Shown: one piece after another, positions 1 through 64,000 of the stretch | Position numbering within the stretch: position 1 is the stretch's first letter | How the letters are laid out: each line of letters begins with the position of its first letter | Assembly (NCBI GenBank): GCA_021432635.1 | Contig: MU270031.1 | Coordinates: 374,118 to 438,117, forward strand | Direction of reading: 5' to 3' | Source: Thozetella sp. PMI_491 | Lineage: Eukaryota > Ascomycota > Sordariomycetes > Chaetosphaeriales > Chaetosphaeriaceae | Length of the DNA: 64,000 nucleotides | Position numbers and translations under genes: made by a program | Notes under the pieces: model-generated | The model's database searches: none | What the model saw: only the letters and a program-made list of their open reading frames with translations | What the model was told of the DNA's origin: nothing

Positions 1-2048
1 GTGGCCTGACGAGGGCCGCTTTTCTGGAGTTTCCGGGAAACGACGGGGGACCCCCTCCCTTCCTACCAATGGTCTGGATGCACTCGGAAATTTCAGGTGC
101 CCGGTGGTGGGCGAGTGGTCGACGAATCCGAGTTTGCCGAATAGGGCACCCCCGGGGGGGGGAGGCATTGACTGCAGTTTTCCTGCGACCATCTGCTAGC
201 ATGTACGCCATCCTGGCTTGCTCGGGCACATAGTTCAGAGACAAAGTCTAAATGTGTTGTTGCTTTAACGGCTATAGAAACGAGACAGTACCGACAGTAC
301 CCCGTAACCGCCACCCCAACAAGGACCCTTTTGAGGGATTGGGGATCTTGGCCTTTGGGGCTCCCTCCACTAAAACTCCGGTGGGTGGCCCCCCACGGTG
401 GGGAACCTAATTGCCAGGAGCGGGCTGTCGCATGGTTTTTTTTTACGCGCAAGAGCGACCCGCTATAGGCGCTGACTTAGCTGCCCTGGTGAGCCCGGCC
501 CGCCAAGCGAGCCTGCATCTAGTAGTGGTACCGAGAAGGTGTGATGCTTGTTGTGCCTTCCAGAACAAGTAGGTAGGCTGCACTTTGGCATTGCACAAGA
601 AGGCAAAAAAGTAAACACGCAAAAAGGTAAAAATCCCTAAAAGCCCAAAAGACAGCGAGAGAAAGAGAGAGAGAGGGAGAGACAGAAAGATGCCCAGCAA
701 GAGAGTAGTGCCGCCGGCCGGGACCGATCCAGCTTCATCCCGGTAATCTCTGCTTCCTCAATGGGAGGGCAGTGCTCCAGAAGTCGCATTGGCATCTGGC
801 GTGCAGATCGCGGGACAATTCGAGTAGCATCCAAGCTACTTGGGCAATGGCCTGGAAGCTGGCACGCTTCAAGGTGCCTGAGTGCCCCGGCGGCGCCCGC
901 GCCTTTTTTTCCCTCCACTGACAGTCGGCCGTTCTCGTCTAGGCGTCCCGCCCCGACGAACGAGCATAGAGTTGATTTTAAGACGTATTCTCCCTGCCAC
1001 GCCACTGGCCCCCGGGCCTCGAGCCAGTCAAGCCAGTCCCGCGCGCCGCCCACCACCGGGACCCTGGTTCGTCGCTAATAACCCGGGCTCCTTATTGCAT
1101 CGATCGACTGGGGCCAGGTCCCATAATACATACAAGTCCTGTCCTGTTCGGTTCCAGCAGGGGCACGAGGGAGTTACAGCAAGTCGGGGAAATATTTACG
1201 GCTGACCTTTGCGTTGGAACGTTTCGTTTCGTACCGCCTCGCGCCCCCTTTTCCGACATCCCGTCTTCTCTTTTATAACCATCCCAGGCCCCCCGCATTT
1301 GACCGCGTGAGCAAGAGAGCTGGTGCGCGCCCGCGTGCGAGAGTACGAGTGAAGAAGGAACCAAGCGAGCAAGTGCGTGCATGCGCGTGGGCAGACAGAG
1401 AAGGACCGAGAGGGAAGAGAGCCAGACTCCCGAACTAGATCCGATCCAAATACCCGCCCAGTAGCCGTCTCGACATTGCTTCTCTTTTCTTTTCTACGTC
1501 GAAAGGGGGGGGTTTGTGCGACCTCGACCGGCAGCAATCCGAAGGCGCTCTCCATTACGAGCCTCTGCAGCGTCCGGGGGTTTAACTGGGGGACTGCAGC
1601 GACTTTGCGCCATCCAGGGCCTTCCGCCAGCGAGCGTCGGCCCCTTGACAACCCAGAGCACACCTCACCCAGGGCCTGGGACCGTGGGCATTTGAGCCGG
1701 CACATTGCCCTTGTCGTCCGTCCTCAGCACCGCCCGGCCTGCCTTGAGCCACGCGAAAGGTCATTCCGGCCCGGCGGACGAGAGCGGCCATCGGCGTCCA
1801 GCCTCCTGCGCGCCCTCCATCCACGTAGGACCTGTGGCAGAGTGTGTCGAGCCGAGGTGCACATGGTCTCGTCTATCGTCCCGAGTCCCTCACCTACTCT
1901 CGAGGCTCCGGAGACTTGTCCGGGGCGGATCCCGTGGCCGCTGAGCGAGCGCAGCTGGCAGCGACCCCTCCGGCCTGAGCCAACGAGGAATAGAAGGCGG
2001 TGATCAGCTGCCCTGGAATCTGATCTGATCGGGAATCACACACGGAGG
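1..2048. other. Intergenic region left of the QutR-like gene
   Basis: I see no supportable gene here. The stretch has GC-rich, low-complexity DNA with GA-rich tracts (about 655-690) and pyrimidine-rich runs. The open frames present lack recognisable domains and overlap each other on both strands. The right end, next to the ATG at 2049, must contain the promoter and 5' leader of the QutR-like gene. The left edge could in principle carry the end of another gene, but nothing in the first few hundred bases supports one. Confidence 0.5.
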
Positions 2049-4331
2049 ATGGCCTCTGTGAACCAGCTCGGGGCGGTGCCCACGCCAGCGCGGCCCATCA
2101 GCATGAATGGGGTCCCGCGGGACCTCAACGGCGACGTCGATATGGGAGTCGCCCCGCCGGCCGTGGCAAACGGCACCGCATTTGGCAGCGGACCCCGGAG
2201 AGGCGACACTAGGATCGTCGTCATCATCTACGGCCCGGGGCAGGACAGCATCGTGTCTGTCTTCGCCGAGGTGCTAGGGAAGCCGCACCGCTTCAAGGCG
2301 TCGTTCGGCGATGTTGCCTCGGTCGACCAGAACTCGGTCGTGGGCATCCGGGCCGAGAGCGCAAAGTTAGACATCACAACGCGGGACCGGTCTCTGCTTG
2401 TCGCCATCAACGCCCACGCTATCGGACTCGGTATGCCGCCGGACCTCGTCCTCTCGGAGCACTGCGACTACGAGTTCCTCTATACGGAGGCGCCCTTCTT
2501 CCGCAGAGATCTCGCCCGGTTCATCGCACACACCCTGGGCCAGATCGATCACCATGGCACATTGATGGCGAAGCCGAGGACTTACTTTATCTCGACGACG
2601 TTCCCTGACGTCCACGCCGCCCTCCCTAACATAGATATCCTAACGGTAGGCTCAGACGCCGTAGAGATTCGCGTTGACCTCCTCAAGGAGCCCCTCGGCG
2701 ACGGCACCTTCTCCGCAATCCCCTCCCTCAGCTACGTCGGTGAGCAGGTCATGCTCCTGCGCCAGAGGACGGAGCTTCCCATCATCTTTACGACGCGGTG
2801 CACGAGGGAGAACGGGCGCTTTCCGATGGACAACCCGGATCTGTTCTACCAGTACCTCTACAGGGCCATCCAATGGGGTGTCGAATATATCGACGTCGAG
2901 GTCTGGCTGCCCGAGGCGATCCGGCGGAAGCTCTGGGAGCAGAAGGGCAACAGCCGCATCATGTCGGCCTTCCACGACTTCTCCGGCACCTTCAAGTGGC
3001 CATCCCGTATGGCGGAGAACATCTTCCTCGAATCCCGGCGATACGCCGACATAGTCAAGATGATCACCATCATCAGCGATCACAATGAAAACTTCGAGCT
3101 TGAGTACTTCCGCTCCAAGATCCGGACCGAGTACCCCAACTCGCCACCTTTCTCCGCTGTCAACATGGGCGAGACGGGCCAGTTCTCGCGCACACAGAAC
3201 CCAGTCTTCACCCCTATCACTCACCCTCTGCTGCCCATCATCGCCGCCCCCGGCCAGATGAGCGCCGCTGAGATCAACCAGGCGCTCGCCCTGCTGGGAC
3301 AGCTGCCAAAGAAGAGCATATATGGCATCAGCAGCCCCTCCACACGCAGCGCGACGCCGCAGGCGCCCTTCTTCGAGAAGTGCTTCAACGAACTCGGCCT
3401 ACCGCATCACTTCGCCGTAGTCGAGCGCCAGCCGCGGGGATCGGGCTGTATGGAGGCATGGTGCAACCAGAAAAACTTCGGCGGCGCCTACCTCGCACCG
3501 GCCGTCTCGCTCCCACATCTGGTTGGTCATAGCAGCTTCTTCGCCGGGCTCAACAGCAGCACCGGCCCCGTGCTCACCGAGGCCGCGCGTGTGATTGGCA
3601 TGATCGATACCATTGTCGTCCGGTCCGACCCTGCTCGCTCGGCCTCCTCGGCGCCGCCGTCAATACCGTCCAGCCCGCGCCAGCATCACGCAAACGGGGA
3701 CTCGTTCGGGGCGTTCGCCGCCACGCAGTCCGGCCTGCCGCCCAACACGACGCTGGTCTTTGACAACGCCTCATGGCGTGGCATCCTCAGCACGCTAACG
3801 CGTGACATGGCGCCGTCGGCGTACTTTGGCCGCGCCGCCGTCGTGCTGGCGTCCTCGTCCGACGATGCCGCTAGCGTCATATACGCGCTGAAGGCGCTCA
3901 AAATCGGTAGGGTCTACACGGTGGGCTTCAAGACCCCGGCAGCGCTCACGCGGGACCTGCCAATCGAACCGTTCAACAGCCTTGAGTCGCTGCAGCGAGC
4001 GCGGATGGGTGGGGCCGACGATGCTGCGCCGTTCGTGATTGTCAGCGCGCTCGGCCCGGAGAAGAGCAACCTCGTGGGCATGTTGGTGAAGCTGTTCGGC
4101 TCGCGCGGCCCCGCGGGCAGCAACTCGCGCAAAGTCTTCCTAGACCTGGCCGACGTCACCGGCTCCCGGCGGGGCGGCGACCCCGGTCTAGTCGCCGAGC
4201 AGAGCGGCTTCGCGGCATACGGGCTGGCCGACGTGACGGCGTTCACAACGGTCGAGACTCTGCGGCTGCTGGTGGGACAGAATGTCCCATACAGCTTCGT
4301 GCGACTGGCGAGCGGACGAGGGCTGTATTGA
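2049..4331 (+). CDS. Quinate-repressor-like protein (QutR/Qa-1S family, AROM-derived)
   Basis: Single-exon gene for 760 aa. It shows the three-domain order of the C-terminal half of the AROM polyprotein, as in the quinate pathway repressor. Residues ~50-165 are a shikimate-kinase-like domain whose P-loop is degenerate (GPGQDS at 62-67, no Lys). Residues ~170-380 are a type I 3-dehydroquinase domain with the family His (H309 in AFHDF) and Schiff-base Lys (K337 in DIVKMIT), 28 residues apart. Residues ~385-760 resemble shikimate dehydrogenase, but NTDW is replaced by NASW (573-576) and the catalytic Lys region reads VSLPHL. In Aspergillus and Neurospora such a protein (about 900 aa) binds the quinate activator and represses the pathway. 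This copy is shorter at the N-terminus and no quinate catabolic genes are nearby. The repressor role is inferred from the family; residual dehydroquinase activity is possible. Confidence 0.8.
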
Positions 4332-7300
4332 GACGATGGGTTGTCGAAATTGCGGAAGAGCGCAAGCATCGGTCAAGAAGCTAGGCATGTCGGCTCGAGA
4401 AGTCTCCTTGGGGCCGACTAGGGAAGGGATGCTAATGTCCACAGCGCCCATGAGGGAATGGAGATGGTGTATGGGGGTGCATGGAGGTGCGTGCTTGTGT
4501 GTGTGCGTGTGTGTGTGTGTATGTGTGTGTGCTTGTGTTGGGGAGTAGAGAGGGCAAAGCTGGCTGGGCATTGTCTCCCTCGTCATCGTTGAGAGAGAGA
4601 GGCAAGGAACGAAGCTAGAGCTGAGGGCTCGGGCATACTCAACCCCCCCACCCCTTTCCACCCGACCAACTGTCTTGTGCATTTACGGCGCCTGGGAGCT
4701 TCGTCTAAATGGTCATACACATCTACCAGTTTATGGCGCAGTCCTATCCCACTTTTCCTTTGTTCATACATCCCGGGAAAGGCACTTTGGGATGGCGAGC
4801 AGATACTCCAGACCTATTGATCGTTCTAGGGGCTGAAGGGTATGCGTGGGGGGACGTACGACTTCGAGTCCCTCACCGATACCCTATCTCTTTGCCCTTT
4901 TCTTCAATACTACCTTCCTCATTCTTTGCCATTGTCCAACCGTGCCGTTTTGTGCCCTCAGCTGGCCGCTCCCCAGCCATGTTCACTTGAGTCCGCTTGT
5001 CCTGCGCTGGATCCCGGTCTAGCTAGGATCATGGAATAGCCGGCCGCCATGTTACGCCCGCAGGCCAATCACCACCAAACTCTGCTCAGGGTAGAGCCGA
5101 AACGGGGCAGGGGAGAAAGGGAAGGAGGGGGCCGAAGGGCGGAGCCGGGCTGGCCGCGACGAAAGGCGGTGATCGGGCCTTGTCGCTGTGACTCCCGGCA
5201 TTCTACATCACATCGAGAATAAGCACTGCACCCCGAGAGGCGAGGTGAAGTGGCAAGCGGGTAGCCGCGTGCCGCATCCATCTCCTCCAGGCCTTTGATC
5301 CTTTTCACCGTGCCGTGGTCATAAACTAGGTCAAGGTCAAGACGTGGGGCGGCACGGAGCCGGGTAGAGGGAAAGTGCGGATTGAAATATAGCACCACTC
5401 GAGGGTGACAAGGACGCCACCTGGGGGGGGGGGAGCGGTTTACACAGCGATTCGATTCACCAATAAGCATGTCCCCCCTGTTGGCAGCACTGTCACCTCT
5501 GCAAGTAGCCCTCGCGGCAGCTCGCAAAACTGACGCAAGCCACGCGGGTTGACAAAGTCATGACCAAACAAAAGCAAACAGGCGTTGTGATGTGGCCGTG
5601 TGGCGAGACTCTCGCGTCTCGGACCAGCACTTATGATACGTGACCGACCCTTCCTTGGCTTGCTCGTGCTCATGGTGTATGCCTCGGCCCAGTCATACTG
5701 TACACGCCCCAGGCCCTAGGGAAAGCCTTGCGAGCGACAAGTGGCCAGGGTGGGCATGGGCATGGGCGGGTGGGTGCAGCTACCGCGAGAAAGGGAAAGC
5801 GAACAGCCGCGGGTTAGGGCCAACCTAGAGCCATGGCTCGTTGTGGCGGCAATATGGACTTACTGCCTATTCCGTGTCGGCAGGGCTCTCTAGTGTCGCG
5901 TATAAGTTGGGTAAGCCCAAAGTTTTAAGATGAGGCCCCAGACCAAACCACAATAAGCAGGGAGACAGAGAAGGAGGTAGAAGGAAGGAGCAAAGATGAA
6001 GGGAGGAGGAGCCCGTAATGAGTCAAGGGTGTGAGGATGGGGGATGATCACTACTATCTCAATCAGTCTGGGTCGAAGTCCTTTCCCGTCCAGCCTGGTG
6101 CAGAAAACACGTATACGGGGCTTCTTTCGGGGATGGCGGAGCCTCAGTGCCTATGATGGACAAGGGCCCTGGACTGGCTCGACACCCAACCGCGGGAGAA
6201 GGAGTGGCCCACGAGTAGGGCGTACTTTGGCTCTCTCGCTCTTTTTTTTTTTTTTTTTTTAATCGAGATGCTTGCGGGAGAGGGGCCATGCCGGTATCCA
6301 GGAGCCAGACTTATGCGCTCTCTGGTCTTGGGTCTCCTTCCCTTCTCAGTCTTAACACCGGCGAGCTAAACAGGGCCGGTGGGCCGAGCAGCAACGCGAG
6401 GACAGTCCGATCGCGTGGTATTGAGCATGCAGGTTGTGCATGGTACCTAGCTGGGCGCGCCTCCCTTTCCCCGCGAAATGCCTCGGCACTCGACACTCGA
6501 CTTCGCGATCCGAGCAGGCATTGAGCAGGCATTCGACCGTCTCGTGGAGGCTAGCCCCGGCATCTGAAGCCGGGTTCCAAGTTGGAGGAAGCGATGCCGA
6601 AGCGTGGACAGCATGGGAATGGCACCCTCGACCAACGCGGCGGCTGACAGCCCCGAGCGATGTTCCATCGTCCGGAGTCCTAGAGCGTAGATGCCGGTCG
6701 ATTCGGCCATGGCGCCCGGAGGGGGCAGCTCCTTTTTGCCTCGTTGACACCTACTACGGTACAGCATTTTCCATATTTGGACGCCTCGTATTGTGCAGCC
6801 AGGGAGCGCGCACGCAGCGAGAGACCCGATGACGAGAGAGAGAGAGAGCGAGCGAGCGAGTGTTAGAAACAGAGTAGAGATGAACAGGTTGGGCTTGGCA
6901 AGGGGGTTGGTAGCAGGAGCCTTCATGCAATGCCGTCACCCTTTTTATTTCTTTAGACTTTTTCCTTCTCCCTTTAGACCTAGTTCGTGTTACAGAGTTA
7001 AGAGGTGCTAGCATGTGGGGGACCTCCTCCTGTTGGCGGCGACACTAAACAAGAAGATAAAAAAAAAACAAGGGGTGGTGTGGGAAGGGGCTTTCTCGTA
7101 TTATCGAAAGAGCAAAACCCAAATCGGGCGATGGGCTCAAACGTACCCTCAAAATCCTCAGTTGACATCCCGGATAGTCTCTTTACCTGACTGGTTGTTG
7201 GCGGGCCACTGTCGTCCCCTGCTTGCTCTGGGCCGCCCCCCTTTCCTGCAGCAGTCCTGGATTAGTACTCGATTACAGCATCCAAGTCGATCGGCTCCTC

Positions 7301-10300
7301 GGCCCCAACTTTATTTCTGCATCAAAAAGAAATCCAGGTCGCCACTGTATCGCTTAGTCCCTTTGCAGGGCAGGGAAGCAGGGCGGCTCATCGACCCTGG
7401 GGTCCCGTCCCGTCTCCCCTGAAGGGAGGGGGGTGGAAGCGGACGGTTGGGCGGCCGAGATGGTCCTCCACTCTTCAGTCCTCGTGCCTCCACTCGTTAT
7501 ACTACAGTACCCGGTACCGCCCTGTGATATGCCAGGCCCATCCATACACCAGGGACCATCGGGCCACCCGTGGACGGGGTTGGTCCGGCTAGATACGTGG
7601 GGTGTACGGGCGGGAGGATGCGGGTGGAGGCTCAACCTTGTCTCGCACCCTTCCTCGTGGAACCTGTGGGACGCCTGCAAATCCAAAACAAGCCGTGTTC
7701 GCAGTGAAATGAGCCCTACCCTCCTCGACAGAGTATACGTGGAGAGCGCGTCGGGTCGGCCCCAGGCTTGTGCCCTGCTGAAATGTCACTTGTCTGGGAC
7801 GGAAATGAGCAGCGCGTCGGATTGACTGCCCAGGCTAGCGCCCAGCCTGACGTCGAGCCCATGGCATGTCCCGAATTTGGTCGCCCTGGCCTGGGCCTAT
7901 CCCTCTTGCAGGTTGGTAACCGGCCGAACCCAGCAAGCCAAGTTGGGCCTTTCGGCACCTGAGAAAAGGCACTCGAGTAAGGCTAGGGGCGGGCGACTAT
8001 AGAAGTCCGCACCCCGGTGCTAGGCAATAACAGCGCCCTAAGATGGGTACTTTCTAGGGAGAGGGCCAAAGACCTCGCACCGAGTGTGGGGTCGGGGTCG
8101 ACCACAGCGCGGTGCGGCGCACCTTCCCATCAGCTGCTTGATGAAGTGCATATCATCGCATGTCCCACCCTTTCCCCAGAATTTTGAGAAGGGCCGATCT
8201 GAGAACCGTTCGACGGATGCTACCCCCGAACTGATTGTCAAGTCTCCAGCACGCGAGTCCAGCCTGCCGCACCCCCCCCCCCCCCCCCTTCCCCCTCCCT
8301 TCTCCTCACTGGCGTCACCCCAAGAGGCGTCCCAAAGCGCCCCAATAGCAGCCCCGTGATCCCCGTGATCGACGTCAACGGCTTTGCTCCCCACACAAGC
8401 CGCCTTCCCGGTCCTACGGAGTAAGGGACAAGTCTTTTCGTTGTTGGCCACAGAGCCACACCTACATCCACCCTCACACACCACACACCCACCACCCCAT
8501 ACACACCTGATCCAGGCTTCGCTTGCCAAGCAACGAAGCTAGGTACTTTCTCTCTCCTTCTATGCCTCCCCCCTCTCTCGTCATCTGGCAGTCCGCAGCC
8601 TGATACGGCACGAAGTCATACCGTTGCTTTGCATGTGTTCTTCCTTGCCTCGCTCCCCGCCTTTCTCCCCGCCTTCCTCCCCGCCTTCTCTCTCGCTTAA
8701 CCGCTCTGCTCGGCTGTGCGCGGAGCCCCCTGCCGGCGAGGCGATTTGTTGTTGATTTCTTACAAAGACGCATGGAGCTGGCCAAAGTCCGGGGAACCAG
8801 GACCAGCACATAAGGCGTGGCGATCATGAGCCTGCCGATTCGCCCCATCCCCTGGCCCATACCCGAATGGGGAGGGTTTGCGAAACAAGAAAGATGCGAA
8901 GCAGAGAAGACCGGCCAAGGCTTCGCAGAAAGGGGTCTCAACCGGCGCATCCTGGACATCCGACATGGGCCCCGTCCCCCCCTTTGACGCGATATGCCGA
9001 TCTGGAGAGCATGAGAATGCCGGCGACAGATCTCAAGAGCCGGACGCCTCGCCTCCCCTTGGCCCCTTTTCCAGCTTGTCTACCGACATATAGGCCGACC
9101 AAGCAAGGCATAGGCCGCTATGAGTACCGGGCGCCATGCCATGGGCATCGGCCCAACGACATGACATGACTCCATAGTCTGTCTCCCTTTGAATCTCACA
9201 CCCCTTCCCTTTCTGGCGTCCTGACTTCCCCCCAGCCTCCCAACCCGGAATCCCGCTCCGACCCTAAAGGTTTGACGGCCCGACATGTTCGAGGGTTAGG
9301 TGACAGCGACCGGAATGTCGCACTGCACCAGCGCTACAGATGCCCTGCGTCGCAACCCGTTGAACGGCCTCGGAGCTGCACGAGCATAAGCTTATTCCAA
9401 CTTGACACAGTAAACTATGATTTCCTTCACGGAGCAGGCACTAATGCCGATGTCCACCGGTCAACTGTAGCATGCGTACCTGGATTGCCTCCCTGGATCC
9501 CGGTGTGGGTGTGTTCCTAGGCGGTAAGCCTGGCAGCCCCCCCCCCCCCTTTCCCCTTCCTCCCGTTTGCATGTCGTCTTGATTTTGGTTCAACCGAACG
9601 ACGGATGGGTAGGGGGTTTGCCTCTTTCATACGCGCGGCACCTTCGGTTCCTCGCCTCGAAAAACGGCGAGCTGGCTCATCTTAACCCGTTAGTTCCAAG
9701 AGCTAGCTCATCCAGGGGGGGCGAGGAAATGGTGTACACAAGCCTCCTATGTAAGAACGAGATCCTGGCAGGCACACACCGCAAAGCGCGCTGACAGGCA
9801 TCTGTCTCGGCTGCCACGAGTTACAGATAAACAAGCCTCTACGCGTGGCCGTGAGGCGTTGGGCGCTTGCGAGGCTAGCCCGGAGCATGTGAGTTGGCTA
9901 GCCAGGAGGAGCAAGTCGTCGGCCCTCAAGCCCGGCGCGTGGCTGCATGAATCCGACACAGGTCATGGGCCGAGCCAGGATATTGTGTACTAGGCCACCC
10001 AAGAGGGTGTCTCTGCAGCCAGGCCGAGACCACCACCGCCAAATGTCCCCCTCCCTCCCCTGGGGCCTTTGCTCTTCTCGCTGCAGAGGATGCAGGCTCG
10101 TATGCACTTCCCCATGGGCCATCATGATAGCATCGTCGCTCTGGGGCCGAAGAGGGAAGCTGTGAGATTGGCATTGGTTGGGAGCTTTACATCCCGCTCC
10201 ACAACCCCCAAGGTACTGCATCCTGTACCCCTCATGGTAGTGGGTTTTTTTTTTCTTCTCATTTTTCCTTGCATGCCACCTCTTCCCCGCACGAACCGAG

Positions 10301-11668
10301 TCTGACTCGGGCTAAAGACGACCGCTACGCGAACGTCTGTGGGTTCTGCCAAATAGCCTCACCCGCGCACCTTACATAGTTAGGATGATCTAGCGGAGAA
10401 CACCATTCTACGTGCATACCACAGTAGTAGGGGGCCTCCGATCCCTTGTCGGCCCTAAAAGAGAAAACTGATGTACCGGAGGAAGAAAGTGCCGGAGAGA
10501 CCTCCGCTCTCACGCCCCTCCCCAGACGCCTGAAGCGTGGTCAACCGCTCCTTCATCTCTCGCCAGTGGGTCGACGAGCCGCGCGGAAGAGATCAACTTG
10601 ACCCTTGGAACCGGGAGTCTGGATTCCATCCATCGATTAAGATCTCGGGAGATTGCGAATTGCAAATCTCATATCACATCTACAGCTTGCTCAGGTTGGG
10701 AAAGGGCCGGGGTTTCTTTTGATGGCATTCTGAAGTAAACGAGCCAGGACCGGTGGCGCCAGGACCGCACGTCGTCTTACTCCCGGATGCACCCCCCCTT
10801 TTCCCTCGCAACACTGCCGCCATCACATCCTCACCACCCCTTGCTGGACGTACCAGCCGAACGAGCCGAACGAGACAGCACGTTGAGAGCCCTCGCGTGG
10901 TATCGCCACTACTGTACTTTCCGGGACCGCATGCGCACACCCAGGCGCCCCCCAGCTGCACAAACCTGATATTCCCTGTCCGTGGTTGAGACGAGCTAAC
11001 GGCTGTTGGGGTGGCCTGCCCCGTCAACTTACCTTAGCAGGCGCCTACCCAATCGACCGGCCACCGAGCGTTACCCCAAGTCTGCAAGGCCTCCCTAGGA
11101 CAGACCCTGCGGCCCTGTGGGAACCCAACCGAATCCGTCCACAGCGCCGATCCACTCCACCGACGGGGGGTGGTGGTTCTGGTCTCCTGTGCTAGCGAAT
11201 CGCAACCAGTTCCCCCCCCAGCTCCAGGACCGGCCTCCAAAAAGTGTATACCTACTGGACCTAGCCACCTCCACACGCCCGAGATGCTCTAAAGAACCCT
11301 AGTCCTTTCGAGCTTTACTCATCGTCCAAACCCGGGCACTCTCGACATTGACGTCGTCTCTCGTGCTCTTGTCCTCCTAGCACATCAAGACTCAACTCTC
11401 TGTCTACTCCATTACTTACTGTCCGCCCTTAAACCCAACTGAAAGCCGGGCCCAGAACGTCCCCAGCCGGTCCATCTCTTTGCTACACATCTCTGCGCGA
11501 GAGAGAGAGACCGGTAGCAACCGACGTCTGCCGAGGTCCCGCACGATCATGCGCAACATCGGCCGTTGACGAATGGCAACACTAGGCTTCTCCCAGTAGT
11601 TGGTGTCGACGTCCCTCGCCCCGTGCCTCTCTTGTTAGTCGAGGCATAGTTAAGAAGAAAAGGCTGCC
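4332..11668. other. Gene-poor region (~7.3 kb) upstream of the Zn2Cys6 regulator
   Basis: No open frame here has a recognisable domain or a convincing exon structure. Visible elements are a GT/TG microsatellite (about 4492-4546), a 20-base T run near 6241, a GA tract near 6838, C runs near 8273 and 9538, and many pyrimidine-rich stretches. The right part must carry the promoter and leader of the transcription factor starting at 11669, and the left part the 3' end of the QutR-like gene. A non-coding RNA or a long spliced leader is possible, but the sequence alone does not show it. Confidence 0.5.
4492..4546. repeat. GT/TG microsatellite
   Basis: Imperfect (GT)n tract interrupted by GC and AT steps, about 150 bp after the stop codon of the QutR-like gene and probably in its 3' UTR or just beyond. 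Simple-sequence repeat with no further information. Confidence 0.8.
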
Positions 11669-14600
11669 ATGACGACCCTCGAACCTATTGCTCTCGCACC
11701 ACACCCCACCATGCATCCAACCACCATGTCTCGCCCACAGGTCGGGATCGAGCGGCTGCCCACCAGGCGGATGAGTAACGAGCCACGCGAATCCATGAAC
11801 TGCAAATCTTGTCGAAAACGCAAGGTAAGGGACCACCGCCGTGTCGGCCAACATTATGCTGCAACGACCACTAGAGATGGAGATCTTGAAGGACGGGATG
11901 CTCGAGCAAATGCTAACCGGCCCTGTGCCTCACAGATTAAGTGCAACCGACTCCGCCCAGCTTGCGAGGCTTGCACTGTCTTTCAATGCCCGTGCATATA
12001 CGGTATGGCCAGCTTCTGTTTATCCTGCCGAGTCGAGATTTTGCCGCGTAGAGATGTCCTGTCATTGCCCAAGGTCTGGGCTGTAGGGACTCGAGTCGGT
12101 GCTAGTGCACCAAGCTTGCACGCATGCAGATTTCCGTGCACGAGACTGACCGCCAACGATGGTAGATGCCGTCCCAAAGAAGAGAGGACCCAAGACAGAC
12201 GTTTTAGAGGCGTTGCTTAAGAGGGTCGACGGACTGGAGGCGCAGCTGAAGGAGAAGAAAACGGAACCACAGACACCCATCTCCCCGCCAGCAGCGACCG
12301 ATGACGGATCCTCCAGCTCCAAGACCATGTCGGAGCCAGCCAGCAAGCCAGCCCTGCCGGCGCTCGACACGAGCCGTACCCCGGACAACGGCGAATCTGC
12401 CATCTATTCTCCAGTGGTCATGAGGTATGTGAACACCAAGGCCGGCAGAGGGTTGAATCGGAGTCTTGGACGGCGCAAGGCGTGCCTAACACTCTTCAGG
12501 GCCCCGTCACCAACTATCTCAACCGACGCCATGCTCGACACATACTTTGCTCGATTTCATGCTAAGCCTTACCACATTCTTGACGAGTCCGCCTTACGGC
12601 AAAGGTTGCAACTGAACCAGATCCCCGCGTACCTTCTGCACTCTATCTTTGCCGTTGCTGCTCGGTAAGTTCCAGCTCTGTAGCTGTTGTCGAGGACCGA
12701 CCTGCTAATACTTTTCAGGTACACAAGCCACCCGAACGGATACCAAGCGGCCGTAAGACTGGGCGAGATGTATGCGACGCGAGCGAGAACCGAGATCGAC
12801 ATCGACGAGCCCTCAGTGGATGCACTGCAAGCCTTGCTACTTCTGGTCACCTCATTCACGGCGGCCGGGAAGGGAAAGAAGGCCTATATGCTTCTGGGTA
12901 TGGATTTTCATCTTCCTCCTCTGGCTCGGTCTTCATTTAACCTAGCTGATGCTAACTGTATGCCCTGAAGCCAACGCAATTGGAATGGCTGTCGCCCTGG
13001 AGCTGCATCGAGAGATGGATATGGCCGCAAGGGTGACTCCGGTCGAACGAGAGATGCGAAGGCGATTGTTCTGGACGTGCTACCTCCTCGACCGATTCAT
13101 GGCGTGCGGCTCAAAACGACCATCACTTATCGGCGACAAAACCATCCTGCTACGGCTGCCCAGCTGGTCCCCAAACCCGTGCGCACTACCGGTCGAAGGC
13201 GAGTTCTTCCAGAGCGGGTCGAACTTGCAACACTTCCAGGGCAGTGGAAAGAAGTCCCAAGGAAGCAGCGGCATGCTTATCGACATTAGCCGCATCCTCG
13301 GCGTGACGAACCGGTACCTGGCTGCGGGGGGCGTGAAAGGGGACTCGCACTTCCCTTGGCATTCGCTGTCTAACCTTTCGAGGATTCGCCAAGACCTCGA
13401 TGTCTGGGCATCCGGAACGGCCGAGGTCTTCTCAAGCGTCGACGCCTTGTTCGGGCAGCCGGATTCCACCGTTCTGGTGATGAGCAAGTTGATCTACCAT
13501 CTCATTCACTGCTTGATTTACCGGCCCTTCCTTCCTATCGACCTCTCCGAGCTAGCCGGCTCTGGCCAGCACCAGTCGTGGCAGATAGAGGCTACCAATA
13601 TGTGCTTTATGCACGCCAACGCTATCGCCGAGCTTGTGGACCTCGGGAAGCAGACGAACACCATCGAGTGGCCCGCCTTCGTCGGCTACTGCATTGCCAC
13701 AGCTGGAACTGTTCACATTCACGGTGCGCACTACGGTGACACTGGGGAGGTAAACGCCTTTAGCTCCTCGGCAGACTTCCTGTCGAGGGAGATGCAGCAG
13801 CTCAACGATCTGCGCTTCGCATGGGCTAGCATTCAACATCAACGAGAGACGCTAGAGTCAATATACAATGCGCATTCTGAGTTGGCCAAGAGCCTCGCCA
13901 GCAACTCGACCCGGTTCTCGCCCGTCTTCCATCTGGAAGACTTCTTTGACCGATACTCAAACATAGGCGGGCCTGGCGGGCCAACCTTCAGTTTCGATGC
14001 GGCAAACCTGAGCTTGTCTGACGTCGTCATCGACTTTGCCGCAGAAGCCTATCACGACCACGACATGTACTCTACCCACCTAGGAAATGGTGCTGCCCAG
14101 CCCAGCCAAGAGCGCCAGAATCTGAAGCGCAAGATGGCAGGGCCGGCAGGCCGTAGACGCTCGGAGCTCAAGAGCATCCAGCCTATTCCGGGCGGCCTCG
14201 GGCAGGCTTCCAACTCTGGCCTCCCAACCCCGTCTCACCCCCAGCACCTCACGTTCCCGCACTCGCTATCTCCACAGCCATCTCCGGGCATGCTACACTC
14301 TCCGGCATCCCTGCCACCGCACCATGAGATGCACGAGCAACAGCAAAGCTCTCATATGGAGGGCCTACGCGACTCAATGGAGGACAATAGCGCGGTCGTG
14401 GCTGCAGCTGCTGCGGCTGGTTTCTCCCTTGCACCCACGCATCAGCATTCCGTGACCGGGATTCCTACACTCGCAAACGGGGCTTACAGCCCGCAATATA
14501 CTTTTTCGCATCTGCAAACCCTCACGACGGGGCCAGGAGCTTCCCAGCAGCAACAGCAGCAACAGCAGCAGCAGCAACAGCAGCAACAGCAATCGCAGCA

Positions 14601-14883
14601 GCAGCAACACCCGCAGGGCTACGATCCCATGTTTGGTGGCGTGCCCACCAACGCCTTCTCCAGCCCTGCCCCATGGCAGGGGGACGAAGGAAACGGCCGG
14701 CCGGCAGTGAACGTTGCGCCGAGTCCCGGTGCCGGGAGCCACAACGGAAGCACGGGCACCGGCGAAGAGAAAGACCCCTTCTTGAGCCTGCTAGAGCAGT
14801 TGGCCGAGAACGAGTCCGTCCGTGGCAACGGTAGCGAGTTCGACTTCTTCCTAGGGGGTAACTCGGGGCCTAGCCAAGCATAG
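11669..14883 (+). CDS. Zn(II)2Cys6 fungal transcription factor, CLR-1/ClrA-like
   Basis: Six-exon model: 11669-11824, 11936-12002, 12166-12424, 12500-12664, 12719-12897, 12971-14883, giving 912 aa. Joining exons 1-2 yields a perfect binuclear zinc cluster, CKSC-x6-C-x6-C-EA-C-x6-C, followed by the linker KKRGPKTD and a leucine-rich coiled dimerisation segment ([13 protein letters not shown]). The middle third is a fungal-specific transcription factor domain with the usual signature region around [13 protein letters not shown]. The tail is low complexity, with an Ala run and a polyglutamine tract. The zinc cluster plus KKRGPKTD linker matches my memory of the cellulase activators CLR-1 (Neurospora) and ClrA (Aspergillus); I am not certain of orthology, so I leave the symbol blank. 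It would act in the nucleus on promoters with CGG half-sites. The long upstream gap suggests complex control. Confidence 0.85.
14546..14608 (+). repeat. CAG/CAA repeat encoding polyglutamine
   Basis: About twenty Gln codons with one Ser interruption, lying in frame in the last exon of the Zn2Cys6 regulator. Mixed CAG and CAA usage argues for selection at the protein level. Polyglutamine is common in the activation regions of fungal transcription factors and may vary in length between strains. Confidence 0.85.
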
Positions 14884-17800
14884 ACGACACTCTGACTCTT
14901 GACAAAACACACGTCTCGCGTGGGAGTGCTCAAGCCACCGACATGCACTCATACGCGCAGACACACACACACACACATTCGATTCTTGATCATACCTTTC
15001 ATCTATGTGCACAAGTGCACTTTTGCAGCGCGAATTGTTTCTTTACGCAGGGCAGCCGCCATAATGCGCAGTATCACGATCTCATGCTTGTCTATATGAA
15101 GAACGAGCATGGCTACATGGGGCCTCCTTTGGGTAACGAACACGCAATGACCACGGATTCCGGGGAGTTTGGGAGGGCGCACAATCGATGGTATCATGTC
15201 TGTATCAGTATCAAATCACCTTGGCAACGAATTGAGAAAAAAAAAGGATGGGCACAGGGCGGTATTGGCTATCGCATGCACCAGGGCTCTCAGGGTGCTG
15301 GCTTCGGTACATATTTTATTCTGCCACCTCTGCCTGGGCAGCCCAACTGCATGTAAGCGGCAAAGTCTCTTCTGGACAGACCGCAGGCGAAGGCCTAGTG
15401 TTAATGTCCTTTGCACAATACAATCGGTACATAGTGTGAGCTTTTTCAATGGGCCAGACGGCCCGTGGCAATTATGTGAAGATCGGATGTTGATGATTGG
15501 GACGCACTATTCGCACGTGTTGCCGTAGCGGGGAGCAGCAGGTCTGAGACCGACATTTCGTGCTTCGGCTCGGCGGACCGTCGACAATGAAGAAAGAACG
15601 CCACAATGAGGCGGGAGCGTAGGTAGGTAGTAAGTAGGATGGAGAGATGGAGAGCAGGCTGGAGGGGATGGACTAAGGGGGTTATCACCTCGCTTCTGCT
15701 TCGAACCAAGCTTTCAAGATTGAACATCCTGTTTGGAAACCAATCGCAGCGTCCCGTTGCCGCAGACAATCCAGATGACGTTCACCGTTTAGGCTAGGGA
15801 TAGGCGAGGAGCCACTGAGGAGGATGCTATTGCAGTAGAACAGCTGTCGACCACCCTTGCCTGCGCTATGTTCAAAGAGGCACCTAGGCAGCTCCTTCAA
15901 GAAGGAGAAGTGCGGTACCGCCATGATAACCAAGCAGTGGGAAGAAGATGGGTGGTCCAATTGGACCAGGATCGGGACGACACGCAAGGGCGGCACATTG
16001 TGTTCCATCGGCTTTCTTTGGTCGGAATGCGGCTTGCGAATTGCGTCTAGATGCATCTTGGCAGCCAGTGTCCTTCTATAGTCGCATGCGAGATAGCGGA
16101 GCCCTTTGATGTCTCAAAAAATGGTTGTTGGGTTGTTACCCCTTATTATCGTCCCCTCCTAGGATGGAGTCCTCTTCCCCGGACGCAGAGCCAATCTGCT
16201 TCGTTCCCGTCCCCTGAGACATAACGCGCGAGGTGCCGCGGGGTTTCTTCGACCCTGGGCCGCCCGCGATCAACTTTTAGCTGAGACATTTGAGACATTT
16301 TGTCTGCCTTGAGCGGGCACCATCCTGTCTATCGGCGATCGAGCAGCTGAGCGGACGGAAACCTCGTCCTCCAGCATGCAGGGCACTTGTTCGCGGAGCG
16401 AGTTGGTCGACGGGCTTGGATGCGCCATTGGTTAGCCAGGGACTTGCCCCTTGCGGAAGCAGGAGCAGCACTTTGGCTTGGCCTATGGGTTACAGAATCT
16501 GTACACCAACTGTCTCGACATGCTGCAGCCCCGGGCTGACTTGCACTGCAGGATTACCACTCTGAGGCGCATGGACGAAGTCCCGTACGGCTCCTACTAT
16601 TACCTACCTAATTGTGATAACAGGATGTCCTTTGGGGGGGGGGAACAGGCACCAATTTTGTCGCCAAAGTCGGCGAATTCCTTGGGGGTTCGAATTACAT
16701 GGCTGGCGATCGTCACCGTAGCTGTTCCTATATTGCGGTTGAGCAGACTTCTGCAACCTTGGCTCACGTCAGACCCTTACCTCGACGGGTGCTAGGGCAA
16801 GAGGCGTTGCGGGACGGAAGCGACTACGGGGTACGAAGTGGCACCGCGTGTCGCGCAACGAGGGGGACCAGATGATCGCGTGAGGACCTGAGGGCTTCCC
16901 TTGGATTCACTCTCCCGAGTGGAGCCTGGCTTGCCTGGGGCACCAGGCTGGAGATCATCCTCGGAGGAGCGCAATATATTGAATTCTGACGCCTCGTCCG
17001 GTTCGAGTCGAGACCGGTTTTGACGTCTTCCCGCGGTCCCAGCGCTTCGGGCAAAGGTTGACACGCGGCGTTTGTGGTTCAAAGAGGTGGGCGGTAGCGC
17101 AAGCCGAGAAGACGGTTCTTTGCCAGTTCGGGGCAGAACATGCACGACCAGGCGGGACCGGTGGGGCTAAGTGTGACCTATGCCTTCTCCTGCATTGGCA
17201 TTGGCACAGCAAAAAGCCGCTCTTCGATCCGTGGAGGCAAGGTGTGAGGTGTGTGAGGTGTTTGAAGTGTACGCGTGTCTGTACAGAGCATGCCACTCCG
17301 TCGTAACGAGTCGTGGCGTCTTGCGCGTGTCTTGTTTCTGGGCTTCGGCCTCCAGCTGAGGCAAAAAGAAGAAAAGGAGGGGAATAAAAACAAAAAAAAA
17401 AAACCAATTGAATCAACGCCGAGAATCCAAAGTCATGTTTGCCCGGCTTGTGTCGACTCTGGTAAAGGTGGGTGTGTTTCCTTCCAATTGGGTCGCGGTC
17501 AGCGAGCGCCAGCGCACCGACGGCAAGGTCCCAGGTTGAATGGAGGGTTCCGCTACGGCTTTCTGATTCGCCCAGACGGCAGGCGCCTATGTCATAGGCC
17601 ACACCCACTAACCCCCCCTAACCCCCCCTAACCCCTCCCCCCCCGCCGTGGGCCGCTTGGCCGCTTCCCCTGCTTGCCTGCCTCACGAGAATACGGGAAC
17701 GCCTGGCCTGTCACCTCCGCTTTTTGCTCCTCAAGTCTCGAATTTTTCCTCCCCTCACTCGTCCCAAGACAATGGCCATGCATATCCTGCCCGTCTTTGG

Positions 17801-18602
17801 GGTGCGAGTATATTAAATCCCGCAAGCAAGACGCCTCCTCGACTCCTAGTCTCCTCGCCTCTTCGCCTCTTCTTCGCTTCAGGCCCTCCCCCATTCCCGG
17901 TTTTTTTCTAATTTTTTTTTAAAAAAAATAAGTGCAACCGGGGATCCTGTGGGGTAGGGAACACAGACGAACCCTTCAGTCCGGTCAGTGGATCGCTTCA
18001 CCGTTAGACCCAGTCGAAGAGTTTTTGGCCTCCCGCCAGCTCATTTACCAGTTACTGGCGTCATGCCTGGCAGGTAGCTTGGCTGCAGCCCGCCTTTCTC
18101 CTCTTGACGTCGGTTGCTTTCTTTCAGAGTTTTTCTTGGATTCCCTCTTTGTTCTACCTCCCCCAACTCGTGCTAGACCTTTTCTCCTACCGGCCGTTCA
18201 TATTCAACGAGAAGACGGTTGGACAATTCCGTCGGCTCGGGATCCTGTCTTAGTTCGCGCTAGCGGTGTCAGTATACCTTCCGGGGATCTTGGAGGGATT
18301 CCCATGCCACCTGTGAGGTGAGAAAGCTCGGAGGTCCAGTGTATGACCCAACGCGCCAACCTTGTTCGACATTTGAACCAGGGGAGACGCTGGTCATTTG
18401 CGGGACCAACATAGCAAACCTACACGAGCGATGCCCCAAGGCTCCAAACTTTTGTCATCAGCCCTCGGACATGCTCTCGAGTTCGTCCTCTTTGCGCCAA
18501 TGTGAACACAGACGAACCGGACATGGCGCACAAGTCAACCATTGAGCCCGCAGCTTGATACGGTACCAGCGGCAGCAGCGCGGGCTTCGCGAATCGCCCG
18601 TC
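14884..18602. other. Intergenic region between the Zn2Cys6 factor and the receptor-MFS fusion
   Basis: No gene can be supported over 3.7 kb. The left few hundred bases are the 3' flank of the transcription factor and include an (AC)n tract near 14962-14976. The right part is the leader and promoter of the gene starting at 18603, with long pyrimidine-rich stretches (17.6-17.9 kb) typical of fungal promoters. A short telomere-like repeat lies at 17608-17637. Confidence 0.5.
17608..17637. repeat. Telomere-like C-rich tandem repeat
   Basis: Three tandem copies of a CTAACCCCCC-like 10-mer, equivalent to (GGGGGGTTAG) on the other strand. The unit resembles the fungal telomere repeat TTAGGG but carries extra G residues. 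It sits inside a pyrimidine-rich promoter-like stretch, so it could be an interstitial telomere-like motif or a simple repeat. Confidence 0.6.
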
Positions 18603-21600
18603 ATGTCGACCACCATCACGGACGGCTATCCGAACCGAGGGCCGGCGGTCTTCTCCGTTACCACCGCGACCCTCGTGCTCGCCACCACCTTCGTGATCGC
18701 GCGCGTCATATGCCGCGTGGGAATTGTCAAGAATGTCAGCGCAGACGACTACATCATACTCATTGCTTGGCTGTTTGCCTTCTTCCTAAGTTTTACCATT
18801 GATATGGGCACCATGAAGGGGCTGGGACGGCACGACGAAAACATTGAGGACTGGGAGCGGCCAAGTCTACGGAGAGCAGAATACGTCTTCTCCGTCTTAT
18901 ATGTAGGTCTCGAACTGACACCTCTCTCCGCCTTGTACGCGTGCGTGGCTGACATGGTCCTAGAACCCGGCGCTTATGGCCACCAAGACCAGCATCTTGG
19001 TTTTCTACCTCCGGCTCGCCAGGAACACCCAGAAAGTCTTGCGCTATGCATCGTGGGCCGTTTTGATACTCGTCAACATCGCAGGTACCATCCTGACCTT
19101 CATGAACATCTTTCAGTGCCAGCCCATCAACGCCGCCTGGGATCCCACGGTGAAGTCGCAGCGATGCATCCCTCTTCTCACCGAGTTCATATGCTCCGCT
19201 CCGGTCAATGTCACCACCGACCTGGCGATCCTAGCCCTCCCGATCCCGGTGCTCACAGGCATGAGGCTGCCGCAGCGGCAGAAAACCATCCTCATCATCA
19301 CTTTCGCCCTCGGTATTTTCGTCGCCGTGGTCGACGTAATACGAATATACTACCTACAGCAGGCCATCACCATTGTCTCGACCGGCGCCACGAGCGACAT
19401 GTCGGCTCTCTTCGGGGACAGTGCCGAGTTCTCTTGGAACGCCTCGCTGTCTCTGATGTGGTCTGCCGTCGAAGTCAACGTCGGTATCACTTGCGCCTGC
19501 ATCCCTACCCTGAAGCCCCTGATTATTCGGATTCTTCCCGCCATGATTATAGACCCGGACGGTAGCTGGACCCGTCGCTCGCGCGAGAGCCAGCTAGCCA
19601 CCAACAATACTACCACGAAGCGTGACAGCGTGAGTGACACTGCTGCTTTCGCAGCAGTTGCGCAAGCCAACAACCTGCGGCCCCCACCCAGCGCCCAGTT
19701 ACAGGTGCCCGGAGCGGAGATGTCCTTGATGGACTTTTTGACCTCTCCAGAGTCTGTGCCACCGGGATCTCAGCCCCCAAGGTCCCCGTTGCTGAGCCAT
19801 CCGACGGCATCGACGATTGGGCCTCCTAAGAAGAACGACAGTGCCCTATATTTTGGATTTGTCAACCTAAAGAGGCCAAAGAGCATGCTGCGGACGTCAG
19901 TGAAGGAGTCGTGGAGATATTGCACGGTCGTCAGTATCCTCTTCTTCTTGTGGGGATTCTCCTACGGGCTCCTCAACACGCTGAATAATGTAATTGCCGA
20001 TGTTGCCGACATGGAACAGGCCCAGACGCTGGGGCTGACGAGTGTCTACTTTGGCGGTGGATACTTCTTCGGCCCACTGTTAGTCGGAGAGTGGATTCTT
20101 CGGCATGACGAACACCACCGGAGACACCGCAGGAGCAGCACGGATCAGGCCGACTCTCTCGGTGGTTTCAAGATCACCTTCATCGCTGGTCTGTTGATAT
20201 ACGGCACCGGCACAATCATGTTCTGGCCTTCGGCCGTATTGACCGCGTTTGGGGGCTTCATGATCAGCAGCTTTGTCGTCGGGTTTGGCCTCGGGGTGCT
20301 CGAGACGGCAGCTAACCCTTTCCTGGCCCTCTGCGGCCCCAACGAGTACGCCGAGACCCGTCTTCTTCTCGCCCAGGGCATCCAAGGAGTCGGAAGCGTC
20401 CTAAGCGGCCTACTGGCAGACAATGTCTTCTTCAAGACCATCTCGTCCGCCGACGCGAAGCAACAGAATTCGACTCTCCTACTCGATGTACAGTGGACGT
20501 ACTTGGCCGTCACGCTTTTCTGCGTCCTGCTGGCGCTCTTCTTCTACTACATGCCTCTCCCCGAGGTCAGCGACGGAGCTCTAGGGAGACTGGCTCAAGA
20601 GCTTCCCGTCGATCCCAAGAAGAGACTATATGGGAGACTGTCTGTGCGAACCTGGGCCATCATATTCGCTGTGGCGGCTCAGTGGACCTACGTTGCCTCG
20701 CAGGAATTAATGAGCATCTATTTCGACAACATTGTTGGCGCATATGCTCCCACAGATGCGACCTCAAACCCTGCGCCTGGCATGGTTCTGACCAACAGCA
20801 ACTTTCTCCTCGTTGCCCACACGGCATTTGCTGTCTCGCGGTTCGCTTGTGGCTATCTTGCATACCTGGTCGTCAAGCACCCTAATCATCGTTGGATACC
20901 GACACCTCGGACAATGCTGACAACATCGGTCTCGCTGACGATCATATTCGCGCTGATAACCGTTGTCATCAAGCCGGTGGCCCACCCAAGCCTCATGTTC
21001 GTTCCAATTGTCCTCTTCTTCCTCTCAGAGGGGCCAATGTGGCCTCTCATATTCGCTCTCGGCCTCCGCGGCCAGGGCAAGCGGACTAAGCGCGCCGCAG
21101 CATGGCTTACCATGGGTGCTTCTGGGCCTGCTTTCTGGCCCTTCGTGATATACGCGATGCTTAACCGAGGTATCAGCATCCAGACGGCGTTCATCTTGGT
21201 GGTTGCCTTGCTCGTGATTTCGCTCATATACCCCTTGTTTTTAACTTTTTCGAAAGACGCAAAAGCCATGGTCGACCCGTCCAAGGAAGGGCCGCATCGG
21301 GAGCCCGATACGGAGGGCGGCTTGCAGAGAACAGTTACGGAGCCCGACATGGACGCGATCATTGCGAGGCGTCGGAAGGAATCCAGTGCCACCCGTAGGG
21401 GCAGCAGTCTTCTCGACAGATTCTCCATCCTCGGCGAGAAGAGGAGGAGCAGCACGGCGAGGACAAACTCAACAGCGAGCCCGCCCCGGGTGGAATACCA
21501 CGAAGACCTCGCCCACCACCCGGATGAGCAGCAGAAGGAAAGGGTCCAAGGAGTGGACATGGCGCCAAGTCCGCCACGGAACAACAGCAACACTACCACG

Positions 21601-21693
21601 ACCACCGCCACTACTGCTACTGGCACTTCTGGCAGCAGTAGCGCGCCGTGGGAGGATCAGATTCTCGACACGACCATGCTTAATGATGAATAA
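18603..21693 (+). CDS. Fusion of rhodopsin/PTH11-like seven-helix domain and fucose-permease-type MFS transporter
   Basis: Two exons, 18603-18902 and 18964-21693, spliced in phase 0 to give 1009 aa. An in-frame ATG at 18555 could add 16 residues. Residues ~15-297 form the fungal rhodopsin-like integral membrane domain: an N-terminal helix set, the ADDY motif, NPALMATKTSILVFYLRL at the exon junction, and the cysteine-containing loop around FQCQPINAAWDP. A hydrophilic linker (~298-395) leads to an MFS domain (~395-860) resembling the FucP/sugar-proton symporters (FFLWGFSYGLLNTLN, GFGLGVLETAANPFLALCG). The last ~150 residues are a cytosolic Ser/Thr/Arg-rich tail. Each half is normally a separate protein. 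The continuous frame of exon 2 across both halves makes the fusion genuine in this sequence. A plasma-membrane sugar sensor-transporter is an inference. Confidence 0.85.
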
Positions 21694-22182
21694 CGAACGG
21701 CTTGTTTCCAGTCAGGATATATATATATGAGAAGATGCCTTGACTTACTGGTGCATTTTGTGTAATGATGGGTATGGGTGGAGTTACGGCTGGCGTCGTG
21801 TCTAAAAGAGATACCCTACAAGGCTAGGCAGAGGCAATTAAACTCTCGTTTCGATTTGACCATCAATTTTGGATTTTCGTAATTATGTCCTAAGCTCCCG
21901 AACGCCTTTACCTGCGCCTGTGCACCGCATGCATCTTGTAGGGCAAATCCTCAGTCGTCTGGCTTAGGTTGGGCCATCCGCTCTAGGATATCAAGACAGC
22001 GAGGGCAGTGAGTGTCAAGATCCCGCTATGCTTGCTTGGCGCAGCATACTACCTTAATTCCAAGATCCCACTTCTACATTTCCCACGTGAGCACCAAGTT
22101 CTATCTAATGGCCTGGATCCGATCTATATACCTAAGTGAGTATGGCGCCAATACGTACATAACTTTTAGCCAAAGTTCAAAC
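21694..22182. other. Convergent 3' flanks
   Basis: About 490 bp between two converging genes. It is less GC-rich than the genes, with an (AT)n stretch just after the stop codon near 21716-21727, and should hold both 3' UTRs and polyadenylation sites. No gene seen. Confidence 0.6.
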
Positions 22183-24214
22183 CTAAGCCTCCATAGTCCC
22201 ATCGTGCTCCGCAATGGCTTCTTCGATCTCCTCTTCCTCCTCCTTGCTTACTGGACCCGTCCATCCCGTGCAGGCTTGGACAACGAAGACCACGATGCAG
22301 AGCGCTGCTGCTGACTGATAAAGCACCTTGAGGGCCGTCTCGTAGCCCCCAACCGCTACCGCCCTCTCAGCATCGGTCAGTCCGCCACCGAACACCAATG
22401 CAGGGCTTCCTATCAGCTTCTTGATCAGATGCACCCTCTCCGGGCTGAGCGTGTCTGTCCCATCAAGCTTGTTTAACCCTTCCGTAAGGATACGAGTTAG
22501 CGTCCGCGAAAAGATGCCACCTCCAATCGCCGTCCCGAAGCTGCCCGCGAATCCCCTGAAGGTCGCAAGCATGCCCGTCGCCACGTAATGCATCTCGTGG
22601 TTCACCAAGTGCAGCATGTGCGCCAGCGTGTAGTTCAGCTCAGCACCGGTGCAAATGCCGTTCAAGAAGAGCAGCGCCAGATATAACCAGACAGGGGCTG
22701 CCGCGTAGCTTACACAGCTAATGCCGAACAGCGCAAGCCCGAAGAAAAACAAGGCGATCAGGCACGGGAGCCAGAAGGAGCCGGCATGTCGGATGTGCAA
22801 CCAGCCGACGACGAGACCACCTGTCCCGAAGCCGGCGTTGGTTGCGATGAGCACGGAGCCAGCCAGGGCCGGGCCGAGGCCCCAGACGGCGAGCACAAAG
22901 ATGGGTGCGAAGAATAGGATGCTCCAGCGCGCAGCCATGAAACCCAGCTGGGCGAGGCAGGACATGAGCACACCGCGATTCTCGAGCACAGCGAGGGGGA
23001 TGATCGGGTCACTCGCGACGAGATACTCAAAAGCGATAAACCCAGCGAGGATCAGCAGAGACACTAGAATGGTGAGAGGCTGGATAGCGCCGGCGAGGCC
23101 ATAGAGAAACACAACAATAGCAGTGGTCTGCCGAAAGATTAGTCAAGCTATCGAGCGAGTACCATGGGATTACAAGGCCAGCGTACAAGGAGGAGTGCAC
23201 CGGCATAGTCGATGCCGGCAAGCTTCTGAAGGGTAGATTTATCCTTTGAGCGTTCGTGAGAATGGAACGGTGGGATGGTGAGGTAGACGCCGATCCCAGC
23301 AATAATCCCAAGGGGAGACTGAGCTAGAAAAAGCGCCCTCTGTCGTCTCAGGCGGTTAGAGTCTCCCTCACAGGTAAGAACAGGACGCTGCTGTGTCTGC
23401 CGGTCCAACTTACCCAGCCGATCCGCTCCACAAGAGCGCCAAATACGACAGCGCCAGTGGACAGTCCCACGGTGAAGCCCTGCATTGAAATGATGGGTTA
23501 GCCGGTGTCAAGATGCAGCTCCGGGCGATGCACGGCGCCTACCGCATTGCCCAAGCCGATAAACAGGCCGCGCCGTTTCTTCGACGTTAGCTGGATGATG
23601 AGCACTTGAGAAAGAGTCAAGATGCCACCACCTCCGACACCAAAGAGTACGCGACCGAGTATAAAGGTTGAGAAAGACCACGCCTGTGACGTGACAAGAG
23701 CTCCGATAGAAAAGAAGACGGACATAGCCAGAGTGATGATGCTAGGGCTGAAGATCATGGCGAGCCGACCGACCAGCGGCGCGACCGAAGCCGCCGTGAT
23801 TAGGTACGCGCTGGTGAACCACATGGCGTTCTCGTATGCGTTGAGTTCCTCGGCAATGATGGACTGGGTCATGGTCATGCCGCTGGTGTTGCTCGCTGCA
23901 GAGCGGGGTCAGCTTCGCCTGGTCGTTGTCATCACCGTCTTCGCCGGCGTTGGCGGGTTCCCCAGTGCATGCATACCTTGCAAGAAGATCAAAGCCCACA
24001 TGCTGAGGACGATGCAAGTCACACGTTTCCATCCCAGCTCGGGCCCGGCATCCAGGCCCGGCCCTCCGGTGGCGGCGTCACCGGCTAGGCCATCCTCTGC
24101 CGCTGTTACGGAGCTGGCTGTCTCGGACCGTAACAACGGAGTGTTCTCGGTGGCTGTTCCAGCTGTCGAGTAACTCTCTTCTTCCGCGAGATGCGGAGTA
24201 GTCTGGGTGCTCAT
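22183..24214 (-). CDS. MFS transporter, DHA2/14-helix type (vacuolar basic amino acid or drug transporter-like)
   Basis: Five exons on the minus strand: 24214-23977, 23895-23543, 23479-23414, 23339-23187, 23127-22183, totalling 584 aa. The N-terminus is hydrophilic with an acidic dileucine-type motif (TENTPLL), as often seen in vacuolar MFS proteins of the VBA/Fnx1 group. The first transmembrane segment follows (CIVLSMWALIFLQ). Typical MFS signatures are GRLAMIFSPS between helices 2 and 3 and LGRVLFGVGGGGILTLSQVLI in helices 4-5. The later part has the helix-rich C-terminal half with VATGMLATFRGFAGSFGTAIGGGIFSR, characteristic of DHA2 proteins. It should export or sequester a small molecule by proton antiport. 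The substrate cannot be read from sequence. The fourth donor is GTACGC, so that boundary is the least certain. Confidence 0.85.
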
Positions 24215-25588
24215 ATCGAATGGTGCGGGGGTTTAATGGATACTCAGGTAATGATGAGCTATCAACTTTTGGGCTGCTCGAGAGGCGGCAACTCGAAGCC
24301 GGCTACAGCTAAGGACCAGACGCCTCGATTCCGCGCCACGGCGGTTGCAATAGCCTCCTCAATTGGGCCTGAAAGATGCAGCAGCTTCAACAAAAATGCT
24401 TAGGAAATACAGTGATGATTCATTGCAAACACGATGTTTGCCGTACCTGGCCGGGGAGTAAAAGACGAGGAGAGATAAGAGGCCGAAGGTTGACAGCGCA
24501 AGAGATGGGAACTATTAATCTAGGCAGGCAAGGCAGGTAAGGGGCCACCGCATTCCTTCCTGTATTGGTAAGCGCCATAGTACAACACAGCGGATGCTCG
24601 GCACCGGCCCCACCCATCGGCGTCCGGGTTGCGGAATTCGATCCCGACCGCGGGCCGATGTGTATTCCGTATGCATATACAAATCGGGAGGCTCCGACGA
24701 CTGCGGTTACGGAGTAGACGCTTGATAAGACGGGCAATCTGTGGGTCGCAGCCATACATCCTGCTCCTGTCTCGCAACCTGGCTCCCATCCTATCTCGCT
24801 ACTACTTATATCCTGGCTGCGCGGGGTTAGCGAGTGCCGGGGCATGGCCCTCGGGCAGCAGTGGTCTCTACAGTCAAGTTGTGAGAGCTTAAGCCGCTAT
24901 AGGTGGTAAACCTAAGACGCTGAGACTCTGATGTAACCGGGAAGGTTGGCGAGAAATCTTGAGCTAGCTTTGGCCGATACTATGTGCCAATAGGCCAAAC
25001 ATTGGTGCAATACGAACCGAGGCTCTATTTGCTAGGCATCTATCTATACCGTAAAACCTGGCGTTATAATTAAGAAGGCGATCTATGAAGGATTTTTCTT
25101 CTTTTTTGACAGTGACAGAAGAAATAAATACATCGTGAGGAGGCTAGGAAGTAATCGTGGTGCCGATTAAGAGGCTGCGTATCTGGGTGTGGAGACCCAT
25201 ATCTGATTATTCTGCTCTGGCGATTCCTTCCAATATACTCCCTAGCCAGGCAGGGAGCCATGTGTAGTAATGTTACCTAACTTACTGGACCCTGCTTATT
25301 CCCTCCTATTATTGGAGCGGAGCTTGCTCGTCGGACTCTGCACTCGTTTGTGTCTCGGCACCAGCACCAACACTTAAGCGCCATGGCAAAACCCTAACCC
25401 TGAATCCGAGCCGAGCCGAACTTCCTCATTAATAGTTTCGCGCCAGGAGGATCCACACGCACGCGCCACATCCCTGCCAAACGCGTAGCGGGACAACCGG
25501 TGGCCGAAGAAGTCGACTACCACCACCACAACACCCGAGCACCCGAGTCATCTTTGCCCGCGACATCATGGCATAGCGACATCCTCGC
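24215..25588. other. Divergent intergenic region
   Basis: About 1.4 kb between the minus-strand MFS gene and the plus-strand hypothetical gene. It must contain both promoters. The part near 24.9-25.3 kb is more AT-rich than its surroundings, with many TA steps, and contains no supportable gene. Confidence 0.5.
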
Positions 25589-26429
25589 ATGCCACCACCG
25601 CTCACCTCGCCGCCCAACCCAGGAGCACATCCCGTTCCTGCCATGTTCGCTGTAAAACCCTCGCCAACACCGCCCTTCGTGTTCGGTCGCGACCCCGCGT
25701 CACCCTACCGTCCGGCCGTTTCCTCGCCGCTGTCGTCCAGCCCCCTCCGGCAGTCCTCATCGCCGCCGCTCTCGCCCCTTGACAAGAACGCCCTGCTACG
25801 CCCGCGGGAGACACAATCCTCGCCCATCATGTCTATGTCCGCCGTCAAACCTATCCCGTTCAAGTTCGCGGGCCGCACAGCGCGTCCCAACCCCCTGGTG
25901 CAGAAGCGCGACGATGCCCGGGAGGGCCGAAGGATGCTGTTCCTGAACAACGTGCGGCAGCGCGCCGAGGACCAGAAGTGGGAGCGGAGAGGCGGAGAAA
26001 ACGAGGTTGGTTCATTCCCGTTTCCACCCCCGTAGTTGGGCGCCGGAGCCTCAGACTAACCCTTCTGCTCAACAGCTTCTCCGCCTCGAATGGACACGCT
26101 TGACCCGTGAGCTCCACCAGGCGAAAGATACCGACAGTGAAGGCTTTGTCCAAGATTCCGACCTCGAGGAAGCGTGGCAGCTACAAGGAAACCTGTCACC
26201 CCGCATCGAGGTCGACATGGACGCCCAGATGGTCGACGCCCTGGAGCAGGAGGAGGCGGCGGAACTTGACGCGCTCGTTTCCTCGCTACCCCAGCCATCC
26301 TCTTCACAATCCGACCCGGGCTCGTCGTTCTTCTCGGACGACGACGACTACGATGCCCTCTTCAACGACCTGGTGGAGCATGCGAACGACCCTTACATGG
26401 CCGCGTCCCAAGATATCGAGATGTTGTAA
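25589..26429 (+). CDS. Hypothetical acidic protein
   Basis: Two exons, 25589-26005 and 26076-26429, join in phase 0 for 256 aa. A second in-frame ATG at 25643 has a better start context and could be the true start. The N-terminal half is Pro/Ser-rich and basic. The exon junction lies in a charged, conserved-looking segment (QKWERRGGENE followed by LLRLEWTRL). The C-terminal half is strongly acidic, with a run of Asp near FFSDDDDYDALF. I recognise no domain. The composition suggests an intracellular, possibly nuclear, intrinsically disordered protein, but that is inference. Confidence 0.7.
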
Positions 26430-26880
26430 TTCATAGCTGGAGGCGGCGCACAGTATTTCATCGCGGCGTATTGACGGTATGGATGGGGTTCTTTGTGTGA
26501 TTTAGTAGGGTTTGCCTGGGAGTTTAACGGATAGAGACACGGTTTGGGGGATTTGGGCCCTCCCGTAGCAGGCGTTGGGAGCAGAGAGGATATCACTCTC
26601 CGACATGTCTACGGAACATGTCGCGGCGACTTGCCATGGAGTCATTTTTGTCGCTATCTCTAGCTGTACCAGTACACAATAGACACTCGAGAGGGTATCT
26701 ACCGGCACTACATCAGACCTCGGTCGCGTTCGTCGTGTTCGTCAATCGTTCTAAGTGCTCATTTGCATGGGCCAAACCTCGCATAGGCATCGCGCCTGGC
26801 GGACGCCAAACCTGTATTCTAGCCTCGCAACCCGCGGCCGATCTGGTGCTTATACCAAAGCACCTATACCATCTTGGACT
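26430..26880. other. Convergent 3' flanks
   Basis: About 450 bp between the stop of the acidic hypothetical gene and the stop of PEX19 on the other strand. No gene seen; it should contain the two 3' UTRs. Confidence 0.6.
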
Positions 26881-28085
26881 CTACTGCATGTTGCAATTGT
26901 CGTCGGACATGTTCAAAGCATCTTGTGCCGATGGCATGTCTCCGACCAGGTCGGCCGGTGGCGAGCCTTGAGCTTGCATCTGCACTGCACATTAGCCAAG
27001 CGTGGTCTTTGGGGCGAAAAGGAAGCCTCGCGTTGCTGCTGCCCGTGTTGCCGGTGGACGGGGCTCGAGGGACTTGCCTTCTGCATCCTATCCACAATGT
27101 ACTCCCGGTCCGCGGCGTTCTCGTCTTTGAAGGTCGGCTCTTCGAACTTGGCGACGATCTCGCGCACCAGCGCACGCTGCTCCTCGTAGCGCTTCAGGTC
27201 GGCCTCGGGCGTCGTGGCGCGGTTCTTCTCCAGCCAGGCGGGGAACTTGTCGTCGAGCTCCTTCATGGGCTCGTACAGAATCTCCTTGTTGGTCAGCTGC
27301 TCCATCATGCCCAAGAGCATCTTGGAAAACTCCTCCTCGCCTCCTTCGCCGCCCGGCCCGCCTAGCCCACCCATTCCGCCGGCCTCCATCTGCTTGAGCA
27401 GCTCAGCCATGAAGTCGTCCGAGCTGTCGGCGCTCGCTGCCGCCGTCGCCTGTTCGCCAGACGCCTGCATGCGCTCCATCGTCTGCCGGATCGTGTCCTG
27501 GAACGAACCCGACCCCGAGGCGCCTGGGGCGGCGGCCTTGGGAATATTCTCTGCTGAGGGCATGTCACCGGCCGAGGCGGCGGCGCCTAGCTCTTTGAAT
27601 ATGCTCTCAAACTGTGCCTGCATCTCGGGCTGCGCGTGGGTCAGCAAGCCGTGCTCTTTGAATCTTCCAGTAGAAGCTTACCGAAGAGTCGATCTCGCCT
27701 AGAAGATCGGCCATTCCGGCCTGAAGCTGCTTGGCGAAGTCATCATCGGATAAGATGCCATCGATACTCGGCTCCCCTGCAGGAGCCGGAGCAGGAGCCG
27801 GAGCAGGAGCGACAGCTTCGGCGGGCCTTCCTGGTCCTGATGCAGTCTCGGGCTTCTTTGACTCAACTTTCAAAGAAGAAAAGTCATCAAGCATATCTGG
27901 AGTGGTGTCAGCCTTGGGTGTCGGCAGGTCCGGAGGAAGGCTGCTGGGGTGCGCATACCATCTAGGTCGTCGAGGTCATCCTCATCCGGATCTGGCACTT
28001 CTTCTTCTTCGACTGCCCCCGCTTCTATCTTGGCGTCCTCCACCTTCGCCTTTGCCGGGTCGACATCGCTTTCCTTTGTGGCCAT
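26881..28085 (-). CDS. pex19: Peroxin-19, peroxisomal membrane protein import receptor
   Basis: Four exons on the minus strand: 28085-27959, 27896-27682, 27629-27078, 26979-26881, giving 330 aa. Pex19 is the cytosolic chaperone and receptor that binds newly made peroxisomal membrane proteins and delivers them to Pex3. Visible features are the acidic N-terminus (DPDEDDLDDLDD) followed by MLDDFSSL, the Pex3-binding region, an Ala/Pro-rich linker, and the conserved C-terminal domain (FSKMLLGMMEQLTNKEILYEPMKEL, KFPAWL, RYEEQ). The last exon restores GSPPADLVGD and ends in CNMQ, a CaaX box predicted to be farnesylated. The last intron (27077-26980) begins GCAAGT, so it is a GC-AG intron. Without it the frame loses the conserved tail. 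Confidence 0.95.
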
Positions 28086-29346
28086 TCTCGTCGGTTCAGC
28101 GAAGGCCTGAGCAAGCTGGGGAGGTGTAGGGAGGCGGCGGCTGTGAGTGTTAAATTGTTAACAAGCCGAGGGATTCCCAGGGCAGAGAACCCCACGTTGA
28201 AGAGTAGCCTCGGGTTTGGTTCATGCGACAGCCGACAACCCGTATTAGCAGACCACCCAGCATGTAACGAGCTGTAGTCCAAGGGCTGCCGGGTTTACGA
28301 GGAATTCTATGAAGAAAGGGGTTCGCGTTTCCAAGGAGAAAAAAGAAGCACACGCCAGGCGACAATCAAGCTTGACCAAGGCGGTCGTGGCAGGTGATGG
28401 TGAATTGCATGTGCGAACCCAACTGGCCGGGTGGGAGGTGACGCCCCACTGCAGGTATCCGACCCGTCAAGAGCCGAGCTAAACCAGTTGGACTGAAGTG
28501 TGGCTACCCATCCTCGTTTGGCATGTCGGCGTTTACCACGTACGCATTGTGCAAGTCGGCGTCGGCGGGCCTCCTTTCACGCTAGATGTGCACACGCTGT
28601 GCACTCCAGTCGCGTTTCTTGGATGCCACTGTGCGCCCAAGCTTGTCAAGGAAAGGCTACAGCCATCCGCATCTTTCTTGGTTGTACATAGTGGCCAAGG
28701 ACCACCGTCGGCTGGGATCTGCGGGGACAGAATATTGGGAGCTGCGCTGCAAGAGAGACGGTTTCTTTGGCGGGCGTGGGCTGCTTGAAAGAAGCACAGA
28801 GAGGCCGCACACTCTCCGTCGGCGACCAGAATATTCGGCACCACCACACGGACCCTCAGGATTGCAGATATCTGCTGCGACCGTCCAGAGGAGGCAACCC
28901 TAGTTTCTAAAAGGCTGTTGCGCCCCCCTCGCCCGCCACCCTTTCCCCGTTTTCCGCTTCGAGCCGCCAGCAGCAAGCCGGCGCAACTTTTGGACCGCGA
29001 GGCAAGCAGAAATTCACCTCCACCACCTCAACCCTTCGCCGCGCTCCCACGCTTTTCTCCCCCCTTCCCCGATCAACACACAGCGGTTCATCCGACTTGC
29101 GTCCCAACACCCCGCAAATCCCTCTCTCTCTCCCCACGGCCTGACGGGCATCTCCGCGACTGCTCCCCCCACACTCCAACCCCATCCCGCAACATCTCGC
29201 GGTCGTCGCGCTCAGCCTCGCCCCACGTTTGACGTCGCATGCCCGCGCTCACTGCGACGATACTTGCGCCAGAGACCGAACCAGAACGCCGGCAGCTCTC
29301 TCTTTCTCTCCAAGAAATACCTCGTCTGTTCAGCTGACCGGTCACC
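28086..29346. other. Divergent region between pex19 and ubc9
   Basis: About 1.26 kb containing both promoters. The right part (28.92-29.34 kb) is very pyrimidine-rich on the plus strand, consistent with the transcription start region and 5' leader of ubc9. No gene seen. Confidence 0.5.
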
Positions 29347-30076
29347 ATGTCGTTGTGCCAAAATCGTCTCCAGGAAGAGCGGTACGTCCCTCCCCCCCTT
29401 CTCCCGGCCCTCGCCGTCACCGCTCGCCTGCCGAGTGCCAACCCAATACCATGCTCGCTTGGCTGACCTGGATCCTCCAACCATAGGAAGTCGTGGCGGA
29501 AAGACCATCCGTTTGGCTTCTTCGCTCGACCTAAGCGCACCGACAACGGCGTGCTCGACCTCAAGGTCTGGGAGTGTGGCATCCCAGGCAAGGAGAAGAC
29601 CATCTGGGAGGGCGGGTTGTTCAAGCTCACCATGACATTTCCTGAGGGTATGCAGAACCTCGCTCGGCCACGCCCCACGCCTCGTGCCTTCCAAAGGTTT
29701 TTTTGCTAATGGCTTATCTGACAGAATATCCCACGAAGCCTCCCAAGTGTATGTGCAAGACATCCCGCGCACCCACCTAGGTCCTAGAGGTCACTTGACT
29801 AACTCACGTGTTTGCCCTGCAGGCAAGTTTGTACCGCCACTCTTCCACCCCAACGTCTACCCGTCCGGCACCGTCTGCCTGTCGATCCTCAACGAGGAGG
29901 AGGCATGGAAGCCTTCCATCACCGTGCGTCAGATCCTCCTCGGCGTCCAGGACCTGCTGAACGACCCCAACCCCGAGTCCCCCGCGCAGGCGGATGCCTA
30001 CAACCTCTTTAAGAAGGACCGTACCGAGTACGAGAAGCGGATCAAGCGGGTGGTGCGTGAGAATCCCGCGCCCTGA
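29347..30076 (+). CDS. ubc9: SUMO-conjugating enzyme E2, Ubc9
   Basis: Four exons, 29347-29381, 29487-29647, 29725-29748, 29823-30076, give 157 aa, the usual length of Ubc9. The third exon is only 24 nt and encodes YPTKPPK. Ubc9 takes SUMO from the E1 as a thioester on its active Cys and passes it to lysines of nuclear and other targets. The sequence shows the E2 fold landmarks: [10 protein letters not shown] near the N-terminus, the PPKCKF motif, the HPNVYPSG turn and the active-site Cys92 in GTVCLSIL, and the insert EEEAWKP specific to the Ubc9 branch. The C-terminus ends in RENPAP. I chose the ATG at 29347 because it gives the normal Ubc9 N-terminus. Confidence 0.97.
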
Positions 30077-31633
30077 AGACGGCGGCAGAAAATGAAAACA
30101 GAGGGAGAGAGAGACAGAGGGATGGTACGTATGTCTCTCTACCACCCTCTCCCCCCACGCACAAGGTGAGGCGGGGATGCGGCATGGAGGTGGAGGAGAT
30201 AGCTTTCCTAGGGTAATCCTACGGATGCACGACCGGCATGAAGGGGAAAAGGAACGGTCGGACTAGGACGGATGGCTACGGAGTTTTCGAGGAACAATAC
30301 CTCGGTGGCATGGCCCCGCTGCGTCTGGAGTTTTTTATTGAGATGGCAGCTTGGATGATGGACCGCCGGGATCCATCCCTCTGCCCGTAAGATGCGCTCT
30401 TGGTCGGGTTCATACTTTTACCCGGCCCACGCTGTATCAGCGAATCTAGCTGAATGACGAAACGAAGATATCACCCCACTGCCAGGTCGAATTCCTAGTG
30501 TGTGCTGCATTTGAGTCCTGTTTCAGGGCGTACGGGGGTAGGGGGAGGGGGCAGCTCCGCTCCAGGTAGAGGAGGGAGAGCTCTACCAGGTCCTCTGTGC
30601 CGTGGCCGACATGCCTGGCCCTTGCCCCCCTCGACTTTGGGAATGTGACACGACATGACGGAGACTAGCGCATGTACATGGCATCGTTCCGCACCGCTAA
30701 GGCCAAGAGATTTTAACTATTCTTTTTGCTCGTGAAAGTAGCTGTCGGTAGCCTCGATACATTTCTCTTTTCTCTCAGTCTGCCAACCCGCTCCCCCGCC
30801 CTTTACCCCCCCTTCCTCCCCCACGTATTTGCGCGCTTCAAGACGTAAGAGCAGCGGCTACTCCTCACCATCCTTTGCCATTGATAGGTCCCTTACACCG
30901 GGACGCACACCGGGTTGCCGGACCGGGCGCGCATCGCAGATGGAGGTCGCTCACGTGGACCAGACGGGCATTTCATGGCTTGCCGCGATAAGTCAGGAAC
31001 CTGACTCTTATCAAGCCGGGTTAGGTAATTCTCTCCCGGTACGGCGCCGGGTCGGCCAATGAAGAGGCTGGCCGACATCGGCCGGTACTGGGGGAGATCA
31101 GGTACCCAGGGGACCCAGGGGACCCAGGGAACCGTGGCAAGCGTGGCTACAGAGTCGCAGAGTCACCACCTAGAACCACCTGGGCTCGCTGGGGGACGCA
31201 GGCGGACCCTCTTAGCTGGCTCAAAATTCCCTAGCTCGCCTGGATGGACGGGGCCTAGGGGACCCGGGCGTGGTCGCTGTATCAAAGAACCGGTAGCCAA
31301 ATTTGGCTTCAACACAAACATTTTCTGGGAGCTTGTGACTCTTACCCTTCCTCCTCTACCCCAAATCTGCTGCTTCTCGATCCTCGCCGTAGCGTCTCTG
31401 GATTCTACTCCCACGCTGCTCATCCCACTCTGGCCTGGCCTTGCTGCTGCCACGTTACACGTACCGCTTACACCATCTCCAAAGCTCCCTTCTTCCGCCC
31501 CCCGCGAGCTCAAGTATAAAGCACCGCGCGTTCGCTTGTCTGCCGAGACAAGACCCAGCACTTGCACGCCAGTACTTCCTCCTCGGGGACCTCTAAAGAG
31601 CAGCAATATCTACGGAAGCCCGAAGTCGCCAAG
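30077..31633. other. Intergenic region between ubc9 and asparagine synthetase
   Basis: The left part is the 3' flank of ubc9 and the right part the promoter and leader of the asparagine synthetase gene. It holds a GATA/TGACTC inverted repeat (30987-31012) and three tandem copies of a GGACCCAGG-like 9-mer (about 31103-31130). No gene seen. Confidence 0.55.
30987..31012. promoter_or_regulatory. Inverted GATA sites flanking TGACTC-like half-sites
   Basis: A near-perfect inverted repeat: GATAAGTCAGG, a two-base centre, then CCTGACTCTTATC. Each outer arm is a GATAAG element, the core bound by nitrogen GATA factors (AreA/NIT2). The inner parts resemble half of the Gcn4/CPC1 site TGACTCA. It lies about 620 bp upstream of the asparagine synthetase start codon. 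Control by nitrogen or amino-acid starvation is an inference from these motifs. Confidence 0.45.
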
Positions 31634-34213
31634 ATGTGTGGAATATTTGCTTGCCATTGGTGCGTCAGCTCCCAATCTTTATATTCTTCTCTTCTTTTTT
31701 TTATTACCAAAAGCTGTCCTGGCTTTTGCTTGCCGCCCTTTTTTCCCTTCTGTCGCGTTTGGGTTGCGATCGAGTCATCGATGGAGGGGCAACTGCTTGG
31801 GCTTTTTTTTTTTTGCCCCGCCATGTCCGCTCCTCGGCTTGTCACCAATGCGCTTCGACACATTGTCATCACAATACCTCATAGCAGAGACGCTTCACAG
31901 AAGCCATCACTGACACCGCCCTAGTCATCCAGACGTACAAAAATTCAAGCCAACAGCCCTCCGGCTTTCCAAGGCGTATGTACTGCCCAATTGACCTCGG
32001 CAAGGCTCTCGGGACCGCTCAATTGACGTTTCTTATCTCTGCAGTGTCCGGCACAGGGGACCTGATTGGAGTGCGTGCTCCTCCTATCGCTTCTGACTCA
32101 CGTCCATACTCTAACCAACCGTGCTTCTCACAGGTGGCAGCGTTATCTCTAACAACACGAGTATGATATACACCCGGTCCTCGGGGTGATCCTTCGCAGA
32201 TAGGGACGTTCCACTGACCTCTACACCGCAGTTCTGTGCCATGAGCGCCTCAGCATCGTCGGCGTCGGTACGTGTCACCCTCCCCCGCCCCCCCCCTTCC
32301 CGTGCCTAACGTCCCTCCCGGTGTCTCCTACTCTCCTGACCGGCTTCGGCTGACATGATAACAGAGAGCGGTGCCCAGCCCCTCACCAATGCGGACGACA
32401 CCATCGTGCTCGCCGTCAATGGCGAAATCTACAACCACAGGTTGATCCGCAAGAACCTCAAGACTCCCTACCACTTCAAGACCACATCCGACTGCGAGGT
32501 CATCATCCCTCTGGTGCGCTTCCTCCCCCCAACCCGGGCTCTTTGCCCACAGATCCTCTCACGGGGGCTCGAGGCGGAGCAGGCAAGCTGACAATGGCGG
32601 CGGCTGTAGTATATGGAATATGGCATCGACGCCCCCAAGTACCTCGACGGCATGTTCTCGTTCGTCCTGTACGACAAGAAGCTGGACCGCACGATAGCTG
32701 CCCGCGACCCCATTGGCATCACCACCTTTTATCAGGGCTGGTCGTCCAAGGAGCCTGACACGGTGTACTTTGCTTCAGAGCTTAAGTGCCTACACCCCGT
32801 GTGCGACAAGATTGAATCGTTCCCCCCCGGCCACGTCTACGACAGCAAGACCAAAGAGCGCACGCGCTATTTTGAGCCCACATGGTGGGACGGCGCGAGG
32901 ATCCCGGAGACGCCGCTGGACCTGAAGCTGCTGCGCGAGACCCTCGAGAAGTCAGTGCGCAAGCGGCTCATGGCCGAAGTGCCATATGGTGTCTTGCTCT
33001 CCGGAGGACTCGACTCGAGTTTGGTAGCCTCGATCGCCCAGCGCGAATCCCTCCGCCTCAGGAAACTGGCCGAGGAGGCAGGCGCCGCGGATGGTCCCAC
33101 GCCCACGGAAGGCGACCTGGACAAGGGCGAGGGCTTGGTCGGCATTGACGACGACAACAAGCTGTCGACCATGACCTTCCTTCCCCAGCTCAACTCCTTC
33201 TCCATCGGCCTCCCAGGGTCTCCCGACAACGAGGCCGCGCTCAAGGTGGCCAAGTTCCTCGGCACCAAGCACCACGTCATGACATTCACCATCGAGGATG
33301 GCCTGAACGCCTTGTCCGACGTCATTTACCACCTAGAGTCGTACGACGTCACCACCATCCGCGCCTCGACCCCGATGTATTTGCTCTCCCGCAAGATCAA
33401 GGCCATGGGCATCAAGATGGTGCTCAGCGGCGAGGGCAGCGACGAGATCTTTGGCGGCTACCTGTACTTCCACGCAGCCCCAGACAAGTCTGAGTTCCAC
33501 CAGGAGTGCGTCCGGCGCGTCAAGAACCTCCATCTCTCCGACTGCCTGCGCGCCAACAAGTCGACCTCGGCCTGGGGTCTGGAGGCGCGCGTACCCTTCC
33601 TGGATAAGGAGTTCCTCGAGGTGTCCATGAACATCGACCCGAAGGAGAAGATGATCACCAAGGAGCGGATCGAGAAGTACATACTCCGCAAGGCCTTTGA
33701 CACCTCGGACGACCCGAGTGCCGAGCCCTACCTGCCCGAGAGCATCCTGTGGCGCCAGAAGGAGCAGTTCTCGGACGGTGTCGGATACGGATGGATTGAC
33801 GCCCTCAAGGACAACGCCGAGCTGCATGTGACGGACGAGATGATGAAGAACCCGAAGCCCGAATGGGGCGATGACATCCCGGATACCAAGGAGGCGTAAG
33901 TCGAGCCCGCAGTGCCCCTTTGGGCCGCTGCATGACCTGTCTCTCCCTCTGTTTGGATGATGGGATGGTGCTAATGTTGGATTGATCGCCTAGTTACTGG
34001 TACCGTCTCATGTTCGACGAGCTCTTCCCGCCTACCTGCGCCTCCACGGTCATGAGGTGGACGCCTACCTGGTCGAAGCAGACCGACCCCAGCGGAAGGT
34101 GAGTTTATTTATGCTGACCATACAATGGTCCACTGCCTCTTTAGTCTGCCATCGGAACTAACACCTGCCACAGAGCCATTGCCACCCACAACGCCAAGTA
34201 CGAGACCGCCTAG
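31634..34213 (+). CDS. asn-2: Asparagine synthetase (glutamine-hydrolysing)
   Basis: Nine exons: 31634-31659, 31925-31975, 32045-32070, 32134-32160, 32232-32267, 32365-32513, 32610-33895, 33994-34098, 34174-34213, giving 581 aa. The enzyme makes asparagine from aspartate using ATP and glutamine amide nitrogen in the cytosol. After removal of the start Met, Cys2 (MCGIF) is the nucleophile of the class II glutaminase domain; [16 protein letters not shown] and the later part of the domain follow. The synthetase domain carries the ATP-pyrophosphatase loop SGGLDSS (residues ~236-242) and [12 protein letters not shown]. The 5' third is cut into tiny exons (26-51 nt), all of which splice in frame to the conserved protein. 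The symbol follows the Neurospora name and is tentative. Confidence 0.96.
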
Positions 34214-35220
34214 ACGTCTGGGCGGAAAGGTGTGTATGGTCAGTGGGACTAGTGTCTAGCTAGAGTTGAGACGTGGTCTCTGGTTATGGTCTCGCTCTCA
34301 TCCAGGACGAACAGGCGGACGGGGCGTTGTGAGAAGGGGAGGGGAGGGGGAGTTGAGACACGGCATCTGGATTAAATAGCCGTGGCACCAATAGAACGAA
34401 ACAAAAGTTGCAAGCCAATGCCGACCGTCCATTTTTCTACGGCTACGGGATCTCTGTACCCAGTGTCTCTGGCTGAGCCAAAGGAAAGACCTGCTGCTGC
34501 TAGTGCGCGGACCATATCTGTCGACGGCGGTGTAGCTTCATGCGACTATCCTCGAAAAACTGCAAGTTCCCGCGCAAGGCAGGAAGCGATGGTTTGCCTT
34601 TTTCTTCTCCCTTGGAGGTCCGCCAAGAGGACGCACCGGCGGGAGCGGTGAAAGAGTATAAAAAGAACGAGTTGCTCCCGCCAGAGAGAGCAGAAAACAG
34701 AGACTTGTTCTCCCCTCTTGGAATAGCAGGCCCCGCCGACCGCAGAAACAGGCATCCGCGGGCTACTCGTCAACGTGCATCGCGCAATCGGCGTCATGGC
34801 ATAAACGATTTAAAATTATCCAGCCCCAGTTGTTGACTTCTGTTGAGCTCCTCCCCCCCTTGGGAAGGAAACCCCTTAGTGATCACTTGACCCTCCATCC
34901 GCCCTAGCGCGGCAACACCTTTGGGGAGCGCTTGGACAAGTCGGGCCAAAACGGCCCACGTGGTTGAATCGACCCCCGGGCGTGGCCCGCCCGCGCATTG
35001 GACGCATTGGACGCATTGGACGCATTGGAGTTCCGGCTTGCCCAGCTGCCAATCACCATCCAAAACAGCTCTGACGATAAATTTGGTCGGCTTTCGTGAC
35101 ACCTCTCCCGACTCAACACCTTCTCGTCCAATTTTCATCCCACGATCCATAACCCCCGTCCCTTCGAGCCATCTCCCAAAGCCCTCAATCCCTTTCTCTC
35201 CTCCCCAAAATACCGTCATC
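34214..35220. other. Intergenic region with the porin promoter
   Basis: About 1 kb: the 3' flank of asparagine synthetase, then the promoter of the porin gene. The promoter part has four tandem ATTGG elements (34997-35028) and one CCAAT (35049-35053), followed by pyrimidine-rich DNA up to the ATG. No gene seen. Confidence 0.55.
34996..35029. promoter_or_regulatory. Tandem array of four inverted CCAAT boxes
   Basis: Four copies of a 9-bp unit containing CATTGG, at exact 9-bp spacing, with ATTGG at 34997, 35006, 35015 and 35024. ATTGG is CCAAT read on the other strand, the core site of the fungal HAP/CBC complex. A further CCAAT lies in direct orientation at 35049. The array is about 190-220 bp before the start codon of the mitochondrial porin gene, and HAP complexes are known regulators of respiratory genes. 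Function here is an inference. Confidence 0.6.
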
Positions 35221-36793
35221 ATGTCTATTCCTGCCTTCTCCGACATTGCCAAGTCGGCCAACGACGTAAGTGTTTTGGTTTTTTTTTTTTGGTTTTTTTT
35301 TTACTCGGCTTAATTCGATTTCGAGAGCTTTGTTCTAGCTCCGGCCGCACCCGGAAGCGGCATTTTGTTTTGCTTCCACTCTATCCCTTATCCCCCCTCT
35401 TGCGCCGCGCTCATAATTCGCAATCATGCTGACAGCTGCGCGCCTCGCGCTCTTCTCTAGCTCCTTAACAAGGACTTCTACCACCTCTCGGCCGGTACCA
35501 TCGAGGTCAAGAGCAACACGCCCAACAATGTTGCTTTCAAGGTGACCGGCAAGAGCAGCCACGACAAGGCCACCACGGGCACTGTACGTCGTCTACCTCC
35601 AATGCATCCGTCCGAGCTTCCCGTCGGTCGCGCCCGGCTCCTCAATGGGTCAGCCGGGAGCTCCCCTAGGCGGAAGGAGCAGAGAGCAAGCACGAGCTAA
35701 CCACAAGTCGCGCAACGCAGATTGAGGGAAAATACACGGACAAGCCTCTCGGTACAGCAGCTGTTCCTCCCCCCTCATCCCCTAGTGAAGGCAGTGTAGA
35801 TAGCCCGCGGCCGGCTCAGCTCAAGCCAAAGCGGATGCGGAGCCGGCCGCGTCCTCCCCGGCCGCCGTCCCTGATAATAGGCGGCATCATGGGCCCGAGG
35901 CTGCACGGCTATCCGCTGTGGATCACTCTTGCGCTCTCGCCAGGCAGCCCAACTGACGTATTTCTAACTTATCGTCGTCCAGGCTTCACCCTCACCCAGA
36001 CATGGAACACCGCCAACGCCCTGGAGTCCAAGGTGGAGTTTGCCGACAACCTCGCTAAGGGCCTCAAGGCCGAGGGTATCTTCAGCTTCCTTCCCGCCAC
36101 CCAGGCGCGCGGCGCCAAGTTCAACCTCTACTTCAAGCAGCCCAGCTTCCACGGCCGTGCCTACTTCGACCTGCTCAAGGGCCCCACCGCCAACATCGAC
36201 GCCGTCATCGGCCACGAGGGCTTCCTCGCCGGTGCCCAGGCCGGCTACGACGTCCAGAAGGCCGCCGTCACCAGCTACAGCGCCGCTGTCGGCTTCGCCG
36301 CCCCCACCTACACCGCCGCTGTCACTGCTAGCGACAACCTGAGCGTCTTCGCCGCCAGCTACTACCACAAGGTCAACAGCCAGGTCGAGGCTGGCGCCAA
36401 GGCCACCTGGAACTCCAAGAGCGGCACCAACGTCGGCCTTGAGGTCGCCAGCAAGTACCGCCTCGACCCGGTCTCCTTTGTCAAGGTTTGTACCCTCCTC
36501 GTGCCATCGCCCTTCGTCGCATAGCGGCCCGGAGAGAAGACAGAAACGCTGACTGGATTTGTTTGCCCCACAACTAGGCTAAGATCAACGACCGCGGTGT
36601 CGCCGCTGTCGCCTACAACGTCCTCCTCCGTGAGGGCGTCACCTTCGGTATTGGTGCTTCCTTCGATACCCAGAAGCTCGACCAGGCCACCCACAAGGTT
36701 CGTTCGCCCAACCCATCCGGGTACCCTCTGTTTTCGGGACCAGGCACTAACATCAGCTCGCAGGTCGGCACCAGCTTCACCTTTGAGTCTTAA
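35221..36793 (+). CDS. por-1: Mitochondrial outer membrane porin (VDAC)
   Basis: Six exons, 35221-35265, 35461-35583, 35721-35751, 35983-36485, 36578-36697, 36764-36793, give 283 aa, the normal length of VDAC. It is the beta-barrel channel for metabolites and ions in the outer mitochondrial membrane. The N-terminus (MSIPAFSDIAKSANDLLNKDFY) forms the amphipathic helix. Alternating beta-strand sequence follows, including FTLTQTWNTAN and the family signature region around AKATWNSKSGTNVGLEVASKYRLDP. The C-terminus ends with KVGTSFTFES. Four of the five introns are in phase 0. Context is ordinary housekeeping. Confidence 0.96.
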
Positions 36794-37149
36794 TTACTCG
36801 GATGAAAGTGGGTACGAGGTGTGCCAGGTGGTTTGCTAAGATACCCCTTCTCGTGATAAGGGGATGGCCAGATACCATTCGGATTCTCTTGCTCGGGCGA
36901 GGGACCGGCGCCTCCACAGCTGTACCATAGACTAGAGAAAAGGACGCTGCATTCTAGGTGGCCCGTCATTTGACTTGTAGAATAGACGAACAGCTACCAA
37001 TCCCCATTGGGGTAATATGTGTGTAATACCCCCGGTCCTGTTGCATGTGCTCGTGACCAAATGCAGTGGTCTATGCGATCTATACTGTTTGTACATGGTT
37101 TACAAATACGTGTCGCGGCCGATGCCCCAAACTCTTTCGACATATTCCC
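36794..37149. other. Convergent 3' flanks
   Basis: About 350 bp between the porin stop and the stop of the J-protein gene on the other strand. No gene seen. Confidence 0.6.
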
Positions 37150-38116
37150 TCACTTAGCCGCTCGTCTCTTAGTCTTGCTACTACCGGGCTTGTTCCACCA
37201 GATCCCAGATAATAGCAAAGGGGCACCGACGGCAACCAGCAGAATGCCCGAGATAACGAAGAAGCCTTGAGCAATGCCCATGTCCTCTGGCTGGTGCGTC
37301 TTTTTGCTGGCACGGTCGGCCCGCCGAACATCTCCTGCCTGACCGGTTCGCTCGTGGCCCTCGCGGTCAAAATGCGGCACGTCGTCGTGGTGGCCATACG
37401 GGTCCTGCCCCGGGCCCATGCCGCCCCATTGACCGGCTCCAGCCCACCCGCCGGACCCGGCGCCCGTGCCCGGGCTTCCCCCCGCCGCCGCGCCTCCGGT
37501 GCTCTCGTCATGCGCCTGCTTACGCTTTTCACCGTGCGCGCCCCAGCCTCCAGACCGGAAGAAGCTCGGCGGCGGCCCAGTAAAGGTGCCACGTCGCTTG
37601 CTCAAGCCGCTAGGGGGTCGGCCACCGGCCGGGTTCGTGCTATGGTACGATCCCTGGCGCGCATGCACGTGGGCATGGGGATGTGAATGGATCCGGAGGA
37701 CATCGCGGTCGTACCGAGCGCGCTTGTCGCCGTGCGAGAGGACGCCATAGGCCTCGCTGATGCGCATGAAACGCTGGCTCGCCGCGGGGTCGGAGGGGTT
37801 GTGGTCGGGGTGATGCGTCTTGGACAACTTGTAAAACGACCTTGGGAACGGGGAGCCGAGTTAGCACGGAGGCAGGAGGGGCGCGACGGAAGTGAGAGGC
37901 AGAGGGGAATCCGGGGTCCTACTTCTTGATGTCTGTAGGCGATGCATCAACGGATACGTTCAAGATCTCATAGTGGTTCCTTTTGCCGTCATCTCTGCGG
38001 GGCAGGGTAGTGTGGAAGCTGCGCGCTTGATGCTGGGGGAGGCTTTTGGCGGCAGCAGAATGGAAGCCCAGCCCGAGGCATTGGGCCGCTCGGGTAGGAG
38101 GATAGCGGAGTGGCAT
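37150..38116 (-). CDS. J-domain (DnaJ-like) protein with C-terminal membrane anchor, probably mitochondrial
   Basis: Two exons on the minus strand, 38116-37923 and 37840-37150, joined at an AAG codon for 294 aa. The first ~50 residues are basic, rich in Arg/Ser/Ala and poor in acidic residues (ARSFHTTLPRR), as expected of a mitochondrial targeting sequence. The J-domain spans about residues 54-115 with the essential HPD at 75-77 and the usual Tyr-Asp-Arg end (ARYDRD). A long Gly/Ser/His-rich disordered stretch follows, then one hydrophobic helix (about 257-280) and a basic tail (KTKRRAAK). It should stimulate an Hsp70 at a mitochondrial membrane. The architecture resembles yeast Jid1 and animal DNAJC30, but I cannot assign orthology. 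Confidence 0.85.
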
Positions 38117-38532
38117 CCCTCATCCCGAGCGCTGGCCGACGTGGGACCGATGTTGAGCGTTTCCGGGCGTGGAGGGCAGCGAGCCTCTGGCGTGTCGAGC
38201 AGGGAGGGAGGGTATCGGAGGAAGCTCGGAGCCAAGGTGACGAAATCGACTTCTCCGTTGGGAACTGCTGTGTGGCGTGTGGCGCATGCTCTAGAGAATG
38301 TGGCTAGTGAGTATGCAAACTGCTCGTGTGGGGAGGTGCCAAGCCACAGCTACCCCTCCACGCCCTGGCCAGGCTGGGATGACGCTCTGGGGGAGAATGA
38401 CTGGTGGTGGGGTTCTGCACCCTTTCGACCTACCGGCGACTGGAGAAAATAACGAAGGCGGCAGGTTACACATCGACTTCTTGCCTGGAGCAAGTCTTCT
38501 ACCTTGAGGAACTTTCACCCAGGACGGTCACC
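38117..38532. other. Divergent promoter region between the J-protein and MetAP2 genes
   Basis: About 415 bp separating divergent start codons, so the two promoters overlap or abut. No gene seen. Confidence 0.6.
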
Positions 38533-40161
38533 ATGGCCGCCCAAATACCCACAGACGAGCTCCAGAAGCTCAACGGTATGTATTGGTATTTATTTTTCTA
38601 CTGCGCGGGGTTGCTTTTTGTTTGGACACCCACGCGTAGATACCCGGGCACACAATCCATAGACCGCACCCATGCGCTAACCATGGGCCGGGGCGTTGTA
38701 CGCGTGAAGTCAAGGAAGATGCCAATGTCAACGGAAAGCCAAATCCGAGCCCGGCGACTGCCACCAACGGCAACCTGAACCACGACAGTGACGACTCGGA
38801 CGACGACGGCGAGGACAATGCCGCCGCTGCCGGCGCAGGTGCCGCCTCGGGTGCGGCCAAGAAGAAGAAGAAGAGGAAGCCCAGGAAGAAGAAGAAGGCG
38901 CCCACCGTCCAGTCGGACCCCCCTCGCGTGCCCATCGCCCAGCTGTTCCCTAACAACAGCTACCCCACCGGCGAGGAGGTCGAGTACGTCAACGAGAACC
39001 GCTACCGCACCACCAACGAGGAGAAGCGCCACCTGGACAACCTCAACAGCGACTTCCTGACCGACTACCGCCATGGCGCCGAGGCGCACCGGCAGGCCCG
39101 CCAGTGGGCCCAGAAGAACATCAAGCCCGGCTGGACCCTGACCGACATTGCCAACGGCATCGAGGACAGCGTGCGGGCCTTGGTCGGCCATCAGGGCCTC
39201 GAGGAGGGCGACGGCATCATCGCCGGCATGGGCTTCCCCACCGGTCTCAGCCTGAACCACTGTGCCGCCCACTACACCCCCAACGCCGGCAACACGATGG
39301 TGCTGCAGGAGAACGATGTCATGAAGGTCGATATCGGCGTTCACGTCAACGGGCGCATCGTCGACAGCGCCTTCACCCTGGCCTTCAACCCGCAGTATGA
39401 CAACCTGCTCGCTGCGGTCAAGGCGGCCACCAACGCCGGCGTCAAGGAGGCCGGCATCGACGCCCGCCTCGGCGAGATCGGCGGCGTCATCCAGGAAGTA
39501 ATGGAGAGCTACGAGGTCGAGATCAACGGCACCACCTACCCGGTCAAGTCGATCCGCAACCTCAACGGCCACACTATCAACCATTACAGCATCCACGGCT
39601 CCAAGAGCGTACCCATTGTCAAGACTAACGATCAGACTAAGATGGAGGAGGGTGACATCTTCGCCATCGAGACATTTGGCAGCACCGGCAACGGTTACGT
39701 GCGGGATGAGGGAGAGATCTCGCATTACGCCAAGATCGCCGACGCACCCAAGGTCGACCTGCGCCTAACTTCGGCCAAGAACCTGCTCCGCGTCATTGAC
39801 AAGAACTTCGGTACCTTGCCCTTCTGCCGTCGATACATCGACAGGCTAGGCCAAGACAAGTATCTCCTCGGGGTAGGTTGATGAGACCCTATCCCCCCCA
39901 CCGCTCCTACTATACGAGCCCATTGTTCTTTGCATTTGTGCTGATGATAATTTCGTTCCAGCTGAACAACCTGGTCTCCAGCGGCGTGGTCGAGGCCTAT
40001 CCGCCCCTGGTTGACAAGAAGGGCTCGTACACCGCCCAGTATGAGCATGTAGGTCATTCCCGCCAACACCCGGAGCTACTGTGCGGTTGCTGACGCAGAA
40101 TCAGACTATCCTTCTCCGACCGACCGTAAAGGAGGTCATCAGCCGAGGAGATGATTACTAG
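38533..40161 (+). CDS. map2: Methionine aminopeptidase 2
   Basis: Four exons, 38533-38575, 38710-39872, 39962-40048, 40105-40161, giving 449 aa. It removes the initiator Met from nascent cytosolic proteins with small second residues. The N-terminal extension has an Asp-rich stretch followed by a Lys-rich block near residues 50-70, the ribosome-associating region typical of type 2 enzymes. The dinuclear metal ligands are D222, D233, H302, E335 and E430. Their spacings (11, 69, 33, 95) equal those I know for human MetAP2. The last exon uses the second of two nearby AG acceptors, so that [12 protein letters not shown] is restored; the first would insert two residues. Confidence 0.97.
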
Positions 40162-40753
40162 AGTGCAACACATACCTCTTTCGGTTATGCATAGCTTAGG
40201 AAGTTGTGTGATGCAAGAAATACAAGGATTCTGGTTTTCGCAGCTTCCTACCCATAGGAATAGGGATTTCGCCTGCCTGATAGGTCTTTCTCTGTGCCAG
40301 GAGCGATCTTATCATTGTGCATAACAAAAAAGCGGCCGAGGAAACTCTTCTAGCGCAAATTTATTGATATCTCAGTACGGCGTGTGCGAATCGCCCGCGT
40401 GCCTACCTCTTCTTTGATCAGTCTTTCCCTAGGGGCTCGGGCCCCTTTGTGTGAGGGGCTTTGTTGACACCCCTAAACTTAGCTCGTGGCCGTTACGAAT
40501 CCGGACGATTGAGCTTCAGTGGTCGAAATTCCTCAATAAGCCCCTGCGCGTTATGCTTTCTTTCAAAAAAAAATTAATTCATACGAAATGGGAACAGATC
40601 TAACAACCATACAGGGAGTGAATTGTACATATCGAACAAGGCCCTCCCCCTTAGATTTCACCAGGTCTCCTACCCTTGGCCAGTATCCCAATTTCTACCG
40701 TTCTCTTGTGCATCTCCGTATCGGTTCCCATTAGATTATCTGAAATCGACGAG
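40162..40753. other. Intergenic region
   Basis: About 590 bp with somewhat lower GC than the flanking genes. It should contain the 3' flank of the MetAP2 gene and the promoter of the kinase-like gene. No gene seen. Confidence 0.55.
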
Positions 40754-43082
40754 ATGGCTCCGACAAAAATCGTGATTGTCGACGCCCACCAACGAGAGTT
40801 CCGAGAGCTGCAGCGCCGGCAGCGGAGTTACTTCAAGTATTGGCGTACTGGTAACAGTTTGCGATGGAACGAACGTGCCCTGAAACCTACTTGGCGCAGA
40901 TACCGCATTCCTAGGCCTGGGAAATGGGAGGGTATCGAATCCAAAAAGGATCTGGCTCCCCCCGTTGGCCCTCCCGCGGCCCGCCTGAGCCTACATGAAG
41001 TTACTCCCGCCAGGGGTGAACCAGCACAAGACCATAGAGGCGTCATCGAGCCACGCGCCAGAGCCGTGGCAGGTGTTCTTGATGCATACGAAATCCGGTT
41101 GAACCGGGTCCTCGGGTGGGGCGGCCTGGGTCTGGCTGCCCTGTTCGATATTCGGGAGGACGGTGAAGATCCCCTTGAATGGAAAAAGGTGGTGATCAAA
41201 TGTGACTTGGTGGCGCCAGCACCTGGAGAGGACTACCTGGTGGAGGAAGAAAAAGCTTGGCACAGGGTACAGGACTATCAAGAGCCCTCTGCAATGTCTT
41301 CAGGCTCTAATCAGCTGACACGCCACGATAGCTATTCCAGACCGCGAAGCATCTCGTGCAAGAGTATCGCTTCACGGATACTGAAGAGCCCGTCCGCGCC
41401 CGCCCAGTCACCAGAAATATGTCGAAGCGCGGACAAAGGGGGGTACGGCTTATGGACCAGAGGTCTGCTCTCAACGAAGCTCGAAGCATGCTTGCAATGG
41501 AATACCTGGAGCACGGCAGCCTTGCCAAATGTATAAAAAAGCTAAATGACCGACAAGAACAGTTCAGCAACCGCCAGCTGTGGATGCTTGCGGATTGCCG
41601 TGAGTAACTGCTGTAAGCTCGTCTAGACAGGGGGCGTCTGGCTGACATGCTCAGCACAGTGTTCAGAGCAATCATAGGGATGGCACACCCGCCCCGGCTA
41701 CAGGCCGAGGCGGCAGGCGAGGAGCTCGGGGAAGACCTGATCGATGAGGCTCTCCCGCCTCCACATCAAGCGCCGGTGATGAGCGACGACATCATCCATT
41801 TCGACCTAGAACCGTCGAACAGTAAGCCCACTCAGCTCTCCCATTGAAGCTAGGTCATGGCTCTCGGGTGTAATTGCTTCAGCTAACGCGAACGTATAGT
41901 ACTTATAGGAGGTATCGCCCGTTGCAACGGCCACGACGCAATGCCCACTTTCAAGGTTCGACCCATGACCCATCTTGGTGTGCTGCTGGCTGTTTGAACG
42001 CTTACCATAAAATCTGGCCCACCCTACAGGTCGGAGATTTTGGCATCATGGCGGACATGCGCGAACTTAAAGAGGACAGCGATTATAAGCATGCTACCCC
42101 CACAGGCTCAACCCCGAGCACTGTCGGATCTGGGCCGTAGGCTGACCTTCATTTTTTGCTTCTTCTCCAGGATGAATCTCTGGCAAAGCCGAGATAATGG
42201 TAAAGACAGCCATTGCACGCCGGTACGTCGCATGTGAAGCGTTTCTGCCCCTTGCGTATACCTTTTACCAATGCTGAATGGTCGAGTAGGAACAATTTAC
42301 GGAAGAGTGGGACTACATCAGGGATATGCCCTTCGAAAACCAACGGGTCAGAGTAGCGGGCAACTACACCTGGAAAACCAACTTATACCAGTTCGGCACG
42401 ACGCTCTGGTCTGTCGTGACGGGCTACGGACCACCGCCGCCGTTCGCTGCTCTGGATCCGTTTGTAGCTGACCATGTGTGGGACGCGGCGGCGAGTCAAT
42501 ACAGATACGTCTGGAGCTATGCCACCGGCATGCAAGATCCAGCGTACGACGACATCGATGCCAAGTTCCGGGACCTCATCGTCGACTGCATGAAAGAGCG
42601 CCCAGACGACCGGCCCGAGATGCGGGCCATCGAGCAGCTCATCCGGCGCAAGCTCGCGCAGGCCTGGCCCAACCGCCGCCAGGACTCGAACTGGGCGAAG
42701 GACTTCTGGCAGAGTCCCGGGCCGCCGCCGCCACAGACGGAAAATAACTTGAAAAGGGTTAGTTGATAAAGTCCCCTCCCCGTCCCCCGTTAGTACTAGT
42801 TCCAGAGCTGGGCTGATGTGAAGTCTGTAACCGTAGTTTCTAAATGGCCAGATCACCCTGGCACAGTACCAGCCCGCCGCTGATGGGAACGCCGGCGCCG
42901 GCGCGGGCGGCCAGAGCGGTGGTGGGCAAGGCAACAACAACCAACAAGACGGTGCAGACGATGACAGTGACGGCTTGAGCGACGACAGCGACGAAGGAGG
43001 GGGCTCTGGAGACGAATACGAAACCAGTGATGATGAGGAGGAGGAGGAAGAAGAAGAGGAAGAAGACGAAGAGGAAGAGTGA
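40754..43082 (+). CDS. Fungal protein-kinase-like protein with atypical catalytic loop
   Basis: Eight-exon model: 40754-41266, 41341-41599, 41660-41821, 41900-41955, 42030-42136, 42171-42222, 42290-42757, 42837-43082, giving 620 aa. Kinase landmarks are a glycine-rich loop (LGWGGLGLAALF), the ATP Lys149 in VVIK, LAMEYLEHGSL, a catalytic loop HFDLEPSN (304-311) where typical kinases have HRDLKPxN, and an intact DFG (333-335). An activation segment TPEQFTEEWDY and a helical C-lobe follow. The C-terminus is a long Gly/Asn then Asp/Glu-rich tail. The loop keeps the catalytic Asp and the metal Asn but changes Arg and Lys, a pattern I associate with a fungal-specific family of kinase-like proteins. 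Activity is uncertain. The exon 5-6 junction is weak, because the intron would be only 34 nt. Confidence 0.7.
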
Positions 43083-45084
43083 GTGACCCTAAGGTCTTAA
43101 CTAAGATCTAGCGAGACTCCAAAGAGTCTCTGAGCACTACGATACACTAGATGAGGGAGCAAAGGAGATGATATATGTTTCTTTTTTTTCTCTCCAAGGA
43201 TGACGGCCGGCATTCTGTTTTGGCTCTGTTTATTAACACTACTATGTTCGGGAAGAGGAACTGATGGTGTGTGTATACCTGGTAGTTCGGCCATGTTGCC
43301 TCTTTGGGTTATTTACTTGGGTGAAGGAATGCAAAGTGCACCCCGGAGTCCGGCCCAACCGCTGAGCACCTTCTGGATTGGCATTTCTAGCTCCCATAGG
43401 TTAAGCCAAGAGGAACGTGGAAGTTAGTGGTATAAGAGAGTGCGCCCCCCCCCCCCCCCCCCCTTTCTCCCTCACAGGGTGGGCGAATATGCCGGTGTGT
43501 TATACAAGGCACACAAAAGCTGTGAAAGTCGTGTAACACATGCATAGGGAGTTTGTGCCTGGTGGCGCCTCTGGGTGGCATTAGGGCCAAGCTTCGCTGC
43601 AGAAACAGCTGCAAGCAGGCCGTCCCAGGGATTGGTCAATCGCCGAGAGACCCCGAATCTCAACTGTGTGCATCATGGCGTCATCGGCTCCCTAGGGCCA
43701 GGAGATCCCTCGGTCCGGCTGCCCGTCACGCTGGAAGCTCACGGCCACTGAGTGGGAGGACCGGTTTCTTAGGGCTTTGCCACGGCGGCTAGAGCCATTG
43801 TCTGCCTTGTCTGCGTTGGCAGTTGGCACTACAGGCAGGCCGGCCGGTCTCGAAGGTTCCAGGTTGCCAGGGCCCGAGCCAGCCCCGACTTCCCGAGTAG
43901 TGCCCTCCAGAGATCGACCCGCGGCATACGGGATGAAGAAGGGCGGGGGGGCAAATGGGGGCAAATGGGGCAAAGGGGGGGGTTGGCAGGCAAGGTTAGT
44001 GAGTGATCGCGTGAGGGGCTGGCCCTTCAAAGCCCTCCTCGGCGCCCAAAGGCGTCTCCTCTTCGCTGGTGGGGTTCCACTTCTCCGGTTCCAGTCCGGC
44101 GCTTCCGCCGTCGCGATTGGTCCGGTTCACGCACTCGAGCCCGTTCCCCCGGCCAAGCCGTTTCCGACTTTTTTCAACTGCCCCCGCGCCACTGGCATCG
44201 GGTCAAATAGGCGTGGAGCTCGCCTGCCGGCTACAAGAAATTGTGCGACACGGGGGGGCTCGCGTGCCCTTCTGAGAGATACCCGACGAGACTCTGCTGA
44301 GAAGCCGACAGAAACTTTTTTTTTCCTCGGGAAGCAGGAGCTGGGGCTTCGGGAACAAGATAGGATCTCCTCTGGGGGCGCAAACCCAATCGCAGCAGGC
44401 CAAAGGTTCTTCCGCACAGCTTGCAGACTCCCGTCCCGGAGACCAGAGACAATAGAATTACAGGTGGGATCCGGTGGAATCCGAGGTTGCCGGGCGGCTG
44501 TTGGCTTTTTATTGTAACCCACGTGCCAGTGCGCTGGCTCAGGTCGCCACGGGACCCCCGTCTTGATCCGATAAGATTTCGCGCTCGCCAATCACGAAAA
44601 CTTTTTTTGGCGATTCCGCAAAAAGGCGCATCCTTGTTATTTGGCCTACGAAGTACCCGCTGCCGCACCCTTTTTTTTCTTCCCTCCCGGCCATACTTCT
44701 AATCTCTTGCCCTTTGCATGAACAACAACCGCGCCAACCTGGTCGCTCTCTAATAACAGGCTGGTATCCTCGACAACGCGAAGGCCGTTTCGTCGAGTTG
44801 AGTCATACTTCTTTTATTTTTAATCGCAGCGCATAGCGAGGCGTCGCTCAATTCTTCGTCGTCGGATACCCCCTATCATTTTTTTTCTCCTCTTGCTATT
44901 GCGAGGAGCCCGCGACAGCGAGAACCGGAGATTCGGACTGAGGAACACTCCGCACCGAGACTCGGCGCCCACCACCAACACCACAAGCGACGAAAACCAG
45001 AACCCTACAAGCAAGGTCGAGAGAAAAAAAAAAGCTATAGACCAGAAACCCACCTCCCTACACATTGCAAGCACTCGAGACACG
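43083..45084. other. Intergenic region left of the UPS2-like gene
   Basis: About 2 kb with no supportable gene. It contains an uninterrupted C run near 43446-43463, runs of G/A near 43951-43981 with a repeated GGGGGCAAAT unit, and long stretches of T. The last 300 bp is probably the leader of the UPS2-like gene. Confidence 0.5.
43446..43463. repeat. Poly-C homopolymer tract
   Basis: Run of about 18 C residues followed by pyrimidines. Homopolymer length may not be exact in the assembly. Confidence 0.7.
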
Positions 45085-45678
45085 ATGAAGGTCTTCTCCA
45101 ACTCGGTGACCTTCAACTACTCCTGGGAGGAGGTATCCATTGCCAACTGGCAAAAGTACTCCCCCTGGAACGAGAAGTGCACGCATGTCATCGCCGTCGA
45201 CACCCTCTCCCGCACCGTCGACCCGGCCACCGGCATCCTACGGACGGAACGCCTCATCACCTGCAAGCAGAGCGCGCCGGAATGGCTCAAGTCCATCTTC
45301 GGCGGCGTCGATGAGAGCCAAGTGTTCGAGACGTCGTACATCGACCCGCACAGCAAGACGGTCACCATGGTCGCGCAGAATCTGACCTGGAGCAACCTAA
45401 TCAATGTGCAAGAGACGGTCATCTACCGGCCGCTCAACGACCACCAGACGCAGTTCGAGCAGGCTGCCAAGATCACGGCCCTCTGCGGCGGCTGGCAGCG
45501 CATCAAGAGCAACATTGAGGATGCCCTCGTCAAGCGCTTCCACGAGAACGCCCTCAAGGGCCGCGAGGGCTTCGAGGCCGTGCTGGCCATGAGCAGGAAG
45601 GTGTTCGCTGAGGAGCGCGAGCGCGAGAAGATGGCTCTCATCCAAGCTCAGGCCGTGAACATCCGGATGGTCGCGTAA
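45085..45678 (+). CDS. ups2: PRELI/MSF1-domain lipid-transfer protein, UPS2-like
   Basis: Single exon, 197 aa. The N-terminus MKVFSNSVTFNYSWEEVSIANWQKY aligns well with the UPS2/UPS3 and SLMO/PRELID3 branch as I remember it, rather than with UPS1. HVIAVDTLSR, TERLITCKQSAPEWL and a C-terminal helix with RFHENALKGREGFEAVL follow. The PRELI domain covers almost the whole protein. In yeast Ups2 pairs with Mdm35 in the mitochondrial intermembrane space and moves phosphatidylserine to the inner membrane for phosphatidylethanolamine synthesis. No targeting presequence is seen, as expected for Mdm35-dependent import. Orthology to UPS2 rather than UPS3 cannot be settled here. Confidence 0.88.
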   Translation: MKVFSNSVTFNYSWEEVSIANWQKYSPWNEKCTHVIAVDTLSRTVDPATGILRTERLITCKQSAPEWLKSIFGGVDESQVFETSYIDPHSKTVTMVAQNLTWSNLINVQETVIYRPLNDHQTQFEQAAKITALCGGWQRIKSNIEDALVKRFHENALKGREGFEAVLAMSRKVFAEEREREKMALIQAQAVNIRMVA

Positions 45679-46178
45679 GGATCGGATGGCGAGACAAGCA
45701 AAGAAAAAAACAAGAGCGCGTATACAACATCAAGACCCCGAGACCACGACACCCGGACACCCGACCCCGAGAGGTGAATTACGACGCCAAAAGCGCCCCA
45801 TGACATATTTGCACTTCTTTGGTGTCCGGGTCGCATTACATATTTGTTTCCGGCAAGCAGGCATGGTTTACCACAAAAAGCATTAGATTTTGGGGCGGCG
45901 GCTTTGGTACTTGGGCGTCGCGGCATATTTGGCTTTCGCACACACTCATGTGTGTCTAGAAGGAGTTAAGGAATACCCATGCATGGCTTCAGGGATAGAA
46001 GAGGCCTCGCCTCGGCTCGCGGACACCGCAGCCTCGAGACGAGCTTTATGAGAAGTAGAGGTTAGATCATGGGTCATTTGGTCGAGTATTTAAATAAAAT
46101 ACACTCTTCTCCCTCCTTCCGCGAACACGACTTCATGATATATGACTTGATGATTCCCTAGCCTGCCTCATGGCCAAC
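45679..46178. other. Convergent 3' flanks
   Basis: About 500 bp between the UPS2-like stop and the stop of the small acidic gene on the other strand. No gene seen. Confidence 0.55.
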
Positions 46179-46709
46179 TTATCTATCTGTTGTCTCTTCG
46201 CCCTCTTGACCGGTCTGTTTTTCTAGCTTGTCCAGACATTTGCGCTCATATACCTTGATCAAGCGCTTGGTATCTTGGTCCAGCGCCTCGCCGTTGCCCT
46301 CGCCAAACACCTGGTGGATGAAGGACGCGGCTTCCTCGTACCTCCGGAAAAAATAGAGCTCCTCCACCGCGTGCAGCAGCTCCTGGGCAGCCGGCTTAGA
46401 TACGCTCTCGGCCAACGGCAGCTCAATAGTTTGCCAGACCTGAGAAGGGATGTGAGCAGCCGTGAGTCCGATCGACTCGTCGCAAGCGTGCAAAAGCCAG
46501 CAGGGGATGCCCACCTCTCCGTTATTTATCTTGGGGCAGTACTCTTGCTTCAAGGCCAGATACTCCTCCTCAGACTGGGCGGTCCTGTCCTTCTTCGCAG
46601 CAGCGCCTCCTCTGTCGTTCTGCCCGTTCGCCGAGGTCGCACCTTCGTCGCCCGCCTCGTCATCCGAAAGGGCAATGTTGAAGAGGCCCGACTGAAGATC
46701 GTCTTCCAT
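46179..46709 (-). CDS. Small acidic hypothetical protein
   Basis: The frame is open for 176 codons from the ATG at 46709. However, an in-frame 75-nt segment (46514-46440) has a GTGGGC donor and a TTCTCAG acceptor and is probably an intron. Splicing gives exons 46709-46515 and 46439-46179 and 151 aa, joining KINNGE to VWQTIELPL. The N-terminus is acidic (MEDDLQSGLF, SDDEAGDEG). The C-terminal half is helical, with AAQELLHAVEELYFFRRYEEAASFI resembling a single helical-repeat (TPR-like) hairpin. I do not recognise the family. It shares a 467-bp divergent promoter with the YFH7-like gene. Confidence 0.75.
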   Translation of the reverse strand: MEDDLQSGLFNIALSDDEAGDEGATSANGQNDRGGAAAKKDRTAQSEEEYLALKQEYCPKINNGEVGIPCWLLHACDESIGLTAAHIPSQVWQTIELPLAESVSKPAAQELLHAVEELYFFRRYEEAASFIHQVFGEGNGEALDQDTKRLIKVYERKCLDKLEKQTGQEGEETTDR

Positions 46710-47176
46710 CGCGGCCAGCCTGGATTCGATATGCTGTCATGAGACTTGCATGCTGAATCCTTGCTGCTCGCTCTCCTCGAGTTTTTTTTGTGTGTGGTTT
46801 GTATCAGGACGGCAGTGGACTTTATCGGCGCCCAGCCATCACAGCTTGGTGGGCCCTTATAGGTCCGAACCCGCAGGCGTTGGGGTTAGAGTGCCACCCG
46901 CTATACCCGACGTCATGAGCAGCATCTCGCCAACACAGTGAAAGGTTCAGGGCTCCATACCAACAACCCCTGTATCTCAACCCAGACCAAGCTATCTATA
47001 TTGACAGTATTAAAATTTGAGACCCAGGCTTGGGTAGTTGGTCTGTCCAGCCCGGGGTCTCTCCCTCAAGAAATACTCCCCAGCTCTTCCTTGCTCATGA
47101 AGTGCTTTGGAGGGCTAATCTTTTCGAATAGACTAGTCGTTTTTCGGTTATAAGCCTCTGTATAACAGACTTTGGT
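46710..47176. other. Divergent promoter between the small acidic gene and the YFH7-like gene
   Basis: 467 bp between divergent start codons. It carries a T-run (46781-46788) and TA-rich DNA near 47000-47160. No gene seen. Confidence 0.55.
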
Positions 47177-48150
47177 ATGGAGGCGCAAGTGAGCAGGCTC
47201 GTCGACAAGGTCTGGGAAAAAGCCCAAGCGACGCCACCTGGACGCCGATACAGTGAGTGCATAAGCCTCAAGGGGCCATTCTCACAGCCCTCTCATGACC
47301 ATCTTAGCAGGCGCTCAAGCAGAGGATGTACCGGGCATAAGTAGTTGCAACTACATATGGCCGGCGTATTAGCCTTGCCCTCCCGCCCGCCACACTCCCT
47401 TCTCGATGCTGCTAGACCGACTGGCTAACATCTTCTTAGTGATAGCCATTGGCGGCATCCCGGGCTCAGGTAAAGTCGCCACGGCCGCGACCACGCCCTC
47501 TCGCCGTTCTAATTTCCCTTGCGCCGACTAAGGCGCGTCCAGGAAAGACTACTCTCGCCCAGACCGTGAGCGAGGCCCTCAACCAGAAGCATGCGAACCA
47601 GAGCACGACTGACAGCTCACCAATCGCGGCCTTCGTCCCTATGGACGGCTACCACCTCACTCGGGCGCAACTCTCGGCCATGCCAGACCCCGTAACGGCC
47701 CACGCCCGTCGTGGGGCCGAGTTCACCTTTGATGGGGACTCGTTTCTCTCCCTTGTTCGCGCCTTGCGTCTCCCGTCGACGGTCTCCTCAGCTACCGTCT
47801 ACGCGCCATCGTTCGACCACGCCGTCAAAGATCCGGTCGAGCACTCGATCGCTATCGCGCCGGCGCAACGAATTGTCGTGTTCGAGGGCAACTACCTAAT
47901 CCTTGACAAAGAGCCGTGGCGGACAGCCGCGGGCCTAATGGACGAGCGGTGGTTCGTCGAGGTCGACTTTGAGGTGGCGAGGCAACGGTTGATCAGAAGG
48001 CATGTCGCAGCGGGGATTGCCGCGAACGAGGAGGAGGCAGACAAAAGGGTGCGAGAAAACGATCTTATAAATGGGGAGGAAATTGTGCAGCTACGGTTGG
48101 AAGTAGATGAAGTTGTTGTTAGTCGAGAAGATGGGAGTTGGGTACATTAG
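47177..48150 (+). CDS. P-loop kinase of the phosphoribulokinase/uridine kinase superfamily, YFH7-like
   Basis: Three exons, 47177-47252, 47440-47469, 47543-48150, giving 237 aa. The middle exon is only 30 nt and supplies the first part of the Walker A motif, which is completed across the next splice as GGIPGSGKTT (about residues 30-39). Further features are MDGYHL, a phosphoribulokinase-family substrate motif; ARRGAEFTFD; the Walker B-like strand IVVFEGNYLIL; and the lid region RLIRRHVAAGIA with DLINGEEI. This matches the yeast Yfh7/pantothenate-kinase-like group, whose physiological substrate is not established to my knowledge. The first intron is 187 nt and could hide another small exon, but the spliced N-terminus reads sensibly. 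Confidence 0.85.
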
Positions 48151-48622
48151 AATAGCCTCAGAGGATGAGAACACACACTATTTGGAATAAAGGCGTAGCA
48201 CACATATGTTACATACAATAATTTTTAGGCTCACTTGTAAATATTGTATTCTTGGCGCCTGAGATACTTCGATCTGGGCCGTCAGTACTTGGGCATTCTA
48301 GCACTCGCCTCCCAGGCGGAGGCCGCGACAAGCATACCTCCTTCCGCAGCGACGTAGAGTATCTTGCGTTCTCTTTCATCGTCACTGAATAGCTAGTACA
48401 CCCTCCCGCCAGTCTCGAGCCACTTCTAATAGCTGCCCCTTAACTAAGGTAGATACAGAAAATAGCCTTGCAACCTGTTCGTGCTGGATTTACTTTCCGA
48501 GGGCGGGCTCACGATCCTCATCCGACATTATCTTTCACATCAAGGGCAGCCTTTCTCTGACCATATCGCATTAGTCTCCCGCAAACTTTCAAAAAAAAAA
48601 ACGCTTCCTAGTTCCCACGTCT
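48151..48622. other. Convergent 3' flanks
   Basis: About 470 bp between the YFH7-like stop and the stop of the large hypothetical gene. AT-rich with a 12-base A run near 48591. No gene seen. Confidence 0.55.
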
Positions 48623-51448
48623 CTAGCGCCAAGCGTGCCGGGAGCCTGCCAAGCCTACAAAGGCTGGCTTCTTGGCCTGTGTGTTTCCCTTATCATTCTC
48701 TTTCAGACCACTTGCAGGTGGAGTGGGTTCAAGTTGAGCCAGTGGCTCGTGTCGAGGCTTGATTGTCAACTGTACAAAACTCTCGTAGAGCTCGTTTATG
48801 CTCTTACCTCTCGAGTGACTGCTGCGTTCCCTATTAGTCTGAGTCTGAGTCTCTTTACTGCCGTTCATACGTTCTGCCCTCGATGCAGAGGCCGCCAACA
48901 GCGAAGTTTGCTGGGCTATTGGGACAAAGAGGTCGAGGATATCATCCGCCTTTGTGCCTGATGCAATCTTTGCGTTCATAGCGAGGCGGTGAAGTTGGCC
49001 CACCGCACTGTCAGGCTCGAACTCATATCCCAGACCGGTGAGTCTCTTCTGACTAGAGATATGTTCTTTACCTCCAGAAGTCCACCTGGAGCTGCTGAGC
49101 CCCTTAGGCTTCGGCCTTGCTGCTGTCGAGCACGCTGTAACTAGCGCGGATGACTGAGCCTCAAGCTCATGCGATGCAGCAGGCTGAGGCGCATTGGCCT
49201 GGGCCAGCTCTTCTTTCTGGACGAAGGGTTCTTCGGGGCCGCTCCCATGGCTCGCCATTGACCCCTCGGGTGCCTTTGTTGAATTTTGCACCCAAGCCAT
49301 GGCTTTCGTCATTTCTGAGAAATCAGGCATGGTGGACTTCGGGGGAGGCCTTCGGGTCTTCAGTGGCGGCTGGAATTCGGGCGAAGCGAGGTACTCTGGT
49401 GGCACGGCTGCCATCGCCTTAAGCGCGAGAAGCTCACCTCGGGAATATGACAGTTTTTCGGGAGTGTCGTGAGCCTCAGGATCATCGGTCGGTTTCTCTG
49501 GTATTTTCTCCATCAGTTGTACTTCCGAGCCTAGCGTGGTGTCACTTCCTAAGTTGCTGGACTGCTCGCCTTGAGGCACGCCAAACGTCTCGGAAAGAAA
49601 CTCTTCCAGGACATGGCGTCTTTGCTGAGGACTAAGGCCCTCTGGGAAAGAAGGATTTCGAATGTCATCTTTGCACATTGTAGCCAGACCATTCTTAATC
49701 CCTTCTAGGGTCGCAGCAATGTCCGATTTAGTATCTCCTGCGTCTCCACTGAGAAGGAAACAGCTGAGAAGATTGCGGGTCGCATGCAACATCCAGTCCC
49801 TCATAGCTTCTTTCATTTTATCGATTGACACGTTGCTCTCCTCCAGAGGGTTGGTTTGCGTATCGTTGCTGGGCTGCCCCTCCAGGGTGGTCTCGCCCGC
49901 CTGTGTACTGATTCTGTTAGAGGTATCTTCCCATAGCACTGGATCGAGGGTAGCTAGCAACTCGACATGTGACACCGGGTGAACTTCTTCTTTATGACCT
50001 CTCGTCAGGGAAGAGGAAGAGGTATTCTCTGCAAAAATACCAAAGGGATCATCAGAGGCTGTCGTGGTGCCTAGAGCAAATGGCGGCTCTAGAGGAGCTA
50101 CCAAGGTCGCAAGCGCGGGAGATTGAGGTTTTTCGGTGTGATTTCCTGATACCTCCGTGTCCCCACAAGTCTCTGTCGAATGTTTGCTGTCGAAATCCTT
50201 GCTGGGTGTTTCGTTGTCTTCCGAGGCCGGCATGCGGTTCGAGTCTTCTTCTGTGTCTGGGCGTATGATCGACTTCGCGGGGGAGGCCGCCAAGAGATGG
50301 CTATACTTCCCGCCCTTTAGCTCTTTGATTGCTTCCAGGAAACGAGGTATGTCCATCTTCTTGTGAAATACAAGCGCATAGGTCGAGATGATGCCATTAC
50401 TGTTCTTGAACTGTGGCATAAGTTCAACCACGGATCCTGTCACATAGTTGTACCACTGATCTAGGCCATGATGGGCAGCAACACCACTGGTCGAGATCAA
50501 GTCAAAGTTCCCCATAGAAGGAGAGTGGCTCGCTGACAGGAAGAGGATTGATGGTGTTTGACCGCCAGCATGCTTGTGCAACACAAGAGCTTTGAAGATT
50601 GTCAATACTGGCTCGGCCACGGTAGTGGCTAACTGCTTGAACAGATGATCCAGCTCTGTTGCTCGCTGAACGACCTGGGTCTGGGCATCGGGCTGTGGCG
50701 CTGGCTTGACATCCGGGCCGATCAACGTTGGCTTCGAAGGAAGAAATTCTGCGATTGGCCCGTCTCCTAAAGGGGGCACGGCCTTGATGGGAGCAACCCG
50801 GCGGCGACGGCCGCGCGAAGACTGACTTTTGGGGTGAATTTCGGTACCTCTAGCAGTGCTCTGTGAATGCTCGCGGATTGCGGACACTGGCCTTTTGCTG
50901 TTGGCTGTATTAGCATCCGGTGCGGCCATCAATAACCTTGTCAGGACAAGTTACCTGGCAAATAACCCGCTAATATTCTGGAGAATCTTCGATGTCTGAG
51001 TCTTTGCATGCTGAGCGCGTGACCGTGTATCGTAGATACGACCGCCACCAAGGTCATCGAGACCCTTCACGTCTGCAGCGTCCTTGTCGTTGAAGGCACC
51101 AGAGGTGATGGCACCTACAACTTATCAGACTTCTTCACCGAGGCACAAGACAACGGAAGCCCATAAGAACTTACTCTGCCACATTGCCGCAACCGAGTTG
51201 TCTGCAGGACCTTGGCCTCTGAATTTCTTTGGGGTCCTTGCTGGCTTAGGGGCCGGATCCCCTCGACGGCGATTATCGACATTGCGTGGCTTGTCAGACA
51301 TAGGCAGGCTATCCAGGCGATCGAGGCCCAACTCCTCCTGTCATTATTATAGTTCCTGGGTTAGCCAAGACTTTGCGATACTAATTGATAGCATGGGATT
51401 GTCACTCACCATCATGGCAGCACGAATTGCCGCCTTACTCCCTGTCAT
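48623..51448 (-). CDS. Large hypothetical protein (878 aa), function unknown
   Basis: Four exons on the minus strand: 51448-51410, 51337-51175, 51114-50955, 50897-48623, all in phase. The first three are short and encode a conserved-looking N-terminus (EELGLDRLDSLP, GAFNDKDAADVKGLDDLGGG, TSKILQNISGLFA). A basic segment (SRGRRRRVAPIK) suitable for nuclear localisation follows. Residues ~190-350 look folded and hydrophobic (VAEPVLTIFKALVLHKHAGG, STSGVAAHHGLDQWYNYVTG). The rest is long and hydrophilic, rich in Ser/Pro/Glu. I recognise no domain. A TTTCAG acceptor-like sequence lies immediately upstream of the ATG, so an extra 5' exon is possible. Confidence 0.7.
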
Positions 51449-53075
51449 TTTTGCGAAATCTGAAAGAAAGAAATTAGATGGTTCGATGACTTCAGAGGCC
51501 GGTTTCAAAGAAGGTAGCGATGCGGCAGTAAGGCAGGCTCGAGGCTCAGACACCTATTAAAGTGTAGCATCTGAAGTGAACGATGTGACGAGATCTAGGT
51601 GAATGAGGTTAAAATGGCCGTTTGGGAGAAAAAAACATAACCGGCACTTGCCTCGCCCAGTTAGGCAGCCTGGCTTGCCAAGTTTATTGTGACGGTGTCA
51701 AAGGCGGCAGTTGGTGGAAAGAGCGAGGCACTGGATGTGTTGAGAAGGGGTGGGTCCTGGAGGCAGGAGGGTGAGGAGAGAGACAGAACTCAAGATTTAT
51801 TCCTTTGTTGGTGTGCGGAAGGCGGTGTGTAATGGTACCTACCTAGCTAGGTAGTTACCAAACGTACGATGGAAAGAACGAGGTACTAGGCGCGAGAAAG
51901 AGGTGATCCTTGGAGGTAGAGGAAGAGCAGAAAGCTCCAATTTTGTTATTGTGTTGAAATACGAACGATGCCTCTTGACTGGAGTGGATGGTATTAAAGT
52001 AAATATATCACTTACTGAATTGTGACGAGGTGTTTTGACGGGTTTGGTGGTAATGCAGGAAGACAAGGGGTGAGAGAGAAAAAACACGACAGATGCTAGC
52101 CCAATTTTTGCTGGCGGAGGGAAGGCTTTGTGGCAGAGAAACGCAAGGGAACTCTGACTTGAGGGGGAAAGGAGAATAAGACGAAAATTAGAAATTATAA
52201 TCGCCTTGATATGGAATTGTGGTTGCAAGACTGACGTAGGTGACGCAAAAAGGGGAGATGATCGTGTCGGCAATTGTTGTGTTGTTTGAGGGGACGACAG
52301 GACCGTGACCTCCGCTCAGCGTTTGTAAGGTCACCAACGGACATGTGGCTCCAAAATAACTTCTCAAACAATTGCTCGCAAGTGAGGAAATAAATACCAG
52401 GCGGGCTGAGGGGGGGTTACGGAAAGTGAGAGAGAGTGGCTCAGTAGATGGTGGAGTGGATATGCAGAGAGCTTGGCTGTTGGAATCGGTGGCAAGCATG
52501 AAGAGCCCAGGGGTCCAACAAAGCCTTAGGTATTTTGTTCTCAGGTTCTACAGCCTGATCCGTTGAATGTCGAGGCAACATCATACCGCGTCGTGGTTGG
52601 ACAGCCCGAGATGGGTCTTTGTTTACTGCCCCTATTCGACCCACCGCCTCGTTGGTCGGCTTGTTGAATGGCCACATCACCTGGTACGAACTTGTGCGAC
52701 TGGTCAATGGATTTTCAGTTTCCTAAAATAAATTTGCTACTTTAACTACTTGCATATTTTCTCGGCGCAGCCTCTCCGTTGGTTCAATATATGGGCTTGA
52801 ACGAGGCGCGAGGCAGGCGCCGTGCAATGCCAACGCAGCCAAACCCCTCGAGACCTGTCGTAACTAATCATTCTACAGAATTTGATCGCCTTACAGTCTC
52901 ATATGGGAAGGATCAAATGCACTCCATGAGAGATGGGCTTCGCGATGTGGGGAGTCCGAAGGGCGAGACTGGCATGAAGTGGGATGTTTGAAGCTATCTA
53001 GCAGGCCAGCCACAAGCCCAGACGCTGAAATACGACACAACGCTCCGTCAAGAAGTATCATGACAAGAAGCACCG
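51449..53075. other. Intergenic region
   Basis: About 1.6 kb between two minus-strand genes: the promoter of the large hypothetical gene on its left and the 3' flank of the aldo/keto reductase on its right. Less GC-rich than the rest. Short open frames at 51.8-52.5 kb show no domain or splice logic that I can support. Confidence 0.5.
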
Positions 53076-54242
53076 CTACTTTCGCCGGTTAGGGAAGGCC
53101 AACCGTGATGTCCTGTCTAGCCTGACCGTCGGCTTGCCGGTGACATATGGGTCAGCCCCGAGAAAGTTGCTCGGGAAGCCAATGTCGAACGGCCTCACGT
53201 TCTCTAGGTAGGCAATTTGCTCATCTGTCAACTTGATGCTGAGTGCTTGGATATTGTCCTGCAGATACTCGACCTTGCGCCCGCCGACAATGGGAAACAC
53301 ATTCTCCGCCTTGCTCATGACGTACGCCAGCGCGACCGCCGTCACCGACTCCGACCCGTGTTCCTGCGCAACCTTGTAGAGCGCTTCGCTGATGACCGCC
53401 TCGGCCTCGGTCTGGCCGCCGTTGGGGCTTGTCATCGGCCGGAGACCCTCCCCGGCGACTTTGCGCTGCTCGAGCGTCTTCTTGGACTGAAACTTGCCGC
53501 CGCCGAGTACGTCCCAGGGTGCCAGGGCCATGCCGAACATGCGGGCCATCGGGATGATGTCGCGCTCGAAGTCGCGGAGCATCAGACTCCAGCGTCCCTG
53601 GTAGACGCAGAATGGTGTCTTGCCGTGATCGACAGCGTAGGTATTGGCGGCGCTTACTATCCATGCAGGCGTGTCGGATATACCGAGATACAGCACCTTG
53701 CCCTCCGTGACGAGGATGTGGAGCGAGTCCATGACCTCTTTGATCGAAGTGGTGTAGTCCCACCAGTGCAGATAGAGAATGTCGATATAATCGGTCTGCA
53801 GCTTGCGGAGTGACTCGCGCACGCTCATGTGAAGGCTCTTGCGCGAGTTGCCGCAGTAATTCGAGCCCTTTCCTTTGCCAACCGCATAGGAGCGGTAGTC
53901 GGATGTGTATTTGGTAGCAATCACCAGTTGGTCCCGGTTGTCGTGCTTGGCTATCCACTCGCCGATCCAGGTCTCGGAGTCCTCGTCTTGGTAGTTGTTG
54001 GACGTATCGATAAAGTTTCCACCGGCTTCATAATAGGCATCGAGGAGTTTGAAAGAGTCCTCCTTGTTCATGCTGCCCATGAGATATTCCCAAGACTCAC
54101 CAATCGACATGCCGCCGAGGCAGAGCGGCGACACGCGCACGCCGGCCGTGGACGAGAGCACACGATGGCGCCCGAGCTCCGTCGGGGGCTCGGGAGCCGC
54201 CGAGTAGAAATCCTGTGGCGGGGGAGGTGCTTGCTTGGGCAT
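53076..54242 (-). CDS. Aldo/keto reductase (aryl-alcohol dehydrogenase/norsolorinic acid reductase type)
   Basis: Single exon, 388 aa from the ATG at 54242. The frame continues upstream through a GTG, but that is not a plausible eukaryotic start. It is an NADP-dependent oxidoreductase of the Aad/AKR9 group acting on aldehydes or ketones. The catalytic tetrad is complete: D79 (NFIDTSNNY), Y84, K111 ([10 protein letters not shown]) and H159 (LYLHWWDY). The C-terminal half has the cofactor region [19 protein letters not shown]. The close relatives I know include stcV/norA of polyketide clusters and yeast AAD genes. No biosynthetic core enzyme is nearby, so a general detoxifying role is as likely as secondary metabolism. 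Confidence 0.92.
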
Positions 54243-55628
54243 TGCGATGGTCACGGTTCAATATGTTCTCCAAAGGGTTTGTAAGGTTCGTGTCAACGAA
54301 GAGTCTCTCTGAGAGACGGTCAGAGGTCAAGAAATGTGCTGAATTGATCACAGAGACTTGCGAAGTACTACGCTATTTAAGTGTGCGATTCATTCCTTGC
54401 CAAGGACCGGCACATCGAGTGGGCATGCCTCGTCATGGACCTAGCGGATTTAAGCCACCAACATCGAGGTGGTGATATGGGACCTTGTATGCTTTGACTA
54501 CTGCTAGCCCGCCGTCATCCTTGTGCGCGAGAGTTGGAGGTGGGGCCGGATATGTTTAGAGGATAGCGAGGTTGGAATAAGGGTGCCCTTGGAGTTAGGC
54601 CGGGTTTTAGCTTTGCCTTACGTACACTACAGAGGTCTGGAGTTTCGGAGGTCTGGAGTTCGGGAGTTTCGGAGTTTGGAGCGAGCCCCACGAACGGAAC
54701 CATGCGTATTCGGCAACTACCTAATGCGCTCAACCTACTCGATGGGGTTGCAGAGATATCTAACGAGCTGTCGATCATCAATCTTTGGTATATAATATAA
54801 TATTCATACCTGAACTCGGGTATTTGGTATTGTTGTTTTTTGCCTCTATAAGACCACGGGGGGGGGGCGCTGCGAATATCGCCAGTGCTTCGTAGTTTTG
54901 ACCCTATTCCACGAGTCGTCACATGCTAATTTATACGTAGCTTGCAGGGATGATCTGTGGCTGTCCTTTGCGATATTGAACCAGTGTATTCGGGGGTCTA
55001 AGCTCCCGCCCGACCGCCTCCCTAGCCTTCGAGGTGAAGCTGTAGGCTTTGTCACAAAGATGTCATCGCCATCTTGAAGCCCCGGGCTGGTAATGAGTTG
55101 ACAGCGAGCTACACAGGATGGGAGATAGATGGTCGCTAAATGGAGACAACAGGAAGAGGATCGAAGGAAGGACAGAGCATAGAGTTGCGCAGTGCGAGGA
55201 GCGAAAAAAAAAAAGCCTCGCATTGTATGGTCTCTACATCTACTTGAGGATTGGCGCCTTCACGCGCTGGGACGGCTTATTTATGAGCACTAGAGGCAGT
55301 CAATCTATACACGGGAGAAGAAATCGAATCGAATCTACCAACAGAGAAACCAAGGGCATGGGCTTCTTTGGCGCTGTAATAGGACCAAGCAGCCAAAATG
55401 ATCGACAGGTATTGTCCAAGAAGGGTTAGCGGCTATGGATCCTGTCCCGGCGGCTGCCGATGCCTCGGCGCCGTTATTTGTCGCGCGACCGGAACTTTGG
55501 GGCCAAATTTTCTGGAGGCCGACGCCAACTCTCAACAAATTTCCCTCGACGTCACGGTCAAAGCCCGACGATGCCCAGCCCGCGGCCATAGGCCAATTGA
55601 TTTGGTACGCTCGCCGGCATCGCCAAAC
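54243..55628. other. Divergent region between the aldo/keto reductase and ADCK1-like genes
   Basis: About 1.4 kb with both promoters. It contains a short degenerate direct-repeat cluster at 54633-54687 and a G/C-run (about 54857-54866). No gene seen. Confidence 0.5.
54633..54687. repeat. Short degenerate direct repeats
   Basis: The unit AGGTCTGGAGTT occurs twice 15 bp apart. Variants of GGAGTTTCGGAG follow, together filling about 55 bp. This looks like a local slippage-type repeat in intergenic DNA. Confidence 0.6.
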
Positions 55629-57508
55629 ATGAGAGGGACCTCCATCACCCTCGGCCTCCGCCGCCTGAACGGCGGGTGGACGTGCTCCAAATGTCGCCAC
55701 AAAGCCCCGTCGCCCGCGAGCCTGGCCCAGACCCCATTCCGACGACTGTACGGCACCGCGGGACCGTCCTCCGCGGGCGCCAGACCTCGTAGCCGGAGGG
55801 GGGTTGTATACTTCGCCGCGGCAGGCGCTGCTACCGCTGGCAGCTTCCTGACCTTTTCGGATAGTATTAAGGTCAACTACCAGGCGGCTGAGCGTGCCGG
55901 CAGGGTGTGCTCCGCCCTGGTGATTTGCATCAATGAGTACGTCGGATCGCGATCTGTCCCCCCCCTATGTGGAGCGTACGCCCTGACCGGACTCCAGTTA
56001 CCGAACGACCCTGAACCAGCGCGAGAAGCTCGAGGACAGCGACGAACGATCCCGCGTCTTGAAGGACTGCCACCAGCGATGCGCCGATCGAACGCTCAAG
56101 GTGCTCGAGAGGAACGGCGGCGTGTTTATCAAGCTGGGCCAGCACTTGGTAAGATAATTCGAGATTGGCGCCAGGGCGCAGCGCTGACGGAGTGCAGAGT
56201 GCCATGAACTACTTGCTCCCTACCGAATGGACCACCACTTTCATCCCATTGCAAGACAAGTGCCCGGTTTCGTCGTACGAATCCATCGAGGAGATGTACC
56301 GGAAAGACCTCGGAGGAGAGCTGCTGGACTACTTTTCCGAGTTCTCCGAGGAGCCCATCGGCGCTGCCTCGCTCGCCCAGGTCCATCTGGCCACACTGAA
56401 AGAGACGGGCCAGAGGGTCGCGGTGAAGGTGCAGCATCCCGAGCTGGAATTGTGGGCACCACTCGATCTGGCGCTCACCAAGTTCACCTTCTCGACCCTC
56501 AAGCGCTTCTTCCCCGAGTACGACCTGGAGTGGCTCTCGTCCGAGATGGAGGTGTCGCTGCCCGTCGAGCTGGACTTCCGGTGCGAAGCCGACAACGCTC
56601 GCCGGATGAAGGAGCACTTCGCGCGCATACCCGAGGTGCCCCTCATCATCCCCGAGGTTGTCTCGGCAAACAAGCGCATCCTGGTCATGGCCAACGAGTC
56701 CGGCCACCGCCTCGACGACCTCGAGTTCCTTGACTCGAACGGCATCGACCGGGATGAGGTTGCGGCTACTTTAGCGCACATCTTCAACGAGATGATATTT
56801 GGCAAGAACGCGCCGCTGCACTGTGACCCCCACGGCGGGAACATAGCCATCCGCAAGAACTCGTCCCGCCGGTCCACGCGCCGGGACGCCAACTTTGATA
56901 TCATCCTCTACGACCACGGGCTGTACCGCGACATCCCGGACGAGCTACGGATTTCGTACGCCAAGATGTGGCTCGCCATCATCGACGGCGATGTTCCCCG
57001 GATGAAGAAGTACGTCAAGGAGGTGGCCGGGGTCAGCGATGAGCAGTTCCCCCTCTTCGCGTCGGCTATCACCGGCCGCGACTACAGCGTGGTGAGCTCG
57101 TCGATCCTACAGCCCAAGTCGGGAGACGAGAAGCAGACCATGTCGAGCGCGCTGCAGGAGGGCCTGCTCGCCGACCTGGTGCAGCTCCTCGGCCAGGTGC
57201 CCCGCATCATTCTCCTGATCCTCAAGACGAACGACTTGACGCGCAGCCTGGACGAGAGCCTGCACACGCGCCAGGGACCGCTGCGGCAGTTCATGATTCT
57301 CGCGCGGTACTGCATGCGGACCGTGTTTCACGAGCAGCTCGACGAGATACGCAAGAAGGGATCGCTCTACTGGCCGCCGAACGCCCTGCAAGCGTTCCTG
57401 GCCTGGCTGGGCTTGGTGCGGGTCGAAGTGAAGCTGGAAGCCTTCGAGCTCTGGATCAGCGCCAAGCGGGTGCTGGGGCTAAACACTAATTTTGCGGGAA
57501 TGGCATAG
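55629..57508 (+). CDS. UbiB/ABC1-family kinase-like protein, ADCK1/Mcp2 type, mitochondrial
   Basis: Three exons, 55629-55936, 55998-56148, 56198-57508, giving 589 aa. The N-terminus is basic and Ser/Ala-rich with one hydrophobic stretch (VVYFAAAGAATAGSFLTFSDS), fitting a mitochondrial presequence plus inner-membrane anchor. The UbiB-specific KxGQ motif reads IKLGQHL. The Ala-rich nucleotide loop (EPIGAASLAQVHLA), VAVKVQHP with the ATP Lys, the HCDPHGGN catalytic loop and LYDHGLYR in place of DFG are all present. The family controls coenzyme Q distribution and lipid homeostasis at the mitochondrial inner membrane; yeast Mcp2 (Cqd2) and human ADCK1 are the closest I recall. All motif residues expected for this atypical kinase fold are intact. 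Confidence 0.92.
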
Positions 57509-58378
57509 GTGGTGAATAATCCCTACCACCCACCACTCATAGATGGATACCTTTTAGAGGCGTTAAATGCGGTATAGAGTAAAACGAAGTGCATGATATA
57601 ATACATATATACACACGCGCCTGCTGGGGAAGTGGAGGCAGTGGCGGAAGGCCCCGGGAGGCAAAGCACATAGAAGCCATAGCCGACAAACCTGGTAGCG
57701 TGGGTGTGGACCCCTACGGCCAAGTGGCGAGGAGACTACAGAGGTATTTGCCCTAGTATATACTGTACCTTGTGCCTAGCTTTAGCAGACATTAGAGAGC
57801 TGCCTATCCCCCCTTCCCCCGGGAACAATTGGCCAGTGCCTGCTTGGGATACCGTGAGAGCCTGGAGCCCCGATCCACCTCATTTACCTATCTACAAGGT
57901 GTCTTTTCTGTCGAACAGCGTTGTTTTCCACTTTTCCACGATGGGTCTCCCATGAGCTGGAAGGGGGGCTTAGGACTTTTTATGTCAGCGCTCAGCCTGG
58001 CCGCTAGTGGACAGTCATAAAGCCTGCCAAAGTCTGCCCACTAACATCTAGGCACCGGTCCCCGCATATCTGCCTTGCAGTCGAGGCACATTTGATTCGT
58101 TTAGAGCGGGTTAGGCAAACGTGGAGCAGCCATGCAGCGCCGTTGTCCACAGCCCCTGGCCGCCGTATGAGCCAATGCGCCGGCGACTCGGTTCTACAGC
58201 CCAGTGCCGTAGAGCCTCGATTTATAAAGTCCTATTCTATTCCATGTGTACGCTTTGGCGCTTTGCTATATAAACCATCCTTCGGCATCACACGTTAGTT
58301 CAAAGCAGAACTCGAGGCGCTCGAAAAAAACGGGGTTCCCAGGAAACAGTCTCAGCCCCAGATCAACAGCCGGGAGCC
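57509..58378. other. Intergenic region
   Basis: About 870 bp. The left part is AT-rich 3' flank of the ADCK1-like gene and the right part the promoter of the dioxygenase gene, with a TATA-box-like site at 58267-58274. No gene seen. Confidence 0.55.
58267..58274 (+). promoter_or_regulatory. TATA-box-like element of the dioxygenase gene
   Basis: TATATAAA about 110 bp upstream of the start codon at 58379, in otherwise mixed-composition DNA. Placement and sequence fit a TATA box; the transcription start is not known. Confidence 0.5.
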
Positions 58379-59318
58379 ATGGCCGACTTTGTTCCTGTGA
58401 AGACCTCGTACAACTCCCTCCCCGTAGACGTACCGGATTCTTTCCTCACGACCGCCCCTCCCGACGCCAAGCCGGTGACCATCACCCCGATCGACTGGAG
58501 CCAGACGGTCCTGCCCGAGAACGACGGGCGCTATGCCGTCCTGCTAGACAATGTGTTGAGCCCGAGCGAGTGCGCTGAGCTGCAGCGCCTAGCAGAGTCG
58601 AGCGTACGACCGATAGATCGTGGCTCCGACGGCAACCCCTGGCAGCCCGCGCTCGTCAACTACGCCGACGGCTTCGAGGTCTTAGTAACCGACTACCGCA
58701 ACAGCGACCGCATCATATGGGACCGCCAGGACATCGCCGACCGCCTGTGGGAGCGCTGCCTGCAGGCCCCGGGCCTGCGCGAGAAGCTGACCGTTATCAA
58801 GGACGATGACATGATCCTGGGCATGCGCAACCTGTGGGACGAGGGTGACGAGCGGAGGTGGGAGTTCCGTCGGGTGAACCAGAGACTGCGCTTTCTCAAG
58901 TACACCCCAGGCCAGTTCTTCAGACGTGAGTAGTCCAATTACCCCCCTGTTCCCGAGAGCAACATCTGGACGAGGCGCGCTAACGGGTCTCCCATATACA
59001 GCGCACAATGACGGCCCCTACCGCGAGACGCGAGATGACAACAGGCATTTCGAAACATTGTTCACCGTCCACCTCTATCTCAACAATTCTAAGGCCAAGG
59101 CCGAGGAAGGAGAGGATGCGGACCTGGTTGGCGGCGCAACTTCGTTCCTGTCGAGTGACGAGACGAGAAAGGTAGACGTCAACCCTAAGGCCGGGCAGGT
59201 GTTGATCTTCCAGCACCGACGCCTGTATCACTCTGGCGACGACGTCATCAAGGGGACCAAGTATACGATGCGGACCGACATCATGTACGAGTGCATGCGA
59301 CCCGCAAACCGACGTTAG
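58379..59318 (+). CDS. 2-oxoglutarate/Fe(II)-dependent oxygenase (prolyl 4-hydroxylase-like)
   Basis: Two exons, 58379-58925 and 59002-59318, giving 287 aa. The splice joins FLKYTPGQFFR to PHNDGPY, restoring the iron-binding HxD (H184, D186). The distal ligand is His259 in RLYHSGDDV. The basic residue expected to bind 2-oxoglutarate lies in the following KGTKYTMRTD. The double-stranded beta-helix core covers about residues 165-280 and ends in TDIMYECMRP. Residues 1-50 are Pro-rich. It probably hydroxylates a protein or small-molecule substrate in the cytosol. No signal peptide is seen, so it is unlike the secretory collagen hydroxylases. The substrate cannot be told from sequence. Confidence 0.9.
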
Positions 59319-59559
59319 GGTTGCCTGAGAAGAGGGAGGGGCAGTTGGTGGTTTCCTGGCCGTGGCTCCGGAAAAGGATTAGTTTCTAGAGTTTCATGCG
59401 TTATTATCTTCCTGGCGGCAAGACGACCCTGTCCCCGGTCCTCATTCTCCCTGGAGAGAGTGTAGCCTCCCTGCGCCTAGCTGAGAGCCATGTAGGCGGT
59501 GAATCCCGAGGGAAATTGTAACGGTTCCATGTCTCCTCATCTGCAACAAGACAAAACTA

Positions 59560-60226
59560 TCAGCTCCAGATGGCGTTGAGACCTTTGTATATCTTGCATT
59601 CTGTCTTGTGACCACCGTCATTCCACCCCTTGATTTGGCACTCCTAGAATATCAGTCAGCATATAGCCTTGCTAAGCAATTTTCAACCACCCCTCCCGGC
59701 CCGGGGAACTCACCTTGCTGCAGTATCTCACCTCCCCGCAGGCAGTGCACTTCGACAAGGCCTTGCCTTCCTGCCCCGAGGTGTTCCCACAGCTCTCGCA
59801 CTTCTCTTCGCCGTCACTGGCCTCCTTGGCCCTCAGCTTCTCCCCCAGCTGCAAGACCTTGTCAATCGGCCCGGGGATCGCCTTGACGTCGCCGCTCCGT
59901 GCCTTCTCGATCGACACGAATCCGCGCTTGGTTTCCTCCTTGGGCGGCGTCCTCAGCGCGCGGGATAGCACGGCAGTCGTGCCCTTCTTGAGGCCCTTCT
60001 TCTTGAGGTCCAGGTCCCCACGCTCCAGCCCGTCCCAGACAAGCGCGAACGGCGCATTGTCCCTGTCGGTGAGCACGAGGGTGGGCTTGGTGATTGTCAT
60101 GTCGTCTTTAACCTGGGCTATGAGGAACCACTCATGGGCCGGCCGCTCGGCCGGGGAAGAGAGCGCAGACGGCAGAGAAGCGAAGGACGGAAAGACGTCC
60201 GTCGACGTGAAGTCCGGCGGTGCCAT
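59560..60226 (-). CDS. MYND-type zinc-finger protein
   Basis: Two exons on the minus strand, 60226-59714 and 59643-59560, giving 198 aa. The frame is open upstream to a TTG, but the first ATG is at 60226. The N-terminal ~130 residues form an unassigned globular-looking domain (HEWFLIAQVKDDMTITKPTLVLTDRDNAPFALVWDG). The C-terminus is a MYND finger assembled across the intron: CESCGN, KCTACGEVRYCSKECQ, then WNDGGHKTECKIY. All seven Cys and the His of the finger are present. MYND domains usually mediate protein-protein contacts. The protein's partner and role are unknown to me. Confidence 0.88.
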
Positions 60227-60701
60227 GGCTGCGGCTTGCAAGCTAATCGCCGTTGGAGCACAGCGAGGCAGCAGGGAGGGTTCAACGCTAATAGACGGAT
60301 CCGGCAGCTTCGCGTGCGGTGTGTGGTTCCCTAGTAATTATGCTATGCACACCCACTCGCGGGAAGTGGCCGGGCTTGCCTGGGCAGCAATAGGAGCAGC
60401 GATCGACACAAACTGGAGATCCACTAATTATGTTCTCGGTCCCTCCTCAATTGTCCAAGTGGCCCACTCACACAGCCCTTGACCAATGCGCCGATTATAC
60501 CGCAGTGTGACATAGTGGGACATAGTGGGGCTATAATAGTATTAATTATCACTGGCACTGTGAATGCCTACACAAATATCTTAACAGCGTCAAACACGAA
60601 GTAGCAAACCTTGTTGTTTTCACTCTCTCCATTTTGCGAAAAACGGCCGACTTTCTTCGGATTCACTACTTGCTTGCCCTCAAACCCCCTTCGAGACTCC
60701 C
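60227..60701. other. Divergent promoter region between the MYND and F-box-like genes
   Basis: About 475 bp between divergent starts, becoming AT-rich toward the F-box-like gene. GTGACATAGTGG and GGACATAGTGG form a short direct repeat near 60508-60531. No gene seen. Confidence 0.5.
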
Positions 60702-61772
60702 ATGGCTACTATCTTAGCCTTGATACGACGAGGCTTCCGACGTTGGCTGGGACAGCCAACACACGAGATGAACCTGCAAGCTGCGTCTCTGCTGTCAAGC
60801 CAGCCTTGCGAGATCTTGTTCCTAATATTGGAATACCTTCCGCCCGAGTCCTCCATCGCGGTCACCCTTACCTGCAAATTACTTTTTCATTCATTCTTCC
60901 CTATTATGAAAAGTCGTCTTGATACCCAGAGCTTGCAGAATCTTCTGCTTTTACTGGAAGAAAGTGTCAGCCAAGATCTTTATTTTTGCCACGATTGTAT
61001 ACGGCTTCACCGGTTCTTGTCTTCTTGGGCGCCGAGCAAAGATCCCTTGAAGCCGCCATGCAAGCCCAGTACTGTCGATTTTGGAGGCCGAGAGATTGGG
61101 TTTTACCATGTTCGTCTGGTTATAAATGCCCATCTCTTTGGACCAGGCCATGGACTCAGGCTCAAACAACTTGAAACCAGGATCTTGCCCTATTTCCATG
61201 GTTGGCAAACTGATTCTAGAGCTCGAATTCTTCAGGATCAGCTGTTCCTACAAATTTCACATCGACTTCGATTAAAACAGACGCCTGAACTCATCCGGAT
61301 TGCGGTAAAAAGCACCTACGATCACTACGTCTGCCCTCATATTACTACACACCTAACCAGACGCGATCCACGACATCTTACAGCGACACTCCCCACCCAA
61401 ATTCCCCAATTAGCACCCTTAGCTAGCCGGTTCTCCTACGAAGAGTGCAGTTTGGACAACTGTACTGACGTTCCAGGGTCATGTTCTATTTGTCTGACAG
61501 ACTATACCACTAGTATTGAGAGGCAAAGAATAGATGCTTGTGATTCTGAGCGACAGCTGTTGGATATCACCATCGTTTCTTATCATCAACTTGGCTGCTG
61601 CCGCTCTCCACTGGACTGGAAATGGCAAACGTTTTCCACGGCGCGTCCATACTACCCAACCGATATCATCACGCGCACACAGCACCCGGAGTCTTGCTAT
61701 GAGCCTGGCGCAGTCCGCAAACGATGGGAGATAGCGGACTCAACTTCTCGACAAGGTTCATTTTGGTACTAG
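60702..61772 (+). CDS. F-box-like hypothetical protein
   Basis: Single exon, 356 aa. Residues ~30-75 resemble an F-box: QPCEILFLILEYLPPESSIAVTLTCKLLFHSFF has the P-x-EI-x2-I-x2-YL start and the conserved Cys-Lys. The rest has no domain I know but contains Cys-rich spots (CHDCIRLH, CSICLTDY, GCCRSP) common in lineage-specific fungal F-box-like proteins. It may be a substrate adaptor of an SCF ubiquitin ligase, if the F-box is functional. Codon third positions are clearly less GC-rich than in the neighbouring conserved genes, which fits a fast-evolving accessory gene. Confidence 0.75.
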   Translation: MATILALIRRGFRRWLGQPTHEMNLQAASLLSSQPCEILFLILEYLPPESSIAVTLTCKLLFHSFFPIMKSRLDTQSLQNLLLLLEESVSQDLYFCHDCIRLHRFLSSWAPSKDPLKPPCKPSTVDFGGREIGFYHVRLVINAHLFGPGHGLRLKQLETRILPYFHGWQTDSRARILQDQLFLQISHRLRLKQTPELIRIAVKSTYDHYVCPHITTHLTRRDPRHLTATLPTQIPQLAPLASRFSYEECSLDNCTDVPGSCSICLTDYTTSIERQRIDACDSERQLLDITIVSYHQLGCCRSPLDWKWQTFSTARPYYPTDIITRTQHPESCYEPGAVRKRWEIADSTSRQGSFWY

Positions 61773-63117
61773 GCTCTGTGAGACGGCCAGGAGAAAAGTA
61801 TGTGTAGAAAAGAGGTATTACTCTAGAAAAGAGTAGTTTCACCTCGGGAGAGAGCATTCTTTGACATTCTAGTTCATGCCTCAGAACACAGCATCTGTCA
61901 GCGTGCAGACTATCTCAGTTTGGAACCCATGGCTCACCCCTGGAGTTCAGGAGATAGTTAAAAGAGGCGGGGCCAAACACAAGCACATACTGGGGCTAGG
62001 GCTTCGAGAATGGCAGAGGACTGAGAGGGCTTGGAAGACGGACATGTATCTAGGAAAGCTTCTTAGATAAACACGTTTTGATTCATAAAGCAAAAAGCAG
62101 ACACTGAACCTGCACGTTACTGTACTGTATTAGCGTATTATGATGAAATTGTTAAGGGAGCAAGTAACGATGGATGCAAGCGAGAAAGCTGCACACTGTT
62201 CTGGACCCATTATGCCCCACTCTACAAAATCTCTACATATCCTAAACTTGATAGTACAAAGGGCCAAAAAAGAAATAATGTCGATCGACAGCTAATAGAC
62301 AGCTACGTTGATTATAGGTGTCAAGGTCGCGAGAACATTGGACAGCTGCAAGCGTTTGTTGATACGAAACCTGAAACGCCACTTGCAGGGGGTAAGGGGT
62401 GTGGCGGAGGCTTGTGCTTGCATGTTCGGCTGATCGGCGCTCAACCATGGCTCCCTTGCGGCACGCATGAAGATCAAGCCTCCAAGGGCGCTAAAGGAAA
62501 GATCAGACGGCGTCTGCTAGATATTATTAGGAGGGTACCAGAGCAGTCTATCACAAAGGGACAAAAGAACGATGTTCGGGAGCAAGCGCGAGACACAAAA
62601 GAGAGACATCTGCGTGGCAGGGCGGCCTCTGGCGTGGTTGGGTGTCCCATTCGAGACAAGTCGATTCTTGACTAAATTAAGAATACCATTCATCTCCTCG
62701 GGCATTGCCGTGCTAGGAGCTGTATAACATCGCGATCTCTAGGCTCCCCCCTTAAGGCAAAGCAAAGCAAAGCAGTTTATGTAGTGTGTGCTAAATCGAG
62801 ACCCCGTGGGCCGACGGATCCCGTGCCGTGCAAGAAAGTAAGTCCCTTGTTCAACACAGGGAGAAGAACCGCTGGAGAACGCCGGATTGACGGTATCACT
62901 TCCTTTCCTGTATCCCTGTATCCCTGTTGACGCCGTGCTCCCTGTAATATGCTGGCTAGATGAGTGTTGATGCATTGGGTGAAATGATGACAGTGTGCCT
63001 CTTCGCTGTTGCTCAAAGCAAAGCGGGTGATGTTGTTGAGCCCCCAGGCCTCGAGGAGCTCTTCCGAGTCCTAGGAGGCCCGGTTCCTTTCGCTCACACA
63101 AATCTAGGCCACGCTGC
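61773..63117. other. Intergenic region with lower GC
   Basis: About 1.3 kb between the F-box-like gene and the GH76 gene on the other strand. A 64-codon ATG frame at 61876-62070 reads like protein but has no recognisable domain or partner exon. A short AAAGC repeat lies near 62757-62773, and two tandem GTATCCCT copies near 62909-62926. No gene can be supported. Confidence 0.45.
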
Positions 63118-64000
63118 TCAATCACCGAGACTCATCCAACTGAACGTGCCGATGGCCGCGCTCAGAAGGATCATGGTTACAATGGCCGCACCGGCCTTAT
63201 CGCCTCCCGTGACCGGGCTGGTAACACGGTTGAGAGAGGACGACGAGCTGCCCGCGTTCGGGTCGCCGATGCTAGTACCGCCGGTCGTGTTCGTAACGGG
63301 AGCGGCCGCCTGGCCGATCAGGAGCGACGATACGGCGCCGAGCACATTCATCGTCTGGCCGGCGCCGATTGAGCCATCGAAAACCCCGGTGCTCCACTTG
63401 AAACCACATGTTCGCTGGTTGTCGCCGCCGGTGCACTGGGCGACGGCAGCCTCCGCTGACGTCTTGAGGACCGGAAGGATCGTGTCGGCCATGAAGGGAG
63501 CGATCTGAGTAGCGGTGGACAGCCATCGGGCAACGTAGCCCTTGAAGCTGTACATGTCGGTCGTGCAAGAGTTGTGGTCCTCGCAGGCAATCTCGTGGGC
63601 GATGCCTCCAGGGAAGAACACGTTGATGGTGGCGTTCAAGAGGTTGTCGATTCGGTCCTTCCAGATTTCGCTGCCGTTGGTGTAGTTGTACATGTAAGCA
63701 GCGCCGAGCAGGTAGACGCCGTTGTTGTACGAGAACTGCGCCCTGTTGATGTCAGTGCAGTTGTGCTCGATGTGCCCGCCGTCGTAGATGTTCCAGCTGT
63801 CGTCGATCAGCCCCACACCCTTGACCCAGTCCCAAGTCTTCTCGGCCCAGTCGGCGTAAGTATGGTTGTTGGTGTACCGCGCCAGGCGTGCGCCGAGGTT
63901 GAAGAAGCAGCCATTTGCAATGCCTGAGACGTTGTCAGTACGCGGTTAATCACGCCGCCGTCCCGAAGGACAAACTCACTGTTCTTGTAGTTGTAGCCGT
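63118..64000 (-). CDS. GPI-anchored GH76 mannan endo-1,6-alpha-mannosidase (DFG5/DCW1 type), 3' part
   Basis: Partial gene cut by the right edge. Visible exons on the minus strand are 64000-63980 (continuing outside) and 63923-63118. They splice as [23 protein letters not shown], a strong family signature. About 275 residues are seen. The fold is an (alpha/alpha)6 barrel; visible parts include WAEKTWDWVKGVGLI, NNGVYLLGAAYMYN and GIAHEIACEDHNSC. The C-terminus is Ser-rich (GSSSSSLNRV) followed by a hydrophobic tail (AAIVTMILLSAAIGTF), the pattern of a GPI attachment signal. DFG5/DCW1 proteins are thought to cross-link GPI-anchored glycoproteins to cell-wall glycans through the mannose core, and they matter for wall integrity. 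The N-terminus, signal peptide and the catalytic Asp pair lie beyond the window. Confidence 0.92.

Follow-up and report, generated by a model that had tools for sequence, protein, structure and literature searches.

Among published cases, the clearest architectural precedent for the gene described here is LYCHOS (GPR155), in which a 10-helix transporter-like domain is fused to a seven-transmembrane (7TM) domain; the protein is reported from holozoans and as absent from non-holozoan lineages (PMC12716839). Class XIV receptors comprise Pth11 and the Pth11-like proteins and are characterised by PF05730/PF20684; Pth11-like members occur with or without a CFEM domain, and fungal GPCRs are for the most part orphans (PMC13308352). 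The Pth11-like class is expanded in Pezizomycotina (PMC12842992, PMC13308352), and Pth11-related receptors are reported from Pezizomycotina only (PMC12842992). On the transporter side, the E. coli fucose:H+ symporter FucP has a putative proton-binding residue, D46 (PMC4882079), believed to be essential for proton-dependent transport, while E135 perhaps takes part in substrate recognition (PMC3824880). Aspergillus niger RhtA, an L-rhamnose transporter, is of the FucP type as well (PMC5161314). Finally, the yeast glucose sensors Snf3 and Rgt2 resemble transporters, are unable to move glucose across the membrane and signal by way of their cytosolic tails (PMC10876965). A fusion between a Pth11/PF20684 receptor and an MFS transporter is not described in the titles or abstract openings among the matches listed from the open-licence PMC literature, and the extracts of PMC12842992, PMC5425790 and PMC13308352 make no mention of an MFS fusion.

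The window, that is, the whole stretch of 64,000 nucleotides that was analysed, corresponds to C17:374118-438117 in a genome of 72.3 Mb and 157 contigs, which its genes show to be that of a fungus. A gene on its + strand appears, from the domains and frames predicted in it, to encode a single membrane protein in which a Pth11-like 7TM receptor is joined to a 12-helix transporter of the FucP type. Its features are the following.

18603..18902, + strand: exon 1, with the start codon and residues 1-100, first part of the Fung_rhodopsin (class XIV, Pth11-like) 7TM domain
18903..18963, + strand: predicted intron of 61 nt, GTAGGT ... CTGAC ... TAG
18964..19551, + strand: exon 2, remainder of the 7TM domain, residues 101-296, with PF20684 extending as far as residue 288
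19552..19896, + strand: linker of about 115 residues (297-411), rich in Ser, Pro and Thr
19897..21276, + strand: MFS domain of the FucP type (FHS, TC 2.A.1.7), residues 412-871, 12 predicted membrane helices
20107..20163, + strand: insertion rich in His and Arg, 18-19 residues long, in the loop from helix 2 to helix 3 of the MFS domain
21277..21693, + strand: C-terminal tail of 138 residues (872-1009), in which R[RK]x[ST] occurs three times, then the stop codon

The gene thus consists of two exons (18603-18902 and 18964-21693), and joining exon 1 through the predicted intron gives a product of 1009 amino acids. The ATG at 18603 is the first in the open frame of exon 1, with no earlier Met in it. 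The 61-nt intron was picked from 11 GT/GC-AG pairs that keep the frame, as the one with the most typical signals and joined sequence. The general splice consensus and the usual look of the family guided this choice; the signals are a GTAGGT donor, a CTGAC branch-like element and a TAG acceptor. With the intron removed, the predicted junction reads EYVFSVLY/NPALMATKTSILVFYLRLA. A sequence-only reading of this DNA had described the second exon as running without interruption through receptor part, linker, MFS domain and tail, and it does: exon 2 is one frame of 909 amino acids, 18964-21693.

The receptor half matches PF20684 (Fung_rhodopsin) over residues 33-288 and over positions 1-236 of the 237-position profile (E=5.5e-60); the score, 203.3 bits with a cut-off of 27, places it among the class XIV Pth11-like 7TM proteins. 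An N-terminal CFEM domain is a trait of Pth11 proper only, and a Pfam search of the 1009-residue protein at E up to 1 returned no CFEM match. The half belongs to a large family, with at least 159 exon-level PF20684 matches in the genome when 150 of 370 candidates were scored; the top-scoring other match is 32% identical. In its near full-length PF20684 domain and in its abundance in the genome, the receptor resembles the class XIV Pth11-like GPCRs, from which the gene differs by lacking a CFEM match and by bearing a C-terminal MFS domain. In a simple hydropathy scan, six of the seven helix regions of the receptor stood out, TM3 lying below the threshold. In the structure predicted for exon 2 (see below), receptor part, linker and tail are all of low confidence, since exon 1 was absent from the query and the alignment held no relatives of these parts. 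The topology assigned to the receptor therefore rests on knowledge of its family.

The transporter half matches MFS_1 over residues 502-826 (E=1.4e-9, 37.8 bits, cut-off 33.4), and Pfam returned nothing beyond PF20684 and MFS_1 at E up to 1 for the whole protein. The NCBIfam models for fucP (TIGR00885, E=1.7e-28, 100 bits) and gluP (TIGR01272, E=5.3e-20, 72.2 bits) also match, both below their curated cut-offs (280.4 and 202.55), these models being built for bacterial and archaeal proteins. Among PDB sequences, two matched at E up to 1, both of them FucP, and the domain shares the FFLWGF and LETAANPF segments with the fucose:H+ symporter family. A structure was predicted for exon 2 alone, from an alignment of 35 bacterial FucP-like rows (mean pLDDT 64.6). 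Between residues 301 and 770 of this model, pLDDT is at least 80 in 36 of 47 ten-residue blocks, and the 15 helix elements found there make up, by our count, 12 membrane helices (one of which is broken) and two short helices. When the model was used in a fold search, FucP ranked first and second among 558 matches at E up to 10, with TM-scores of 0.75 and 0.74 by target length and 0.36 by query, the latter figure being low because half of the query is something else. Both family assignments made from the sequence alone are thus borne out, by the PF20684 and MFS_1 matches and by FucP as best match in PDB sequence and predicted fold. The accompanying estimate of about 7 + 12 helices stands for the transporter's 12 by fold prediction; hydropathy by itself resolves six receptor regions and fewer than 12 transporter regions.

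A genome search with the MFS half returned the gene itself and four other FucP-type loci (on contigs C34, C67, C3 and C50; 10 matches). Around none of the four did the 8.0-8.5 kb examined contain a receptor match (E threshold 1e-3), and the claim that each half normally occurs alone fits this genome as far as the FucP half is concerned. Searches with the MFS half and with the linker found no second copy of the fusion in the genome, and the search of the same genome with PF07690, in which 9 of 1361 candidates were scored, is too shallow for other receptor-MFS fusions. Contigs from other sources were also screened: with exon 2, two stretches matched in viral contigs, and with the MFS half, 71 stretches matched in bacterial and archaeal contigs, none being confirmed in either set, which has no bearing on the rarity of the fusion in fungi.

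Of the five FucP-type loci found in the genome, the fused transporter has diverged furthest. The comparison drew on the 80 bacterial loci nearest to FucP out of 431 confirmed FucP-like loci, 48 of the 80 having at least 68% identity. In these rows 97 columns are conserved at 90% or more, a count inflated by the close relatives among the 80; agreement is 56 of 97 for the fused domain, as against 63/94, 68/97, 67/93 and 66/94 for its paralogues. A tree built on 343 columns puts all five fungal rows into a single clade (support 0.999), in which the fused transporter has the longest branch (1.75 versus 0.67, 0.91, 1.02 and 1.14). It departs from FucP in the C-terminal part at T367, G394, G402, D406 and P418 (FucP numbering), residues kept in all four paralogues and in at least 76 of the 80 bacterial rows. 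It retains E135, R154, Q267, Q274 and R312; the conservation of E135 and its neighbours in 80/80 bacterial rows is due in part to the search pattern, which demanded that motif.

At the position of D46, the fused protein has Asn, whereas all four paralogues have Asp. An Ala first seen there in one paralogue (L027) proved to be an artefact of an intron boundary, and the spliced L027 reads Asp. In the bacterial set, Asp46 is found in 62 of 80 rows, the other 18 having Gly (8), Pro (5), Ser (4) or Ala (1). Where the residue is Pro or Ser (nine rows), Asp stands one place earlier, at 45, and the remaining nine are without Asp at either position. This pattern suggests that some subfamilies may use another coupling site or ion. 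All 18 such loci fall within L085-L116. The residue is thus not obligatory in the family, and Asn is no proof of lost transport; Asn46 had been considered as strong evidence for such a loss, an argument that the 18 bacterial relatives weaken. As for the label "sugar transporter" given in the sequence-only reading, the FucP-type family holds, while certainty about the function is reduced by the Asn at D46 and by the greatest divergence of the five. On these grounds, a sensor or a changed transporter would be as likely as a normal symporter.

Two further parts of the protein set it apart. Neither FucP nor the two paralogue segments aligned across this region have the His/Arg-rich insertion; the tblastn alignments of the paralogue loci are gapped there as well. 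The C-terminal tail looks longer than the C-terminal ends of the paralogues, which measure about 35-55 residues by eye, barring a late intron. Three R[RK]x[ST] sites, a pattern chosen post hoc, were reached in a fraction of 0.0072 of 5000 shuffles; with the stricter RRx[ST] there are two sites and the fraction is 0.0396. The linker contains no R[RK]x[ST] site. Compared with the FucP family (TC 2.A.1.7) as a whole, the protein has in common the FFLWGF/LETAANPF segments, 12 predicted helices and FucP as its best PDB match both in sequence and in fold, and differs in the fused 7TM, the Asn at D46, the helix 2-3 insertion, the long tail and the departures in the C-terminal part.

Our best reading is that the fused membrane protein may serve as a composite receptor for sugar: a sensor resembling Snf3/Rgt2, joined to a receptor of class XIV. 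We give this reading a probability of about 0.42. The 7TM domain would have its N-terminus outside and its C-terminus inside, and be followed by a cytosolic linker, by the 12-helix MFS domain, whose two ends lie inside, and by the cytosolic tail. The MFS cavity would bind a sugar (likely candidates being deoxyhexoses and hexoses), with proton coupling weak or absent; the guess at the ligand derives from the fact that FucP-type proteins include the L-rhamnose transporter RhtA. Binding would shift the conformation of the MFS domain, and linker, loop insertion and tail might relay the change of shape to the 7TM partner and to G-protein/cAMP signalling. The basic-Ser/Thr sites of the tail could be targets of feedback by PKA. 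The "transceptor" role named in the sequence-only reading is putative. The likeness to Snf3 and Rgt2 lies in a transporter-like 12-helix domain with a long cytosolic tail and in sensing without transport, which is proposed here and described for those proteins (PMC10876965). They differ in having no fused 7TM, and sensing by the present protein is putative. We also take the MFS family of Snf3/Rgt2 to be different from the FucP-type family of the fused protein.

LYCHOS is alike in carrying a transporter-like module and a 7TM domain in one polypeptide and in its link to nutrient sensing (PMC12716839). The order is different, a PIN-like transporter coming first in LYCHOS, followed by 7TM and DEP domains, whereas here a class XIV 7TM precedes a FucP-type MFS; no homology is implied. 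Neither a PIN-like transporter ahead of the 7TM nor a DEP domain was found in the fused protein by Pfam at E up to 1. That the gene is a fungal hybrid independent of LYCHOS, with a 12-helix sugar-binding MFS domain as ligand detector for the attached Pth11-like GPCR, the whole forming a 19-helix receptor that would couple nutrient binding directly to G-protein signalling, is an unlikely proposal as it stands. If correct, it would give the orphan class XIV receptors a defined ligand handle. More generally, the joining of a sugar transporter to a class XIV receptor would hint at the class of the receptor's ligand and allow a direct test of nutrient sensing by such receptors. It would also provide a second, independent transporter-GPCR hybrid besides LYCHOS, built from unrelated domain families.

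A different explanation takes the fusion as real and the MFS half as a normally functioning sugar transporter whose coupling or substrate may have changed, and which the 7TM domain tethers, traffics or gates. The 12 predicted helices, the retention of E135, R154, Q267, Q274 and R312 and the 18 bacterial relatives that do without D46 (nine of them also without Asp45) are all consistent with it; the Asn where four of four paralogues have Asp, and the departures at T367, G394, G402, D406 and P418, speak against it, and we consider the explanation rather unlikely. The composite receptor, in which proton coupling would be weak or absent, remains our preferred reading.

The divergence of the MFS half could also reflect relaxed constraint, and the fusion, seen in one genome, could be the accident of one lineage. 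The open frame would then be real but the product of a chance, lineage-specific fusion with a decaying MFS half, as might be surmised from the branch length and the count of conserved columns, respectively the highest and the lowest of all five fungal rows, and from the failure to find a second copy in the genome. A decaying half would be at odds with the 598 codons of MFS domain and tail (19897-21690) that are free of stops and with the retention of key FucP residues. Codon usage argues in the same direction, with GC3 at 0.56-0.76 in blocks of the MFS half, compared with 0.70-0.82 in neighbouring domain-bearing ORFs, and a codon score of 0.12 in the MFS part, falling to 0.039 in the tail. Decay is a distinctly unlikely explanation.

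The linker is where one protein or two has to be decided. Its 345 nt contain no stop in the coding frame, as against 1 to 6 in each of the other five, and an open frame of this length occurred in 77 of 5000 Markov sequences of linker composition and in 95 of 5000 of intergenic composition. The codon score of the linker, -0.002, exceeds that of all 264 control windows (maximum -0.055), which overlap, were scored in one frame each and come from 5000-11500 and 14900-18500, stretches assumed to be intergenic and also used to train the background of the score. The sequence-only reading had raised the matter of a frame-breaking intron in the linker; none matching the one intron pattern tried is present in 19500-19950. 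In the receptor frame the first stop is at 21691, and every receptor transcript that reads on therefore yields the fusion. By themselves, the tail of a receptor and the N-terminus of a transporter would probably take up roughly the 115 or so residues that lie between the domains; two genes on the same strand would therefore have to overlap, which makes a single fused protein the simplest reading. The order of the domains is topologically sound, a 7TM protein ending inside and an MFS protein starting inside. With PF20684 and MFS_1 in one frame and a coding-like linker between them, the receptor-transporter fusion originally proposed is upheld. Two separate proteins, produced by alternative transcripts or by an undetected intron that splits the linker frame, could make use of in-frame Met codons ahead of the MFS domain (MSLMDF, MLRTSV) as a second start and might elude an intron search based on one pattern, but the absence of a stop before 21691 and of a pattern-matching intron in 19500-19950, the 77 to 95 open frames per 5000 controls and the little room that about 115 residues would leave for an intergenic region make this improbable.

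The linker has no convincing relative elsewhere in the genome (best other match, E=0.204). Likewise, the motif FVN.[KR][KR]PKSM has no second match in the genome with fewer than two mismatches, and one other place with two.

Two genes flank the fusion gene:

12150-14883, + strand: transcription-factor gene that has a Gln-rich stretch close to its end and, in ORF 12946-14883, a partial match to PF04082 Fungal_trans
22183-23908, - strand: MFS transporter gene in three open pieces, convergent with the fusion gene

The Fungal_trans ORF ends 3.7 kb upstream of the fusion gene. The description of this neighbour as a CLR-like polysaccharide regulator finds no support beyond the partial PF04082 match in ORF 12946-14883. 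A single-frame pattern search gave no credible Zn2Cys6 motif in the regulator; the lone match to the pattern was rejected as a run of Cys on the strand opposite the Gln-rich stretch. In the convergent gene, one piece exceeds the MFS_1 and Sugar_tr cut-offs and one matches MFS_1 below the cut-off. Nothing in the neighbourhood examined names a substrate.

Other parts of the window yielded a few minor observations. Over the roughly 7.7 kb upstream of the Fungal_trans gene (4400-12100), there is no open frame of at least 110 residues with GC3 above 0.69; this is perhaps a long intergenic stretch, in which small exons could escape the GC3 measure. On the + strand, a 775-residue open frame at 2004-4331 contains a type I 3-dehydroquinase domain at residues 195-428 and is possibly part of a multidomain protein or regulator of the quinate/shikimate type. 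At the edge of the window, an open frame on the - strand (63121-63945) encodes a glycosyl hydrolase of family 76.
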